Below, piece by piece: positions 1-64,000 of a stretch of DNA of 64,000 nucleotides (position 1 is its first letter; each line of letters begins with the position of its first letter). Position numbers and translations under genes: made by a program. The DNA comes from Desulfohalobiaceae bacterium S24. GTDB lineage: Bacteria; Desulfobacterota; Desulfovibrionia; Desulfovibrionales; Desulfothermaceae. The notes below the pieces were generated by a model. It saw only the letters and a program-made list of their open reading frames with translations, had not been told where the DNA came from and did no database searches. Location: the NCBI GenBank assembly GCA_011389765.1, contig JAABTT010000009.1, forward strand, positions 1 to 64,000, in the 5' to 3' direction.

Positions 1-337
1 TGTTTACAGAAAGAGATGTCATAATTTTAAAGCGGGTTTTTCCCCTAGCCCAAATGTGTGAATCCAAAACAGTTGCAGTCCTTGTGAAAGAAATTGGAAA
101 TTAGAAATTGCCCGGCTTCGCTCAGAAGCTTCCGGCGCCGTCCTGTCGGACTAAGCCGTGACAAGTCGCCGCGGCCAGCGGGAAATTGGCAAGAAAAGAA
201 TGCAGAGAAACAGAGCGTTCTATAAAGCCTCATCTCATTTCAAATTTCGAATTTCGAATCGACTCGGAGCAACACAAACCAAAATTGGATCAGTATATTG
301 ACTTCTTCCTTCCGAACTCCGCGTTCCGCGCTCCGCG

Positions 338-535
338 TTACATTGCCTCCAGCGCCTTTTTCAGACAATGACTGCTTTTCGCCGTCAGGTCCACCATTTC
401 CTGGACGTGCTTGGCGGCTTCGAGTTTGCCTGCTTCGGCCAGTTCCTGGGCGAATTTGGCATATTCTTCCTGATGTTGATCATTATGTTCAATCCAGTGT
501 TCCATTCTGATTTTGGCTTTTTCAAGAAACTCCAT
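338..535 (-). CDS. small hypothetical protein (65 aa), helical, directly downstream of cobO
   Basis: ORF MEFLEKAKIRMEHWIEHNDQHQEEYAKFAQELAEAGKLEAAKHVQEMVDLTAKS..., same strand and adjacent to cobO. Confidence 0.5.
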   Translation of the reverse strand: MEFLEKAKIRMEHWIEHNDQHQEEYAKFAQELAEAGKLEAAKHVQEMVDLTAKSSHCLKKALEAM

Positions 536-560
536 CTAAAACTCCTTCTGGTTCATGTCC

Positions 561-1097
561 TTATTTTTCAATCCCGGCTCTGGCCTGAACGCCCTGCTGA
601 TAATAATGTTTGACTGCCTGCATTTCCGTGACCAGGTCGGCCGCTTCAATAATCCTGGGGTCGGCATTACGCCCGGTCAAAATAAGTTCGACATCTTCCG
701 GCTTGTCGGCGATGATTTTCAAAAGACTGTCCATCGGAAACAGCTTGTAGTAGGTGGCGATATTGATTTCATCCAGGATGACCATTTGATAGTCTCCGGA
801 TTTGATGATTTTCCCGACCTCTTCAAGCCCCTCCCGGGCTTTTCGGTAATCAGCTTCGCCGGGATCATTGAAGATGAAACAGTCGCGCCCGTATTGCTTG
901 AGGGTGACCAGTCCGGACAGCCTGTCCATAATATCTAGCTCGCTGTAATGCATGCCCTTGACGAACTGGGCGATAAAGACGTGGAGCCCGGCGCCTGCGG
1001 CACGCAGGGCCTGGCCCAGCGCAGCCGTGGTTTTGCCTTTGCCGGTTCCGGTATAGACCTGAACATAGCCTTTGCCCAGGCTTGGTTTGTGTGCCAT
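561..1097 (-). CDS. cobO: cob(I)yrinic acid a,c-diamide adenosyltransferase (CobO/BtuR family)
   Basis: YVQVYTGTGKGKTTAALGQALRAAGAG P-loop, VILDEINIA, LTGRNADPRIIEAADLVTEM motifs. Confidence 0.95.
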   Translation of the reverse strand: MAHKPSLGKGYVQVYTGTGKGKTTAALGQALRAAGAGLHVFIAQFVKGMHYSELDIMDRLSGLVTLKQYGRDCFIFNDPGEADYRKAREGLEEVGKIIKSGDYQMVILDEINIATYYKLFPMDSLLKIIADKPEDVELILTGRNADPRIIEAADLVTEMQAVKHYYQQGVQARAGIEK

Positions 1098-1325
1098 TGT
1101 CCGTCCTTTTCCTTCTTTGACATTCGAAATTCTCTTCCGGTATTTCCAATAACCCGAGCGCCCGTCCAGTCTGAAGTCAGACCGCGAGGAGATTGTTTTC
1201 CAGGCTGCTCAGAGTCAATGAATGCATGGGAAAGATGCTAATCCATTCAGGACCGTCATGCAAGAATGAAACTCGGGTGGGATTTTCATGGGAAAACGAG
1301 CAGCAAAGGCGGCGGCCGGTTTCCC

Positions 1326-1790
1326 TTAGGACAGGACCACCCAGCGGATAAGGCCGAGGCAGAGACAGGCGAAGAGGCCGGCCAGAAGATCGTCCAGCAT
1401 GACTCCGTATCCCCCGGGAAGCCAGTTTTCAGATGCCCGGATCGGCCAGGGTTTGAGGATGTCGAAAAAACGGAACAGAAGAAAACCGGCCAGGAGTTCC
1501 CAGAAGTTCAGAACGGCAAAAGGCAGAAAGGTGATCAGCTGCCCAAGGAGTTCATCAACGACCACCAGGCCGGGATCGGTCAAGCCCATGAGCTTTTCGG
1601 AACGGCCGGCACAGAAGCCGCCCAGGAAGAAGACCAGAATCACCATTCCAAGTCTGGCGGGGAGGGGAAGCGGCAGGAAGCAGAAGGGGACGAGGCACAC
1701 GGTGGCCAGGGAACCCCAGGTCCCGGGCACTTTGGGGAGATGGCCCACAGGGCCTAAGGTGCTGCAGAAATGGAAAAATCGGTCCAACAT
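1326..1790 (-). CDS. pgpA: phosphatidylglycerophosphatase A
   Basis: GTWGSLAT, VVVDELLGQ, FRFFDILKPWPIR, GGYGVMLDDLLAGL motifs of the PgpA family. Confidence 0.9.
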   Translation of the reverse strand: MLDRFFHFCSTLGPVGHLPKVPGTWGSLATVCLVPFCFLPLPLPARLGMVILVFFLGGFCAGRSEKLMGLTDPGLVVVDELLGQLITFLPFAVLNFWELLAGFLLFRFFDILKPWPIRASENWLPGGYGVMLDDLLAGLFACLCLGLIRWVVLS

Positions 1791-1874
1791 AGTGATCCCG
1801 TTTGCCTTTTTTCAAAATTTTCGGCACAGAGGAAAAATTCTGAAGTTTCATACGAGTTTGCGGATTTTGCTTTT

Positions 1875-2042
1875 CCTCGTATGAAACTTCATTTTTCTTT
1901 CTCCGTCACCCCGGCGTAGGAACGTCATCCCGGACCCCGATCCGGGACCGGGGTCCAGCTCTTACATTTTTAATCTGGATTCCGGCCTACGCCGGAATGA
2001 CGGAGGTGGTCGACCAATAGTTTCTTCATTGATCAAACTGGC
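1875..2042. repeat. dispersed REP-like element, copy 1
   Basis: Near-identical to 17562-17700; contains the palindrome GGATTCCGGCCTACGCCGGAAT. Confidence 0.85.
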
Positions 2043-2234
2043 TGGTCCGTCCAGCCAGCGGCCGCGCTGACACCCGACACCTGACACCAACTGAATATCC
2101 AATTTTGAAGTCAAGCAAACTATATGCTGTTATTTTAAACTGTTAAACTGTATCATAACAACTGAGGTACGAAATCTGGAATTTGTCTTGGGCCTGTACT
2201 CTGAGCCGGGATCACTCTATGCCGATCCTGCTTA

Positions 2235-2900
2235 TCATTCAGTCTTGGACGTTCGATGTTCGACGTTCCTCTCCTCAGATTCCCCGGCCGGCCGGATGGC
2301 CTGAAGCTCCAGAAGGGCGGACAGGGTCTCGGCAAGGGGCAGGCCGACCACATTGGTATAGGAACCTGATATTGAGCTGACCAGAAAGCACCCTGCACCC
2401 TGGATGGCGTAACTGCCGGCCTTGTCCATGGGCTCTCCGCTGTCAATGTAGGCCTTGAGGATTGAAGGATACTGCGCCGGCATCTGGACGTCCGTCGTGA
2501 CGGCAAATGATGATTCAGCCTGAATGGAGTGATCCAGGAGGCAGCACGCAGTGATCACCTGATGGGTATTGCCGCAGAGGGCGGTGAGCATGCGCAGCGC
2601 TTCCTGTCGGTCTCTTGGTTTGCCCAGGATGCTGTTTCCAAGGACTACAATAGTATCAGCGGCCAGGATCACTGCATTGTGCTCCCGGGCGGCAATGTCC
2701 AGCGCCTTGTGCCGGGCCATGTCCAGGGCATAGGTCTGGGGGATCTCCCCGGAGGTTGGCGGGGGTTCCTGATACGAACTCGGTCGAACCTGAAAATGCA
2801 GCCCGAGTGCGGCCAGAAGGTTCTGCCGCCTGGGGGAGGCAGAAGCCAGGATCAGGTTTTTGCTGGTCCTCAAGGGGCCCTGTCCAAGCGAAAAGTTCAT
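2235..2900 (-). CDS. maf: Maf-family nucleotide pyrophosphatase
   Basis: LILASASPRRQNLL, AADTIVVLGNSILGKP, DKAGSYAIQGAGCFLV motifs; C-terminal residues encoded by heptamer repeat DNA. Confidence 0.9.
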   Translation of the reverse strand: MNFSLGQGPLRTSKNLILASASPRRQNLLAALGLHFQVRPSSYQEPPPTSGEIPQTYALDMARHKALDIAAREHNAVILAADTIVVLGNSILGKPRDRQEALRMLTALCGNTHQVITACCLLDHSIQAESSFAVTTDVQMPAQYPSILKAYIDSGEPMDKAGSYAIQGAGCFLVSSISGSYTNVVGLPLAETLSALLELQAIRPAGESEERNVEHRTSKTE

Positions 2901-3232
2901 GTTATTCCGATGAAAGTCTGTGACCTTATCACCAGACTTCGTGCGATTGTTTTGGATTTTAGTCTTAACACTTTAAAATTAAGGAATATATATTTTTCAG
3001 ATTTCGGATTATGCGCTTTTAATCAAGATGGGTTGGCAGAGAAAGAGGATTTGAATATCTCGAGTCCCTTTGCTAAACTGCCTTTGGGCCACATTTCAGA
3101 AAAGCCTTTTTCTGTGCAAAGCGAGATTGCGAGTGCCTTTAGACTTATCGGTTTAATTTCAGGTAACCAGCTCTTATTCTTTGCCTTAGCAATCGGAAAT
3201 CACAATTTGAAAATCGAAAGTTCTCTATACCC

Positions 3233-4396
3233 ATGATCGGAAAAAAAATCCAGTTTATTGTTTTATTGCTGCTGATTGGAGTTGCCGCCTTCAGTTCCTG
3301 GTACCTGTACCAGCAGAGCCAGAAATTGAAACAGGTCAACCGTCAGGAGTCCGGCTACCGGCAGGAGCTTGCTTCCGATGAGCAAAATGGGACGTCGGAC
3401 ACGGATCGAGCAGCAAATGCCGACGGTTCACAGATCCGCCCGGTTCAGGAAGAGGAATCCGGGGCAGAGGAGGATCTTCCCACTGAATCAAACGCAACGG
3501 ATAAGGAGGCGGGCAGCCTGGCCTCCAAAATTCAGGATGTATTTTTGACCTCTTTTGTGGCCAAAGACGCGGCCGCCTATTTTATTGAGCACTATCATCC
3601 GGCCGGAAGTCGAAACAATTCAGGCAGTCAGGGCACATTGGACGTCAGTTTCAAAACCTTGAACGCCAGGTACGGCTTGGAGCTTGTGGGGGTCAAAAAT
3701 ACAGACATGTCCCTGGAACGGGCCAGGAAAAAGATATTGTCCTTTATCATGGATCCGAGGGTGCTCCAGCAAAGTTATGATTTGGCTGCTGATGACTTTA
3801 TCCGTTCCCTGATCAAGAAAGCGGAAGCCTCAGAAAAATTTTTCCAGGACCAAAGCGGGGCGGAACAGGCAGCAACACTGAATACATCGCAGGTCTCCGA
3901 ATTTTTGGAACTCAGCAGCGATTATTTTCTGGATGTGGCCGGTGTCTTGGAAGTGTTGACTGAAGATAAGAAAACTTCTTCTCTGGTAAAAGCCTCCTTC
4001 CAGGCGGACCGGGCAGCGGATGAGGCGCGGTATGTGTATAACAAGGCGGCCTATGCCTATGAAAATTTCAAGAAAAAATTACAGGAGAATTCAACCGGTC
4101 TCAACAATCAGCAAGAAAGACTGAGAAAGCTCAAGGCCCAAAAAGAATCCGCAGCCGCAGCATTTCGGGAGGCCATCCAGGAGCGGGAGCGAATTCGGCA
4201 AGAATTGACCGGCCTTATCGAGAATCGGACTGGAAAGGTCCAGCTCGACAGTCATGATATTTTATACATTGCCCAATGGGTTCAGCGCCGATTGCAGGAA
4301 GGGGACAACAGGCCGGCCCTTCAGGTTGCGGCCGGTTTATTGCGGGTCTTGTCCCAGGACCTGGACAAAGCAGCTGTTGATTATCCGGATATCTAG
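3233..4396 (+). CDS. hypothetical protein with N-terminal TM anchor and coiled-coil
   Basis: 387 aa ORF, N-term IQFIVLLLLIGVAAFSSWYLY; heptad-like C-terminal half. Confidence 0.7.
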   Translation: MIGKKIQFIVLLLLIGVAAFSSWYLYQQSQKLKQVNRQESGYRQELASDEQNGTSDTDRAANADGSQIRPVQEEESGAEEDLPTESNATDKEAGSLASKIQDVFLTSFVAKDAAAYFIEHYHPAGSRNNSGSQGTLDVSFKTLNARYGLELVGVKNTDMSLERARKKILSFIMDPRVLQQSYDLAADDFIRSLIKKAEASEKFFQDQSGAEQAATLNTSQVSEFLELSSDYFLDVAGVLEVLTEDKKTSSLVKASFQADRAADEARYVYNKAAYAYENFKKKLQENSTGLNNQQERLRKLKAQKESAAAAFREAIQERERIRQELTGLIENRTGKVQLDSHDILYIAQWVQRRLQEGDNRPALQVAAGLLRVLSQDLDKAAVDYPDI

Positions 4397-4399
4397 ACG

Positions 4400-4927
4400 T
4401 CATTCTTCTTCAAACAGGTAGCTGTACTCCACAAAGATCTCATCGGTTCTGGCTGCGATATTTTCCGCGATTTGCTCAAGCTGATCCCCTCTGATGATGC
4501 CGACTTCGCTTTCCAGATAGGTGCTCAGGACGTCTTCGGCAAAAGAATAGGTCCAGACCAGGGAATAAATGGAGCAAAGACCGGGGCGTCCCTGAAATTC
4601 ATCTTGAGTGGCAATGACCAGCTTGATCTTTTTTTCTTTGTATCCAGACAGTCGAAACATGCCGGATTTATTGAATCTTTCCCGGAGGTTGAAGACCAGT
4701 CTTCGTCCGAGGCTGTCCAGGTCCTCATAGACCACCATGACCGGTATTTTTCCTCCCTTTTTCAATTCTTGAGGCACGTTCTGCACATCCTTGAGCATTT
4801 CCATATCAATGGGCGGAGAGGTGGTGGCCTCTTCAGCTCGAAGCGGAGATATGGGCAGCATGAAGCCCACAAGCGTGCAGGCAAGGAACAGGCAAATAGT
4901 CAAGCGGGGCATGATTTTCCTCCTCAA
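4400..4927 (-). CDS. hypothetical secreted protein (signal peptide)
   Basis: MPRLTICLFLACTLVGFMLPISPLRAEE signal; convergent with the previous gene. Confidence 0.65.
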   Translation of the reverse strand: MRRKIMPRLTICLFLACTLVGFMLPISPLRAEEATTSPPIDMEMLKDVQNVPQELKKGGKIPVMVVYEDLDSLGRRLVFNLRERFNKSGMFRLSGYKEKKIKLVIATQDEFQGRPGLCSIYSLVWTYSFAEDVLSTYLESEVGIIRGDQLEQIAENIAARTDEIFVEYSYLFEEE

Positions 4928-4971
4928 GTCAGCAAGGAACCAATTCTCTTCAAATCGTCAGAAAACAATAA

Positions 4972-5964
4972 TCAATACGGACGTTGTTTTTCCCATTGAT
5001 ACGCGCTTTTCACAATTTTTTCAATATCGTCGAATTGCGGCTTCCAGTTGAAGGTCCGACGCAGTTTTTCAGGGTCCGCAACCAATTGGGCCGGATCACC
5101 GGTACGGCGGGGGCTTGTGTGTGTCTGCAGGGGCAGGCCGCTGATTTTTTGAACCGCGGCAATGATTTCCCGAACCGAGTAGCCATGACCATATCCACAG
5201 TTGAAAATATCTGAATCAGAATCGGCTGCGAGGTGTTCCAGTGCCAGAACATGAGCCTTGGCCAGGTCGGTGACATGAATATAATCCCGGATTCCGGTAC
5301 CGTCAGGGGTCGGATAATCCGTCCCGAAGATTTCCAGTTTTTCTTTCCGACCGAGAACGGTCCGGCAGGCCGCCTTGATCAAGTGGGTGGCCTCTGGAGT
5401 GCTTTGTCCGATTCTGCCCCGAGGGTCCGCTCCGGCCACATTGAAGTAGCGGAGGATCACGTGTCGAAAATACGGGTAGGCCTGGGTTGCGTCCCTTAAG
5501 ATCCATTCACTCATGAGCTTGGAACGGCCGTAGGGATTGATGGGATTCAACGGAGCGTTTTCCGAAACCGGCAAGTGCTCGGGACTACCGTATACAGCTG
5601 CGGTGGACGAAAAAATGAAATGGCGGATCTGATGCTTCAGTGCGGCCTGGATCAGGCCTGTGGTCTTGATGGTGTTGTTGTGGTAATAGTGAAGAGGGTG
5701 GCTGATTGACTCCGGAACAACAATGCTGGCGGCGAAGTGAATGATGGCGGAAAACTGTTCTTCGGCGAGCAGGCTGTCCAGCTTTGCACTATCGCCCAGG
5801 TCTCCTGCAAGGAGTTTGGCCGGAGGGAGGACAGCCTCCGGATGGCCGGAGCTCAGATTGTCGTAGACCACCACCCTATACCCGGCTTCGTTCAAGGCCA
5901 GCACAGTATGCGAACCGATGTATCCGGCGCCTCCGGTGACCAGAATTTTAGGTGCAGGGGACAT
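4972..5964 (-). CDS. galE: UDP-glucose 4-epimerase
   Basis: ILVTGGAGYIGSHTVLALNEAGY, YGRSKLMSE, RYFNVAGADPRGRIG. Confidence 0.95.
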   Translation of the reverse strand: MSPAPKILVTGGAGYIGSHTVLALNEAGYRVVVYDNLSSGHPEAVLPPAKLLAGDLGDSAKLDSLLAEEQFSAIIHFAASIVVPESISHPLHYYHNNTIKTTGLIQAALKHQIRHFIFSSTAAVYGSPEHLPVSENAPLNPINPYGRSKLMSEWILRDATQAYPYFRHVILRYFNVAGADPRGRIGQSTPEATHLIKAACRTVLGRKEKLEIFGTDYPTPDGTGIRDYIHVTDLAKAHVLALEHLAADSDSDIFNCGYGHGYSVREIIAAVQKISGLPLQTHTSPRRTGDPAQLVADPEKLRRTFNWKPQFDDIEKIVKSAYQWEKQRPY

Positions 5965-6065
5965 TGATTGTTTTCTCCTTGCAATCCACTGAAGACTATT
6001 TTATTTTTTTAAGACAACAAATCATCGTCTTACGAGTTCTGATCTTGAAATGTCAAGGAGGTTTT

Positions 6066-7508
6066 ATGGACAAAACCGGTCAAAAAGCTGCTCAAGCTCG
6101 AAGCAAGCAACAAGAGGCCTTTCGGGAGAAGATGCAGCAGGCGAATCTGTCTGCTGAGGTGATAGCTTTGTTTTGTTCCTACCTTGATCAACTCGCCTCG
6201 TCTCAAGATGTTGGGTTTATTTCTGAGAATGAGATACAGGCCCTCCAGGACGAGGACATCAGCCATCTCCATGATATCCTCGAGGATGATGTCCAAGTCG
6301 GGGGATCCCTGATGGATCGTTCCGTGCTGGTCAAACTCAACGGCGGTTTGGGAACGAGCATGGGAATGCCCTTTGCCAAATCGCTTTTAAAGGTAAAATC
6401 CGACAAAGCCTTCCTTGATGTGATCGTCCAACAGGCCGGGTTGTGTGCCGGACGATTGAGTCCCTTGTCCCTGGTGCTCATGAACAGCTTCAACACCCAG
6501 CAGGACACTCGGTCTTATTTGGAAAAAATTGGCTGCGCTTCCGAGAGCAACATCTTGTTCTTTGAACAGAATCTTTATCCGAAGATTCTTCAGGATAGCA
6601 TGATGCCGGCCAATTGTCCGGAATCTCCGGAATTGGAATGGAACCCGCCGGGACATGGCGATTTTTTCGCTGCCCTGCACACTTCGGGCATGCTGCGGAA
6701 ACTCCTTGACCAGGGGAAACAGTACGCCTTCATTTCAAACGCGGATAATCTTGGAGCGGTTTTGGATCCGGGTCTTCTGGGCTATTTTGTCCGCCGGGGC
6801 TTTCCCTTCCTGATGGAAGTGGCCTGGAGGGGGACTTCGGATAAAAAGGGCGGGCATATTGCCAAAAGGGACAATGGGCAGTTAATCCTCAGAGAAGTGG
6901 CTCAGTGTCCGGAAGATGACCTGCCGGCTTTTCAAGACATTTCCACCCATTGTTATTTCAATACCAACAATATCTGGGTTGATCTTGCCGCGTTGCAAAA
7001 GAGGATCGATCAGGACGGCCTGCCCCGGCTGCCCCTGATTGTCAACCCAAAGACCCTGAACCCGCGGGATCCTCAAACGCCAAAGGTTTATCAGCTTGAG
7101 ACGGCTATCGGGGCGGCTATTGGAATTTTTGAAAACAGCGGGGCCATTCTGGTGAACAGGGATCGTTTTCTGCCGGTGAAAAAGACGGATGACCTGCTCC
7201 TGGTCCGCTCCGACTGCTATGTTTTTGGTTCTGATTTTCAGCTCAAACCAAACCCCTCCGGAAATCAGGAAGCGATCACGGTTGACTTGGATGAGCAGTA
7301 CTATAAGCTGGTGGATGACTTCGAGGCCCGGTTCCCCATGGGACCGCCTTCCTTGGCGGCCTGCCGGTCCTTGACCATCAGAGGGGACTTTCGGTTCGGC
7401 GCCGATGTGATCTGCAAGGGAGAGGTCCGGCTGGAAAACAGGAGCGGACACCAAGTCCAGATTCAGGACAATGAGGTCCTGACAGGACATGTGCTTTTTG
7501 AGGGATAA
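6066..7508 (+). CDS. UTP--glucose-1-phosphate uridylyltransferase (eukaryote-type UDPGP family)
   Basis: KLNGGLGTSMGMPFAKSLLKVK, NSFNTQQDT, FISNADNLGA; start chosen at ATG 6066 after AGGAGG. Confidence 0.85.
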   Translation: MDKTGQKAAQARSKQQEAFREKMQQANLSAEVIALFCSYLDQLASSQDVGFISENEIQALQDEDISHLHDILEDDVQVGGSLMDRSVLVKLNGGLGTSMGMPFAKSLLKVKSDKAFLDVIVQQAGLCAGRLSPLSLVLMNSFNTQQDTRSYLEKIGCASESNILFFEQNLYPKILQDSMMPANCPESPELEWNPPGHGDFFAALHTSGMLRKLLDQGKQYAFISNADNLGAVLDPGLLGYFVRRGFPFLMEVAWRGTSDKKGGHIAKRDNGQLILREVAQCPEDDLPAFQDISTHCYFNTNNIWVDLAALQKRIDQDGLPRLPLIVNPKTLNPRDPQTPKVYQLETAIGAAIGIFENSGAILVNRDRFLPVKKTDDLLLVRSDCYVFGSDFQLKPNPSGNQEAITVDLDEQYYKLVDDFEARFPMGPPSLAACRSLTIRGDFRFGADVICKGEVRLENRSGHQVQIQDNEVLTGHVLFEG

Positions 7509-7578
7509 GTCCTTCTCGGGTCCAGTCTTCCGCGCAGTCCGAAATTAGAAAATTACAAATCAAACAAACAGAGGCATT

Positions 7579-10500
7579 ATGGAAGCTGAAACAGATTTTG
7601 GATTTGAACTCGTCTGGGAAAAAGAGATCAAAGAACTTGGCGGCAGGGCCAAGTTTTACAGGTATCGCAAAAATGGAGCCGAACTGCTGTCCGTTGAAAA
7701 CAATGATGAGAATAAAGTCTTTGGCATCAGTTTTCCTACGCCGCCGCCGGATTCGAGCGGCGTGGCCCATATTTTGGAGCATTCCGTGCTCTGCGGGTCC
7801 GAAAAATACCCGATCAAAGAGCCTTTTGTAGAGCTTCTCAAGGGATCGGTCCAGACCTTTTTGAATGCCATGACCTTCCCGGACAAGACCTGTTATCCGG
7901 TAGCCAGCCAGAATGTCCAGGATTTCTATAACCTTATGGACGTATATCTGGATGCTGTATTCCATCCCCTGATCCCGCCGGAAGTCCTGGCGCAGGAAGG
8001 CCATCATCTTGAATGGGACCAAGAGCGGTCCACTCTTTTGTATCAGGGCGTGGTCTATAATGAGATGAAGGGGGCCTATTCCTCTCCGGACAGTCTGCTC
8101 AGTGAGCTCTCCCAGCAGTCACTGTTTCCCGATACGGTCTATGGTCTGGATTCCGGAGGACATCCGGAAAAAATCCCTGATCTGAGCTATGCAGAGTTTC
8201 AGGAATTTCACAGGACCCATTATCACCCCAGCAATGCCAAGATATTTATATACGGCGACGACGAGCCCTGGAAAAGGCTTCAAGTGCTGCATGACTATCT
8301 CCAGGATTTTGAGAGACTCGAGGTGAATTCCATTCCGGGCCTGCAGCCGCGGTTTACCAAACCCAGGCGCATGGAGACCTTTTATCCGGCGGAGGATGAA
8401 AGTGGGAAAGGATGCCGCATGACGTTGAACTGGCTGCTTGATGTGACCGCGAACGGCGAGTTGAACATCCTCCTGCACATCCTGGAGACCCTCTTGATCG
8501 GCATGCCGGCTTCACCATTGCGAAAGGCCCTGATGGATTCAGGCCTGGGGGAAGATATCGCGGGAATCGGATTGGAAAGCGATCTGCGCCAGATGTATTT
8601 TTCCACCGGGATGAAGGGGGTGGCCCAGGAGAATCTGGGAGCGCTTGAAGACCTGATTTTCAAGACCCTGCATGAGCTGCACGATCAGGGATTTGATCCG
8701 GGCATGCTGGAAGCAGCCATCAATAGTGTGGAATTCGATCTCAAGGAAAAGAACACCGGGTCTATGCCCAGGGGCTTGCTGGACATGTTCAGGGCCTTGA
8801 GCACCTGGCTGTATGGAGGCGATCCCACCCTGCTTTTGCAGCATGAAGACCTGCTCGCCGGGATTAAAAACAGGCTGCAGAGCGGCGAACGGGTTTTTGA
8901 AAAGCTGGTGGCCGATTGCTTGCTTCAGAACCGGCATCGGTCCACGCTCATTCTGAAGCCGGACCCTGAAAAGGGACGGGAGTTGGAAAGACGGGAAGCG
9001 ATGAAGCTCCAGCAGCAGGCTTTGGCTCTTAGCCATCGGGACAAAGAAAGGATCAATCAGGAGGCTCACAAATTGCGTGAGCTGCAGGAGGCCCCTGACA
9101 GCCCGGAAGCATTGGCCAGGATTCCCAGACTGAAAATTGGCGACCTGGAGCGGGAAGCCCCGATCATTCCTTTGGAGAGGATTGAACGCGAAAACGGCCT
9201 AATCCTCTTCCACGATCTTTTCAGCAACGACATTGTCTATCTGGATGTGGCCTTTGATTTCAGGAGCCTTCCCCAGAAATTTCTGGGGTATGTGCCCCTG
9301 TTTGGCCGCGCTCTGACGGAAATGGGCACGGAGAAAGAGGACTTTGTGTCCCTGGATCAACGCATTCAGTCCAGGACCGGGGGGATTCATCCGGAGACTT
9401 TTGTCTCGCCGGTTGACGGAAGTGAGGAGCAGGCCGCCTTCATTTTCTGGCGGGGCAAGGTCATGCTGGAGAAGATCCAGGAATTGACCGAAATCTTTCA
9501 AGACGTGTTTACTCAGGTCCGCCTGGATGATCCGGTCAGATTCAGACAGATAGTGCTTGAAGAAAAGGCCAGGATGGAGCAGAGGCTCATACCGGGCGGA
9601 CATCAAGTGGTCAACACCAGGCTGCGGGCGAAGTTCAGCGAGGCTGACTGGGTGCATGAACATATGAACGGCATCAGTTACCTGCTCTTTCTGCGTTTTT
9701 TGCTTGAGAAGATTGATAAGAACTGGCCGGAGGTGCTGTCTGACTTGGAAGCCGTCAAGGACGGTCTCATCAACCGGCGCTCCTGCCTTGTCAATGTCAC
9801 CACTGATGCGAAGAGTTTTCAGGAGGTTCTGCCCTGGATCGAGTCTTTGCTCGCCGGACTGCCGGACAAGAAGGAGGTCCAGGTCCAGAAATGGCTTATG
9901 GACTGCGAAGATGGTGTTGAGGGTCTGCAAATACCGTCCCGGGTCAATTTTGTGGGAAAAGGACTGGATCTTTTCGGGCAGGGATACGCCTTCCAGCCTT
10001 CCAGCCTGGTCGTTGCCAGGTATTTGCGAAGTACATGGCTTTGGGATAAATTACGGGTTCAGGGAGGGGCCTATGGCGCCTTCAGCATCATGGACCGCTT
10101 GTCCGGCGTGCTCAGCTTTGTCTCGTACCGCGATCCCCATATTCTGAAGACCTTGAAGGTTTTTGATGAAAGCGCTGCTTTTCTGGAGCAGCAAGCCCTT
10201 GATCCGGCCGAAATCGAAAAAGGGGTGATCGGGACCATCGGGGACATGGACAAGTACCTCTTTCCGGATGCCAAAGGCCTGCATTCCATGATCCGATATC
10301 TGGTTCAGGATACGGATGCCAAACGGCAGGCACGCCGGGAGCAGATTCTGAATACCAACAAGCGTGATTTTCAGGAATTCGGCTCCTGGATGTCCGCCTT
10401 AAAAGATTCAGGACAAGTGGTGGTTCTGGGGGATGAATCCCGACTCGAAACGGCGAGGGAGGACGGACTGGCCTTTGAGCATGTCTGGAAGGTGCTGTAG
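7579..10500 (+). CDS. M16C-family zinc metallopeptidase (presequence protease-like insulinase)
   Basis: HILEHSVLCGSEKYP (HxxEH), VVYNEMKGAYSSP; 973 aa. Confidence 0.93.
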   Translation: MEAETDFGFELVWEKEIKELGGRAKFYRYRKNGAELLSVENNDENKVFGISFPTPPPDSSGVAHILEHSVLCGSEKYPIKEPFVELLKGSVQTFLNAMTFPDKTCYPVASQNVQDFYNLMDVYLDAVFHPLIPPEVLAQEGHHLEWDQERSTLLYQGVVYNEMKGAYSSPDSLLSELSQQSLFPDTVYGLDSGGHPEKIPDLSYAEFQEFHRTHYHPSNAKIFIYGDDEPWKRLQVLHDYLQDFERLEVNSIPGLQPRFTKPRRMETFYPAEDESGKGCRMTLNWLLDVTANGELNILLHILETLLIGMPASPLRKALMDSGLGEDIAGIGLESDLRQMYFSTGMKGVAQENLGALEDLIFKTLHELHDQGFDPGMLEAAINSVEFDLKEKNTGSMPRGLLDMFRALSTWLYGGDPTLLLQHEDLLAGIKNRLQSGERVFEKLVADCLLQNRHRSTLILKPDPEKGRELERREAMKLQQQALALSHRDKERINQEAHKLRELQEAPDSPEALARIPRLKIGDLEREAPIIPLERIERENGLILFHDLFSNDIVYLDVAFDFRSLPQKFLGYVPLFGRALTEMGTEKEDFVSLDQRIQSRTGGIHPETFVSPVDGSEEQAAFIFWRGKVMLEKIQELTEIFQDVFTQVRLDDPVRFRQIVLEEKARMEQRLIPGGHQVVNTRLRAKFSEADWVHEHMNGISYLLFLRFLLEKIDKNWPEVLSDLEAVKDGLINRRSCLVNVTTDAKSFQEVLPWIESLLAGLPDKKEVQVQKWLMDCEDGVEGLQIPSRVNFVGKGLDLFGQGYAFQPSSLVVARYLRSTWLWDKLRVQGGAYGAFSIMDRLSGVLSFVSYRDPHILKTLKVFDESAAFLEQQALDPAEIEKGVIGTIGDMDKYLFPDAKGLHSMIRYLVQDTDAKRQARREQILNTNKRDFQEFGSWMSALKDSGQVVVLGDESRLETAREDGLAFEHVWKVL

Positions 10501-10508
10501 AGAGAGTG

Positions 10509-10550
10509 GAACGTCGAACGTCGAACGTTGAACGTTGAATGATGAATGAA
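10509..10550. repeat. heptanucleotide tandem repeat (GAACGTY)n
   Basis: gaacgtc gaacgtc gaacgtt gaacgtt gaatgat gaatgaa. Confidence 0.9.
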
Positions 10551-10592
10551 AACAAGTCGACAAGTAAGGCAGAGAAAAGAGTTCATCATCCA

Positions 10593-10641
10593 AAATCGGA
10601 AATCGAAAATCGGAAATCGGAAATCGAAAATCGAAAATTCC
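10593..10641. repeat. heptanucleotide tandem repeat (AAATCGR)n
   Basis: aaatcgg aaatcga aaatcgg aaatcgg aaatcga aaatcga aaattcc. Confidence 0.9.
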
Positions 10642-10654
10642 ATACAGGCCGTTT

Positions 10655-11554
10655 ATGAATATAGAGTGCCCGAAGTGCGGTTTCAGCCGAGAGGTTGATG
10701 CTGATAAAATTCCTGATAAGGCCAAATTGGCGACATGTCCCAAATGCGGCCACAAGTTTCATTTTCGCAACCATGAAGAAGTTTTTGAACTCGATGAAGA
10801 GCGTGTCGAAGACGAAGCAGGGGAGCAGGATCAAACCGGGGCTGATCAGGAGGATATCTGGACGAAACTTGAATCTCTTGATCCCGAGACAGAGCAGCAG
10901 GAGCCCCCTTCTTTCAGCGGCGGACAATCGGAGGAGCGACGTACGGCAAGTCCGATCCCCTGGGAGGATCTGCAGACGCACGGACTGCTTCAGGGATTCT
11001 GGCTGACCTTAAGACTGGTGATGTTCGCTCCGGTCCAATTTTTCCGGGCCATGCCCCTGGAGACCGTTTATACGCAACCGCTCGTTTTTTATCTCATTGT
11101 GGCTGAAGTCCAGGTTTTGGCGCGTTTTTTCTGGGGTATGGCCGGGGTCATCCCCCAGGGGGAGACAAGCGGCGGCATGCTCGGCCTGGGATTGTTCGGC
11201 GGCGGTTCGGTCTTGATTTTATTTTTATACCCTGTTCTTATGACAGTGATGGTTTTCTTTGCCGCCGGCCTGAATCATATCTGTCTGCAGGCGGTTAAGT
11301 CAGGAGAGAGCGGATTTGCAGCGACGTTTAAAGTCGTGGCCTATGCCAACGGCCCGATGGTCCTGGCTGTTTTGCCCATGATCGGTCCCCTGGCCGGGAT
11401 GATCTGGGCTGTTGTCTGCACCTTTCTGGGGTTCAAAATTGTGCACAGAACCACCGGCCTCAAGGTCCTCGCGGCCATGTTGCTGCCGGTTGTTCTGCTG
11501 CTTGTGATCAGTTCACTGTTTTTTGTGGTCAATGGTGTTTCCGGAGTATGGTGA
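10655..11554 (+). CDS. zinc-ribbon plus Yip1-type membrane protein
   Basis: N-terminal CPKCGFSREVDADKIPDKAKLATCPKCGHKFHF zinc ribbon, C-terminal TM helices. Confidence 0.75.
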   Translation: MNIECPKCGFSREVDADKIPDKAKLATCPKCGHKFHFRNHEEVFELDEERVEDEAGEQDQTGADQEDIWTKLESLDPETEQQEPPSFSGGQSEERRTASPIPWEDLQTHGLLQGFWLTLRLVMFAPVQFFRAMPLETVYTQPLVFYLIVAEVQVLARFFWGMAGVIPQGETSGGMLGLGLFGGGSVLILFLYPVLMTVMVFFAAGLNHICLQAVKSGESGFAATFKVVAYANGPMVLAVLPMIGPLAGMIWAVVCTFLGFKIVHRTTGLKVLAAMLLPVVLLLVISSLFFVVNGVSGVW

Positions 11555-11567
11555 GGGCCGTGTTCAG

Positions 11568-11948
11568 ATGATGCATCAGGGATTGGGAAAAATGTGGAAG
11601 CGGGCGTTGGATGCCTGTGAAAAAATCGCAGCCTGGCTGAATCGGTATCAGACGCGGCGGAGACAGAAAAAACGGCTTTCAACTGGGAGCTTCAAGGCAC
11701 TGTGTGCAGAGATCAATGATGTGGCTGTTCTGTCTTCCCGGCTCTGGACCGAGGATATATTGTTTCAAAAACGGGTGGGCAAAATTATTGAGGAGATCGA
11801 AAAACTGGACAGCATGCTGGAAAAGCGGGCTTTTGATCGTTTGCCCCTGAAAAAGAAGGATGAATTACGGCGCCAGCTCATCCATTCCAGGCAGGAACTC
11901 ATGCACCGGGTGGAAACCGCCCCCTGTCCAACGGAGCGGATTCAGTGA
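11568..11948 (+). CDS. hypothetical protein
   Basis: ORF 11523..11948, likely ATG at 11568; directly follows the zinc-ribbon protein. Confidence 0.55.
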   Translation: MMHQGLGKMWKRALDACEKIAAWLNRYQTRRRQKKRLSTGSFKALCAEINDVAVLSSRLWTEDILFQKRVGKIIEEIEKLDSMLEKRAFDRLPLKKKDELRRQLIHSRQELMHRVETAPCPTERIQ

Positions 11949-12008
11949 TAGGATTTTCGATTTTTATTCAGCAATGTTCAATCTTCAATCTTCATTATTC
12001 AATTGCCT

Positions 12009-12980
12009 ATGAGTGATTTTTATCGAGGCCGACGTCTGCGGCGCTCAGTTGGCTTGCGAGAGCTTGTCCGGGAGACGGAACTGCGTCCTCAGGATCTGGT
12101 GCAGCCCTATTTCGTGGTGGAACATGATGATCCCGGGGCGCAGCTTCCCATTCCCTCCATGCCGGGGCAGTTTCAGCTTGGACTCCAGGCCTTGCAGGAG
12201 CGGGTCGCCAAGGCCAGGGACCATGGACTCAGGGCGGTGATTCTTTTTGGCATTCCGGACCACAAGGACGAAGTCGGGAGTCAGGCCTATGCAGCTGAAG
12301 GCATTATCCAACAGGCCGTGCGGAGACTGAAAAAGGCCTTTCCCGAATTGATCGTGATCACGGACCTGTGTCTCTGCGAATACACCTCCCATGGACATTG
12401 CGGGGTGATTCGCAATGAATATGTTCAAAATGATCCGACCTTGGAGCTTTTGGCCAGGACTGGAGTAGCCCAGGCCGAAGCCGGCGCGGACATGCTCGCT
12501 CCCTCGGATATGATGGACGGACGGGTCGGCGCCATTCGAGCCGCTCTGGACGAAAGCGGATATCCTGAACTTCCGATTCTCTCCTATGCCGTGAAATACG
12601 CCTCGGCTTTTTACGGACCGTTTCGAGATGCGGCCCAGAGTACTCCGGCCTTCGGCGACCGGAAGACCTACCAGATGGATTCTGCGAACCTTCGGGAAGG
12701 CTCCCGGGAAGCCCGGGCGGATATTGCCGAAGGGGCGGACATGCTCATGGTCAAACCGGCGCTTCCCTATCTGGATGTCTTGAGCCGTCTGCGCCAGGAA
12801 TGCGACCTCCCGCTGGCCGCCTATCATGTCAGCGGGGAATATTCCCTGATCAAGGCCGCCGGGGAAAAGGGCTGGATTGATGAACAGCAGGTGGTCTTGG
12901 AGAGTTTGACCGGGATCAAACGGGCCGGTGCGGATATCATCCTGACCTATTTTACAGAGATGGTCTTGAAAGAATTGTAG
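12009..12980 (+). CDS. hemB: delta-aminolevulinic acid dehydratase (porphobilinogen synthase)
   Basis: [48 protein letters not shown]. Confidence 0.96.
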
Positions 12981-13055
12981 AGGGGCACTATGGTTCATCC
13001 GCTTTTGAAAGTGGGAACCCTGCTTGGAAGGACTTATATCATAGCACCTTCTGAC

Positions 13056-13085
13056 TGGATTCCGGCCTCCGCCGGAATGACGGAC
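13056..13085. repeat. short REP-like palindrome
   Basis: ggattccggcctccgccggaatgacgga, same core as 1974 and 17632. Confidence 0.7.
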
Positions 13086-13186
13086 AAGAGAATGAGGCAT
13101 CTGAAGAACTGAAAGTACGCAAAAACTGGATGATCTCTGACTTAAGTTCAAAACTATTATTTTAAGAGTAAAATCCAAAATTTTAT

Positions 13187-14332
13187 ATGCAACATGTCCC
13201 TGATCTGCGCTTGATCGCCTGGGAGGTGACCCGGGCCTGCAATCTGGCCTGCAAGCACTGCCGGGCCGAGGCCTGCGCCGAACCCTTTCCCGGCGAATTG
13301 AGTACCCGGGAGGGCCTGGATCTGATCGACACCTTTCCGGAAACCGGGAATCCGATCATCATCTTTACCGGGGGCGAGCCTCTCCTGCGCCGGGACGTTT
13401 TTGAACTGGTCGCCCATGCCAAAAGCAAGGGCTTGAAATGCGTCATGGCCCCGAACGGGACCCTGATCACCCCGGAAATCGTCCAGAAGATGAAGGACAG
13501 CGGTCTGGAGCGGATCTCCATTTCCCTGGACGGTCCGGATCAGGCGAGTCATGATCGCTTTCGAGGCGTTTCCGGCGCTTTTGACGCGGCCCTCAGAGGC
13601 ATTGACGATTTGCGGGCCGGTGGAATGCCTTTTCAAATCAACACCACGGTCACCCGGGACAACCTGAAGAGCTTTCAAGATATTTTTTATCTGGCCCAGG
13701 ATCTGGGGGCTGTGGCTTGGCATATATTTTTGCTGGTTCCCGCGGGGCGGGCTGATGAACTCCGGCAGGAGGTGATCAGTGCCCGGGAGTATGAACAGGT
13801 TTTGAACTGGTTTTATGATTTCCGCAAGACCACGGATATGCACTTGAAAGCCACCTGCGCGCCGCATTATTTTCGCATCCTCAGACAGCGGGCCAAAGAG
13901 GACGGCATTGCGGTCAATTTTGGAAATTTTGGCTTGGAAGGGATCAGCCGGGGCTGTCTCGGCGGGATCGGGTTTTGCTTTATCTCCCATTCCGGCCAGG
14001 TGCAGCCCTGCGGATATCTGGATCTGGACTGCGGGCAGGTCCGGGAGGAGCGTTTCCCGGAGATCTGGGCCAAGTCTTCAAAGTTTTTGGAACTCCGGGA
14101 CAAATCCTGCTATCAGGGTAAATGCGGGTACTGCGAATATCACAAGGTCTGCGGCGGCTGCCGGGCCAGAGCTCAGACCATGAACGGCCATTATCTGGCT
14201 GAAGAACCGCTGTGCCTGTATGAACCACTGCAGAAGGAGGTCAGAAGTCAGAAGTCGGAGGTCGGTCGGACAGGGGAAAATGTCAGAAATCGGAGGCCGG
14301 AAGTCGGCCGGAAAAAGAGGTCAGAAGACTGA
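13187..14332 (+). CDS. ahbD: radical SAM/SPASM protein, AhbD-like heme synthase (siroheme-dependent heme pathway)
   Basis: AWEVTRACNLACKHCRAEA radical SAM motif, SPASM-type C-terminal Cys cluster, adjacent to hemB; C-terminal tail from repeat DNA. Confidence 0.8.
   Translation: MQHVPDLRLIAWEVTRACNLACKHCRAEACAEPFPGELSTREGLDLIDTFPETGNPIIIFTGGEPLLRRDVFELVAHAKSKGLKCVMAPNGTLITPEIVQKMKDSGLERISISLDGPDQASHDRFRGVSGAFDAALRGIDDLRAGGMPFQINTTVTRDNLKSFQDIFYLAQDLGAVAWHIFLLVPAGRADELRQEVISAREYEQVLNWFYDFRKTTDMHLKATCAPHYFRILRQRAKEDGIAVNFGNFGLEGISRGCLGGIGFCFISHSGQVQPCGYLDLDCGQVREERFPEIWAKSSKFLELRDKSCYQGKCGYCEYHKVCGGCRARAQTMNGHYLAEEPLCLYEPLQKEVRSQKSEVGRTGENVRNRRPEVGRKKRSED
14240..14267. repeat. heptanucleotide repeat (GTCAGAA/GTCGGAG)n in the ahbD 3' end
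   Basis: gtcagaa gtcagaa gtcggag gtcggtc. Confidence 0.75.
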
Positions 14333-14393
14333 AGAGAGAGGAAAATGGGTATGTAATTTTCCTTTTTTGTTTCTTTTTTGAAAAAAGAAAGCG

Positions 14394-14436
14394 ATAAATA
14401 AAAGGCGGCCGGTCTTTCCGGCCGCCTTTTATTTAT
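14394..14436. terminator. bidirectional intrinsic terminator between ahbD and pyk
   Basis: ATAAATAAAAGGCGGCCGG-TCTTT-CCGGCCGCCTTTTATTTAT near-perfect inverted repeat between convergent genes. Confidence 0.85.
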
Positions 14437-15877
14437 AATAGATCTTGATGAGATTGGTGTGATCCGTCTGCTGGCCGGGCGTCGGTTGCCCCGAGGTCAG
14501 AACCAGGGATTCGCCGTGTGCAAAGAGATCGGATTTTTGAATAAAGGATTCGATCCGTTCCAGGTGATTCGGGGTGGATGGATCGGACAGCCCGGGCCGG
14601 ACCCCCCAGTAAAAATTCAAGAGCCGAATGGTCAAGGGATCGGGCGTCAGGGCATAAATGGGATGGACCGGCCTGCGGCTGGAGAGAAAGGCCGCGGTGA
14701 TACCGGTGGTGGAATGGCTGACCAGGGCGGAGCTATCGGTGTTCTCAGCCAGAAGGCAGGCGGAATAGGCCAGGTATTTCCCGGGATTCTTTTCTTTTTT
14801 CGGAGGATATGGACCACCGATCCGCTCCAGGTAATAGGCCTCGGCCTTTTCGGCGATTTTGCGGATGAACTCCACCGCTTCCAGGGGATATTTTCCCACG
14901 GCTGTTTCTTCGGAGAGCATGACGCAGTCCGCTCCGTCGTGAATGGCGTTGGCTACATCGGTGGTTTCCGCCCGGGTGGGCAGGGGGTTGTGCACCATGG
15001 ACAGCAGCATCTGAGTGGCCACGATCACGGGTTTCTGGGCGTGCCGGCAAGCCCTGATGATTTTTTTCTGGGTCACCGGCAGCTCCTCCAGGGGACACTC
15101 CAGTCCCAGGTCCCCCCGGGCCACCATGATCCCGTCCGCCAATTGCAGGATAGCCTCCAGATGCTCCAAGGCGCCGGCCCGTTCCAATTTGGCAATGACC
15201 GGCACCCGGTCTGCAACATGGGTGGCAATCTCCGCCTTGATCTTTTCCAAATCCGACTGGTGCTGGACAAAAGAGAGGGCAAAGGCATTAAAGCCCAGAT
15301 CCAGGGCCTCATGGAGGTAGCTGACGTCCTTTTCGGTCAGGGCGGGCAGGGGGACGGTCATCCCGGGGAAGGTTATGCCTTTATTGGAGGACAACAACCC
15401 CCCGTTTTCCGCCTGAAGGCTGAAAAGAGCGCCTGGGCGCAGAACCTCTTTGACCCGGAAGCGGAGCATGCCGTCGCTGAGGCTGACCAGGGTCTCAGAG
15501 GATAATTCCTGCAATATCTCCGGAAAATCTAGACTGATGAAAATCCCTTCACTTTGCTGATCCCTGACTTCGGGCAGGCCCAGGAAAATGGTCTGCCCCG
15601 GGAGAATCTCCACCGGAGAATCGGCCACTTCGCCGATGCGCAGCTTGGGGCCGCTCAGATCACCCATGATGGTCAAGGCCAGGTTCAGGTCCTGCTCGAT
15701 TTGGCGAATCAGGGCAATGGCCGGCTTGAAGTCAAGCGGCGGGGCATGGGAAAAGTTCAGACGAAAGATGCGCACCCCGGATCGGACCATGCCCTTCATG
15801 ATTTCATAGTCCATGGAGCTTGGACCGAGGGTGGCGATAATTTTGATGTGCAGTGAATCGAGATTGTGTGGCATCAT
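14429..15877 (-). CDS. pyk: pyruvate kinase
   Basis: IIATLGPSSMDYEIMKGMVRSGVRIFRLNFSHA, MVARGDLGLECPLEELPVTQKKII, VMLSEETAVGKYP. Confidence 0.96.
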   Translation of the reverse strand: MMPHNLDSLHIKIIATLGPSSMDYEIMKGMVRSGVRIFRLNFSHAPPLDFKPAIALIRQIEQDLNLALTIMGDLSGPKLRIGEVADSPVEILPGQTIFLGLPEVRDQQSEGIFISLDFPEILQELSSETLVSLSDGMLRFRVKEVLRPGALFSLQAENGGLLSSNKGITFPGMTVPLPALTEKDVSYLHEALDLGFNAFALSFVQHQSDLEKIKAEIATHVADRVPVIAKLERAGALEHLEAILQLADGIMVARGDLGLECPLEELPVTQKKIIRACRHAQKPVIVATQMLLSMVHNPLPTRAETTDVANAIHDGADCVMLSEETAVGKYPLEAVEFIRKIAEKAEAYYLERIGGPYPPKKEKNPGKYLAYSACLLAENTDSSALVSHSTTGITAAFLSSRRPVHPIYALTPDPLTIRLLNFYWGVRPGLSDPSTPNHLERIESFIQKSDLFAHGESLVLTSGQPTPGQQTDHTNLIKIYYK

Positions 15878-15890
15878 GCTCCCTGCTTAT

Positions 15891-16826
15891 TTATCCGGCG
15901 TTTTCCGGGCGGGGATGCATACCGGCTGCTTCGCAGATTTCCGGGACTTTCTCCTCCCATTCAATGGCCATGATATGGAAGCCCTTGACCCCCTGACATT
16001 CCTTGAGCCGCTGGATGGATTCGATAGCGATCTTGATCCCCTCCGCCTGCTGTTTGTCCTTCGGCGTATCGGACATACGCTTGACCAAGGCGTCCGGAAT
16101 GTCCATCCCCGGGACCCGTTTGGCCATGAACTTGGCCATGCCGGCCGATTTGAAGGGAGTGATCCCGGCCATGATACAGGTCTTTTCATGCAGACCTCTT
16201 TCCCTGACATCATGCATCCATTGTTCAAATTTTTCAAGGTTGAAAATGCACTGGGTCTGGATATATTCGGCCCCGGCAGCCACCTTTTTGGCCAGTCTGG
16301 GAACCCTGATTTCATAAGGGTCGGCAAAAGGGTTGGCCGCCGCTCCCACGAACATCCGGGGTGGCCGCTTGATATCGTCGCCACCTAGAAATTTGCCTTC
16401 ATCGCGCATCTGACGTGCGGTTTGAATCAGCTGCATGGAATCAAGATCGTGGACATTCTGCCCCTGGGCGCAGTCCCCGAAGCTCTGGTGGTCGCCGGAG
16501 AGGCAGAGGAGGTTGTGGATGTCAAAGGAGGCCGCTCCCAGAAGATCGCTCTGCATGGCAATCCGGTTACGGTCCCGGGTGACCATCTGCAGGATCGGCT
16601 CCAGTCCCATCTGCTTGATGTGGATGCAGGAGGCCAGGCTGCAGAGCCGGGTCATGGCCGTCTGATTGTCGGTGATATTGATGGCGTCGACATGATCTTT
16701 GATCATCTCGGCCTTTTTCGTTACGGCCTCCGGATCGCTTCCCCGGGGAGGACCGCATTCGGAGGTGACCGCGATATGTCCGGCTGCAAATACCTGTTCC
16801 AGCTTGCTCGGTGTCTTCAGATTCAT
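15891..16826 (-). CDS. metF: methylenetetrahydrofolate reductase, MetF subunit
   Basis: VTSECGPPRGSDPEAVTKKAEMIKDHVDAINITDNQTA, LCLSGDH; start overlaps the metV stop. Confidence 0.93.
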   Translation of the reverse strand: MNLKTPSKLEQVFAAGHIAVTSECGPPRGSDPEAVTKKAEMIKDHVDAINITDNQTAMTRLCSLASCIHIKQMGLEPILQMVTRDRNRIAMQSDLLGAASFDIHNLLCLSGDHQSFGDCAQGQNVHDLDSMQLIQTARQMRDEGKFLGGDDIKRPPRMFVGAAANPFADPYEIRVPRLAKKVAAGAEYIQTQCIFNLEKFEQWMHDVRERGLHEKTCIMAGITPFKSAGMAKFMAKRVPGMDIPDALVKRMSDTPKDKQQAEGIKIAIESIQRLKECQGVKGFHIMAIEWEEKVPEICEAAGMHPRPENAG

Positions 16827-17491
16827 GACTGCACATCCTCCCTCTCCACTTTTCTCGGCCCGCCGGCCCTGTCCGCGGACCAGTCCTTGACCGGGCTCAA
16901 GGTTTCATACTCCTCCAATCGGCCCAGGGAATCCAGGCGATCGACGATCAACTGCCAAGCGCAGGCCAGGTCCGGGTTGATTTCGCATTTGCCGTTGCTG
17001 GACCCGCCGCAGGGACCGTTCATGATCCGTTTGGCGCAGCGGGAGACCGGGCAGATTCCGCCGGTACGGGCCAGGATGCACTGTCCGCAGGCCTGGCAGC
17101 GTTCGGTCCACAGACCCCGGTGCTCGGTGGCTCCCAGAAAACAGGTGTTCACGCCGGGATAGATGGGCAGGCCCGGATAGTGTTCGGCCGTGAACTGAAC
17201 CCCGACTCCGCAGGCCAGGGAGACCAGCGCGTCATACTGGTCGGAGACGCCCCGGATTTCTTCCACATATTCCGAATCGCACTGCCGCTCCAGGGTCAAT
17301 TCCTCGATATTCTTTTCCCGGCCCTGATTCAAAAAATACATGCGCAGGGCCGAAGCCAGGATCTCGACTTCCTTTTTGCCTCCGGCCTCGCAGACCGTGA
17401 CGCACTCATTGCAGCCCAGAATAAGAATTCTTTCATGATCCTTGATCTCCTCGACGATCTCTTCTATAGGCTTTTTATCAGCAACTATCAT
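16823..17491 (-). CDS. metV: MetV-like methylenetetrahydrofolate reductase C-terminal/zinc Fe-S subunit
   Basis: Cys-rich CRACGQC-type C-terminus (CQACGQCILARTGGICPVSRCAKRIMNGPCGGSSNGKCEI), paired with metF. Confidence 0.88.
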   Translation of the reverse strand: MIVADKKPIEEIVEEIKDHERILILGCNECVTVCEAGGKKEVEILASALRMYFLNQGREKNIEELTLERQCDSEYVEEIRGVSDQYDALVSLACGVGVQFTAEHYPGLPIYPGVNTCFLGATEHRGLWTERCQACGQCILARTGGICPVSRCAKRIMNGPCGGSSNGKCEINPDLACAWQLIVDRLDSLGRLEEYETLSPVKDWSADRAGGPRKVEREDVQS

Positions 17492-17561
17492 AAGCTTACC
17501 CCGTCCGGTTCATAATTTTCGATTTTCAATTCGGTCTAGCCCAATTTTTTCCTTAAATCCT

Positions 17562-17700
17562 TGTATGAAAATTCGATTTTTCTTACTCCGTCACCCCGGC
17601 GTAGGCCGGGGTCCAGCTCTTACATTTCAATCTGGATTCCGGCCTACGCCGGAATGACGGAGGTGGTGGACCAATAGTTTCTTTCTCTGATCAAACTGGC
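17562..17700. repeat. dispersed REP-like element, copy 2 (see 1875-2042)
   Basis: tcaccccggcgtaggccggggtccagctcttacattt...ctggattccggcctacgccggaatgacggaggtggt.gaccaatagtttctt...gatcaaactggc shared with 1875-2042. Confidence 0.85.
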
Positions 17701-17812
17701 AGTCGTGGATTTCAAAATGAATAGCAAAACAGTTAATCATAATATTGTATTAAATATCAAATAATTATGTGTCAGATTTGCCAGAGGCAGGGCTGATACC
17801 TGAAACCTTGCG

Positions 17813-18247
17813 TTAGGCCGCCTTCTTGTGTCTTGGCTGCTTGATCGGGCTGGGCCCCAACTCCATGATGGTCTCGTAAATCTCCTGGGCGTACTGGGCG
17901 AATCTCGGCCCTTCGCCGGATGAGAGGTTGAACATCTTGACCCTGTTTCCTCCCACTCCAATGGTATCCAGGATTTTTTGGGCCTGCTCCACCCGTTTCC
18001 TGGCCCGCAGGTTTCCGGTCAGGAAGTGGCAGTCCCCCTCCAGGCAGCCCACCACGGCCACACCGTCGGCTCCTTTTTCAAAGGCCCGCAGCACGTGGAT
18101 GATGTCCACCTTGCCGGTACAGGGAACCCGAATGATCTTCAAGCTCGGAGGATAGGTCAAACGCATCGAACCTGCCAGGTCCGCGGCATTGTATCCTCAG
18201 TAGCTGCAGCAGAAGGCGACAATGATCGGGTTGAATGCCTGGGTCAT
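17813..18247 (-). CDS. mvhD: MvhD-family hydrogenase/HdrA-associated iron-sulfur protein, selenoprotein (in-frame TGA at 18197-18199 = Sec, codon 17)
   Basis: Reads [49 protein letters not shown]... across the TGA; ATG overlaps the hdrA stop. Confidence 0.9.
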
Positions 18248-21200
18248 ACGGCTTCCTCCAGTAAGGCGTCAATTTTGCACATAAGTTGTTCGTCCTCGTA
18301 CCAGTTCAATTTGATGGCCTTGGCCGGGCATTCCGAAGCACAAATTCCGCAGCCGTGGCACATGGCTTCGTCGATCTCGCTGACGCCCTGATCGTTGATC
18401 CTGGGAATGCCGTGCGGGCAGGAGCGGACGCAGATCAGACAGGCGGCGCATTTGTCCGAATCCACGCTGGCCGTCACCGCGGACAGGGTCAGGTAGGGCT
18501 GGGAGAGCAGGGAAATGGCCCTGGAGGCCGCGGCCTTGGCCTGGGCCACTGCTTCGCCGATCAGCTTGGGACTGTGGGCCGTGCCGCAGACGTACATGCC
18601 TTCGGTGCTCATCTCCACCGGCCGCAATTTGACGTGGGCTTCCAAAAAATAGCCTTCTTCATTTCTGGGCGCCTTGAGGACCGAGGCCAGTTCTTCGGTG
18701 TCTTGGGCGCGCATGCCGGCGCTCAGGACCAGGAGATCACTGTCCGCCTGCAGCCGGCGTCCGAGCACGGGATCATCAAAGCTGACTTTTAGGGCTTCTG
18801 CAGTGGCCTCCACCCGGGGCGGATCCTCCGGGGTATATCGGAAAAAGAGAACCCCCTTTTGCCGGGCCAGGGTGTAATAGTCCTCGAGCAGGCCGTACAT
18901 GCGGATGTCCCGGTAGAGGATGGACACCGTGGCCTCCGGGTTCTGCTCCTTGATGTGCAGGGCGTTCTTGACGGCGCTCTGGCAGCAGATCCGGGAGCAA
19001 TTCGGGTTGTCTTCATTCCGGGAGCCGACACATTGGATCATGACCACGTTCTTCAGGTCCCGGGCCCCGCTCTGCTCCAGCCGGTCCGTGAGCTCCAGCT
19101 GGGTGCAGACCCGTTCGTCCCGGCCGTAGAGGTACTCCTCCGGCCGGTATTCCTGAGCCCCGGTGGCCAGAATAATGGCCCCGTGCTCGATCTTTCGTTC
19201 ATACATCCCGGGTCCCACCAGGACTTCAGTGGTGAAGTTCCCTTTGAATCCGGAAAAATTCACCACCAGGGACTGGGTCAAGACCTGGATCTTGGGATGG
19301 TTTTCCACGCGTAGAATCAAATCCTTGAGACCGGCCTGGACATCGGTTCCGTCGATGGCGGCGTGCAAGCGGCGGGCCAGGCCCCCGAGTGCGGCCTCTT
19401 TTTCCAGGAGGACACACTCGAACCCCTGTTCGGCCAGACCCAGGGCGGCGGTCATGCCGGCCAGCCCGCCGCCGACCACCACACTCCGCTTGTTGACCGG
19501 GATCTGTTTTTCGTGGAGCGGGGACAGGGTCGCTGAGCGGGAAACGGCCATGCGGACCAGTTCCTTGGCCTTTTGGGTGGCCGCGTCAAAGGCCCCCCCG
19601 TGCACCCAGGAATTTTGATTGCGGATATTGGCCATCTCGAAGAGGTACTTGTTCAGACCGCAGGCCTCCAGGGTGTCCATGAAGATGGGCTCGTGGGTTT
19701 TCGGGGAGCAGGAAGCCACCACCACCCGATTCAGTCGTTTCTCCTTGATGATGGCCTTCATGTTGTTCTGGGAGTCCTCGGAGCAGGTGAACAGGTTGAT
19801 CCCGGCAAAGGCCACCCCGGGCAGTTCGGAGGCGTAGGCCGTGACCGCCTTGGTGTCCACCCCGCCGGCGATATTGATGCCGCAGTTGCAGACAAAGACC
19901 CCGATGCGCAGATCTTCATTGCTGATGTCCTGCTCCTCGGGCAGGTCCACGGACCGGGTCTCGGTGTGGCGGGCGCCGGACAGCGGGGCGCCGGCAGCGC
20001 AGGCCGCAGCGCTGGCTTCGGTCACTGATTCGGGGATGTCCTTGGGGCCCTGAAAGACGCCGGAAACAAAAATCCCCGGCCGGCTGGTCTCCACCGGGGA
20101 AAAGGTCCCGGTTCTGGCGAAGTTGGAGGCATTCAGCTCCAGTCCGAGCTTATGGGCCAGGTCAATGGTCGATGGCTGGATCTGCAGACCGACGGACAGG
20201 ACCACCAGATCGAAGATCTCTTCGCGCAGTTCCCCGGATTCATCGAAGTATTGCAGGGCGAGATCTCCGGAATCCTGGATAGGGACCACACTGTGCACCC
20301 GGGATTTGATGAACCTGACCCCCTCCTGGTCCTTGGCCCGGTTGTAATACTTTTCGAAATCCTTGCCAAAGGTCCGGATGTCCATGTTGAAGATGGCGCA
20401 GTCCATGTCCGAGTGGGCGTGTTCCTTGGCGATCATGGCCTCTTTGATGGCGTACATGCAGCAGACCGAGGAACAGTAGCTGTTCTTGGAACGATTGATG
20501 TCCCTGGACCCCACGCATTGCAGCCAGGCTATCTTTTTCGGCTCCTGGCGGTCGTATGGCCGGGTCAGATTCCCGAAATATGGGCCGGAAGCACTCAGTA
20601 TCCGCTCGAATTCGGCGCTGGTGACCACGTTGGAATGGATCCCGTAACTCAGGTGATCGAGATCCCCTGGATTGTATTCTTCGCTGCCCGGGCAGAGGAT
20701 CACGGAGCCTACCCGGATCTCGGTGGTGCTCGGTTGATCCTCGTATTTGACTGCCCCGGCCAGACACATTTTTTCACAGAGACCGCAGCCGATGCAGGCC
20801 TCCTGATCGATGGCGAAGGACAGGGGAATGGCCTGAGGATAGTCGATATAGGTGGCCTTTCGGTATTGCAGGCCTTTGTTGTAGGTGTCCACTGCGGCGA
20901 CCGGACAGTGGGAGGCGCAATTGCCGCATCCGGTGCAGGTGAGGGGATCGATGAAGCGGGGCTTGTGGGCCACGCTAACCCGGAAGTTTCCCTGTTCGCC
21001 TTCCAGGGTCTCGATCTCGCTGTTGGCGATGATGTTCACATTCAGATGCCGGCCGACCTCGACCAGTTTCGGGGAGATGACTCACATGGCGCAGTCATTG
21101 GTGGGAAAGGTCTTGTCCAGCTTGGACATCATCCCGCCGATGCTCGGCGATTTCTCCAGGAGATAGACCCGGAAACCGGAATTGGCCAGATCCAGAGAGG

Positions 21201-21276
21201 CCTGCATGCCGGCGATCCCGGCCCCGACCACCAAAGCGGATCCGCTTTGTTCGCTGTGGATGTCTTGCATAATCAC
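18244..21276 (-). CDS. hdrA: HdrA-like flavoprotein, tandem fused (about 1010 aa), selenoprotein (in-frame TGA at 21082-21084 = Sec)
   Basis: ORFs 21082..21276 and 18244..21039 are in the same frame and join as ...[39 protein letters not shown]...; two FAD domains and multiple CxxCxxCxxxC clusters. Confidence 0.92.
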
Positions 21277-21298
21277 TCCTTATACTTACGGTCGTCAT

Positions 21299-21399
21299 AT
21301 ACCAGAAGTTGGCATAGTTTGCGGTTTGTATCTGCCTTCAATAAAACCTTTTAGAGATCCTGTAGGATAGTAGCTTTATTTTGGGCCAACTTCTGGTAT
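21299..21399. repeat. inverted repeat (15 bp arms, 71 bp spacer) in the mvhD-hdrA spacer
   Basis: ATACCAGAAGTTGGC (21299-21313) and its exact reverse complement GCCAACTTCTGGTAT (21385-21399). Confidence 0.85.
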
Positions 21400-21505
21400 C
21401 TAATTGATGTAAAAGAAAATACAATCTTATGCTGAAACTACTCTGATTGCAGTCCTGAGCTTACACTGGAGTTTCACAAAAGCAGCCCGGGATTATCGCG
21501 GCGGC

Positions 21506-22261
21506 CTATGGGGCCACTGCGGAAAATTTGGGTTTGCTGTCTTTTAGAGAGCGCAGTTCCACCAGACCGCCCTTTTCCATCTGGGCCAGGAGAAAGGATA
21601 TCCTCGGGGGCTGCAGGCCGATCCGGTCCCTGATGTCGTAGACGGATTCGCAGCCCTGCCTGAGGGCTGCATAGATGAGATTTTGCTGATATTCCTGTTC
21701 CAGGATGGTATCCAGGACTGTTTCGTAGGCTTCCCGAGTCCATTTTCGGGCGTAGACATCCCCGGATTCGAGCAGATTTTTTTCCTTGCCCAGCGTCCAG
21801 CGCACCGGTTCTGAATCCAGGGTGCGTCGGGCGGCTTCCAGCTGCAGCTGCAGCCGGTCCCGCTGCAAAGGCCCCTGACGAGTGACCGAGGCCACCACTT
21901 CGCTGGTCAGGGAGGCAAAGCGCTGGGCCTCTGCCGAGGAAACCCAGGCCAGGTGAAGCCTGTCCGCACCGATACCCGAGAGTTCCAAGAGTTTTCGGGT
22001 CAATCTGATTTTATTCTCGGCTTGAACATTACCGTCCAGGTAATGGCAGTCACCGATGTGTCAACCGGAAACAAAGACCCCGTCGGCCCCGTTTTCCAGG
22101 GCTTCGAGGACAAAGACCGGATCCACCCGGCCGGAACACATGACCCGCACCGGCCTCAGGTTGGGAGGGTATTGCAGCCTGGAGACACCGGCCAGATCGG
22201 CCCCGGCATAGGCGCACCAGTTGCAGAGAAAGGCGACGATTTTCGGTTCAAATTCTGCCAT
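21506..22261 (-). CDS. mvhD: MvhD-family iron-sulfur protein with C-terminal winged-helix-like extension, selenoprotein (in-frame TGA at 22061-22063 = Sec)
   Basis: ORFs 22061..22261 and 21506..22003 share one frame: ...[41 protein letters not shown]...; the usual residue in GCHxGDCHY is Cys. Confidence 0.9.
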
Positions 22262-22358
22262 ATGCTACCTCGTATGGGTCTTAGGGACTTATCGGTCCAT
22301 CTCTGTCACAGAAAACAAGAAAATGTGTTGCTTCGAAGCAGTTGCAGTCTTTGTCATA

Positions 22359-22460
22359 GAAATTGGAAATTGGAAATTGGAAATTTGATGAGCCGTAATA
22401 GAACACTCTGCTTTTCTGCATTCTTTTCTTGCCAATTTCCAATTTCGAATTTCCAATTTC
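22359..22460. repeat. heptanucleotide repeats (GAAATTG)n and (CAATTTC)n flanking a conserved module
   Basis: gaaattg x3 + gaaattt at 22359-22386; caatttc/gaatttc x4 at 22433-22460. Confidence 0.88.
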
Positions 22461-22682
22461 GAAGTAGTCCTGAACCTTTGGGTTGCGGGCGGAGCCAGCT
22501 TTAGTATACTGCTCCAACTTACATTTTTCAGGATTCTGTCGTTGAAATCAGTCTTTATTTCAAAAACCCAAATTGGATCAGTATATATTCCTCTTTCCGC
22601 GCTCCCCGCTCCCAGTTTTCCCCCTTCTTCGTCCCCCTTTCCCCGCTCCCCGCTCCGCGTTTCCCGTTTCCCCTTCCTCTCC

Positions 22683-25600
22683 TCAGACCGCGGCCCCGAT
22701 GGCGGCTTCGATCTGCCGGTCCCGGAAATGGAGCATGTCGATGGCCCGTTGGGGGCAGGAGGAGGCGCACAAACCGCAGCCCTTGCAGGATGCCGGAATG
22801 TTCGCGGCCCGATGGATATTTGCCTCCACCTCTTCGGCCTGGATGGCCCCAAAGGGACAGATTTCGATACACAGGCCGCAGCCGATGCATTTCCCCTGAT
22901 CGATCTGGGAAACGAGGGGTGAAATTCGGGCCTTGGATTGGGCCAGGATGGTTGCGGCCCGTCCGGCCGCAGCAGAGGCCTGGGCCAGGGACTCCTCGAT
23001 CGGTTTGGGATAATGGGCCAGGCCGCAGCAAAAAAGTCCGTCAGAGGCAAAATCCACCGGTCTGAGTTTGGCGTGGGCCTCCATGAAGAAGTGTTCTGCA
23101 TTGAGGGGCAGTTTGAACAACTGGGCCAGGTGCTGGGTCTGGTTCGGTTCAATGGCCGTGGCCAGGTTGATCAAATCGGCCTGGATTTCTACAGGCTGCT
23201 GCAGGATGGGGTCAAAGACCCGGACGCTGAGGGCCTCTCCGTTTTGGGTGACAAGGGGTTTGTTCTCCAGGCTGTAGCGGATGAAGACCACCCCCAGCTG
23301 CCTGGCTTTTGTGTAGAGCTTCTCCTTGGCCCCCGGGGCCCTGATGTCCCGGTAGAGGATGAAGACGTTCTTCTCCGGTGAGGCCTGCTTGATCCGGATG
23401 GCCTGGGTGATGGACGTGGTGCAGCAGATCCGGGAGCAGTAGGGACGCTCCTGGTTACGGGAGCCGACGCACTGAATGAAGACCACGTTCGAGGCCTGGG
23501 CCAGCTTGTCCGGATCCTGTTCGATTTCATGCCAGCGGGTCACATTGGGGTGCTCGGCACCGAGATATTCTTCGCTTCGGGTGGCCGTCCCCCCGGTGGC
23601 CAAGATGGTCGCCCCGTGCTCCACGCTCCGGGTCTGATCTCCCTGTTTGACCGTACTGCGGAAATTTCCGACAAAGCCGGAGGCGTCAAGCACTTCGGCA
23701 TTGAGCAGGGTGGTGATTTGGGTATGGGTCTGGACCCGCTCCCTGAGATCCCGGAGATAGGCCTGGACGTCTTCGCCGCTCCAGGTATGGGCTATGTCTC
23801 TGGCCACCCCGCCGAGTTCGGCGTCTCTTTCCAGGAGGGTGACGGCAAAACCCTGGTCGGCCAGGTTCAGGGCCGCGGTCATCCCGGAGAGCCCGCCGCC
23901 GATGACCAGGACCGCTTTGGTGATGTCCACGCTCAATTCCGGGATCGCTTCCAGGAGAGAGGCCTTGGCCACCGCCATCTTGACCAGATCTTTGGATTTG
24001 GCCGTTGCTTTTTCGCTGTCCCCGGAGTGGCACCAGGTACATTGATTCCGGATGTTGGCCATCTCAAAGAGATAGGGATTGAGGCCCGAGTCCCGGATGG
24101 TCTCCTGGAACAGTGCTTCGTGGGTCCTTGGGGTGCAGGCGGCCACCACCACCCGGTTAAGATCGTGCTCCCTCACGGTTGCCGCAATGTTGGCCTGGGT
24201 ATCCTGGGAACAGGAAAACTGATTTTCTTCAACATAGGCCACCCCGGGCAGGCTCTTGGCGAATTCTACGATGGAGGGCACGTCGGCCACCCCGCCGATA
24301 TTGGTGCCGCAGTTGCAGACAAACACCCCGATTCTGACCTCCTGCCCGGCGAAATCCTTTTCCGGTCCGAAATGCTTTTCCGAGACCAGGGTCCCTCGGG
24401 CCGCGGCCAGATCGATGCCGGCACTGCCCGCCGCGGCACTGGCCTCCATGACCGACTGGGGAATGTCCTTGCACTCCGTGGCCACCCCGGCGGCATAGAT
24501 TCCCGGGGTGCTCGTGCTCACCGGCGCAAAGTCCCGGGTCTTTAGAAAACGGTCTTCATTGCAGGCGATGCCCATCATCCGAGCGGTTTCCACTCCGGAT
24601 TCCGCGGGTTCCATGCCCACGGACAAAACCACCAGGTCGAAGGTTTCTTCCAGCCGGCAGCCATCTTCGGTGGCGTAGTGCAGGGCCACGGTCCCGTCGG
24701 GATCGGTCTGGGTGATGGAATGCACCCGGCTCCTGAGGAAGCGGACCCCGTCCTGTTCAGCCTTGGTGTAATATTTTTCAAAGTCCTTGCCCGAGGTGCG
24801 CAGGTCCATGTAGAAAATGGACGCTTCACAGTCCGAGCCCACATGTTCTTTGGCCATGAGCGCCTCTTTAATGGCATACATGCAGCAGACCCCTGAACAG
24901 TAGCCATGGTCGCAGCGGTTGATCTCCCGGGAACCCACGCATTGCAGCCAGGCGATCTTTTTGGCGGTCCGGCCGTCCGAAGGGCGAAGCACATGCCCCT
25001 GGGTCGGTCCGCCCGCCGAAAGGATCCGTTCAAACTCGATGCTGGTGACAACGTTGGAGAGGGCACTGTACTGGTAGGTGTCAAAGGAACCGGGATCAAA
25101 GGTCTGCAGCCCGGTGGTCAGGATAATCGAGCCCACGTTGAGCTCCAGGGTCTGCTCCTGATCTTCAAAGAGGATGGCCCCGGTGGGGCAGAATTTTTCA
25201 CAGGCCTTGCATTTGCCTTTTTTGAAATAGATGCAGCGATCATGGTCGATCACATACTTCAGGGGCACGGCCTGGGGATAGGGCACATAGATGGCCTTGC
25301 GCTTGCTGAGGCCTGCTTCATAGTCGTCCGCGGTCCTGGCCGGGCATTTTTCCGAGCACAGCCCGCAGGCAATACATTTCTCCATATCCACGTAGCGCGG
25401 GATTTTCTTCACGGAAACCCGGAAATCCCCCTGCTGTCCCGCAACAGACAGGACCTCGGACAGGGTCAGGATCTCGATGTTATCATGCCGGCCGACCTCG
25501 ACCAGTTTCGGAGAAATGATTCACATGGAGCAGTCATTGGTGGGAAAAGTCTTGTCCAGTTGGGCCATGGTCCCGCCGATGGCCGGAGATTTTTCCAGCA

Positions 25601-25736
25601 GATAGACAAAATAGCCGGAATCAGCCAGATCCAGGGCGGACTGCATTCCGGCGATGCCGCCGCCGACCACCAAAACTGCGCCTACCGGGGGCGCTGTTGC
25701 TACGCTCGCTACTGCATGCATGTCTGTGTGTAACAT
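22683..25736 (-). CDS. hdrA: HdrA-like flavoprotein, tandem fused (about 1017 aa), selenoprotein (in-frame TGA at 25521-25523 = Sec)
   Basis: ORFs 25521..25865 and 22683..25412 share one frame: ...[29 protein letters not shown]...; start chosen at MLHTDMHAV (25736). Confidence 0.92.
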
Positions 25737-25741
25737 CGTAT

Positions 25742-26611
25742 CTATCCTCGCAAAAAATCGAAGATTTGTGGGATTTTCCGTTCCCAGCCCAGGGTGGAGA
25801 GCACCACCCCGCCGAAGCCGGCATTTTTCAAAATTTGAAAAGTCTCGGCCGCGATCTTGAGACATTCCCGTTCTTTGTCCGGGGCCTTCTGAATCCGGGT
25901 GATCAGGGCTTGGGGGAGGTGGATGTGCCGGATATTGCGGTCTATATATCTGGCCATGCCCAGGGATTTCACGAGCAGCACGGTGGGCAGGATCCTGGTC
26001 TTTTCAATGCCGGCCCGGGAGAGGAAGCGGTTCAGGGTCTCGGGGTCAAAAACAGGCGGTGTGACCAGGAAGGCCGCTCCGGCGGCAAGTTTGTGGTTCA
26101 GGTCCTCGATTTCCCGGTCCAGGTCGTCCTCCGGAACCCCCGGATTGATGGTAGTTCCCACCAGAAAATCAGGAACTCCCTTGAGTTCGATACCGGCCAT
26201 GTCTTTTCCCTGCTGCAGGGTCTGCAGGGCCTGCAGCAGATCGGGAAGGCCGATGTCATAGACCTCTTTGGCTTTGGGATGGTCGCCTATCTGGGTGCTT
26301 TCCCCTGTGACCGCCATGATGCCCCGCACGCCGCAGGCATAGGCCGAGAGCAGATCGGCCTGGAGAGCCAGCCGGTTGCGGTCCCGGCAATTGACCTGCA
26401 TCACTACCGGCATTCCGATACCCTGGAGCAGAATCGCCCCGCCCAGGGCGCTCATGCTCATCACGGCGCTGGACATCTCCGGAACGATGCAGCCGTCAAC
26501 CAGCCCCTTTATGCGGGTTACGTTGGTCACAAGCTCGGAGACGTCGGTCCCTTTGGGTGTTTCAATCTCTGCCAGAACGGTAAATTTTCCGGCCTCAAGT
26601 TTCGATTTCAT
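25742..26611 (-). CDS. divergent MetF-family methylenetetrahydrofolate reductase-like protein
   Basis: [69 protein letters not shown] resemble the MetF TIM barrel. Confidence 0.85.
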
Positions 26612-26964
26612 GAAGTGTTTCCCACCTCCTCAGCCGGTACCGGCGGTTGCTCTGTGAGTTTGTGCCGCGATCTCATGGTCATCCAAAAAGAGAATGTAAC
26701 TAGAAATAATTGTAAGATTTTTTGAAATCCATACCTGGAAACCAGGAAATGGTCAAGATATTTTTCAGGGCTTGCTTAAATTTTGCGCAAGATGCCGAGG
26801 TTTTGAATCATTTTTGAGAGATGCCCTCTGCGGATCCGCGAACCGCTCGGAAACCCCTTGATCAAGGCAAGGCTTGAAATTTGTCCTTTTTTTGTCTATC
26901 GTCCCTCCGAGAAGATCAATACGTTCGATGCAAACAGGTTCGGATTCAGGCTCGGAGAAATACC

Positions 26965-27702
26965 ATGAAACTGGCGGTTGCTGGAAAAGGTGGTGTGGGC
27001 AAAACCACAATTTGTGCCTGGCTGGCGGATTATCTGGCTCGAATGGGAGAAGATGTCTGGCTTGTGGATGCGGATACCGCGCTCTCGCTCGGCCCCGCCC
27101 TGGGGCTTGATGAAGACAAGACCCCGGTTCCCCTGGTTCAGCAGAAGGCTTTGATTCAGGAACGGGTGGGCACAGGCGGATTCATCAATATGAATCCCAA
27201 GGTCGATGATCTCATCGCCCGCTTAAGTGTTGAAGTCAGAGAGCGTCTTCACCTGCTGGTCATGGGCACCATCGCCGGGGCCGGAAGCGGCTGCGGGTGC
27301 GCCCCCAATGCCCTGCTCAAGGCCCTGCTCGTCCATCTTGTCTTCCAGTCATCCCAGCATCTGCTGGTTGATTTAGAGGCCGGGGTTGAACACCTGGGCC
27401 GAGGCACCATCACCAAGGTGGACGGTCTCATTGTGGTCAGCGAGCCGAGCCTGCGGGCCTTGAACACTGCGGCCCAGATCAGCGCTCTGGCGACTGATCT
27501 GGGCTTGAAAAAACAGGTTTTGGTCTTGAACCGAGCCGGGAATGATTTCTCTCTTCCGGAGACCAAACCTCTGCCGGGACTCGCGGCCCGGTTTCCCAGT
27601 TTTTCATCCCTGGAGAACAAGCAGCAGATTTCCCCTTCTGTCCTGGATCTGCCGGAGCGGGATGCCATTGACGGCCTGTGCAAAAAAATTCTGCAGTTTT
27701 GA
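26965..27702 (+). CDS. cooC: CooC-like ATPase, CODH/ACS nickel-insertion maturation factor family
   Basis: MKLAVAGKGGVGKTTICAWLADYLARMG, GCGCAPNALLKALL (CxC), DLEAGVEHLGRGT. Confidence 0.9.
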   Translation: MKLAVAGKGGVGKTTICAWLADYLARMGEDVWLVDADTALSLGPALGLDEDKTPVPLVQQKALIQERVGTGGFINMNPKVDDLIARLSVEVRERLHLLVMGTIAGAGSGCGCAPNALLKALLVHLVFQSSQHLLVDLEAGVEHLGRGTITKVDGLIVVSEPSLRALNTAAQISALATDLGLKKQVLVLNRAGNDFSLPETKPLPGLAARFPSFSSLENKQQISPSVLDLPERDAIDGLCKKILQF

Positions 27703-27767
27703 GGGACTCATGAGCAAAGGTGTCAAAGAATACTTTCAACCTGTCGAAAACAAGAAGGAGGAAGGCA

Positions 27768-28157
27768 ATGCCTGAAAAAAAGAAGATCTTGATTGTTGAT
27801 GATGAACCGGATTTTTGTTCCATCGTTCAGGGGAATCTGGAAAAAGAAGGCTTTGCCGTGGAGGTGGCCTACGATGGGGTGGAAGGTTTGGAAAAGATCA
27901 AGCAGGACCCTCCTGACGCCATTGTCCTGGATGTCATGATGCCGGAAAAAGACGGATATGCCGTGTGCAGGGAGCTCAAGGCCGATGACAAATTCCGGGA
28001 CATTCCGGTGCTCATGCTCACGGCCGTGGCCTCCCATGTTTCATCCACCAAGTATTCCCATCATGACGGAATGAGTATGGAGGCGGACGATTATCTCCCC
28101 AAGCCCGCATCTGCCGAACAGATCACCGAGAGTTTGAAAGGCCTGTTGGAGCTGTAA
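27768..28157 (+). CDS. stand-alone response regulator (REC only)
   Basis: KKILIVDDEPDF, VLDVMMPEKDGY, DDYLPKP. Confidence 0.9.
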   Translation: MPEKKKILIVDDEPDFCSIVQGNLEKEGFAVEVAYDGVEGLEKIKQDPPDAIVLDVMMPEKDGYAVCRELKADDKFRDIPVLMLTAVASHVSSTKYSHHDGMSMEADDYLPKPASAEQITESLKGLLEL

Positions 28158-28241
28158 AAGACTCGACGACCCACACGTCGATCACGGGTCGGGGCGGGGG
28201 CTTGTCGTCCAGGGTCTTCGCCCCAAGGATCAGACCATGTC

Positions 28242-29114
28242 ATGAATCAGTCCGATTTTTCTCATCACCCGAAAGTCGAATTTCAGACCAAAGTGTTCTG
28301 CATTCTGAGCGACGAGCGGGTCTTTCGCTCCAAGTCTCCTGAAATATTCAACAGGGTCTTCGCGAGAATGGGGATCAATGCCGTGTATGTTCCGTTTCGC
28401 GTAGATCCTGAAAATATCGGTCCGGCCATCCACAGCCTGAGAACCCTGAACATTGCCGGGGCCAATATTACAGCCCCCTTCAAACAAACAGTCACTCCGC
28501 ACCTTGATATCCTGTCTGAAGGCGTGCAGCTTATTGGAGCCGTGAACACCGTCATCTGCAAAGATCGGCTGCTCAAAGGATACAACACCAATGCCATCGG
28601 ATTCATGGATACCTTGGGGCATCTCGAATTCGAACTTCGGGGGAAGCGTATTCTGGTCTTCGGCAGCGGAGGAGCCGCCCGATCCGTGATTTTTATTCTG
28701 AACTGGCTCCAGGCGGATCAAGTCTGCATCAGCGGCCGGGACCAATCAAGAGTTGCTTCCACAGCCGAGGATTTTGACTGTTTGGCGGTTCCTTTCGCCG
28801 ACTTGCCGCAAAGTCCCTTGCGCTTCGATTTGATAATCAATGCCACTTCGGTTTCAAGCCCTGAGGAATCTCCGGATCTGGAGACGCTTTTGGGACGGCT
28901 CAATTTGGAGGGAACCCGGCTCATCCTGGATCTGAATTACGGGCGCCGGGAGAATATTTGGGAACAAACAGCCCGGAAGTGGGGGATCCCTTTCCAGGAC
29001 GGCCTGAAGCCGCTCGCCTTCCAAGCCCGCCGGACCTTTGGCCTGTGGACCGGGATGAATTCAGTCCCGGTGCAGGAGTTTTTGCCACAGGGCACGAGTA
29101 GCGCGAATCAATAG
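28242..29114 (+). CDS. aroE: shikimate dehydrogenase (AroE family)
   Basis: FRSKSPEIFNRVFARMGINAVYVPF, NIAGANITAPFKQTV, GAVNTVI, VFGSGGAARSVIF. Confidence 0.85.
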   Translation: MNQSDFSHHPKVEFQTKVFCILSDERVFRSKSPEIFNRVFARMGINAVYVPFRVDPENIGPAIHSLRTLNIAGANITAPFKQTVTPHLDILSEGVQLIGAVNTVICKDRLLKGYNTNAIGFMDTLGHLEFELRGKRILVFGSGGAARSVIFILNWLQADQVCISGRDQSRVASTAEDFDCLAVPFADLPQSPLRFDLIINATSVSSPEESPDLETLLGRLNLEGTRLILDLNYGRRENIWEQTARKWGIPFQDGLKPLAFQARRTFGLWTGMNSVPVQEFLPQGTSSANQ

Positions 29115-29116
29115 TT

Positions 29117-30625
29117 TCATACACGATTTGTCCCGTTCTGCATCGGAAGCAGGACCGTAAAGGTGCTTCCCTGTTCCGGAGCGGAATCCACCTGAATCAT
29201 CCCCCCCAAAGACTCAACGAGATTTTTGACGATGGGCAGCCCCAGACCGGTGCCGGTAATGTATCGGGTCTTGGAATTTTTTTCCCGGAAGAATTGTTCA
29301 AAAATTTTGTCCAGGTGGCGCTCTTCAATGCCGAAGCCGTTGTCCATGACCCGGACCCGGAGATTCACGCCGCTGATATCCATGCTGATCCGGATTTTGC
29401 CGCCGTCCTGGGTGTACTGGATGGCATTGGTGATCAGGTTGCCGAAAATACTTTCCAGGGCGGTGGGATCGGCCTCAAGCGGCGGGTAGTCGCCTTCTCC
29501 GATATCGAGCTGCAAATCCTGATTTTTGCTGCGGGCCTTGGTCTCCAAAAAATCACAGATATTTTGCAAAACCTTGTCCAGGGAGACTTCCCTGATGTCC
29601 TGTCCGGTGGATCCGGATTCAATCCGGGACAAATCGAGCAGATCCCCGATCAGGGAAATGAGTCCCTGGGTTTTTTCCTTGGCCCGGGACAGGAGCTCTT
29701 CATCACTATGGGGCAGCTGTCCGACCATGTCGCCCAGGGCCAGGGCCAGCTGTTCGTGGATGGTGGACAAGGGCGAGCGGAGTTCATGCGAGACTTTGGC
29801 CACGAATTCAGATTTGAGTTCGTCGAGCTTTTTCATGGCCGTGATGTCCACGAGATTGACCACAGCCCCCAAACACTGTTTTTTTTCTCCCAGAACCGGA
29901 CGTCCCCGGGCCATGAGATGCCTCTCCCGGCCGACATCGAAAGTATAGGTAGGGATGTCTTCAAAGTCGACATGCCGGCCCTTGGAAATGTCCAGAATCA
30001 AATCGCGTAAGCCCTCATCGGCAACATAGGCCGTGATGTGCTCTCCGGACTCAGTATCGGCGGGGAGCATGAGGTGGTTGATAAAGGCTTGATTCAAAAG
30101 GACCGCTTCTCCCTGGCTATTGGTCACCAGCACACCGTTGGGCAGCGAGTCCACGATGGTGTGCAGGCGGCTTTTTTCCGTATCCAAGTCCTTGAGATTG
30201 CGCAGCCGTTCTTGTTCCAAGGCCTCGGTTTCCCGGGTCAGAGAGATGGTATCCCTGGCCCGGTTGACCACCAGGCGGAGCTGGTCCGGTTCAAAAGGCT
30301 TGGGGATGAAATCATAGGCCCCTTTTTTCATGGCCTCGATGGCGGTTTCCACCGTGGCGAATCCCGTGATGATGATCACCAGGATATGGGGGTAGGATTC
30401 CTGGATGAGCTTTAAGACATCCATGCCGTCGATGCCGGGCATTTTCAGGTCCAAAAGCACGATGGACATTGCTTCCCGGGACAGGATATCCAGACCCTCC
30501 TGTCCGTTGGCGGCTGTTTGGGCAGGGTATCCGGCCCTGGTCAGGATGCGGCGCGACCCCTCCCGGATTTCTTCTTCATCATCGATGATCAGGACATTGA
30601 ATTCAGCATTCGTCTTGGTGCTCAT
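29117..30625 (-). CDS. REC-PAS-histidine kinase
   Basis: N-terminal VLIIDDEEEIREGSRR receiver, SHELRSPLSTIHEQL H-box, GTGLGLPIVKNLVESLGG. Confidence 0.92.
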   Translation of the reverse strand: MSTKTNAEFNVLIIDDEEEIREGSRRILTRAGYPAQTAANGQEGLDILSREAMSIVLLDLKMPGIDGMDVLKLIQESYPHILVIIITGFATVETAIEAMKKGAYDFIPKPFEPDQLRLVVNRARDTISLTRETEALEQERLRNLKDLDTEKSRLHTIVDSLPNGVLVTNSQGEAVLLNQAFINHLMLPADTESGEHITAYVADEGLRDLILDISKGRHVDFEDIPTYTFDVGRERHLMARGRPVLGEKKQCLGAVVNLVDITAMKKLDELKSEFVAKVSHELRSPLSTIHEQLALALGDMVGQLPHSDEELLSRAKEKTQGLISLIGDLLDLSRIESGSTGQDIREVSLDKVLQNICDFLETKARSKNQDLQLDIGEGDYPPLEADPTALESIFGNLITNAIQYTQDGGKIRISMDISGVNLRVRVMDNGFGIEERHLDKIFEQFFREKNSKTRYITGTGLGLPIVKNLVESLGGMIQVDSAPEQGSTFTVLLPMQNGTNRV

Positions 30626-32111
30626 TCTCGGCTCCTTGGCTTGGCGCATGCATCACCGGAAGCTCAACGACAAAAGTCGCTCCCTGACCCTCTTGACTAT
30701 TGGCGGAAATAGCTCCTCCGTGATTTTCAACTATATTAAAGACCACACTCAGTCCCAGCCCTGTGCCTTTGCCTTGATCCTTGGTCGTGAAAAAGGGTTC
30801 GAAAATGTGGGGCAGATATTTCGGGGCAATGCCTGGTCCGCTATCCTGAACAGTGATAATGACCCGGTCCAGATCGTTACTCAGTTCGCTGCCGATGGTC
30901 AGTTCGCCGTGTCCCTCCATGGCTTGAGCGGCATTGAGAAAGAGATTCATAAAGACATGATTCAGTTGCTGGGGATCTCCAATGATTTTGGGCAGATCTG
31001 CAGATAATGATTTCTCGATGCGGATATTTTGAAACAAAGCCTGATTTTCCAAAAGAAAGAGAATTTGTTCAATGATGTAATTCATGTCCTGGGGTTTCAT
31101 GGACTGGTGGCTCTGGCGGGCGAATTCCAGAAGGGCTTTGACGGTGTCCCGGCCGCGTTGAGCATCTTTCAGGATTCGCTGCAGATCTTCCTGGGCGCCT
31201 TGCGGCAGGTCGTATTCTTCCAGGATCAGTTTGGAGTAGAGAATGATGCCCCCCAGGGGATTGTTGAGCTGATGGGCAACCCCGGCGGCCAGGGTCCCGA
31301 GGGAAGCCATTTTCTCTGACTGCAGGAGCTGATGCTGGGTCTTTTCCAGTTTACTCTGGATATGAAAACGCTCCCGCAGGTCATGGAAGAAACCAATGGT
31401 GCCCATTTCCCGGCCGTTTTCGTAAATGATCGCGGCGTAAAGGCTGATGGGGATGTGCTCGCCGTTTTTCCCGACGATTCGGATGCGGTATTTTTTCAGT
31501 TTGCCGACGCCTCCGTACTCCTCGCTTCTGAGTTTGGCCATGATGTCATAGGCAACCGCGTCTTCAGGATAAATGTCGCGGATGTTCAGCCCGGCCAGGG
31601 CCTCCTTGACGCTGTATCCGCTGACTTGCGCGGCAGCGTCGTTGAAGATGATGATTTTTCCTTTTTTATCGGCGACGATGACCCCGTCGCAGGCGCTTTG
31701 CAGCAATTTGTGCAAAAAGGCATTGGATCGCTGCAATTCCAGTTCAAGCCCATCAAGTTCGGGAAATTGGAAATGGAAGATGACCAGCATTTCGATGCTC
31801 TGGTCTTCATTCAAGACAGGATAGGAATACAGACAGGCCAAACTCCCGGTCTCCCCGTTGCCGGCCTGGGTTTCCCGGACAGAAGCGACCCCGGTTTCCA
31901 TGACTTTCGTGGCCGGACATTTGTCGCAGGGCTTTTCCCGATTGTAAAACTGCTGATAACACTGTTTCCCGGTCAGGACTTCATCTTTGATCACGGGATC
32001 GCGACCGATAGCCGTCTTTATGGCATAGCCGGGATCAATGACCAGGATGCGGTTGTCAAAGGCATCCAGGGCCTTGAACAGGAATTTCTGATCCGCATTG
32101 TTCAATTCCAT
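30603..32111 (-). CDS. PAS-domain histidine kinase with Cys-rich N-terminal PAS
   Basis: GKQCYQQFYNREKPCDKCPATKVMETG; AAGVAHQLNNPLGGI H-box; GKGTGLGLSVVFNIV. Confidence 0.9.
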   Translation of the reverse strand: MELNNADQKFLFKALDAFDNRILVIDPGYAIKTAIGRDPVIKDEVLTGKQCYQQFYNREKPCDKCPATKVMETGVASVRETQAGNGETGSLACLYSYPVLNEDQSIEMLVIFHFQFPELDGLELELQRSNAFLHKLLQSACDGVIVADKKGKIIIFNDAAAQVSGYSVKEALAGLNIRDIYPEDAVAYDIMAKLRSEEYGGVGKLKKYRIRIVGKNGEHIPISLYAAIIYENGREMGTIGFFHDLRERFHIQSKLEKTQHQLLQSEKMASLGTLAAGVAHQLNNPLGGIILYSKLILEEYDLPQGAQEDLQRILKDAQRGRDTVKALLEFARQSHQSMKPQDMNYIIEQILFLLENQALFQNIRIEKSLSADLPKIIGDPQQLNHVFMNLFLNAAQAMEGHGELTIGSELSNDLDRVIITVQDSGPGIAPKYLPHIFEPFFTTKDQGKGTGLGLSVVFNIVENHGGAISANSQEGQGATFVVELPVMHAPSQGAENEHQDEC

Positions 32112-32487
32112 GATGGTATTCCTGAGATTTTTGTGTTGGGGAAGCCTTCAATTTTGCTCAAAAAACAAAATTTTTCCGCATTGGATGTTCTGAAGTCCTG
32201 AATGGACTCGAGCGTATGCGTCCGGCACCTTGATAGAGCCTATCCCTGATTTCAGGAAGCTGTCAACACGTGACAACAGTCGACACGATCTCCTTGAACC
32301 CTTGATACAGATAACGGTCGCCTTGAGCTCGGGCAAAGTTGGATCAAGACTCTGTTTTCCCATTAGAAAAAATTTTCGCAACCCAAACCGGATAAATGGT
32401 TGACAGTTCACTTGATTTTATTCAGAATCATATAAAAATTGTAGGGATTGGTGGAGGCGCTGCTCTGATGACAATAAAGGAGGCGTT

Positions 32488-32973
32488 TTGAAGTATCGAA
32501 ATATTTTGCTGTGCACGGATTATTCCAAAGACGCGGAATCAGCCTTTATTCACGCTTTGGATCAGGCAGTGAAATATCAGGCCACATTGCATATCCTGAA
32601 TGTGATCCCTTCAATCAATCCTTGTGGTCATCATCTTTATGAGTCCTTATCAAAAGAGGAGAGCAAAAAGGAATCGGATGATCAGGATGAACGCCACAGA
32701 CTTCAGGAGCTCGGGGCCTTAAGGAAAATATATTATGATCGCTGTAAGAATGTTGTCGATCATTTTTTTGTGGTCAAAGTCGGTTCTCCGGATGTCGAAA
32801 TCATTCGCTATGCCCATGAAACCGATATTGATTTGATTATACTTGGAACGGCCGGGCGTCATGAAAAAAAGCGTTTGACCTATATAAAAACAGCCGCCAA
32901 TGTCTCGAAGTTCGCCAACAGCCAGATCATTACCATCGGGAGTCCGAACGACAGTCAATATTTGGAACAATAA
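32488..32973 (+). CDS. universal stress protein (UspA family)
   Basis: MKYRNILLCTDYSKDAESAFIHALDQAVKYQATLHILNV; DLIILGTAGRHEKK. Confidence 0.85.
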   Translation: MKYRNILLCTDYSKDAESAFIHALDQAVKYQATLHILNVIPSINPCGHHLYESLSKEESKKESDDQDERHRLQELGALRKIYYDRCKNVVDHFFVVKVGSPDVEIIRYAHETDIDLIILGTAGRHEKKRLTYIKTAANVSKFANSQIITIGSPNDSQYLEQ

Positions 32974-33002
32974 GGAGTCCCTTTTTCGAGTGGAGAAGGA
33001 TG

Positions 33003-34070
33003 CCCATGGACCTTTCAAACCGAGACAATCTACAGGATTTGACCTTCAAGAGCATCATCGATGCTCTCCCCTGTTATTTGATGATTCAGGACAGAAATTT
33101 TCATATCTTATTTGCCAACCACCGGTTTTTAAAGGATTTTGGGCCTCATGTCCGCGGCAAGTCCTGCTATTCGGTCTTGAAGGGCGTGCAGCATGAATGC
33201 CCGGAATGCCCGGTACGTGAAACCTTCAATGACAGCGATTTCCACGTTTCAGAAGAGATCATCTATCTTTCCGATGGAACGGTGGAAGAGATGCTGGCCT
33301 ATTCCGCGCCGCTTTTCGATGTGGTGGGAAATGTGATTGCTTCCATCAAGCTCCTGGCCAATATCGGGAGCATCAAAAATATGCACCGGGAATTGGTGGC
33401 CCTGGGCCAGTCGATCGCTTTTCTCTCCCACGATATCAAGAACATCCTCGAGAATCTGCATGGAGGGGTTTATGTAGTTGACGAGGCCCTTCAGGACAAA
33501 AATCAGGAACTCTCGATCCAGGGCTGGGATATCGTCAAGCGAAACATTACAGAAATCACCAGGATCACCCAGAATATCCTTTTCTCAGCCAAGGACCGCA
33601 AGCCCAAGCTCCAGGATGTTTCTCCAGAGGATATTGCCCGGCAAACCGGCCAGTTATTTACGGACAAGGCACAATCTTTAGGGGTGCAGCTTTTCTTGCA
33701 GCTCAATCCCGATGTCCCCAATCTCAAAATGGATCCTGCCGGTATTTCCAGAATGTTGAGCAACTTGGTTTGGAATGCCCTGCAAGCCTGCCAGAAAGAC
33801 ACTCTCAAAGGAAAGCATCAGGTCTTTTTGCGGGAGGACTACTACGACAACGACCATTTCATGTATGAAATTGAAGACAATGCAGGCGGCATGGACACGG
33901 AAACCCATGAAAATATATTCAAGGAATTCTACTCAACCAAAGGCCACAGCGGCACTGGTCTGGGGTTGATGGTCGTCAAGCGGATCGTCGGCAACCATCA
34001 CGGGAAAATTGAAGTCCTTACCAAAAAAGGACGGGGGAGTTTGTTCAGGATTATTTTTCGATTGAACTGA
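33003..34070 (+). CDS. histidine kinase with Cys-rich PAS
   Basis: GKSCYSVLKGVQHECPECPVRET; FLSHDIKNILENLHGG; GHSGTGLGLMVVKRIVGNHHG. Confidence 0.9.
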   Translation, partial: PMDLSNRDNLQDLTFKSIIDALPCYLMIQDRNFHILFANHRFLKDFGPHVRGKSCYSVLKGVQHECPECPVRETFNDSDFHVSEEIIYLSDGTVEEMLAYSAPLFDVVGNVIASIKLLANIGSIKNMHRELVALGQSIAFLSHDIKNILENLHGGVYVVDEALQDKNQELSIQGWDIVKRNITEITRITQNILFSAKDRKPKLQDVSPEDIARQTGQLFTDKAQSLGVQLFLQLNPDVPNLKMDPAGISRMLSNLVWNALQACQKDTLKGKHQVFLREDYYDNDHFMYEIEDNAGGMDTETHENIFKEFYSTKGHSGTGLGLMVVKRIVGNHHGKIEVLTKKGRGSLFRIIFRLN

Positions 34071-34116
34071 GGGGAATGAAGGCCCAAAAACCCGGACCAG
34101 ACCAAGGAGAGGCGCC

Positions 34117-34521
34117 ATGGAAGCGGAAAATTCAACAGTCTTGATCATTGATGATAACCCGGATTACCTCTTTACCATGAAGACTTTTTTGGACCGAAAC
34201 GGGTTTCGGGTTCTCACGGCTGATGATGGCCGGAAAGGTCTGGACCTTGTGCAGCAGGAGCATCCCGACCTGATTCTGCTGGATGTGATGATGGAGGCCC
34301 TGTATTCCGGGTTTGAGGTCTGCAGACGGGTCAGGAACAATCCTTCGTCCAAGGATATTCCCATCATCGGCATCTCCGCCATGAAAGACGAGCTGGGAAT
34401 CCAGTTTGATAGCTCAAGAGATTCTGAATATTTCAGTCCAGACGCATTTTTCGACAAACCGGTGGACAAGACCGCCCTCCTGAAGAGCATCTCGGAACTG
34501 CTGGCCGGGCCTTCTGGCTGA
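34117..34521 (+). CDS. response regulator (REC only)
   Basis: VLIIDDNPDYLFTMKTFL, ILLDVMMEAL, FFDKPVDK. Confidence 0.88.
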   Translation: MEAENSTVLIIDDNPDYLFTMKTFLDRNGFRVLTADDGRKGLDLVQQEHPDLILLDVMMEALYSGFEVCRRVRNNPSSKDIPIIGISAMKDELGIQFDSSRDSEYFSPDAFFDKPVDKTALLKSISELLAGPSG

Positions 34522-34629
34522 TCTTCACCTGGTTCGCCCAAGCACCCGGAAGGTGCTTGCACAGATCAGAGAAATTTTGTAAGCCTATTTCCGAGGATAA
34601 TTGTAGGATAAGACAATGAGAGGGGGACA

Positions 34630-36264
34630 ATGTCGAGACTTTCATGCTTTCGGATGCCCGTATTGACTCTTCTTGGTGGGATTTTCCTGTTTTTGGCCCT
34701 TGGGCCGGCGGGCTCCTCGCCTCAAGCGAGCGCAGGCCCCGGGAGGCCGGATCTTCTCCGGCTGAGCCTGCCGGCCGCCTCCGGTCCACAGGAGATGCCA
34801 AAGGTCTGGTTTCAGCATGACCTGCACACCGCCGCGCCAGCCGGGAAGGACTGCAGCGTCTGTCATCTCAATGATGGCGGCATCGGGGGATTTTCCTCCC
34901 TGCAGGGTCAGGAGGTCGGACCGGGCATGGAATCGTTCCATGAACTCTGTCTGGGCTGCCACGAACAGTTGCGGGAAGAGGGGAGGGCCACGGGGCCGCT
35001 GACAGGTGAGTGCCGCAAATGCCATACCCGTAGGCCAGGGGTCCGCGCCGATCAGCAGCCGCTCTTCTTCGGCCGCTTCCTGCACGCCCGGCATGGGGAA
35101 AAACACCTGGGGGAAGTCCTTGGGAAAGAGACCCCGGCGCATTGCGGGGCCTGCCATCATGAGTACGACGAACAGAGCGACAGGCTCGTATACCGGCAGG
35201 GTGAGGAGGGCTCCTGCCGTTACTGCCATGCGACCCAGTCAACAGAGAAGACCCCCTCCATGCGGGAGGCCGCGCATGAGTCCTGTGTCGCCTGCCATCA
35301 GCGCATACGCGAACAGGTACCCGGACGCGCCGGGGGACCGGTCCGGTGCACAGGCTGCCATGGCCGGGAGCGAGCCTGGCAGGCCGCACAATCCGCTGTC
35401 CCGCCCTATTTTCCCGGCGAACGGCCCGATGTCCTGCTTCTGGGTAACCCGGGGGAGGCGGTATCATCCTTATCCAAACAACCGGAGACACGGACCCGGC
35501 GGATTCCAGCGGTGACTTTCCAGCATCGGCAGCATGAACAAAAGATCAGGACCTGCCGGGCCTGTCACCACGAATCGCTTGAGCCGTGCCGCCAGTGCCA
35601 TGCCGGACAAATTGCCCCTTTTCAGGGCAAACCAGTGCCTCTGGAGCAGGCCATGCATGACCCGGGCAGCGGGAAAAGCTGCATCGGCTGCCATAACCGG
35701 ATGAAGCAGGAGGCGGATTGCGCCGGCTGCCATCATCAGATTGCCTTCACCAGGTTTGCGGATTCCAGGTGCGAGGCCTGTCACAGTTCAGCCAACCGCG
35801 AATTCCCCCGGGAAGGGTTCCGGGATCGGGCCGATTCCAGCGCAATCGGAGCCGCCGAGTCCAAGGCTGACACCGAGCCCCTTGATTTCAGCGACATCCC
35901 CCAGCATGTCAGGATCGACAGCCTGTCCGAAAACTATGAAGCGGTGCACTTTCCCCATGGGAAGATTCTCCGCTCGCTTCAGGAGCGCATCGCCCGGAGC
36001 AGCCTGGCCGGTTCCTTTCACCAGGGGGCGGATACGCTGTGCCGGGGCTGTCATCATACCAACTTTGACCGGCAGCAGATCCAGAATTGCGGTTCCTGCC
36101 ACGGGGACAGCGCCAGGCCGGGCGGCGATGCCCCCGATTTGAAAACAGCCTACCACGACCAGTGTCTGGGCTGTCACCAGAAGATGGGTCTGGAAGGACT
36201 TGAGGCGACCGAATGCGTTCAGTGCCACCGGGAAAAAGGACAATCAGGAGTTGGAAAGCAGTGA
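34630..36264 (+). CDS. hmcA: 16-heme high-molecular-weight cytochrome c HmcA
   Basis: I count 16 CxxCH motifs in 544 aa, signal peptide, followed by hmcB-F order. Confidence 0.95.
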
Positions 36265-36278
36265 GCAGGGGTTCAAGC

Positions 36279-37376
36279 ATGAGCATTTCACGACGCAATT
36301 TTTTGAGCTGGATGGGGGCGGGGGGAGCCTGCGCCCTGAGCGCGACGCGCTCCGGGGCGTCCCCGGTCCAGGAGTTTCCAGGGTATGCCGAAAGCTATGC
36401 GGTGCTGCACGATAGCACCAAATGTATCGGCTGCCGCAGCTGTGAGCAGGCCTGCAACCAGGTCAATGCCCTTCCAAAGCCGGAGAAGCCCTTCGACGAT
36501 CTCTCCGTCCTTGCCGAGAAGCGGCGGACCAGCGCCGGGGCCTACACCGTGGTGAACAGATTTTTCGATGCATCCGGGCAGACGGTGCGCTACGTAAAAA
36601 CGCAGTGCAACCATTGCCTCGAACCCGCCTGCGTTTCCGCCTGCTTTGTCAAAGCCCTGCAAAAAGATCCAAGCGGGGCCGTCCGCTATGACGCCTCCCT
36701 CTGCGTGGGCTGCCGCTACTGCATGATCGCCTGTCCTTTTGAAATACCGGCCTATGAATACGACGAACCCCTGACCCCCAGGGTGATGAAGTGCACCCTC
36801 TGCCGGCCTCGTATCATTGAGGGAAAACTGCCGGGATGCGTGCAGGGCTGTCCCACCCGGGCTCTCAGCTTCGGCAAGCGGCAGGAGCTGATCGCCAAGG
36901 CCAGGCAGCGCATTTGGGAGCACCCCGATCACTACCAGGACCATATCTACGGGGAACAGGAAATGGGGGGAACGAACTGGCTGTATCTTTCGGCGGTCCC
37001 CTTTTCCCGCATCGGGATGCGTGAGGATCTCGGGACCACCTCCGCCCCGGAACTGACCTCGGGGGCTTTGGCTGCGGTTCCTATGGTTGCCGGTCTCTGG
37101 CCGGTCCTGCTCGCCGGCCTTTACGCCATATCCAGACGAAAGGATGCCCTTGCCAGGAGCGAGCAAAAAAATGCAGTGGCCGAGACCGTGAACAGGGCTC
37201 AGGAAGAGACCGAGGCCAAACTCGCCGCCCTCAGGGAGAAAATGACCCGGGAAAAGGAGGCGGCCATCAGCTATGAAGTGAAAAAAGCCCTGGACGAGGC
37301 CGCGAAACAGGCTGAGGCGGGCGAAGAAGCAGAGCCGGACGGTTCCGGAACAAAATCGTCCAAGGAGGACACCTAA
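36279..37376 (+). CDS. hmcB: HmcB, Tat-exported 4x[4Fe-4S] ferredoxin-like subunit
   Basis: [16 protein letters not shown] Tat signal; [38 protein letters not shown]; start at ATG 36279. Confidence 0.93.
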
Positions 37377-38540
37377 ATGGCAGGAGGACATTTTAGCAGG
37401 GGGACATTCCAATGGCGGCCTTTTCATGTGATCGTCGGACTGATTTTCCTGGCCGGCCTGATCGTCACGGTGCTCCGGTTTACAGGCGGTCTGGGAACCG
37501 TGACCAATCTCGACGACAACAATCCCTGGGGACTGTGGATCGGGTTTGATCTGCTCTGCGGAGTGGCCCTGGCTGCCGGGGGCTACGTCACCTCCGCGGC
37601 CTGCTATATCTTCGGACTGAAGCGCTATCACACCGCGGTGAGACCGGCCATATTGACCGCGTTTCTGGGGTACGCCCTGGTGGTTTTGGCTCTGCACTAC
37701 GATGTCGGCCGTTTCTGGCGCCTGCCCTATCCCATTTTTGTCTCCCAGGGGACCACCTCGGTCCTCTTTGAGGTCGGCCTGTGCGTGTTTTTGTACCTCA
37801 CGGTTCTGTTTCTCGAGTTCAGTCCGGCGGCCCTGGAGTGGCTGGGCTGGAAAAAGGTGCGCGCCCTGGTGGTCAAATTGACGCTGGTCCTGACCATTTT
37901 CGGAGTGATCCTCTCCACTTTGCACCAGTCCTCCCTGGGGGCCCTGTATCTCATCGCCCCGTCCAAGCTTCATCCCCTCTGGTATTCAGGGTACCTGCCG
38001 GTGTATTTCTTTGTTTCCAGCATCTTCGCGGGGATGTCCATGGTCATCTTCGAGTCCAGCCTGTCCCATCGGTTTTTGCATCGGAAAATGGATGAACGTC
38101 ATATCCGGGAAAGTCACGATGTGGCCTTCGGATTCGGGAAGGCCGCTTCCTTCCTGATGATCAGCTATCTGGGCATCAAGCTCGTGGGCCTGGCCATGGA
38201 CAACACCTGGCAGTATCTGGCCAGCTCCTGGGGGGGATGGTTCCTGCTGGAGCTCATCGGTTTTGTGGCCCTGCCCGCCTTTCTGTTCGCCGTGGCCGTC
38301 CGGGACAGGAATCTGAAACTGCTGCGCTTCAGCGCCGTCCTCTCGGTCCTGGGCCTGATCCTCAACCGCTTCAATATCTCGCTCATTGCCTTCAACTGGC
38401 ATCTGCCGGCTGCCGAGCGATATTTTCCGAGCTGGATGGAAATCGTGCTGTCCATCTTCATCGTCACCTTAGGGGTGGCGGCCTATCGCTTTGCCTGCAT
38501 CCGGATGCCCATCCTGTATGATCATCCGGATTATTCCTGA
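37377..38540 (+). CDS. hmcC: HmcC, NrfD-type integral membrane subunit
   Basis: Polytopic NrfD/DsrP-type protein, NPWGLWIGFDLLCGVALAAGGY. Confidence 0.93.
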   Translation: MAGGHFSRGTFQWRPFHVIVGLIFLAGLIVTVLRFTGGLGTVTNLDDNNPWGLWIGFDLLCGVALAAGGYVTSAACYIFGLKRYHTAVRPAILTAFLGYALVVLALHYDVGRFWRLPYPIFVSQGTTSVLFEVGLCVFLYLTVLFLEFSPAALEWLGWKKVRALVVKLTLVLTIFGVILSTLHQSSLGALYLIAPSKLHPLWYSGYLPVYFFVSSIFAGMSMVIFESSLSHRFLHRKMDERHIRESHDVAFGFGKAASFLMISYLGIKLVGLAMDNTWQYLASSWGGWFLLELIGFVALPAFLFAVAVRDRNLKLLRFSAVLSVLGLILNRFNISLIAFNWHLPAAERYFPSWMEIVLSIFIVTLGVAAYRFACIRMPILYDHPDYS

Positions 38541-38577
38541 TCGTTGTCTGTTGTAACGTCTGTGAAGGGGGACAACA

Positions 38578-38721
38578 ATGCAGACCATGTTCCATACGCT
38601 CCATGCATTCATGCTGCACACCAAGAGCATCACCTATCTTCTCGTGGGGGGCTTGCTGATCGGCTTCCTGCTGTTCTGGTTCTTTCTCACGGGGAGAGAC
38701 GATGAGGATCCTCAAGCATAA
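38578..38721 (+). CDS. hmcD: HmcD, 47-aa single-TM subunit (missing from the ORF track because of length)
   Basis: My translation: MQTMFHTLHAFMLHTKSITYLLVGGLLIGFLLFWFFLTGRDDEDPQA*; correct position in the hmc operon. Confidence 0.85.
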   Translation: MQTMFHTLHAFMLHTKSITYLLVGGLLIGFLLFWFFLTGRDDEDPQA

Positions 38722-38733
38722 GGGAGTGAATCC

Positions 38734-39411
38734 ATGTACGTATTTCTCACCGGCTTCATGTTCTGGTTGTCCCTGACGGTGTTTTGCCTCGGGGTCATCG
38801 TCCGAACATTTCTGTATTGGAAAGGGCTCAGCTGGAGCCTGGACCGGGTGGCCTACAGGGCCTATCCCCTGGCGGGTTTCCAGGGGGCCCTGAACTCCGT
38901 CTGGAAGTGGCTCCTGCCCTTTGGCACCCAGGGCTGGCGTAAACAGCCCCTGATGACCGTCTTCTTCTTCGGATTCCATATCGGAGCCATCGCCGTGCCC
39001 CTCTTCCTGCTGGCCCACAATCTTATCCTTCAGGAAAAACTGGGCTTCAGCCTGGCGACCCTCGATCAGAGCGCAGCGGACGTCCTCACCTGGATCGTGC
39101 TCATCTGCGCGCTGTTTTTGGTCCTTCGGCGCATCGCCCTGCCCGAGGTGCGCATCCTGACCACCTGGTACGACTACCTGATCCTGGCCCTCGCCGTGGC
39201 TCCCTTTCTGACCGGCCTGCTGGCCAGATACGAACTGGGCGGCTCATCTTTCTGGCTGCCGGCCCATATTCTGAGCGGGGAGATTCTGCTCATGGCCATT
39301 CCCTTCACCAAATTGTCCCACGCCTTTCTGTTTTTCGCCTCCAGGGCCCAGTTGGGCATGGATTACGGGATCAAGCGGGGCGGTCTGAAAGGGACCAAGA
39401 TGGCCTGGTGA
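38734..39411 (+). CDS. hmcE: HmcE, NarI-like cytochrome b-type membrane subunit
   Basis: Polytopic, HmcE position, GSSFWLPAHILSGEILLMAIPFTKLSHAFLFF. Confidence 0.9.
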   Translation: MYVFLTGFMFWLSLTVFCLGVIVRTFLYWKGLSWSLDRVAYRAYPLAGFQGALNSVWKWLLPFGTQGWRKQPLMTVFFFGFHIGAIAVPLFLLAHNLILQEKLGFSLATLDQSAADVLTWIVLICALFLVLRRIALPEVRILTTWYDYLILALAVAPFLTGLLARYELGGSSFWLPAHILSGEILLMAIPFTKLSHAFLFFASRAQLGMDYGIKRGGLKGTKMAW

Positions 39412-39470
39412 GAAGGGCCGGCCATTGCCGGGACACCCACAACCGTTTTTGAAGCGAGGAGAAAAGACCC

Positions 39471-40868
39471 ATGCCCGAAGGCCAATTGTGCAATAAACAA
39501 CCGATTCAGAGCGAAGCGGAACTCAATGCCCTGTTGAGCGATACCGGGGGGAAAAAGTACTATGACGAGATGAAGGCCCTCGAGGTGGACAGCGACAAGC
39601 TCTGGAAAACCATTCAGAATACCTGCAGATCGAGGATCAGGACCTGGCTGGAGATTTGCGCCCATTGCGGGATGTGCGCAGAAAGCTGTTTTCTGTACCT
39701 GGTGGACAACAAGGACCCCAGACAGGTCCCGGCCTACAAGATTCAATCCACGCTGGGGACCATCATCAAGAAAAAGGGGAGGGTCGACAATCAATTCATG
39801 CATATGGCCATGGAAACCGCCTGGGCCAAATGCACCTGCTGCAATCGCTGCGGTATGTACTGTCCCCATGGCATCGATATGGGCATCATGTTCAGTTATC
39901 TGCGGGGGCTGTTGTATCAGCAGGGATTCGTTCCCTGGGAGTTGAAGATCGGGGCGGGCATGCATCGCGTCTACAAGGCCCAGATGGATGTCACCGATGA
40001 AGACTTCGTGGAGACCTTCGAATGGATTTTAGAAGAATACGAGGATGACTATCCCGATCTGAAGGTCCCCGTGGATCAGCAGGGGGCGGATATTCTCTAT
40101 ACGGTCAATGCCCGGGAGGTCAAACACTATCCTGAAGACCTGGCCGAGGCCGCCATCCTGTTCCATCTCGCCGGAGAGAACTGGACCATCGCCAGTTCCG
40201 GCTGGGAACAGACCAGCCTGGCCATGTTCGCCGGAGACTGGGAAGCCTGCCGGATGCAGGTGGAGCACGTCTATGCCGCCATGCACAGGCTGCAGCCCAA
40301 GACCATGGTCGGAACGGAATGCGGGCATGCCCATCGGGCCACCGTGGTCGAAGGACCCTACTGGGCGGGGTACAAGGACGGGCAACCCCCGGTGGAATGC
40401 CTGCATTATGTGGAGTGGCTGGCCGGAGCGCTTCGGGATGGCAAATTGACAATCGATCCGGCCAAACGGATCCGGGAAAAGGTCACCCTCCAGGATTCCT
40501 GCAATTATGTCCGAAACCACGGCCTGAAAAACGCCACCCGGGAAATCATGAGCCACATTGTGGAGCCCGGTTTTTTCATCGAGATGGATCCGAAAAAGGA
40601 GCATAACTTCTGCTGCGGTGGCGGTGGGGGGTTCAACGGTATCGGACTGTATCGGGCCCGGCGCAACCAGGCCCTCAAGAAAAAGCGGGATCAGATTTCC
40701 GACACCGGGGCCGGCCTGGTGGTCGCCCCCTGTCATAACTGCTGGGATGCGATCAGGGACTTGGAAGAGGAGTATTCCCTGGGGATCAAATGGACGTTTC
40801 TCAAGCCCCTGATCATCGACATGCTTCTCGTGCCCGATGAAGTTTTACAAGAGAAACCACGGCAGTGA
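39471..40868 (+). CDS. hmcF: HmcF, Fe-S protein with HdrD/CCG-type domain
   Basis: [42 protein letters not shown]. Confidence 0.93.
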
Positions 40869-40876
40869 GGTGTTTC

Positions 40877-41779
40877 ATGTTCAAAACCATCCTTTTTGCG
40901 ACCTCTGCAACAGAAGCCAGTGATCATGCCGCCCGGGTCGCCTTCAATATCGCCGCGCTGAACCAGGCCGCGCTGCATGTCTTTCATGTGCTCGGCGTGC
41001 CCTCCCGGGGTTACAGCCAGGCCGTCACGGACGTGAAAACCAAAGAGCGGGTGGAAGTCGATGCAGACTACATCGCCTGGGTGACGGAAGAGCTCCAGAC
41101 CTATTACGAGAAGCAGCTGGCGGAGGGGGACGTCCAGGCCGGGATCGAGGTGGCCGTCGGCTTTCCCCACCGGGAGATCCTGCGGCAGGCCAGGGCTGTC
41201 AGCGCCGATTTGATCGTCCTGGGCCGCAGCACCGGCGAGGCCGAAGATTCGGTCTACAAAAAGAGTTTTGCCGGCTCCACCCTGCAGCGGGTGGCCAAGG
41301 CAGCCAAGTGTCCGGTGCTTGTCGTAAGCCGGCCCGCAGCCTCCTTCTGGGGCGGCTTGTCCAATATCGTCTTTGGAACGGATTTTTCAAAGGCCTCGGA
41401 CAAGGCTTTCGAGCTGGCTGCCGAGCTGGCCCGGACCTTTGCTTGTGAACTGCATATCTTTCACGCCCTGGACATCAGCTCCATGCATATGGGCCGTAGC
41501 GCCTCCCAGGACGAGATCGAACAACAGCGCCGGGAAGCCCTGCGCCGGATCAGGGCACAGTATGTGTCAAGGATCCAGGGGATTGACACCTATTCCCTGG
41601 AGGTCTGGGAAGGGATTCCCTTTGTGGAGATCGTCAAATACGCCCGGGAAAAACATGCGGATCTGATCGTCCTGGCCCATCATTCCAAAGCGGCCGATGC
41701 CGAGGGTCCCCGGATCGGCAGCAATGTGGAGCAGGTCATCGTCCGGGCCGGCTGTCCGGTGATCAGCATGAACAAATAA
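40877..41779 (+). CDS. tandem-domain universal stress protein
   Basis: MFKTILFATSATEASDHAARVA plus second domain NIVFGTDFSKASDKAFELAAELA. Confidence 0.88.
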   Translation: MFKTILFATSATEASDHAARVAFNIAALNQAALHVFHVLGVPSRGYSQAVTDVKTKERVEVDADYIAWVTEELQTYYEKQLAEGDVQAGIEVAVGFPHREILRQARAVSADLIVLGRSTGEAEDSVYKKSFAGSTLQRVAKAAKCPVLVVSRPAASFWGGLSNIVFGTDFSKASDKAFELAAELARTFACELHIFHALDISSMHMGRSASQDEIEQQRREALRRIRAQYVSRIQGIDTYSLEVWEGIPFVEIVKYAREKHADLIVLAHHSKAADAEGPRIGSNVEQVIVRAGCPVISMNK

Positions 41780-41832
41780 GGGATCCTTCTGTTCGGTCCA
41801 ATCAGCAAATCCGAAAGGAAAAGAGGTTGCGT

Positions 41833-42186
41833 ATGCCTAAGATTTTGATTGTGGACGATGATCCGAACATTCGACAGTATCTCGCCGCCCTGTTCGAAGA
41901 TCACGGGTATCTCACGGTTGTTGCCCGGGATGTCGCGGAAGCCCTGCAGACGGCTCAGGATGAACGCCCGGATCTGATCACCCTGGATTTGGACCTGCCC
42001 GGTGAATGGGGACCCCGTTTCTATCGAGCCCTCTCCCAGGAACCGGAATTGAAAAGCACTCCCATTATCGTGATCAGCGCCATGCCCGGCAGCCGCTATG
42101 CCATCGGCAATGCCGTGGCCAGTTTCACCAAGCCTTTTGATAGGGAGGAACTCCTCAAAACCGTTGGCGAGACCCTGGATCTCTGA
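41833..42186 (+). CDS. response regulator (REC only, Rrf1-like position)
   Basis: MPKILIVDDDPNIRQYLAALFEDHGY; follows hmcF-usp. Confidence 0.88.
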   Translation: MPKILIVDDDPNIRQYLAALFEDHGYLTVVARDVAEALQTAQDERPDLITLDLDLPGEWGPRFYRALSQEPELKSTPIIVISAMPGSRYAIGNAVASFTKPFDREELLKTVGETLDL

Positions 42187-43694
42187 TGGCCAAGACCGTC
42201 CTGCTCTTAGAAGCCGACAGCAGCCATGCCGACGCCCTGAAGATCTATCTCGGACGCAAGCAGGCCGAGGTGCATGTTGCGGCTACGGATGAAAAGGCGC
42301 GTGGCTTGCTGGCCAGCCGGGATTTCGATATTCTCCTCGGCAATCCCTACGGATTCGGCGAAGCATGTCCCGGGGAGGTGAAGCGTCACAAACTCGCCAA
42401 TCCCCTGCTGCAGGTGATCATCTTCTGTCCAAGGGCCCTGATGGATCAGGCCATGGACGATTTCGGCCCCCTGGCGGCCAACTACCTGGATCTCCCCCTG
42501 AACAGCAAGGCCCTGGGCCTGGCCCTGGACCATGCCGAAAAATGCATCGCCACCGAGAAAAAACTGGCCGCCTATTCACAGCGCCTCAGCGATCTGCATG
42601 ACGCCCAAAGCCTGTATCAACAGCTGTTCAATGAGGTTCCCTGCTATATCACGGTGCAGAACAAGGATCTGCGGATCACCGATACCAATGCCAAATTCAA
42701 GCGGGATTTCGGCCATGAGGTGGGTGGCTTTTGCTATGAAATCTACAAGCACCGGAGTTCCCCCTGCCCGGAATGTCCGGTGGCGAAGACCTTTTACGAC
42801 GGAGGATCCCACGGAACGGAAGAAGTGGTGACTTCCAAAGCGGGCAAGCAGTACAACGTTATCACCCAGACGGCCCCGATCAAGGATGAAAACGGGCAGA
42901 TCACCCAGGTCATGGAGATGTCTACCAACATCACCCAGATCCGGCAGCTCCAGGATCATCTCTCCTCCCTGGGACTGATGCTCGGTTCCATGTCCCACGG
43001 CATCAAGGGCATGCTGACCGCCCTGGACGGGAGCATCTATCAGTTGGAAACCGGCCTCCAGAAAGAGGACCGGACCAGGATGGCCGCGGCCTGCGAGCAG
43101 ATCAAAGAGATGACCGAGCGCATCAAGAAAATGGTTCTGGATATTCTCTATTACGCCAAATCCAGAGAGCTGCAGTATGCCCTTACGGATGTGCGGGAGC
43201 TTGCGGAAACCGTGGTGTCCATGATCAGTCCGCAGGCCCGTCACAAAGGGATCAACCTCGTGACGGAGCTGGAAAAGGATCTGGGGATCATTGAGATGGA
43301 TCCCAACTGGATGCAGGCGGCGCTTATCAACTTCCTGGACAACGCCGTGGATGCCTGCCTCTTCGACCCCAAGGAAAAGGAGCATCGGGTGGTGTTCAGG
43401 GTGTCGCCCAGGGATCCGGAGACCGTCTGCTTTGTGATCGAGGACAATGGGACGGGCATGGACAGGCAGACCCGGGAGACCCTGTTCACCCTGTTTTTTT
43501 CCTCAAAAGGCTCCCAGGGCACAGGACTGGGACTGTTCATAGCCAATCATGTCGTCCAGCAGCATGGTGGCTCGATCACGATTCGGTCCGAACTGGGGGA
43601 GGGAAGCCGGTTTGAGGTTTGTCTTCCCCGGGTGAAAACTGATCACGCCAGGCTGAATGCTGTCCCGCAACCCCATCAAAACGTGGCTTTTTGA
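42186..43694 (+). CDS. histidine kinase with Cys-rich PAS, paralogous to 33003-34070
   Basis: GFCYEIYKHRSSPCPECPVAKTF; SMSHGIKGMLTALDGSIYQLETGLQ; GSQGTGLGLFIANHVVQQHGG. Confidence 0.9.
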   Translation: MAKTVLLLEADSSHADALKIYLGRKQAEVHVAATDEKARGLLASRDFDILLGNPYGFGEACPGEVKRHKLANPLLQVIIFCPRALMDQAMDDFGPLAANYLDLPLNSKALGLALDHAEKCIATEKKLAAYSQRLSDLHDAQSLYQQLFNEVPCYITVQNKDLRITDTNAKFKRDFGHEVGGFCYEIYKHRSSPCPECPVAKTFYDGGSHGTEEVVTSKAGKQYNVITQTAPIKDENGQITQVMEMSTNITQIRQLQDHLSSLGLMLGSMSHGIKGMLTALDGSIYQLETGLQKEDRTRMAAACEQIKEMTERIKKMVLDILYYAKSRELQYALTDVRELAETVVSMISPQARHKGINLVTELEKDLGIIEMDPNWMQAALINFLDNAVDACLFDPKEKEHRVVFRVSPRDPETVCFVIEDNGTGMDRQTRETLFTLFFSSKGSQGTGLGLFIANHVVQQHGGSITIRSELGEGSRFEVCLPRVKTDHARLNAVPQPHQNVAF

Positions 43695-43722
43695 GCGGAA
43701 TTTTTTGAGAATATTTTCGAAC

Positions 43723-43763
43723 AAAAAAAGCGCTGTGCCGGACTTTTCAGACCGGCACAGCGC
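43723..43763 (-). terminator. intrinsic terminator between convergent kinase and QmoB-like genes
   Basis: GCGCTGTGCCGG/CCGGCACAGCGC 12-bp stem with an A7 tract on + (T7 on - strand). Confidence 0.85.
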
Positions 43764-43794
43764 ACTTGAAGAATAGAGCCGAACGGCTTGATCG

Positions 43795-45429
43795 TTAGTG
43801 ACTGATCCTGGATGCCAGATCTTGAGTGATTGTGGCAAACTCTCGGGGCATGTTGGAGGCCAGGTTGGCAAAGACAAGCCGCTTGTCGTCAAATCCCAGC
43901 GCTTTCAGGCGTTTTTGGATCTCCCGGATACGCCAGGAGGCATAAGTGCTGCCCCGCTCGGACTGACAGTTGCCTTCATGGCAGGCCAGGACTAGCACAG
44001 CGCCGGCCCCTGAAGTGAAGGACCGGAGAATGTCCTCCACATCGATTTTCCCGGCGCAGGGCACCTCAATAAGGCGCAGCCGGTCAGGCAGTTCCAGGCC
44101 CATTTTATGTGCGGTTTGGGCGGCTTCAAAAGCGGAATTTTGACAGCAGAAGGCGAGGATGGAAGGCTGCTCTGCTGTGCCGACCTGCTCCTGGATGGCT
44201 GAATGCATGGCTTCGTCAGTATAATCCAGAAGCTGGATAGCGTCCATGGGGCATTCGGCCGCGCAAATCCCGCAGCCCTGACAGGCAATCGGCGAAATCA
44301 CAGCTTTTTTTGCTTCCCAGGCGATGGCCCCATGGGGGCAGCAGCGGTAGCAGGTCAGGCAGATGACGCAACGGCCTTCGTCCACCACAGCCTTGCTTCC
44401 GGAGACCTGAATGGTTCCATTGCCCAGGAATTCCCTGACTTGCAAGGCCACGTCTGCCGCATCACGAATGGCTTGCTCCGGGGTCTTCACGGCTGCGGAA
44501 GTCCCGCTTGCAAAAATGCCCTCACGATTGGTTCCCACCGGAAGACGGTGAACATTCCCGGTCTGGAGAAATCCCTGGTCATCAGCGTCGATTCTGAGCA
44601 CTTCACGGAGACGTTCGTTCTCCATGTCCGGCGCAATGCTTTCCTCAAGCACGATGCAATCCGGGGCCAGGTTGACATCCTGCCTGAGGGTGGGGTCTTT
44701 GAAGGAGATATTCAGGACGCCGTCCCGGATGGCGGCTTCCGGTGGACCCTCCGGCTTGATGCAGGTGACTCCCTGGTTCCTGGCCCGGGTGAAAAGCCGT
44801 TCCATGCCGTCAGCGCCTACCTTGACATTGCCGGCAAGGACGTAGGCCTTGCACTGTTCCAGTTCTTGGACGGCCATGGCGCTTTTGAGCACCCGCTCCG
44901 TGGCCACAGGGTTCCCCTCGTCGCCAAAGCCGGAGAGAAAGGCAATGGATGCTCCGCTGCCGTTTTTGATTTGGGCCTTTCCCGTTTCATCGGTTAGGAG
45001 TTTTTCCAGATCTCCGATGCTGAGTACGGTTTTCCCCGGCCGGAGATTGTAGTGCTCAAACAGGGGCAGACAGCGATAGCCCGTGGCCAGGACCACGGCC
45101 CCGATGTCCAGCTGTTCCGTTCCAGTGTCCAATTCCAGGCTTGCCTGGAAATTTCCTGAAAATCCGGTTAACTGTTTCAATCTGGCCCCGGTTTTCAAGC
45201 TGATGGAGGAATGTTGCTGGGCCTTGTTCCGGAGGTCTTGCAAGACTGTGTTCATTTCCGGATCATAACAGCATTCAGCATCGTCTCGAGCGCCCTGGTC
45301 CAGGACAAGCACCTGATATCCCTGCTCGGCTATCTTTTCAGCGGAAGCAAGACCGGACAAGCCGGCCCCGATAACCAGGACTTTCGTAGTGACAGTGAAT
45401 TCAGTTTGCTGCGTTGCATGCTGTGTCAT
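43795..45429 (-). CDS. HdrA/QmoB-like flavoprotein with 2[4Fe-4S] and C-terminal MvhD domain
   Basis: VLVIGAGLSGLASAEKIAEQG; CVICLTCYRCCP, CQGCGICAAECP; MvhD-like AFCCQNSAFEAAQTA...IEVPCAGKIDVEDILRSF...ACHEGNCQ. Confidence 0.85.
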   Translation of the reverse strand: MTQHATQQTEFTVTTKVLVIGAGLSGLASAEKIAEQGYQVLVLDQGARDDAECCYDPEMNTVLQDLRNKAQQHSSISLKTGARLKQLTGFSGNFQASLELDTGTEQLDIGAVVLATGYRCLPLFEHYNLRPGKTVLSIGDLEKLLTDETGKAQIKNGSGASIAFLSGFGDEGNPVATERVLKSAMAVQELEQCKAYVLAGNVKVGADGMERLFTRARNQGVTCIKPEGPPEAAIRDGVLNISFKDPTLRQDVNLAPDCIVLEESIAPDMENERLREVLRIDADDQGFLQTGNVHRLPVGTNREGIFASGTSAAVKTPEQAIRDAADVALQVREFLGNGTIQVSGSKAVVDEGRCVICLTCYRCCPHGAIAWEAKKAVISPIACQGCGICAAECPMDAIQLLDYTDEAMHSAIQEQVGTAEQPSILAFCCQNSAFEAAQTAHKMGLELPDRLRLIEVPCAGKIDVEDILRSFTSGAGAVLVLACHEGNCQSERGSTYASWRIREIQKRLKALGFDDKRLVFANLASNMPREFATITQDLASRISH

Positions 45430-46682
45430 GACGGTGTGCCTCCCAAATATTTCACGGTTTCGTAGGCGGCCTTGCCGGATTGGGCAATGGTGTCGGCAAT
45501 ACTTTTGGGACCGGTGCTGGTTCCCGCGGGAAAAATCCCTGTTGTCTGTCCAGGCAGGGTGTCCGCCAGACTGTTCGCCTCGAAAAAACCGTCTTCATTC
45601 AGGGGCATTTTCGTCATTGCAGACAGCTTCCGGTTGTCGGGTCCGGGCATGATGCCAACGGACAGGACCACCAGATCGAAGGGTTCGGAGGTGAGGGCGC
45701 CCTCATCGCTCAGATGCACCAGATCCAGACAGTCATCCTCCCGGGGATAGATGTCCACGGGGATGTTTCGGACAAAGCGGGATTCGGAACGCAGCTGTTC
45801 GTACAGGACCGGAAATTCCTTGCCGGAGTTCTGGATGTCGATATAAAAGATGGAGACGTTCAGTTCCGGCTGTTTGTGCTTGGCCAGTCTGGCCATTCGC
45901 AGGGCATAGGGGCAGCAGACCTCGGAACACCAGAGATTGCCGAGACTTTCATCCCGGCTCCCGACACATTGAATAAAGGCCACCTGTTGGGGTTCCTTCC
46001 CGTCTGAAGGCCGGGTGATCTTTCCGTTTTCCCGCATGATGTGTTCCAGTTCCATCCCGGTGACCACATTGGGCAGTTTTTTATAGCCATAGGTGGGTTT
46101 CGCAGTAGGATCAAAAGGGGTGTAGCCTGTGGACACGATGACCGCATCTGCTTGCAGCTCTCCTTCAAACCCAAGTTCATCGATGTTTTGCGTGCCTGGG
46201 GGCAAAGGCCCGGAAGGGGCGCCGTCAGCCACAAACAAGGGCTCGTTGAGGTGAGAAAAGCCTTTCAAAAGGCTGTTGTCGCCTGAAGCAGGACTCTTGG
46301 TCAAACCGACCTTGAAAGCGGCTGCTTTTTCCAGGCTGTCGACTTCCGTGCGCAGATGCACCGTGATCTTCGGGTGGGCAAGGACCTGTTTGAGCATTTT
46401 TTCAACTGAACAGGCGCCGCATTGCTGGCAAGAGTCGGTTGCCTTGCAGGTAAAGCCAAGGGCCTGCCCCCCGAGAAAGCAGCTTTTTTCAACAAGGACC
46501 ACCCGGATATCCCTTTTGGCAAGTTCCCAGGCAGCAGTGAGTCCTGCTATCCCCCCGCCGATGACCAGAACTTGTGTATCTTGAGTACTCAATTGGAACT
46601 CCTTTTTGTGCTTTTTATACTTCAGGCCTTGGCAGCATACCGGCCCTTTCGGCGATTTCCGGAACGCGGTGTTCCCACTCAA
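45426..46682 (-). CDS. HdrA/QmoA-like FAD protein
   Basis: VLVIGGGIAGLTAAWELAKRDIRVVLVEKSCFLGGQ...CQQCGAC...[10 protein letters not shown]; 418 aa as in QmoA; likely start is downstream, near MSTQDTQVLVIGGG. Confidence 0.82.
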   Translation of the reverse strand: MSGNTAFRKSPKGPVCCQGLKYKKHKKEFQLSTQDTQVLVIGGGIAGLTAAWELAKRDIRVVLVEKSCFLGGQALGFTCKATDSCQQCGACSVEKMLKQVLAHPKITVHLRTEVDSLEKAAAFKVGLTKSPASGDNSLLKGFSHLNEPLFVADGAPSGPLPPGTQNIDELGFEGELQADAVIVSTGYTPFDPTAKPTYGYKKLPNVVTGMELEHIMRENGKITRPSDGKEPQQVAFIQCVGSRDESLGNLWCSEVCCPYALRMARLAKHKQPELNVSIFYIDIQNSGKEFPVLYEQLRSESRFVRNIPVDIYPREDDCLDLVHLSDEGALTSEPFDLVVLSVGIMPGPDNRKLSAMTKMPLNEDGFFEANSLADTLPGQTTGIFPAGTSTGPKSIADTIAQSGKAAYETVKYLGGTPS

Positions 46683-47538
46683 TGGCCATCAAATGAATGC
46701 CGGCCACGCCGGGCATTTCTTTGAATTCCTGGATCTGTTCGCAGGCGATCTTGATCCCTTCTTCAGCCACGTTTTGTTTGCCGGCCTCCCGAAGGCGCCG
46801 GATGATGGCTTCAGGGACCTCCATGCCGGGCACTTTGGATTGCATGTATCTGGCCATACCCACGCTTTTCATAGGCGTGATGCCCATCAAAAGCGAGGCT
46901 TTTTCCGTGAGGCCGAGGTCATTGGCCTGTTTGACCCACTCCCTGGCTTTGTCCATGTTGTATACGCACTGGGTCTGGATAAAATCGGCGCCGGCCGAAA
47001 TTTTCTTGGCCAAGCGGTGGATTCTCCATTCAAAGGGTTCGGCAAAGGGATTGGCGGCGGCGCCGATGAACATTTTGGGCGCTTCATCAATACCGCCCCC
47101 GCTTTGAAAGGCGCTGTCATCGCGCATCCCTTTGACCATGGCCAGCAATTGGATGGAATCGATGTCAAAGACCCCCTTGGCCTGGGGATGGTCCCCGAAC
47201 ACCTGGTGATCACCAGACAGACAGAGCATGTTGCGGATGCCGTGGGCCGAGGCGCCCAGGATATCGGCCTGCATGGCCAGTCTGTTCCGGTCCCGGCAGA
47301 CCATTTGAAAGTTCGGCTCCACACCCTCTTGGAGGCAGATCAGGGAGGCGGCCCAGCTGGACAGCCGGACCACGGCCGTCTGGTTGTCGGTGACATTGGC
47401 GGCATCCACATGGCCTTTCAAATGGGAGATCTTTTCCTTCAGGGCCTGGACATTGCATCCTCTCGGCGGTCCCACCTCTCCGGTGAATGCAAAATGGCCG
47501 GCCTGCAGTATCCGTTCCAGCTTACTTCCTGATTTCAT
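46615..47538 (-). CDS. metF: methylenetetrahydrofolate reductase, MetF subunit (second copy)
   Basis: FAFTGEVGPPRGCNVQALKEKISHLKGHVDAANVTDNQTAVVRLSS; LCLSGDHQVFGDHPQAKGVFDIDSIQLL. Confidence 0.93.
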   Translation of the reverse strand: MKSGSKLERILQAGHFAFTGEVGPPRGCNVQALKEKISHLKGHVDAANVTDNQTAVVRLSSWAASLICLQEGVEPNFQMVCRDRNRLAMQADILGASAHGIRNMLCLSGDHQVFGDHPQAKGVFDIDSIQLLAMVKGMRDDSAFQSGGGIDEAPKMFIGAAANPFAEPFEWRIHRLAKKISAGADFIQTQCVYNMDKAREWVKQANDLGLTEKASLLMGITPMKSVGMARYMQSKVPGMEVPEAIIRRLREAGKQNVAEEGIKIACEQIQEFKEMPGVAGIHLMAIEWEHRVPEIAERAGMLPRPEV

Positions 47539-47592
47539 AAGCGTCTTCCTTTTTATGCCTTCAGCACGAGTAAATCTTCTTTCGGAAATATT

Positions 47593-48354
47593 TTATTGCT
47601 CTTTCAGGGCGGACGTGCGCTCTTCGTATCCCGGCTGGACAATGGTCCGGGGCTGCTGGTTCCGCCAGTCATTAGCCGGAGAGATTTCCATGATCTGTTG
47701 GAGACGGTCCTGCGCGGCCAGTCGCTCGTAAATCATATGCCAGGCACAGGGCTGATCCGGATGGATTTCACAGCTGGTGATGTTGGTCCCGCCGCAGGGA
47801 CCGTTGAAAAGGCCCTTGGCGCATCTGGTCACCGGGCAAATACCGGCGGTCAGAGCCAGGACGCAGGTCCCGCAGGCCCGGCAGTTTTCCTCGTACCAGC
47901 CCACGCTTCGGTTCACGCCGATGCAGCTCGTATTCACGGCTGGAAAAACAGGTATGCGGGAAAAGCGTTCAGCCAGAAGCTGAACTCCGGCGCCGCAAGC
48001 CATGGAGAGCAGGGCGTCATATTCAGCCGCCTGCTCGTCAAGTTCCGACAGGAATTCCATGTCGCATTGCCGTTCCAGGGTCCTGGATTCAAATCGGGCG
48101 CCGGCAGTTTTGGGCGACAGGGTCAGTTCATTGGTTAATATCTCGGCTTCCTTGGAGCCGCCCGCCAGGCAGACCGCAACGCAGGTGCCGCAGCCGACGA
48201 CGAGGACTTTATGATATCCAGCCACAAAGGACTGGATTTCAGGAATGGGTTTTCTCTCTGCAATAATCATGCGTCCTCCCTGAGGTGAAAAGCAATCGTG
48301 TTCCGCCCTACAAAAAATTGCATCAGCCATACTTGGAATCTGATTCCTCGTCAA
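47593..48354 (-). CDS. metV: MetV-like Fe-S subunit (second copy)
   Basis: CRACGTCVLALTAGICPVTRCAKGLFNGPCGGTNITSCEIHPDQPCAW; a start at MIIAERKPIPEIQ is likely. Confidence 0.86.
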   Translation of the reverse strand: MTRNQIPSMADAIFCRAEHDCFSPQGGRMIIAERKPIPEIQSFVAGYHKVLVVGCGTCVAVCLAGGSKEAEILTNELTLSPKTAGARFESRTLERQCDMEFLSELDEQAAEYDALLSMACGAGVQLLAERFSRIPVFPAVNTSCIGVNRSVGWYEENCRACGTCVLALTAGICPVTRCAKGLFNGPCGGTNITSCEIHPDQPCAWHMIYERLAAQDRLQQIMEISPANDWRNQQPRTIVQPGYEERTSALKEQ

Positions 48355-48586
48355 GAAAATTGTGTGAAAAATGAAACAAGCAGTTGTTTTTTCGTTAATT
48401 CAATTGCTTAAACCGAAATGGCCGGATCGTCGGAGCCCTGCAAAGACCCCCTGCAGGTCCTGAGGATTTTCAGGCTTGATCTTTGGAAAAATTTATTGGA
48501 TGAAAGATTTGTTTCACGAGGCGTTTCATCCTTTCATCATGGCCTGTGCAGGCTTGATGATCTCAGTTCAGAAAAAAGAGGCTCCT

Positions 48587-49342
48587 ATGACCCTATCCAT
48601 TGCGTTTTCAGGAAAGGGCGGGGTGGGCAAGACCACAGTGGCCGGGATGCTCATCCGCTATTTGATCGAAAAGGAACAAGGGCCGCTCCTGGCCGTTGAT
48701 GCGGACTCCAACTACAACTTGAACGAAGTCCTGGGAGTTGCCGTGGAGCAGACCCTGGGCGGCGTCAGGGAGTCCATGAAAAAGGGAGATGTGCCGTCGG
48801 GCATGACCAAGGATCGCTTCATGTCCATGCGGCTTGAGGAGGCCGTTGTTGAAGAGAAGGATTTTGATCTTGTGGTGATGGGTCAGCCCGAAGGCCAGGG
48901 CTGTTATTGCGCGGCCAATACGCTGCTCAGTCAATTTTTGCTCAAACTGGTTGATAATTATGCCTCCATTGTGATGGATAATGAAGCCGGCATGGAGCAT
49001 ATCAGCCGTTTGACCACCCGGAACATTGACTATCTGCTCGTGGTTTCAGACCCTTCCAAGCGCGGTCTGCAAGCGGCGCAGCGAATCGCTGAACTGGCCC
49101 GGGACTTGAATATCGGCGTGCGGGAGACCTGCCTGATTCTCAATAATGTCAGGCAGGAAATGACGGCGCCCATCAAAGCGATGCTCGAGGGAACCGGCCT
49201 GAAACTTCTGGGCTCTGTGCAGGCGGATGAAACCATTGCCGAGTATGACCTGAACGGCCGCCCGACTTTTGAGCTTCCCAGGGACAACCCGGCTTTACTG
49301 AGTGCATTCGCCATTTTTGATTCGCTTTTCCAGAAGAGATGA
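48587..49342 (+). CDS. cooC: CooC/AcsF-like CODH/ACS maturation ATPase
   Basis: LSIAFSGKGGVGKTTVAGMLIRYLIEKEQGPLLAVDADSNYNLNEVLG; GQPEGQGCYCAANTLLSQFL. Confidence 0.93.
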   Translation: MTLSIAFSGKGGVGKTTVAGMLIRYLIEKEQGPLLAVDADSNYNLNEVLGVAVEQTLGGVRESMKKGDVPSGMTKDRFMSMRLEEAVVEEKDFDLVVMGQPEGQGCYCAANTLLSQFLLKLVDNYASIVMDNEAGMEHISRLTTRNIDYLLVVSDPSKRGLQAAQRIAELARDLNIGVRETCLILNNVRQEMTAPIKAMLEGTGLKLLGSVQADETIAEYDLNGRPTFELPRDNPALLSAFAIFDSLFQKR

Positions 49343-50178
49343 GCAGTGTGTTGAAGCCCAGGGACAGACTTTGGATTTACTATCTACAGGGAAGGGTTTC
49401 CCGGGACGCCTTTGCGGATGATCCCGGTTTTGTCGGCAATTGGGAAGAGGAAGGGCATGCTTTTTTGTTTTTCAGCCGAGAGTCCCTGTCCCGGGTTGAG
49501 CAGCTGGCCCAGGGAAATCCGGAACTTTTGATCAAGGATCATTTCCGGAGCAGCTACGAAGAATGGCTGGGAACGCCGGTCCATGGCTTCCGGGTGGGAC
49601 CGCTGCAGATCCATCCGGTCTGGGAGACAAATTTTGATCAGGGAGACGATGCCTGTCTGCTCAGAGTCGATCCAGGCGTTGTTTTCGGGGCCGGGAATCA
49701 TCAGACCACTTCTGACTGCCTCCGGGCCTTGGTCGCGCTCTTTGAGCAAGCAGGCCCGGAGGCCGGCCATAGTATCCGCGCTCTGGATATGGGGTGCGGG
49801 AGCGGCCTGCTTTCCCTGGCTGCTGCCGGCCTGGGCTGTGAACGGGTCCTGGCTCTCGACTTGAATCCTCTGGCCGTTCGAACCTGCCGCAACAACAGCC
49901 TCCTTAACAATCTGGAGGCCAGGATTCTTTCGATCCAGGGACGGGCCGAAGAATGGGTTGATTGTCCGGCCGACCTGTTGCTGGCCAATATCCACTATGA
50001 TGTCTTGAAAGGGCTTGTTCAGGCTCCGGGTTTTGACGGCAAAAGATGGTTCATTCTCTCCGGCCTGCTTCGCTCCCAGGCCCGGGAGATCCTTGCGGTC
50101 TTGAGACACAAAGGAGCCGAGCTCATCAAGATCTGGGACGAGGACGGCGCCTGGTTCACGATCCTTGGCAGGAATTGA
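49339..50178 (+). CDS. prmA: ribosomal protein L11 methyltransferase-like (PrmA)
   Basis: DPGVVFGAGNHQTTSDCLRAL, ALDMGCGSGLLSLAAAGLG, LLLANIHYDVL. Confidence 0.8.
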   Translation: MSSVLKPRDRLWIYYLQGRVSRDAFADDPGFVGNWEEEGHAFLFFSRESLSRVEQLAQGNPELLIKDHFRSSYEEWLGTPVHGFRVGPLQIHPVWETNFDQGDDACLLRVDPGVVFGAGNHQTTSDCLRALVALFEQAGPEAGHSIRALDMGCGSGLLSLAAAGLGCERVLALDLNPLAVRTCRNNSLLNNLEARILSIQGRAEEWVDCPADLLLANIHYDVLKGLVQAPGFDGKRWFILSGLLRSQAREILAVLRHKGAELIKIWDEDGAWFTILGRN

Positions 50179-50224
50179 CATTTCCGATTTTCGATTGCCA
50201 ATTGTCGAGTGAAGGTCTTACATT

Positions 50225-51796
50225 TTGAATATGGAAAAGCCATCCCAGAGTTGGGTGAAATATCTGACGCTCCCCGCTCCCAGTCTGGACAATCACAGCG
50301 GTGATCTGGACAGGCTGGACAAAAAGCTCAGCGAGCAATGCGGACTCCAGCATCTGAGCATTGACCTTGAGGCGGCACGGAGAATTCCGGAGATGATTTG
50401 CAGAGACCGGGAGACCCGGCTCCGGGTGACCGTGTTTCAGGACCGCAGGCAGACGATCATCACCGGCTTGGATCCGGCTGATCAGGCGGCTCCGGTTCTC
50501 GGGCTGGCCCTTGACCTGGGGACGACCCGCTACGTACTGCAAATCCTGGATATCGAGACCGGGACAATCCTGTGCAGCGCGGATCGGAAGAATCCGCAAA
50601 GCGCTGTGGGTCCTGATATATTGAGCAGAATTCATTTTACGGATAAGCCCGGGGGGGCTGAACAACTGCAGTCGCTGATTCTGGAAGACCTCCAGGCCAA
50701 CATCGAATCCCTGTGCCGGGAGAACGGACTTGAGCCGAGCAGGATCTGCAATGTAGCTCTGGCCGGTAATACCGCCATGACCCATCTTTTCCTGGGGCTG
50801 CCCGCCCGCTGGATGATTCGGGAGCCTTATGTTCCGGCTTGCAATGAACCCGGATTGTGCCGGGCCAAGGATCTGGGTCTGAGGCTCCATCCCCGGGCCG
50901 GGATCTATTGCTTCCCCAATGCCGGGAGCTATTTCGGCGGCGACCTTTTGGCCGGCATTCTGTTCTCCGGATTGGATCAACAGGAAGACGTCGCCCTGCT
51001 GGTGGATGTGGGGACCAATGCCGAGGTTGTCCTGGGCAACAAGGATTGGCTCATCGGCTGCGCCGGAGCAGCCGGACCGGCCCTGGAGGGCGGAGTGAGC
51101 GAGATCGGGAAGCAGGCCGAACCGGGTATTATCGACAAGGTGCGCATCGATCCCGCAAGCCTTGAGTTTCAGGTCCAGACCATTGGGGGGCTGCCTCCCA
51201 CGGGGATCTGCGGATCAGGGTTCATTGACCTGGCGGCTGAACTCTTTCGAAACGGACTTCTTGATTTCAGGGGAAAATTGTCGCCCTCCAGGCTGCCGGA
51301 CCGTTTTGAGCTCCGGGACGGCACGCTGTCCCTGCGGCTGGTTCCGGCAGGAGCCTCCGGCACCGGCCGGGCCCTGCGTGTAGCCCAGCCCGAGTTCGAC
51401 AGTCTCATCCGCTCCAAAGCGGCCATGTACACCATTCTTGAAACCCTGCTCGCGACTGTGGGCCTCGGTTTTGAGGAGTTGAGCCGTTTTTATGTCGCCG
51501 GGACCTTTGGGCAGTACATCGATCCCGAGTCAGCGATCAGCATCGGCATGCTCCCGGATATCGCCAGGGAGACTTTCCAAGCCCTGGGCAACAGTTCCCT
51601 GGGCGGGGCCACCCGTTTGCTGCAGGAGCCGGAAGCGCTTCCGGTCATTTGCAGGACTTTGGAACGACTGACCTACCTGGAGTTGAATGTTAATCAGGCC
51701 TTCATGACCACGTTCAGTGCAGCCAAATTTCTTCCGCATACCGATCGGAACAAATTTCCGTCGGTCAATTTTTTCTCAATGAGCGAAACCACGTAG
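50225..51796 (+). CDS. ASKHA-domain protein (RACo/DUF4445 family) lacking the N-terminal [2Fe-2S] domain
   Basis: LGLALDLGTTRYVLQILD, NVALAGNTAMTHLFLGL, VDVGTNAEVVLGNKDWLIGCAGAAGPALEGG; no CxxxxCxxC ferredoxin motif. Confidence 0.85.
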   Translation: MNMEKPSQSWVKYLTLPAPSLDNHSGDLDRLDKKLSEQCGLQHLSIDLEAARRIPEMICRDRETRLRVTVFQDRRQTIITGLDPADQAAPVLGLALDLGTTRYVLQILDIETGTILCSADRKNPQSAVGPDILSRIHFTDKPGGAEQLQSLILEDLQANIESLCRENGLEPSRICNVALAGNTAMTHLFLGLPARWMIREPYVPACNEPGLCRAKDLGLRLHPRAGIYCFPNAGSYFGGDLLAGILFSGLDQQEDVALLVDVGTNAEVVLGNKDWLIGCAGAAGPALEGGVSEIGKQAEPGIIDKVRIDPASLEFQVQTIGGLPPTGICGSGFIDLAAELFRNGLLDFRGKLSPSRLPDRFELRDGTLSLRLVPAGASGTGRALRVAQPEFDSLIRSKAAMYTILETLLATVGLGFEELSRFYVAGTFGQYIDPESAISIGMLPDIARETFQALGNSSLGGATRLLQEPEALPVICRTLERLTYLELNVNQAFMTTFSAAKFLPHTDRNKFPSVNFFSMSETT

Positions 51797-51841
51797 ACGG
51801 GCCGGTTCCTGTGTCGGACCGTCTGAGAGGAGGAAACCCAT

Positions 51842-53794
51842 ATGCCGAGAGTTTATTTTTTGCCTCATGAACGGGAGATCGATGTTCAGGAGGGGTCCAC
51901 CCTGATCCGGGCGGCCCTGGAAGCGGGGGTGCACATCAATGCTTCCTGCGGGGGAACCGGGGTCTGCGGCAAGTGCCGGGTTTTGGTGGAAGAAGGCGAA
52001 GTGCAGGGGGGCATCAATGAGAAATTGGGCGAAGCCGATCAGGCCAAGGGCTACCGACTGGCCTGTCAGGCCACGGTTGTATCGGATTTGAAAATCAGAG
52101 TGCCCGTGGAATCCGAAATGGATGCCGCCGTGCTCAATGTCCAGGCAACACCGAGGCGGACCGCGCATATCCGGCAGGTGGACCTCCAGGATTTCAAGGA
52201 AAAAGGGCTGTTTCTCCCCCCGGTGGAAAAGAAATATCTGCAAATGACCCCGCCCTCGGCCGAGGATAACGCCTCTGATGTGACCCGGGTGGTCAACGCC
52301 TTGAAGCTGGATCATGACGAGCACCAGCTGGAGGTCGGCTTTTATTTGATTCGAAAAGTAGCGGATGTCCTCCGGGAGCAGGAATTCAAGGCCACGGTCA
52401 CTTTGGCCAGGCCGGTGCATGAAGACGGGAAGACCGGCATCATTAATATTCAGGCCGGGGATACCGCAGCACGGAATTATGCCGTGGCCATGGATGTGGG
52501 CACGACAACCATTTACGGGCAGATCCTGGATTTGAACAGCGGCGAGGTCCAGGCGGAGTACGGGGATTTCAACGCCCAGATGAGCTATGGCGAGGATGTG
52601 ATCAACCGGATCGTGCACGCGGAAAAGGGGAACGGACTTGAAGAGTTGACCACAGCGGTCCTGAAAACCATCAATAATGTGATCCGCCGGATCATGAAGA
52701 AAGCCGAGGTGGATCCTGAGGACATCTCCACCATCACCCTGGCCGGCAACACCACCATGACCCAGCTGCTGCTCAAGCTCAATCCACGCTATATCCGGCG
52801 TTCGCCCTATGTGCCGGCCTGCACCTTGTTTCCGCCCATCAAGGCCCATGAACTGGGAATCGAACTCGGGGATCACGTGCTGGCCCTGGTCTATCCCTCC
52901 ATATCCAGTTATGTGGGAGGGGATATCGTAGCCGGCGTCATGGGCTCGCTCATGTATCGCTCCGAGGAGATCATTCTGTACGTGGATATCGGGACCAATG
53001 CCGAAATCGTGATCGGGAACAAAGACTGGATGGCCTGTGCTGCCTGCTCCGCCGGGCCCGCCTTTGAGGGCGGCGGGATGAAGTTCGGGGTTCGGGCGGA
53101 AAAAGGGGCCATTGAGGATTTTTCCGTGGATCCCGTCACCCTGGAGCCCATGAATTTGACCATCGGTCAGAAAAAGCCCATCGGCATCTGCGGATCAGGT
53201 CTGATCACCATGGTCGCGGTCATGTTTGAGACCGGGATCATCGACAACCGGGGGAAGTTCAATCAGGATTTAAAGACCTCCAGGATCAGAGAGCAGGACG
53301 GCATCTGGGAATATGTTTTGGCCTGGGCCGAAGAGACCGATATCGGCCGGGATGTGGTCCTGCAGGAACCGGATATCGACAATCTGATCAGGGCCAAAGG
53401 CGCGATTTACAGCGGCTGTTTAACTCTGTTGAGCGAAATCGGATTGTCCATCGCCGATCTGGATCGGATCCTGGTGGCCGGAGGCTTCGGCAGCTACGTG
53501 GACCTGGAAAAAGCCATGACCATCGGTCTTTTGCCGGAAATGGATCCGGACAAAATCACCTATGTGGGCAACGGCTCCCTGATGGGGGCGAAGATGAGTT
53601 CCTTGAACAACCGCATCCGCCGGGATGTGACCGAGGTCACCAAGAAAATGACCAATTTTGAACTCTCGGAGACCAATTCCTATATGGACAATTATATCGG
53701 GTCCTTGTTTCTGCCGCATACCAATCTGGACCAGTTTCCACGTCTGGAAGAACGGCTCAAGCAGCGGAAGCAGCAGATGAAAGAGATTGTGTGA
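51842..53794 (+). CDS. reductive activator of corrinoid Fe-S protein (RACo-like; [2Fe-2S] ferredoxin plus ASKHA)
   Basis: NASCGGTGVCGKCRVLVEEG ferredoxin motif; MDVGTTTIYGQILDL; VDIGTNAEIVIGNKDWMACAACSAGPAFEGG. Confidence 0.9.
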   Translation: MPRVYFLPHEREIDVQEGSTLIRAALEAGVHINASCGGTGVCGKCRVLVEEGEVQGGINEKLGEADQAKGYRLACQATVVSDLKIRVPVESEMDAAVLNVQATPRRTAHIRQVDLQDFKEKGLFLPPVEKKYLQMTPPSAEDNASDVTRVVNALKLDHDEHQLEVGFYLIRKVADVLREQEFKATVTLARPVHEDGKTGIINIQAGDTAARNYAVAMDVGTTTIYGQILDLNSGEVQAEYGDFNAQMSYGEDVINRIVHAEKGNGLEELTTAVLKTINNVIRRIMKKAEVDPEDISTITLAGNTTMTQLLLKLNPRYIRRSPYVPACTLFPPIKAHELGIELGDHVLALVYPSISSYVGGDIVAGVMGSLMYRSEEIILYVDIGTNAEIVIGNKDWMACAACSAGPAFEGGGMKFGVRAEKGAIEDFSVDPVTLEPMNLTIGQKKPIGICGSGLITMVAVMFETGIIDNRGKFNQDLKTSRIREQDGIWEYVLAWAEETDIGRDVVLQEPDIDNLIRAKGAIYSGCLTLLSEIGLSIADLDRILVAGGFGSYVDLEKAMTIGLLPEMDPDKITYVGNGSLMGAKMSSLNNRIRRDVTEVTKKMTNFELSETNSYMDNYIGSLFLPHTNLDQFPRLEERLKQRKQQMKEIV

Positions 53795-53938
53795 TTTTTT
53801 TCACAAACAAAGGGATTGCGGGGATCTTTTTTCGGGGAATATGAGCCGACGCCGGGCCGGTTCAGGTGCGTTCAACCCGCTGCGAATAAAGATGTTTTTC
53901 TATGCAGAGGCAGCAAGCTCAGCTCGTGCGCGCCTTTG

Positions 53939-53967
53939 TTGACAAGCCTTTATTTTGCAGTTAATTC
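53939..53967 (+). promoter_or_regulatory. putative sigma70-type promoter upstream of acsD
   Basis: TTGACA-N17-TAATTC in an AT-rich intergenic region about 45 nt before acsD. Confidence 0.4.
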
Positions 53968-54013
53968 AATATAAATTTTTCTCAAAAACCTCAATCTATA
54001 ATAAGGAGTGGAT

Positions 54014-55600
54014 ATGGGTTTTGAAATGGTCAAGGAAAAATACACCGGCGGTATCCGAGAGGTTGTCCTGGGCAAGGGCGATCAGGCCGTCAAGGTCGGT
54101 GGGGAAGGGTGTCTCCCCTTTTATCAGTTTGAAGGGGACATTCCCAACAAGCCGAAGATCGCCATGGAAATCTGGGATATGGAGCCTCCGGAATGGCCTG
54201 ATGCGGCAAAAGTGCCTTTTCAGGATGTTCTGGGGGATCCTGGGGCCTGGGCGAAAAAGTGCGTCTCGGAGTACGGGGCGGACATGATCGTGCTGCAGCT
54301 CAAAGCAACCGATCCCAATGAAAAGGATGTCGGCGCCGCGGAGGCCGTGAAGACAGTCAAAACGGTCTTGGAGGCCATTGAAGTTCCCCTCATTATCTGG
54401 GGCACGGCCAATGTGGACAAAGACGCCGAGGTCCTGAAGAAAATCGCCGAAGACTGTCAGGGCGATAATCTGGTTATTGGTCCGGTGGAAGACGCCAATC
54501 ACAAGTCCATCGGCGCCGCGATCATGGGATTCGGGCACACCGCCATCGCCTCCTCGCCCATTGACATCAATCTGGCCAAGCAGATCAACATCCTGCTGGA
54601 AAACCTCGGCCTGAGCATGGACAAGATGATCATCGATCCGACCACCGGCGGTCTGGGCTATGGCATGGAGTATTCCTATTCAGTCATGGAGCGTATCAAA
54701 CTGGCGGCCATGACCTTTGGGGACGACAAGCTGCAGCTCCCGATAATCAACAACCTGGCCAACGAGGTTTGGAAATGCAAGGAAGCCAAGCAGCCTCTGG
54801 AAGAAGATCAGACCCTGGGCGATCCAGAGAGACGGGCTATTATGATGGAGGCCGTGGGGGCTGTTTCCTATCTCATGGCCGGCTCCAATATTTTGATCAT
54901 GCGTCATCCCGAAGCGGTGCGTATGACTCGGTCCTTCATTGATTTGATCACGGACGGGGGCTCGGCTGAAAAGGTAGCCGGCATCCGGAAAATGCTTCCG
55001 GATGTGGAGGTGGATTATGCCGCTTTGGCGCCGGAGCCGGATTTGACGATCAAGGAAGAGGCCAAAAAGACGGCCCCGGCTCAAAAGGCCGCGCCCAAGG
55101 AAGAGAAGAAGCCCGAGGCCGCCAAGGAACCCCCCAAGGAAAAAGAGGCCGCCGAGCCTGCCAAGGCGGAACCGTCCGCCGCACCCGAGTCAGCGAAAGA
55201 AGCCCCCAAACCTGAACCCGCGAAAGAAGAACCCAAGCCTGCCGCACCAAGTGCGGCGCCTTCGGTCGGACCGGCGCTCGGAGCCGAAGAGCTCAAGGCC
55301 ATTATCCGGGACACGGTCAAGGAAGTGGTCACGGCCATGAAGGAAGAAGACAAGGCCAAGGCAGAGGCCAAGAAAGAGGCCAAACCCGAGCCTGAAGAGG
55401 CCAAGGAAGATCCGGCCAAGAAAGAGGCTGCTGTGGCAGCCAAGCTTGAGGCCGATGCCAAGGAGATCCGTTCCTCGTATGAGAAGAAAAGAGCCGGCCG
55501 AGCTGCTGAACCTGCTCCGGATCTTGGCTTGGACAAGAAGCAGCCTGAAAAAACCGATAAGATGATCTTTGGTCTGGATCTGATTCACAAACGGGCCTGA
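54014..55600 (+). CDS. acsD: corrinoid iron-sulfur protein small subunit (ACS/CODH delta) with long Ala/Lys/Pro/Glu-rich C-terminal extension
   Basis: TIM-barrel MEIWDMEPPEWPDAAKVPFQDVLGDPGAWAKKC, IIDPTTGGLGYGMEYSYSVMERIKLAA; low-complexity C-terminus from about 55050. Confidence 0.93.
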   Translation: MGFEMVKEKYTGGIREVVLGKGDQAVKVGGEGCLPFYQFEGDIPNKPKIAMEIWDMEPPEWPDAAKVPFQDVLGDPGAWAKKCVSEYGADMIVLQLKATDPNEKDVGAAEAVKTVKTVLEAIEVPLIIWGTANVDKDAEVLKKIAEDCQGDNLVIGPVEDANHKSIGAAIMGFGHTAIASSPIDINLAKQINILLENLGLSMDKMIIDPTTGGLGYGMEYSYSVMERIKLAAMTFGDDKLQLPIINNLANEVWKCKEAKQPLEEDQTLGDPERRAIMMEAVGAVSYLMAGSNILIMRHPEAVRMTRSFIDLITDGGSAEKVAGIRKMLPDVEVDYAALAPEPDLTIKEEAKKTAPAQKAAPKEEKKPEAAKEPPKEKEAAEPAKAEPSAAPESAKEAPKPEPAKEEPKPAAPSAAPSVGPALGAEELKAIIRDTVKEVVTAMKEEDKAKAEAKKEAKPEPEEAKEDPAKKEAAVAAKLEADAKEIRSSYEKKRAGRAAEPAPDLGLDKKQPEKTDKMIFGLDLIHKRA

Positions 55601-55660
55601 GATTCGTGGCCTTGCGTGTGACGATTTGAATGAGCACGAGATTTATAAAGGAGTTCCCTT

Positions 55661-57661
55661 ATGGCAGAAGATAAAAAAGTCGAGAAGAAGAAAGCGGCCG
55701 TAACCAAGCTGGACAAAGCCAAAAAGGCCTATGATCCAAAAGAGGCCACGATTTGCGAGGCCACCCGGCAGATGCTGGAAAAATCCCAGCGGGACGGGGT
55801 GGAAACCGCTTATGATCGAGCCTTTGACATGAAGGCCTGTCCCATCGGGGCGGATTCGGCCTGCTGCAAGCACTGTTCCATGGGCCCCTGCCGTTTGAAC
55901 GCCAAGGATCCCTACGGCAAGGTCGGGGTCTGCGGGGCGACCATCGACACCTTCCAGGCCCGGAATTTTGCACGCATGGTGGCGGCCGGAGCCGCGGCCC
56001 ATACCGACCACGGCATGAGCATGCTGGATGTTTTCCGGGAGGTGGTCAAGGGCGAGATCAAGGATTATAAAATCAAGGATCCGGTTAAATTGGAAAGCGT
56101 GGCCCAGTCCATCGGCATTGAAACCGAAGACCGCACCGTTGGCGAGATCGCCATGGACCTGTATGAAGAGCTGGAGCGCACCTACACCCAGGTGGAGGGG
56201 GAAATCCCCTTTATGAAACGGGTCCCGGAAAAGACCCTGGAGACCTGGCGCAAGCTGGGCATTGTTCCCCGCGGTTCCATGCGGGAGATCATGGAGATGA
56301 TGCACCGCACCCACATGGGCGTGGACCAGCATTATGAGAATATCGCCAGGCAGTTCAGCCGGACCGCCTTGTCCGACGGCTGGGGCGGCTCCATGGTAGC
56401 CACCGAGATCTCGGACATCCTCTTCGGGACCCCGACCCCGGTCCAGGCCGACGTGAATATGGGCTGTCTCAAGGAAGACATGGTGAACATCATAGTCCAC
56501 GGCCACGAACCGAATCTCTTCGAGACCATGCTTGTCTCGGTCAATGACCCGGCTCTGGTGGAATCCGCCAAAGAGGCGGGGGCCAAGGGCATCAATCTCT
56601 GCGGCATGTGCTGTTCCGGGGCGGAAATGCTCTCCAGGCACGGCATCCCCCATGCCGGAAATTTCATGTCCACCGAGCCGATCCTGATCACCGGAGCGGT
56701 GGACGCCATGGCCGTGGATGTCCAGTGCATCAAGCAGGGGCTGGCTTCGGTGGCCAAATGCTACGGCTCCTATCTGTTCACCACCAATCCCAGATGCCAC
56801 ATCGAAGGGGCTGAGCATATCGAGTTCGTGGAGCATGATCCCAAGGCCTGCACCGACGAGGTCGTGGTCAAGGCCATCGCCCGCTTCAAGAACCGCACCG
56901 CCAAGGTGGAGATCCCCAATATCAAAAACGCCGGGATCCACGGTTTTTCCCACGAATACATCGAGTACATGCTCGGCGGGACCTTCCGGGCCTCCTACTG
57001 GCCTTTGAACGACAACATCATCAACGGCCGGATCCGTGGCATCGCCGGTGTGGTGGGCTGCACCAACCCCAGGGTCAAGCATGACTGGGTGCACGTGGAA
57101 ATGGTCAAGGAGCTTATCAAAAACGACGTCCTGGTCCTGCAGACCGGGTGTTCCCAGATTTCCCTGGCCAAGGCCGGTCTCTTGACGCCGGACGCCGCGT
57201 ATATGGCCGGCGACGGTCTGGCCGAAGTCTGCGAAACCGTGGGTATGCCTCCGGTGCTCGGCCTGGGCTCCTGCGTGGACAACAGCCGAATCCTTATTGC
57301 GGCCTCGGCCGTGGTCAAGGCCGGCGGCCTCGGGGAGAGCATCGCCGATCTTCCGGCGGCCGGGGCCGCACCGGAGTGGATGAGTGAAAAAGCCATCTCC
57401 ATCGGCCAGTATTTTGTGGCTTCCGGGGTGTACACCATCTTCGGGGTGACCTTCCCGGTGACCGATCAGACGAAATTCAAGAATTTGCTCTTTCAGGGGA
57501 TGGAAGATCAGGGGCTGGGCAAATGGGACTTTGCCGTAGATCCCTATGAAATGGCCCACAAAATGATCGCCCATATCGACAAGAAGCGCAGCGCCCTGGG
57601 AATCGACAAGGCCAGGGAGCGGGTGCTCATGTCCATGGACGACCGACGGACCCTGGAATAG
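55661..57661 (+). CDS. acsA: anaerobic carbon-monoxide dehydrogenase catalytic subunit
   Basis: CPIGADSACCKHCSMGPCRLNAK, CGATIDTFQARNFARMVAAGAAAHTDH, LQTGCSQISLAKAGLL. Confidence 0.96.
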   Translation: MAEDKKVEKKKAAVTKLDKAKKAYDPKEATICEATRQMLEKSQRDGVETAYDRAFDMKACPIGADSACCKHCSMGPCRLNAKDPYGKVGVCGATIDTFQARNFARMVAAGAAAHTDHGMSMLDVFREVVKGEIKDYKIKDPVKLESVAQSIGIETEDRTVGEIAMDLYEELERTYTQVEGEIPFMKRVPEKTLETWRKLGIVPRGSMREIMEMMHRTHMGVDQHYENIARQFSRTALSDGWGGSMVATEISDILFGTPTPVQADVNMGCLKEDMVNIIVHGHEPNLFETMLVSVNDPALVESAKEAGAKGINLCGMCCSGAEMLSRHGIPHAGNFMSTEPILITGAVDAMAVDVQCIKQGLASVAKCYGSYLFTTNPRCHIEGAEHIEFVEHDPKACTDEVVVKAIARFKNRTAKVEIPNIKNAGIHGFSHEYIEYMLGGTFRASYWPLNDNIINGRIRGIAGVVGCTNPRVKHDWVHVEMVKELIKNDVLVLQTGCSQISLAKAGLLTPDAAYMAGDGLAEVCETVGMPPVLGLGSCVDNSRILIAASAVVKAGGLGESIADLPAAGAAPEWMSEKAISIGQYFVASGVYTIFGVTFPVTDQTKFKNLLFQGMEDQGLGKWDFAVDPYEMAHKMIAHIDKKRSALGIDKARERVLMSMDDRRTLE

Positions 57662-57762
57662 GCCAAGCCCATCACCAAGCGCGTGGTTGAGCTGATGAGC
57701 ACACTGAAGATGCATATATTTTTTGCTAGTTATACAGCAAATCCTCAAAAAAGGAGGACTCT

Positions 57763-60003
57763 ATGTCGAGATTAGTCGCGTTTGCAGCCATTCAAGGCGG
57801 CTATAACGTTGTTTCAAAGGTGGAAGGGGAATACCAGCAGGCCCTGGAAACATTTGAAGCCGGGACCAAGGTCGGATTTCCCAATACGGCCTATTATCTG
57901 CCGGTCATCTATTCTTTGACCGGGATCAAGATCGAAACCCTGGAAGATATGCAAAAACCTCTGGATTTTGCGAAAAAACTCCTTCCGCCCCATATCAAGG
58001 GCAAAAATCATCTGCCCTACCTCGGCTCCCTGCTGGATGCAGGCATGGCCACCCTGTTTGCTTTTGAGCTGCAGGAGGCCTTGAAGATTCTGAAGAATCC
58101 GGATGTCTACCTTCCCAGCGCGGAAGAAATCGACGAAGACAGCGGCAAGGTCTGGATGGGACCGGCGGACGACGTGATCATGCGCAAGCGGGGCGTGGAG
58201 TTCGTTGACGGTTCGGCTCCGGGCTTCGCGGCCATTGTCGGGGCCGCTCCGGATGCGGAGACGGCCAAGGCCCTGGTTGAAGATTATCAGCGCAAGAATC
58301 TGTATATCTTCCTGGCCGCCAACCAGAACGGAACCACCGTGGCTGAACAGCTCCTGGAAGCCGATGTCCAGATCGGCTGGAACACCCGGATCGTGCCCTT
58401 CGGCCGGGAAATCTCTTCGGCCATCTTCGCCCTGGGCTTCGCCAACCGGGCGGCCATGGCCTTCGGCGGCATTGAACCCGGCGACTACAAACGGATCTTG
58501 AAATACAACAAGGACCGGATTTTCGCCTTTGTCAATGCCCTGGGCGATGTGAACGCGGAATGGGCCGGGGCCGCGGCCGGCTGCGTCAACTGGGGATTTC
58601 CCACCATCGCGGATACCGATATTCCGGAAATCCTGCCCACCGGAGTCTGCACCTACGAGCACGTGGTGGCCAATGTCCCCCACAATGAAATGTCCCAGCG
58701 CTCCATCGAGATTCGGGGGCTCAAGGTCCAGGTCACCGAGATCGATATCCCCTGCGCCTTTGGGCCGGCCTATGAAGGGGAGCGCATCCGCAAGGCCGAC
58801 CTCCATTCTCAGATGGGCGGGGGCAAGACCCAGTGCACCGAGCTGGTCAAGATGGCGGATATGAATGATATCGAAGACGGGAAGGTGGAGATTGTCGGGC
58901 CGAACATCGGAGATATCAAGGAAGGGGATACCCTGCCCCTGGGAATCTATGTCCAGATCGCCGGCCGGGAATTCCAGGACGACTTCGAACCGATTCTGGA
59001 ACGGCAGATCCACCATCTGGTAAACTATATCCAGGGGGTGATGCACATCGGACAACGGGACATCTCCTGGGTCCGGGTGGGCAAGCCGGCCGTGGAAAAG
59101 GGCTTTACCCTGAAGGATATCGGGGTGGTGCTGCACGCCAAGATGCATCAGGATTTCGGCAAGATCCTGGACAAGGTCCAGGTCACCCTGTACACCAAGC
59201 AAAAGGACGTGGACGAGCTGACCAAACGGGCCCGGGCCGAATACAAACAGCGGGATGAACGGGTGGAAAACATGCGGGACGAGGATGTGGAGACCTATTA
59301 TTCCTGCACCCTGTGCCAGTCCTTTGCCCCGAACCACGTCTGCACGGTCAGCCCGGAACGGACCGGACTCTGCGGGGCCTATAACTGGATGGACTGCAAG
59401 GCATCCTTTGAGATCAATCCCACCGGCCCGAACCAGCCCATTGAAAAGGGCGAATGCCTGGATAAGGACCTGGGTCAGTGGAAAGGCGTCAATGAATTTA
59501 TTTACAATGCCTCCAAGGGCGGCATTGACCATTATAATTTCTACTCCATTGTGTTTGACCCCATGACCACCTGCGGCTGCTGCGAGTGCGTGGCCGCGGT
59601 GCTGCCCTCCTGCAACGGGGTGATGACCGTGAACCGGGATTATCAGGGCGAAACCCCCTGCGGGATGACCTTCACCACCCTGGCCGGGACCATCGGCGGC
59701 GGGGCCTCCACCCCTGGTTTCGTGGGTCATTCCAAGTTCAACATCACCCAGCGCAAGTTCATCCGCGGAGACGGACCCAAGGACAAGGAAGAAGGTGGCC
59801 TGCTGCGCATGGTCTGGATGCCCAAGATGCTTAAGGAAGAGATCAAGGACCGGGTGGACTCCCGGGCCAAGGAACTCGGGATCCCGGATTTTCTGGACCG
59901 GGTCGCGGATGAGACCGTGGGCACCACTGAAGCCGAGGTCATGGAGTTCTTGAAAAAGAAAAAGCACCCGGCCCTGGATATGGATCCGATTATGGGCAGC
60001 TAG
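57763..60003 (+). CDS. acsB: CO-methylating acetyl-CoA synthase (A-cluster subunit)
   Basis: YYSCTLCQSFAPNHVCTVSPERTGLCGAYNWMDCKASFEINPTGPNQPI, TTCGCCECVAAVLP, TPGFVGHSKF. Confidence 0.97.
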   Translation: MSRLVAFAAIQGGYNVVSKVEGEYQQALETFEAGTKVGFPNTAYYLPVIYSLTGIKIETLEDMQKPLDFAKKLLPPHIKGKNHLPYLGSLLDAGMATLFAFELQEALKILKNPDVYLPSAEEIDEDSGKVWMGPADDVIMRKRGVEFVDGSAPGFAAIVGAAPDAETAKALVEDYQRKNLYIFLAANQNGTTVAEQLLEADVQIGWNTRIVPFGREISSAIFALGFANRAAMAFGGIEPGDYKRILKYNKDRIFAFVNALGDVNAEWAGAAAGCVNWGFPTIADTDIPEILPTGVCTYEHVVANVPHNEMSQRSIEIRGLKVQVTEIDIPCAFGPAYEGERIRKADLHSQMGGGKTQCTELVKMADMNDIEDGKVEIVGPNIGDIKEGDTLPLGIYVQIAGREFQDDFEPILERQIHHLVNYIQGVMHIGQRDISWVRVGKPAVEKGFTLKDIGVVLHAKMHQDFGKILDKVQVTLYTKQKDVDELTKRARAEYKQRDERVENMRDEDVETYYSCTLCQSFAPNHVCTVSPERTGLCGAYNWMDCKASFEINPTGPNQPIEKGECLDKDLGQWKGVNEFIYNASKGGIDHYNFYSIVFDPMTTCGCCECVAAVLPSCNGVMTVNRDYQGETPCGMTFTTLAGTIGGGASTPGFVGHSKFNITQRKFIRGDGPKDKEEGGLLRMVWMPKMLKEEIKDRVDSRAKELGIPDFLDRVADETVGTTEAEVMEFLKKKKHPALDMDPIMGS

Positions 60004-60201
60004 ACCAGTGAGGCATGGGAATGAGTGTTTGATCGAAAATCCCTGTTTGGGCGCAAACTTGCCCGGATACGAGGAACAAAAGATGATGAAACCGAAGTGT
60101 ATTTTTTTCAGATACATGAGGATTTCAGAATCTTGCCGTGACAAAGTAGATGGGTGAGTTTTCGTGCAAACACGAGGAACTATAAAGAGAAGGAGTGAGT
60201 G

Positions 60202-61542
60202 ATGGGACTTACAGGAATTCAAATATTTAAGATGCTGCCCCAGACCAACTGCAAGGAATGCGGTGCAGCCACCTGCCTGGCTTTTGCCATGAACCTGGCT
60301 GCGGGCAAGGCCGAGTTGGACAGTTGCCCTTACGTTTCGGATGAGGCCCGGGAAAAGCTGTCCGAGGCCTCGGCCCCGCCGATTCGGCCGGTGAAGATCG
60401 GAAAGGGGGTGCGGGAGCGGACTGTCGGCGGAGAGACGGTTGAATACCGTCATGAGAAAACATTTTTCAATCAGCCGGCTTTTGCCGCGCTGGTCAATGC
60501 CGATATCGCTGAAGACGAACTCAAGAAAAAACTGGCGGTGTTCAATGCCTTTCAGTTCGACCGGGTCGGCTTCAATCTGCGGCCGGAGTTTTTGGCGGTC
60601 AAAGACGTGAATCAGGACGCGACAGCCTTTGCCAAAACCGCCAAACTCATTGCCGAGACCTCGGAATTCAACCTGATCCTCATGAGCCAGGACAAGGCGG
60701 TCATGGAAGCCGGGATTGAGGCCAGCAAATTCAAGCGGCCCCTGATCTACGCGGCCACCAAGGACACGGTGGACGACTATGGCCAGCTGGCCAAGGATAA
60801 GGAGTTGCCCCTGGCGGTAAAAGGGGAATCGGTCGATGAAGTCATGGAACTGTCTGAAAAACTGACCGGCATGGGGGCCAAGGATCTGATCCTGGATACC
60901 GGGGCCAGAGAGATCAAGCAGTGCTTTGAGGATCAGGTGGGCATGCGCCGGGCCGCCCTGCGGGCGAAGAATAAGTCCGTGGGTTTTCCGACGATTGCCT
61001 TCCCCTGCGAAATGGCCTCCAATCTGGATATGGAAGGGCTCATCGGCGGGATGCTGGTGGCCAAGTACGGATCGATCCTGGTGTTTTCCGATTTTACTTC
61101 GGAGCTGCTTTTTCCCCTGCTCCTGGAGCGCTTGAACATCTACACCGACCCGCAGCGGCCCATGACCGTGACCGAGGGCATCTACGAGATCGGCAAGCCG
61201 GACGAGAATTCCCCGATCATGGTGACCACCAATTTCGCTTTGACCTATTTCATCGTGGCCGGAGAAATCGAGGCCAGCAAAGTGCCCACCTGGCTCTTGA
61301 TCAAGGACGCCGAAGGCTTGTCTGTGTTGACCGCCTGGGCCGCGGGCAAGTTTGCCGGGGACGATGTGGGTATGTTCATCAAGAAATGCGGTATCACCGA
61401 CAAGGTGAAGAACCAGGAGGTCATCATCCCCGGGTACGCCGCAGCAATTGTCGGGGAAATCGAAGAAGAGCTTCCGGATTGGAAAGTCACGGTCGGCCCG
61501 CGGGAAGCGGCCCATATCCCGGCCTTTCTCAAGGCGCGCTAA
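60202..61542 (+). CDS. acsC: corrinoid iron-sulfur protein large subunit
   Basis: MGLTGIQIFKMLPQTNCKECGAATCLAFAMNLAAGKAELDSCPYVS [4Fe-4S] domain, C-terminal corrinoid domain. Confidence 0.96.
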   Translation: MGLTGIQIFKMLPQTNCKECGAATCLAFAMNLAAGKAELDSCPYVSDEAREKLSEASAPPIRPVKIGKGVRERTVGGETVEYRHEKTFFNQPAFAALVNADIAEDELKKKLAVFNAFQFDRVGFNLRPEFLAVKDVNQDATAFAKTAKLIAETSEFNLILMSQDKAVMEAGIEASKFKRPLIYAATKDTVDDYGQLAKDKELPLAVKGESVDEVMELSEKLTGMGAKDLILDTGAREIKQCFEDQVGMRRAALRAKNKSVGFPTIAFPCEMASNLDMEGLIGGMLVAKYGSILVFSDFTSELLFPLLLERLNIYTDPQRPMTVTEGIYEIGKPDENSPIMVTTNFALTYFIVAGEIEASKVPTWLLIKDAEGLSVLTAWAAGKFAGDDVGMFIKKCGITDKVKNQEVIIPGYAAAIVGEIEEELPDWKVTVGPREAAHIPAFLKAR

Positions 61543-61592
61543 GCTCATGCTCCGGAACTGCACAACACTCAACTCAAACAAAGGGGACTCAT

Positions 61593-62477
61593 ATGACAAT
61601 GCTCTGTTTTGGTGAAAGCCTGAATGTCATGATGACCAAGATCAAGCGGGCTTTTAAGGAAAGGGATCCCAAGCCGATCCAGGAAGAGGCGCAGCGGCAG
61701 GTGGAAAAAGGCATGGATTATATCGACATCAACCTGGGGCCGGCCAAGAAGGACGGGGTGGAGCTCATGCCCTGGGTGGTGGAAACGGTCCAGGAAGCCT
61801 GCGATCTGCCCTTACTCCTGGATACCTCGAACATAGACGCCATCGAGGCCGGACTCAAAGTCTGCAAGCAGCCGCCGATCATCAATTCCATCATGTGCCG
61901 GCCGGAGCGCTACGAAAAAATGATCCCCCTGGCCGCGGAACACAATGCGGATTTCGTGGCCCTGATGTGGGGTCCGGAAGGACTGCCCCGGGACGAAAAC
62001 GAGCGGGCCATGCTCTGGGTGGAACTCATGTCCGTGGCCAACGAGGCCGGGATTCCCAATGAAAAGATCTGGGTGGACGGCATCGTCACGCCGGTCAATG
62101 TGCAGCAGGATCAAGCCATGAAATTGATCCGGTTTTATGAGATGCTTCCGGACATGTCCCCCGGGGTCAGATCCACCTGCGGATTGTCCAATGTCTCCAA
62201 CGGAGCTCCGGAGCATCTCCGCCCCATCCTGAACCAGACCTATGCCGTGATGCTGGAGAAATACGGAATGCAGTCCATTATCACCGATCCCCTGGACGAG
62301 ACCATGACCGCCATCGCCAAAGGCCAGCGTCAGGACATCGTGGAGGTCGTGTACAAGACCATGGGCGGGGACGAACCGGATCTGAACTCCCTGTCCAAAG
62401 AACTCGGGGACTATGTCAAAACCACCAGGGTGATCATGGGCAAGTCCCTGTACTCCGACTCCTGGCTGGAGCTGTAA
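61593..62477 (+). CDS. acsE: methyltetrahydrofolate:corrinoid iron-sulfur protein methyltransferase
   Basis: ESLNVMMTKIKRAFKERDPKPIQEEAQRQVEKGMDYIDINLGPAKKDGVELMPWVVE pterin-binding family. Confidence 0.94.
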   Translation: MTMLCFGESLNVMMTKIKRAFKERDPKPIQEEAQRQVEKGMDYIDINLGPAKKDGVELMPWVVETVQEACDLPLLLDTSNIDAIEAGLKVCKQPPIINSIMCRPERYEKMIPLAAEHNADFVALMWGPEGLPRDENERAMLWVELMSVANEAGIPNEKIWVDGIVTPVNVQQDQAMKLIRFYEMLPDMSPGVRSTCGLSNVSNGAPEHLRPILNQTYAVMLEKYGMQSIITDPLDETMTAIAKGQRQDIVEVVYKTMGGDEPDLNSLSKELGDYVKTTRVIMGKSLYSDSWLEL

Positions 62478-62568
62478 GGATTATCTGCAGACGGTACGCT
62501 GTCCTGGAGAATTCACCATCTGCGTACGAGCATGATCGAATATTAGGATTTATTTTAAATAGATATGT

Positions 62569-62595
62569 GTCAGCCCTGCCAGCGGCAGGGCTGAC
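62569..62595. repeat. perfect 12-bp palindrome downstream of the acs operon
   Basis: GTCAGCCCTGCC-AGC-GGCAGGGCTGAC; related motif at about 17766-17800. Confidence 0.8.
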
Positions 62596-62602
62596 AGTTG
62601 AA

Positions 62603-62640
62603 CCCCTTCCGATTTTGAATTGGAAGGGGTTTGCTTTTTT
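62603..62640 (+). terminator. intrinsic terminator of the acs operon
   Basis: CCCCTTCC-GATTTTGAATT-GGAAGGGG followed by TTTGCTTTTTT. Confidence 0.88.
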
Positions 62641-62687
62641 CAAAGTGTGCGTTGTTGACATAAAACGGTACTTTTTCTAAAATGATG

Positions 62688-62867
62688 TACAATCATCACT
62701 GGAAACTGGCCCGGGGTTGGATTGGACTTTTCAGTATTCCGCTCAGAACACTTGATGCGCTCCATCTGGCCCTCGCCTCTGTCCAAGGATTGGAACTTGT
62801 CACGTCCGATGCTCGGCTTTTCAAGGCTGCTGAGGAATTGGCCGTGAAAGCACGATTGATGAATTGA
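62688..62867 (+). pseudogene. C-terminal remnant of a PIN-domain (VapC-like) toxin
   Basis: ...HHWKLARGWIGLFSIPLRTLDALHLALASVQGLELVTSDARLFKAAEEL resembles the PIN C-terminal half only; no N-terminal half or antitoxin upstream. Confidence 0.6.
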
Positions 62868-62886
62868 AATTGGAAAAGGAGCCGCT

Positions 62887-64000
62887 ATGCCTTTGGATAC
62901 AGACAGTCTCAGCCTGCTTCCCGAAGCCCTGAACAGGCTGAACGCCGCCTTTGCCCATTTGCCTGATGAGCCGCAGGACCAGGATCTCGAGGGGATCAAG
63001 AAGGTTCTAAACACGGTGGCCGAACGGATGGGCGACAACTACCCCTACCAGCACCCCCTGTATGCCGGGCAGATGCTCAAGCCGCCCCATCCCGTGGCCA
63101 GGCTGGCCTATGCCCTGTCCATGTGGATCAATCCCAACAACCACGCCCTGGATGGGGGCCGGGCCAGTTCGGCCATGGAAAAGGAAGCGGTGGGAAAAAT
63201 CGCGGCCATGTTCGGCTGGCCCCGGCATCTAGGCCATCTCTGCGGCGGCGGAACCCTGGCCAATATGGAGGCCTTATGGGTGGCCGGCCGGCTTCGTCCC
63301 GGTACCTGCATCGCGGCTTCGAGCCAGGCCCATTACACCCATGCCAGGATTTCAGAAGTGCTTCAACTGGACTTTGTGGCGGTTCCTGCGGATTCCCGGG
63401 GCAGGATGGACATGGAGGCCCTTGAGGCAATACTGGAGCGGCAGACGGTCGGGACAGTGGTGGCCACCATGGGCAGCACCGGATTGGGGGCGGTGGACCC
63501 CCTGCCCGAGATACTCAGGTTGCAGGAGCGGTATGGATTCCGGGTCCATGCAGACAGCGCCTACGGCGGTTATTTCACCCTGGTGGACAACCTGCAGTCC
63601 GACGTCCGGCAGGCCTTTGATTGTCTGGATCGGACCGATTCCCTGGTCATCGACCCGCACAAGCACGGGCTGCAGCCTTACGGCTGCGGCTGCGTTCTGT
63701 TTCAGGATCCTTCAGTCGGGGCCATCTACAAGCATGATTCGCCCTACACCTATTTCAGTTCGGATGAACTCCATCTGGGGGAAATCAGCCTGGAATGCTC
63801 CAGGGCCGGGGCGTCGGCCGTGGCCCTCTGGGCGACCATGGAGCACTTTCCCCTGGACCGGGGCGGCGCCTTTGCCCGGGGGCTGGCCCGGGGGCGCGAG
63901 GCAACGGTGCAGCTCTATGAGCGGCTTCATGCAGATCCTCGATTCTTGACGGCCGTGAAGCCGGAGTTGGACATCCTGATCTGGGCCCCGAACGGAAATA
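62887..64000 (+). CDS. PLP-dependent group II decarboxylase/aminotransferase-like, truncated by window end
   Basis: Frame open to 64000: YQHPLYAGQMLKPPHPVARLAYALSMWINPNNHALDGG...HADSAYGGYF...DPHKHGLQPYGCG (PLP Lys). Confidence 0.85.
   Translation, partial: MPLDTDSLSLLPEALNRLNAAFAHLPDEPQDQDLEGIKKVLNTVAERMGDNYPYQHPLYAGQMLKPPHPVARLAYALSMWINPNNHALDGGRASSAMEKEAVGKIAAMFGWPRHLGHLCGGGTLANMEALWVAGRLRPGTCIAASSQAHYTHARISEVLQLDFVAVPADSRGRMDMEALEAILERQTVGTVVATMGSTGLGAVDPLPEILRLQERYGFRVHADSAYGGYFTLVDNLQSDVRQAFDCLDRTDSLVIDPHKHGLQPYGCGCVLFQDPSVGAIYKHDSPYTYFSSDELHLGEISLECSRAGASAVALWATMEHFPLDRGGAFARGLARGREATVQLYERLHADPRFLTAVKPELDILIWAPNGN

Follow-up and report, generated by a model that had tools for sequence, protein, structure and literature searches.

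The gene cluster at positions 15891-26611 of the window (the whole 64-kb stretch of DNA analysed) appears to encode, in a Wood-Ljungdahl sulfate reducer, a variant of the Hdr-type MetVF methylene-THF reductase that depends on Sec and does without HdrBC. We place the probability of this reading, proposed mechanism included, at roughly 0.6. It is based on conserved UGA codons at Cys sites, hairpins under selection, genes for tRNA-Sec, SelB and SelD, and a conserved gene neighbourhood. That the organism reduces sulfate and has the Wood-Ljungdahl pathway is very probable, since dsrA is present in the genome and genes of the Hmc complex (hmcA, B, C, F), together with those of AcsV, CODH and ACS, are found on the plus strand of the window at 34630-40868 and 51842-61542.

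Seven genes run on the minus strand from 26611 to 15891 (MetF-like, HdrA, MvhD, HdrA, MvhD, MetV, MetF), and all were found in the positions and order claimed in an earlier note on this DNA. Pfam matches comprised two to MTHFR, two to FlpD (165-171 bits), one to DUF5981/MetV and those to HdrA-type FAD/Fe-S proteins. The operon's first gene (25742-26611) encodes a MetF-like protein of the MTHFR fold (Pfam MTHFR, 95 bits) which, when compared with 38 homologues, keeps most MTHFR residues and has PEM-N where MetF has TDNQT. Its stop is separated by 5 nt from the start of HdrA-up (22683-25736), which is followed by MvhD-up (FlpD, 21506-22261), HdrA-down (18244-21276), MvhD-down (FlpD, 17813-18247), MetV (DUF5981, the Fe-S/zinc partner of MetF, 16823-17491) and the methylene-THF reductase MetF (15891-16826). 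Both HdrAs are double (type II) forms without a GltD insert. The start of mvhD-down overlaps the hdrA stop, metV and metF share an ATGA overlap and the remaining gaps are 421, 229 and 321 nt; the spacing thus looks operon-like in places. With metV and metF adjacent, MvhD and HdrA in the same cluster and the neighbourhood conserved, the proposal of a MetVF-HdrA-MvhD electron-transfer module was supported. The intergenic stretches 22262-22682 and 17492-17812, inside the operon, contain GAAATT-type inverted repeats and an HSGVGRNP-type REP-like repeat. Immediately upstream of the operon lies a divergent gene for a CbiA/CooC-like ATPase (26881-27702, plus strand).

Each HdrA and MvhD frame contains exactly one internal UGA, four in total, as had been claimed for the TGA codons that split these electron-transfer genes. 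They are located, all on the minus strand, at 25521-25523 in HdrA-up (DCSM-U-IISPK), 22061-22063 in MvhD-up (GUHIGDCHY), 21082-21084 in HdrA-down (DCAM-U-VISPK) and 18197-18199 in MvhD-down (CCSYU). The suggestion that they occupy conserved Cys-type positions also held, as homologues have Cys at these sites. In the two HdrAs the UGA falls at the position of Cys197 in the aligned HdrA of M. thermolithotrophicus (PDB 5ODC), whilst the two MvhD sites correspond to two different conserved Cys of MvhD, namely the first Cys of GCxxGxC in MvhD-up (GUxxGxC) and the second Cys of CxxC in MvhD-down (CxxU). Every one of the 82 MvhD-down orthologues whose sequence includes the site has a UGA there. Of the HdrA N-halves, 64 contain a UGA and 4 have Cys instead; a small number of them belong to HdrAs without a link to MetV. 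That every examined MvhD-down orthologue keeps its UGA makes it testable whether the methylene-THF step requires a Sec at, or close to, an Fe-S ligand position. HdrA and MvhD/VhuD, presented in the earlier note as known selenoprotein families, are established as such (PMC13188914, PMC1794560, PMC2702500). The genome contains ten FlpD/MvhD copies, seven of them with a UGA. On contig C73 (L043, ~7227-7595) an MvhD has two in-frame UGAs (CTWU, GUHIGEC), and the same stretch holds a second HdrA-MvhD pair, again with a UGA in its MvhD.

A SECIS-like hairpin follows each UGA on the minus strand. In both HdrA-up (25488-25505) and HdrA-down (21049-21066) it reads CUGGUCG-AGGU-CGGCCGG, in MvhD-down (18167-18183) CGGACCU-GGC-AGGUUCG, and in MvhD-up it spans 22017-22056 with the inner stem CAUUACC-UGGAC-GGUAAUG at 22027-22045. 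Drawing on the general bacterial SECIS consensus, hairpins were scored as bSECIS-like when the apical loop started 23-25 nt downstream of the UGA and had a G within its first two bases. The hairpins after the UGAs exceed chance: all four sites score, compared with 601 of 4782 background codons (12.6%). A position immediately downstream and a conserved loop G are given for bacterial SECIS elements in PMC1794560. An Rfam scan of the window at its threshold gave no match; bacterial SECIS elements are not expected there.

The strongest evidence for Sec decoding is the HdrA hairpin. In 395 genomes of the phylum we searched for a UGA followed by any of the thousands of possible encodings of LVEVGR(H), and obtained 135 matches to UGA-type HdrA genes, from 64 genomes representing 49 genera. 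An identical 20-mer, exactly CTGGTCGAGGTCGGCCGGCA, is present in 130 of the 135 genes (64 genomes). In three of the five exceptions a C to T change is accompanied by a paired G to A change, so that a C-G pair becomes U-A and pairing is preserved, and in the other two the terminal pair is lost. These compensated variants appeared only in the 395-genome set, no base having varied in a smaller set of HdrA hairpins. None of 18 Cys-type HdrA genes contains the 20-mer (Fisher p ~3e-19, with the relatedness of the genomes ignored), and the codons that flank the hairpin in the UGA-type genes vary freely. Moreover, MvhD-down codons UGA+5 to +9 read GCG GAC CTG GCA GGT in 80-81 of 81 sequences. Among 49 conserved degenerate columns, only those of these hairpin codons, five in all, have an entropy <0.15, and their neighbours vary. 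Taken together, the codon comparisons show strong RNA-level selection on the putative SECIS elements, and the claim of a hairpin just downstream of each TGA is upheld both by position and by synonymous codon freezing. The frozen HdrA hairpin also provides a simple 20-nt signature for finding such Sec HdrA genes, which routine gene calling breaks into two pieces.

The genome assembly (3.5 Mb, 94% complete) encodes a tRNA-Sec with anticodon UCA (80 bits), SelB (370 bits) and SelD (376 bits), whose own gene has a UGA. Thus selB, selC and selD of the Sec genes are present, whilst selA was not found in this 94%-complete assembly, including next to selB, which adjoins murA. As selA was found in 6/11 genomes of the family, the congener G008 among them, an assembly gap is likely. 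With the tRNA-Sec, SelB, the UGA-containing SelD and a SECIS-like hairpin after each UGA, and with Cys in the homologues, the four UGAs are very probably read as Sec, as had been proposed. Standard ORF calling does end at each UGA, as would be the case were they true stops, assembly errors or marks of pseudogenes. Yet the same UGA recurs at the same sites in tens of species and genera, next to codon-frozen hairpins and in a genome with Sec machinery; error was rejected on this recurrence and on the near-invariant HdrA hairpin, and all three readings are vanishingly improbable.

As previously claimed, the locus at 15891-26611 contains no gene for HdrB, HdrC, a hydrogenase or a formate dehydrogenase. 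The CCG domain marks HdrB, the catalytic subunit of the HdrABC heterodisulfide reductase, and its only match within the 64-kb window is HmcF (39471-40868). We found no NAD(P)H site in the locus either. The lack of HdrB and HdrC had been taken as a sign of unusual composition. A MetV profile search of named genomes gave at least 549 confirmed loci, of which the best 80 were retained; these are assigned to Desulfobacterota or Deltaproteobacteria, except for two that carry just the label Proteobacteria, and counts from them describe the clade nearest this MetV. The upstream comparison was restricted to the 55 of these with at least 5.2 kb of upstream sequence. Fifty were HdrBC-free with one HdrA carrying a GltD (NAD(P)H) insert of ~476 residues, an insert absent from both window HdrAs. 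Cultured relatives with a locus of the GltD type are Desulfonema magnum (L143), Desulfocicer vacuolatum (L165) and Desulfospira joergensenii (L168). Three had the double HdrA-MvhD arrangement, one (L126) contained HdrC and HdrB, as does the incomplete locus L129, and one (L148) had another form of HdrA. In the MetV-linked HdrA of L148 (5790-9512) a [2Fe-2S]/NuoG-like N-terminus replaces the TrxR N-part. The absence of HdrBC is therefore not an odd feature but belongs to the commonest form (50/55 Desulfobacterota loci), one also published for Thermacetogenium phaeum (PMC6895022). Because of this count and the UGA frequencies in MvhD-down and HdrA given above, an HdrBC-free and UGA-containing module is evidently the rule in this clade. 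What is truly unusual is the second HdrA-MvhD pair, which occurs where the downstream HdrA lacks the GltD insert. The comparison describes one conserved HdrA-MvhD-MetV-MetF core with exchangeable electron inputs, these being a GltD domain, HdrCB or a second HdrA-MvhD pair.

The double arrangement was seen in the window's genus (G007, whose contig is the same as that of L100, and G008), in Eth-SRB2 (L115), in L161 and, as far as the contig reaches, in L130. Both pairs stay with metVF in the same order throughout. In L115 the GltD insert is located in HdrA-up, whereas neither window HdrA has one. In a tree, the HdrA-down sequences of double loci form one clade (0.97) beside the GltD-type MetVF HdrAs, and HdrA-up groups with the L115 HdrA-up and an HdrA of a different operon in the related genus G006 (1.0). 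The latter grouping is consistent with two complexes in one operon, in which HdrA-down, MvhD-down and MetVF would form the reductase and HdrA-up and MvhD-up would only be co-expressed, with another partner (e.g. of the HdrD-like or thiol type). In G006 the closest HdrA-up-MvhD-up pair is indeed found away from metVF (L182, contig C11, 5993-16551), where its neighbours include an HdrD-like protein with a UGA and a protein resembling pyridine nucleotide-disulfide oxidoreductases. The L182 cluster continues with HdrA-up, MvhD-up with its tail, and another HdrA and MvhD. The C-terminal tail of MvhD-up in the window, predicted to fold as helix-helix-strand-strand in the manner of a winged helix, likewise points to a separate role; Foldseek matched the first half of the protein to MvhD and returned no named relative for the tail. 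However, the conserved linkage of both pairs to metVF argues against separate complexes, and the missing GltD insert in HdrA-down of double loci suggests its functional replacement by the second pair. Two complexes are therefore possible but somewhat unlikely.

According to PMC9012536, the [4Fe-4S] cluster in the N-terminal domain of HdrA has Cys197 as a ligand, donated by the partner HdrA through its TrxR domain. In both window HdrAs the N-half carries Sec197 and lacks the N-terminal domain, whilst the C-halves keep the N-terminal Fe-S domain (aligned for HdrA-down) and have Ala at the Cys197 position. We therefore expect the two halves to build the [4Fe-4S] cluster between them, Sec serving as one of its ligands. 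E356 and K409, the marks of a bifurcating flavin in HdrA (PMC9430772, PMC12054007), are both present in the N-halves of both HdrAs. The C-half of HdrA-up has Thr for K409 and that of HdrA-down has Thr for E356. As each C-half has lost one of the two residues, at most one bifurcating flavin per HdrA, and two in the operon, would be allowed, and this number is what we predict. From these residues we infer bifurcation or confurcation at this locus.

MetVF is known as the methylene-THF reductase (PMC9430772 and established knowledge), and pull-downs from Sporomusa found MetF/MetVF, HdrA and MvhD in contact (PMC9430772). In the mechanism that we propose, MetVF would interconvert methylene-THF and methyl-THF, and MvhD-down, with its Sec and [2Fe-2S] cluster, would carry electrons between MetVF and HdrA-down. 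Within the double HdrA the N-half flavin would bifurcate, and Sec197 and the C-half Fe-S domain would complete the [4Fe-4S] cluster. The other electron input or output would be the GltD NAD(P)H domain of the same HdrA in most relatives and HdrCB in a few. In the window's genus, which has neither, the second Sec pair of HdrA-up and MvhD-up may fill that place, with HdrA-up as the most likely second exchange point, for ferredoxin or another carrier. One or two coupled flavin steps would then link the -200 mV methylene/methyl-THF couple to low-potential ferredoxin. In the Wood-Ljungdahl pathway it has long been an open question how energy conservation is coupled to the oxidation of methyl-THF or the reduction of methylene-THF, and our literature search returned no biochemistry of an HdrBC-free bifurcating version. 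More tentatively, the locus might represent a subclass of methylene-THF reductase with two double HdrAs that act one after the other. Each would have its own Sec MvhD and a [4Fe-4S] cluster ligated by Sec, and together they would form a two-step flavin bifurcation or confurcation relay without HdrBC or an NAD(P)H domain.

HdrA and MvhD could instead act without bifurcation and serve only to connect MetVF with the quinone pool of the membrane or with other carriers, along the lines proposed for Sporomusa ovata and T. phaeum. MvhD of S. ovata is mostly membrane-associated and H2-driven methylene-THF reduction there is membrane-bound (PMC9430772), PMC6895022 proposes that an HdrABC system of T. 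phaeum links MTHFR to menaquinone, and the organism studied here has an Hmc-type membrane complex. This is nonetheless a rather doubtful account of the locus, as the published bifurcating-HdrA signature is kept in both N-half flavin sites.

The Sec-dependent module is built from parts of familiar types that are common among relatives, and the doubled arrangement is a rare variant. The association of MetVF, HdrA and MvhD with HdrCB in acetogens, cited in the earlier note, is that of HdrCBA-MvhD-MetVF in Moorella thermoacetica and Sporomusa ovata, where MetV, MetF, MvhD and a long double HdrA with bifurcation residues are clustered as here (PMC9430772). In contrast to those systems, the window locus is without HdrB and HdrC, has two HdrA-MvhD pairs, all with Sec, and encodes an extra MetF-like protein; moreover, the Moorella HdrA has the GltD/NAD(P)H domain that the window HdrAs lack. 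In T. phaeum MetFV is found with HdrA and MvhD whilst hdrB and hdrC lie elsewhere (PMC6895022), and Ca. Syntrophoarchaeum has MetFV-HdrA-MvhD clusters (PMC9012536); the available text of these two sources describes neither a second HdrA-MvhD pair nor Sec. Conversely, Sec HdrA/HdrL and Sec MvhD/FrhD, often HdrBC-free, occur in Desulfobacterium autotrophicum, Desulfococcus multivorans and Syntrophobacter fumaroxidans, with tandem hdrA copies in Syntrophobacter, but the MetVF link and the four-Sec doubled form are not described in the accessible portions of PMC2702500, PMC5109826 and PMC1794560. Type II HdrAs of ANME archaea and methanogens likewise consist of two TrxR/FAD halves that complement each other, one lacking Cys197 and the other the N-terminal domain. 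They are archaeal, with FdhB/F420-type partners rather than MetVF, and Sec at position 197 is not described in the parts available of PMC9012536 and PMC12054007. In Seep-SRB1g, HdrABC is encoded next to metF (PMC10553843). In the openly searchable literature we found neither the four-Sec doubled form nor the near-universal UGA of the MvhD linked to MetVF nor the frozen SECIS of HdrA, and priority is uncertain.

Lastly, the same window contains a separate but related Sec-free module on the minus strand (43795-48354), absent from the earlier note, which encodes MetV, MetF, an HdrA N-half and an HdrA C-half fused to MvhD. It has no UGA and has Ser at the MvhD Sec position. The two modules might be isozymes interchanged by selenium supply, as with Vhu/Vhc of Methanococcus, where selenium-dependent switching is known (PMC2702500), and their presence in one window would fit such a switch. 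The Sec-free module is divergent and built otherwise, however, with HdrA in two genes and MvhD fused, and its retention beside the Sec module in further species (L099, L109 and L150) suggests a different role, which makes interchangeable isozymes improbable. A further module related to 43795-48354 is found in L087.
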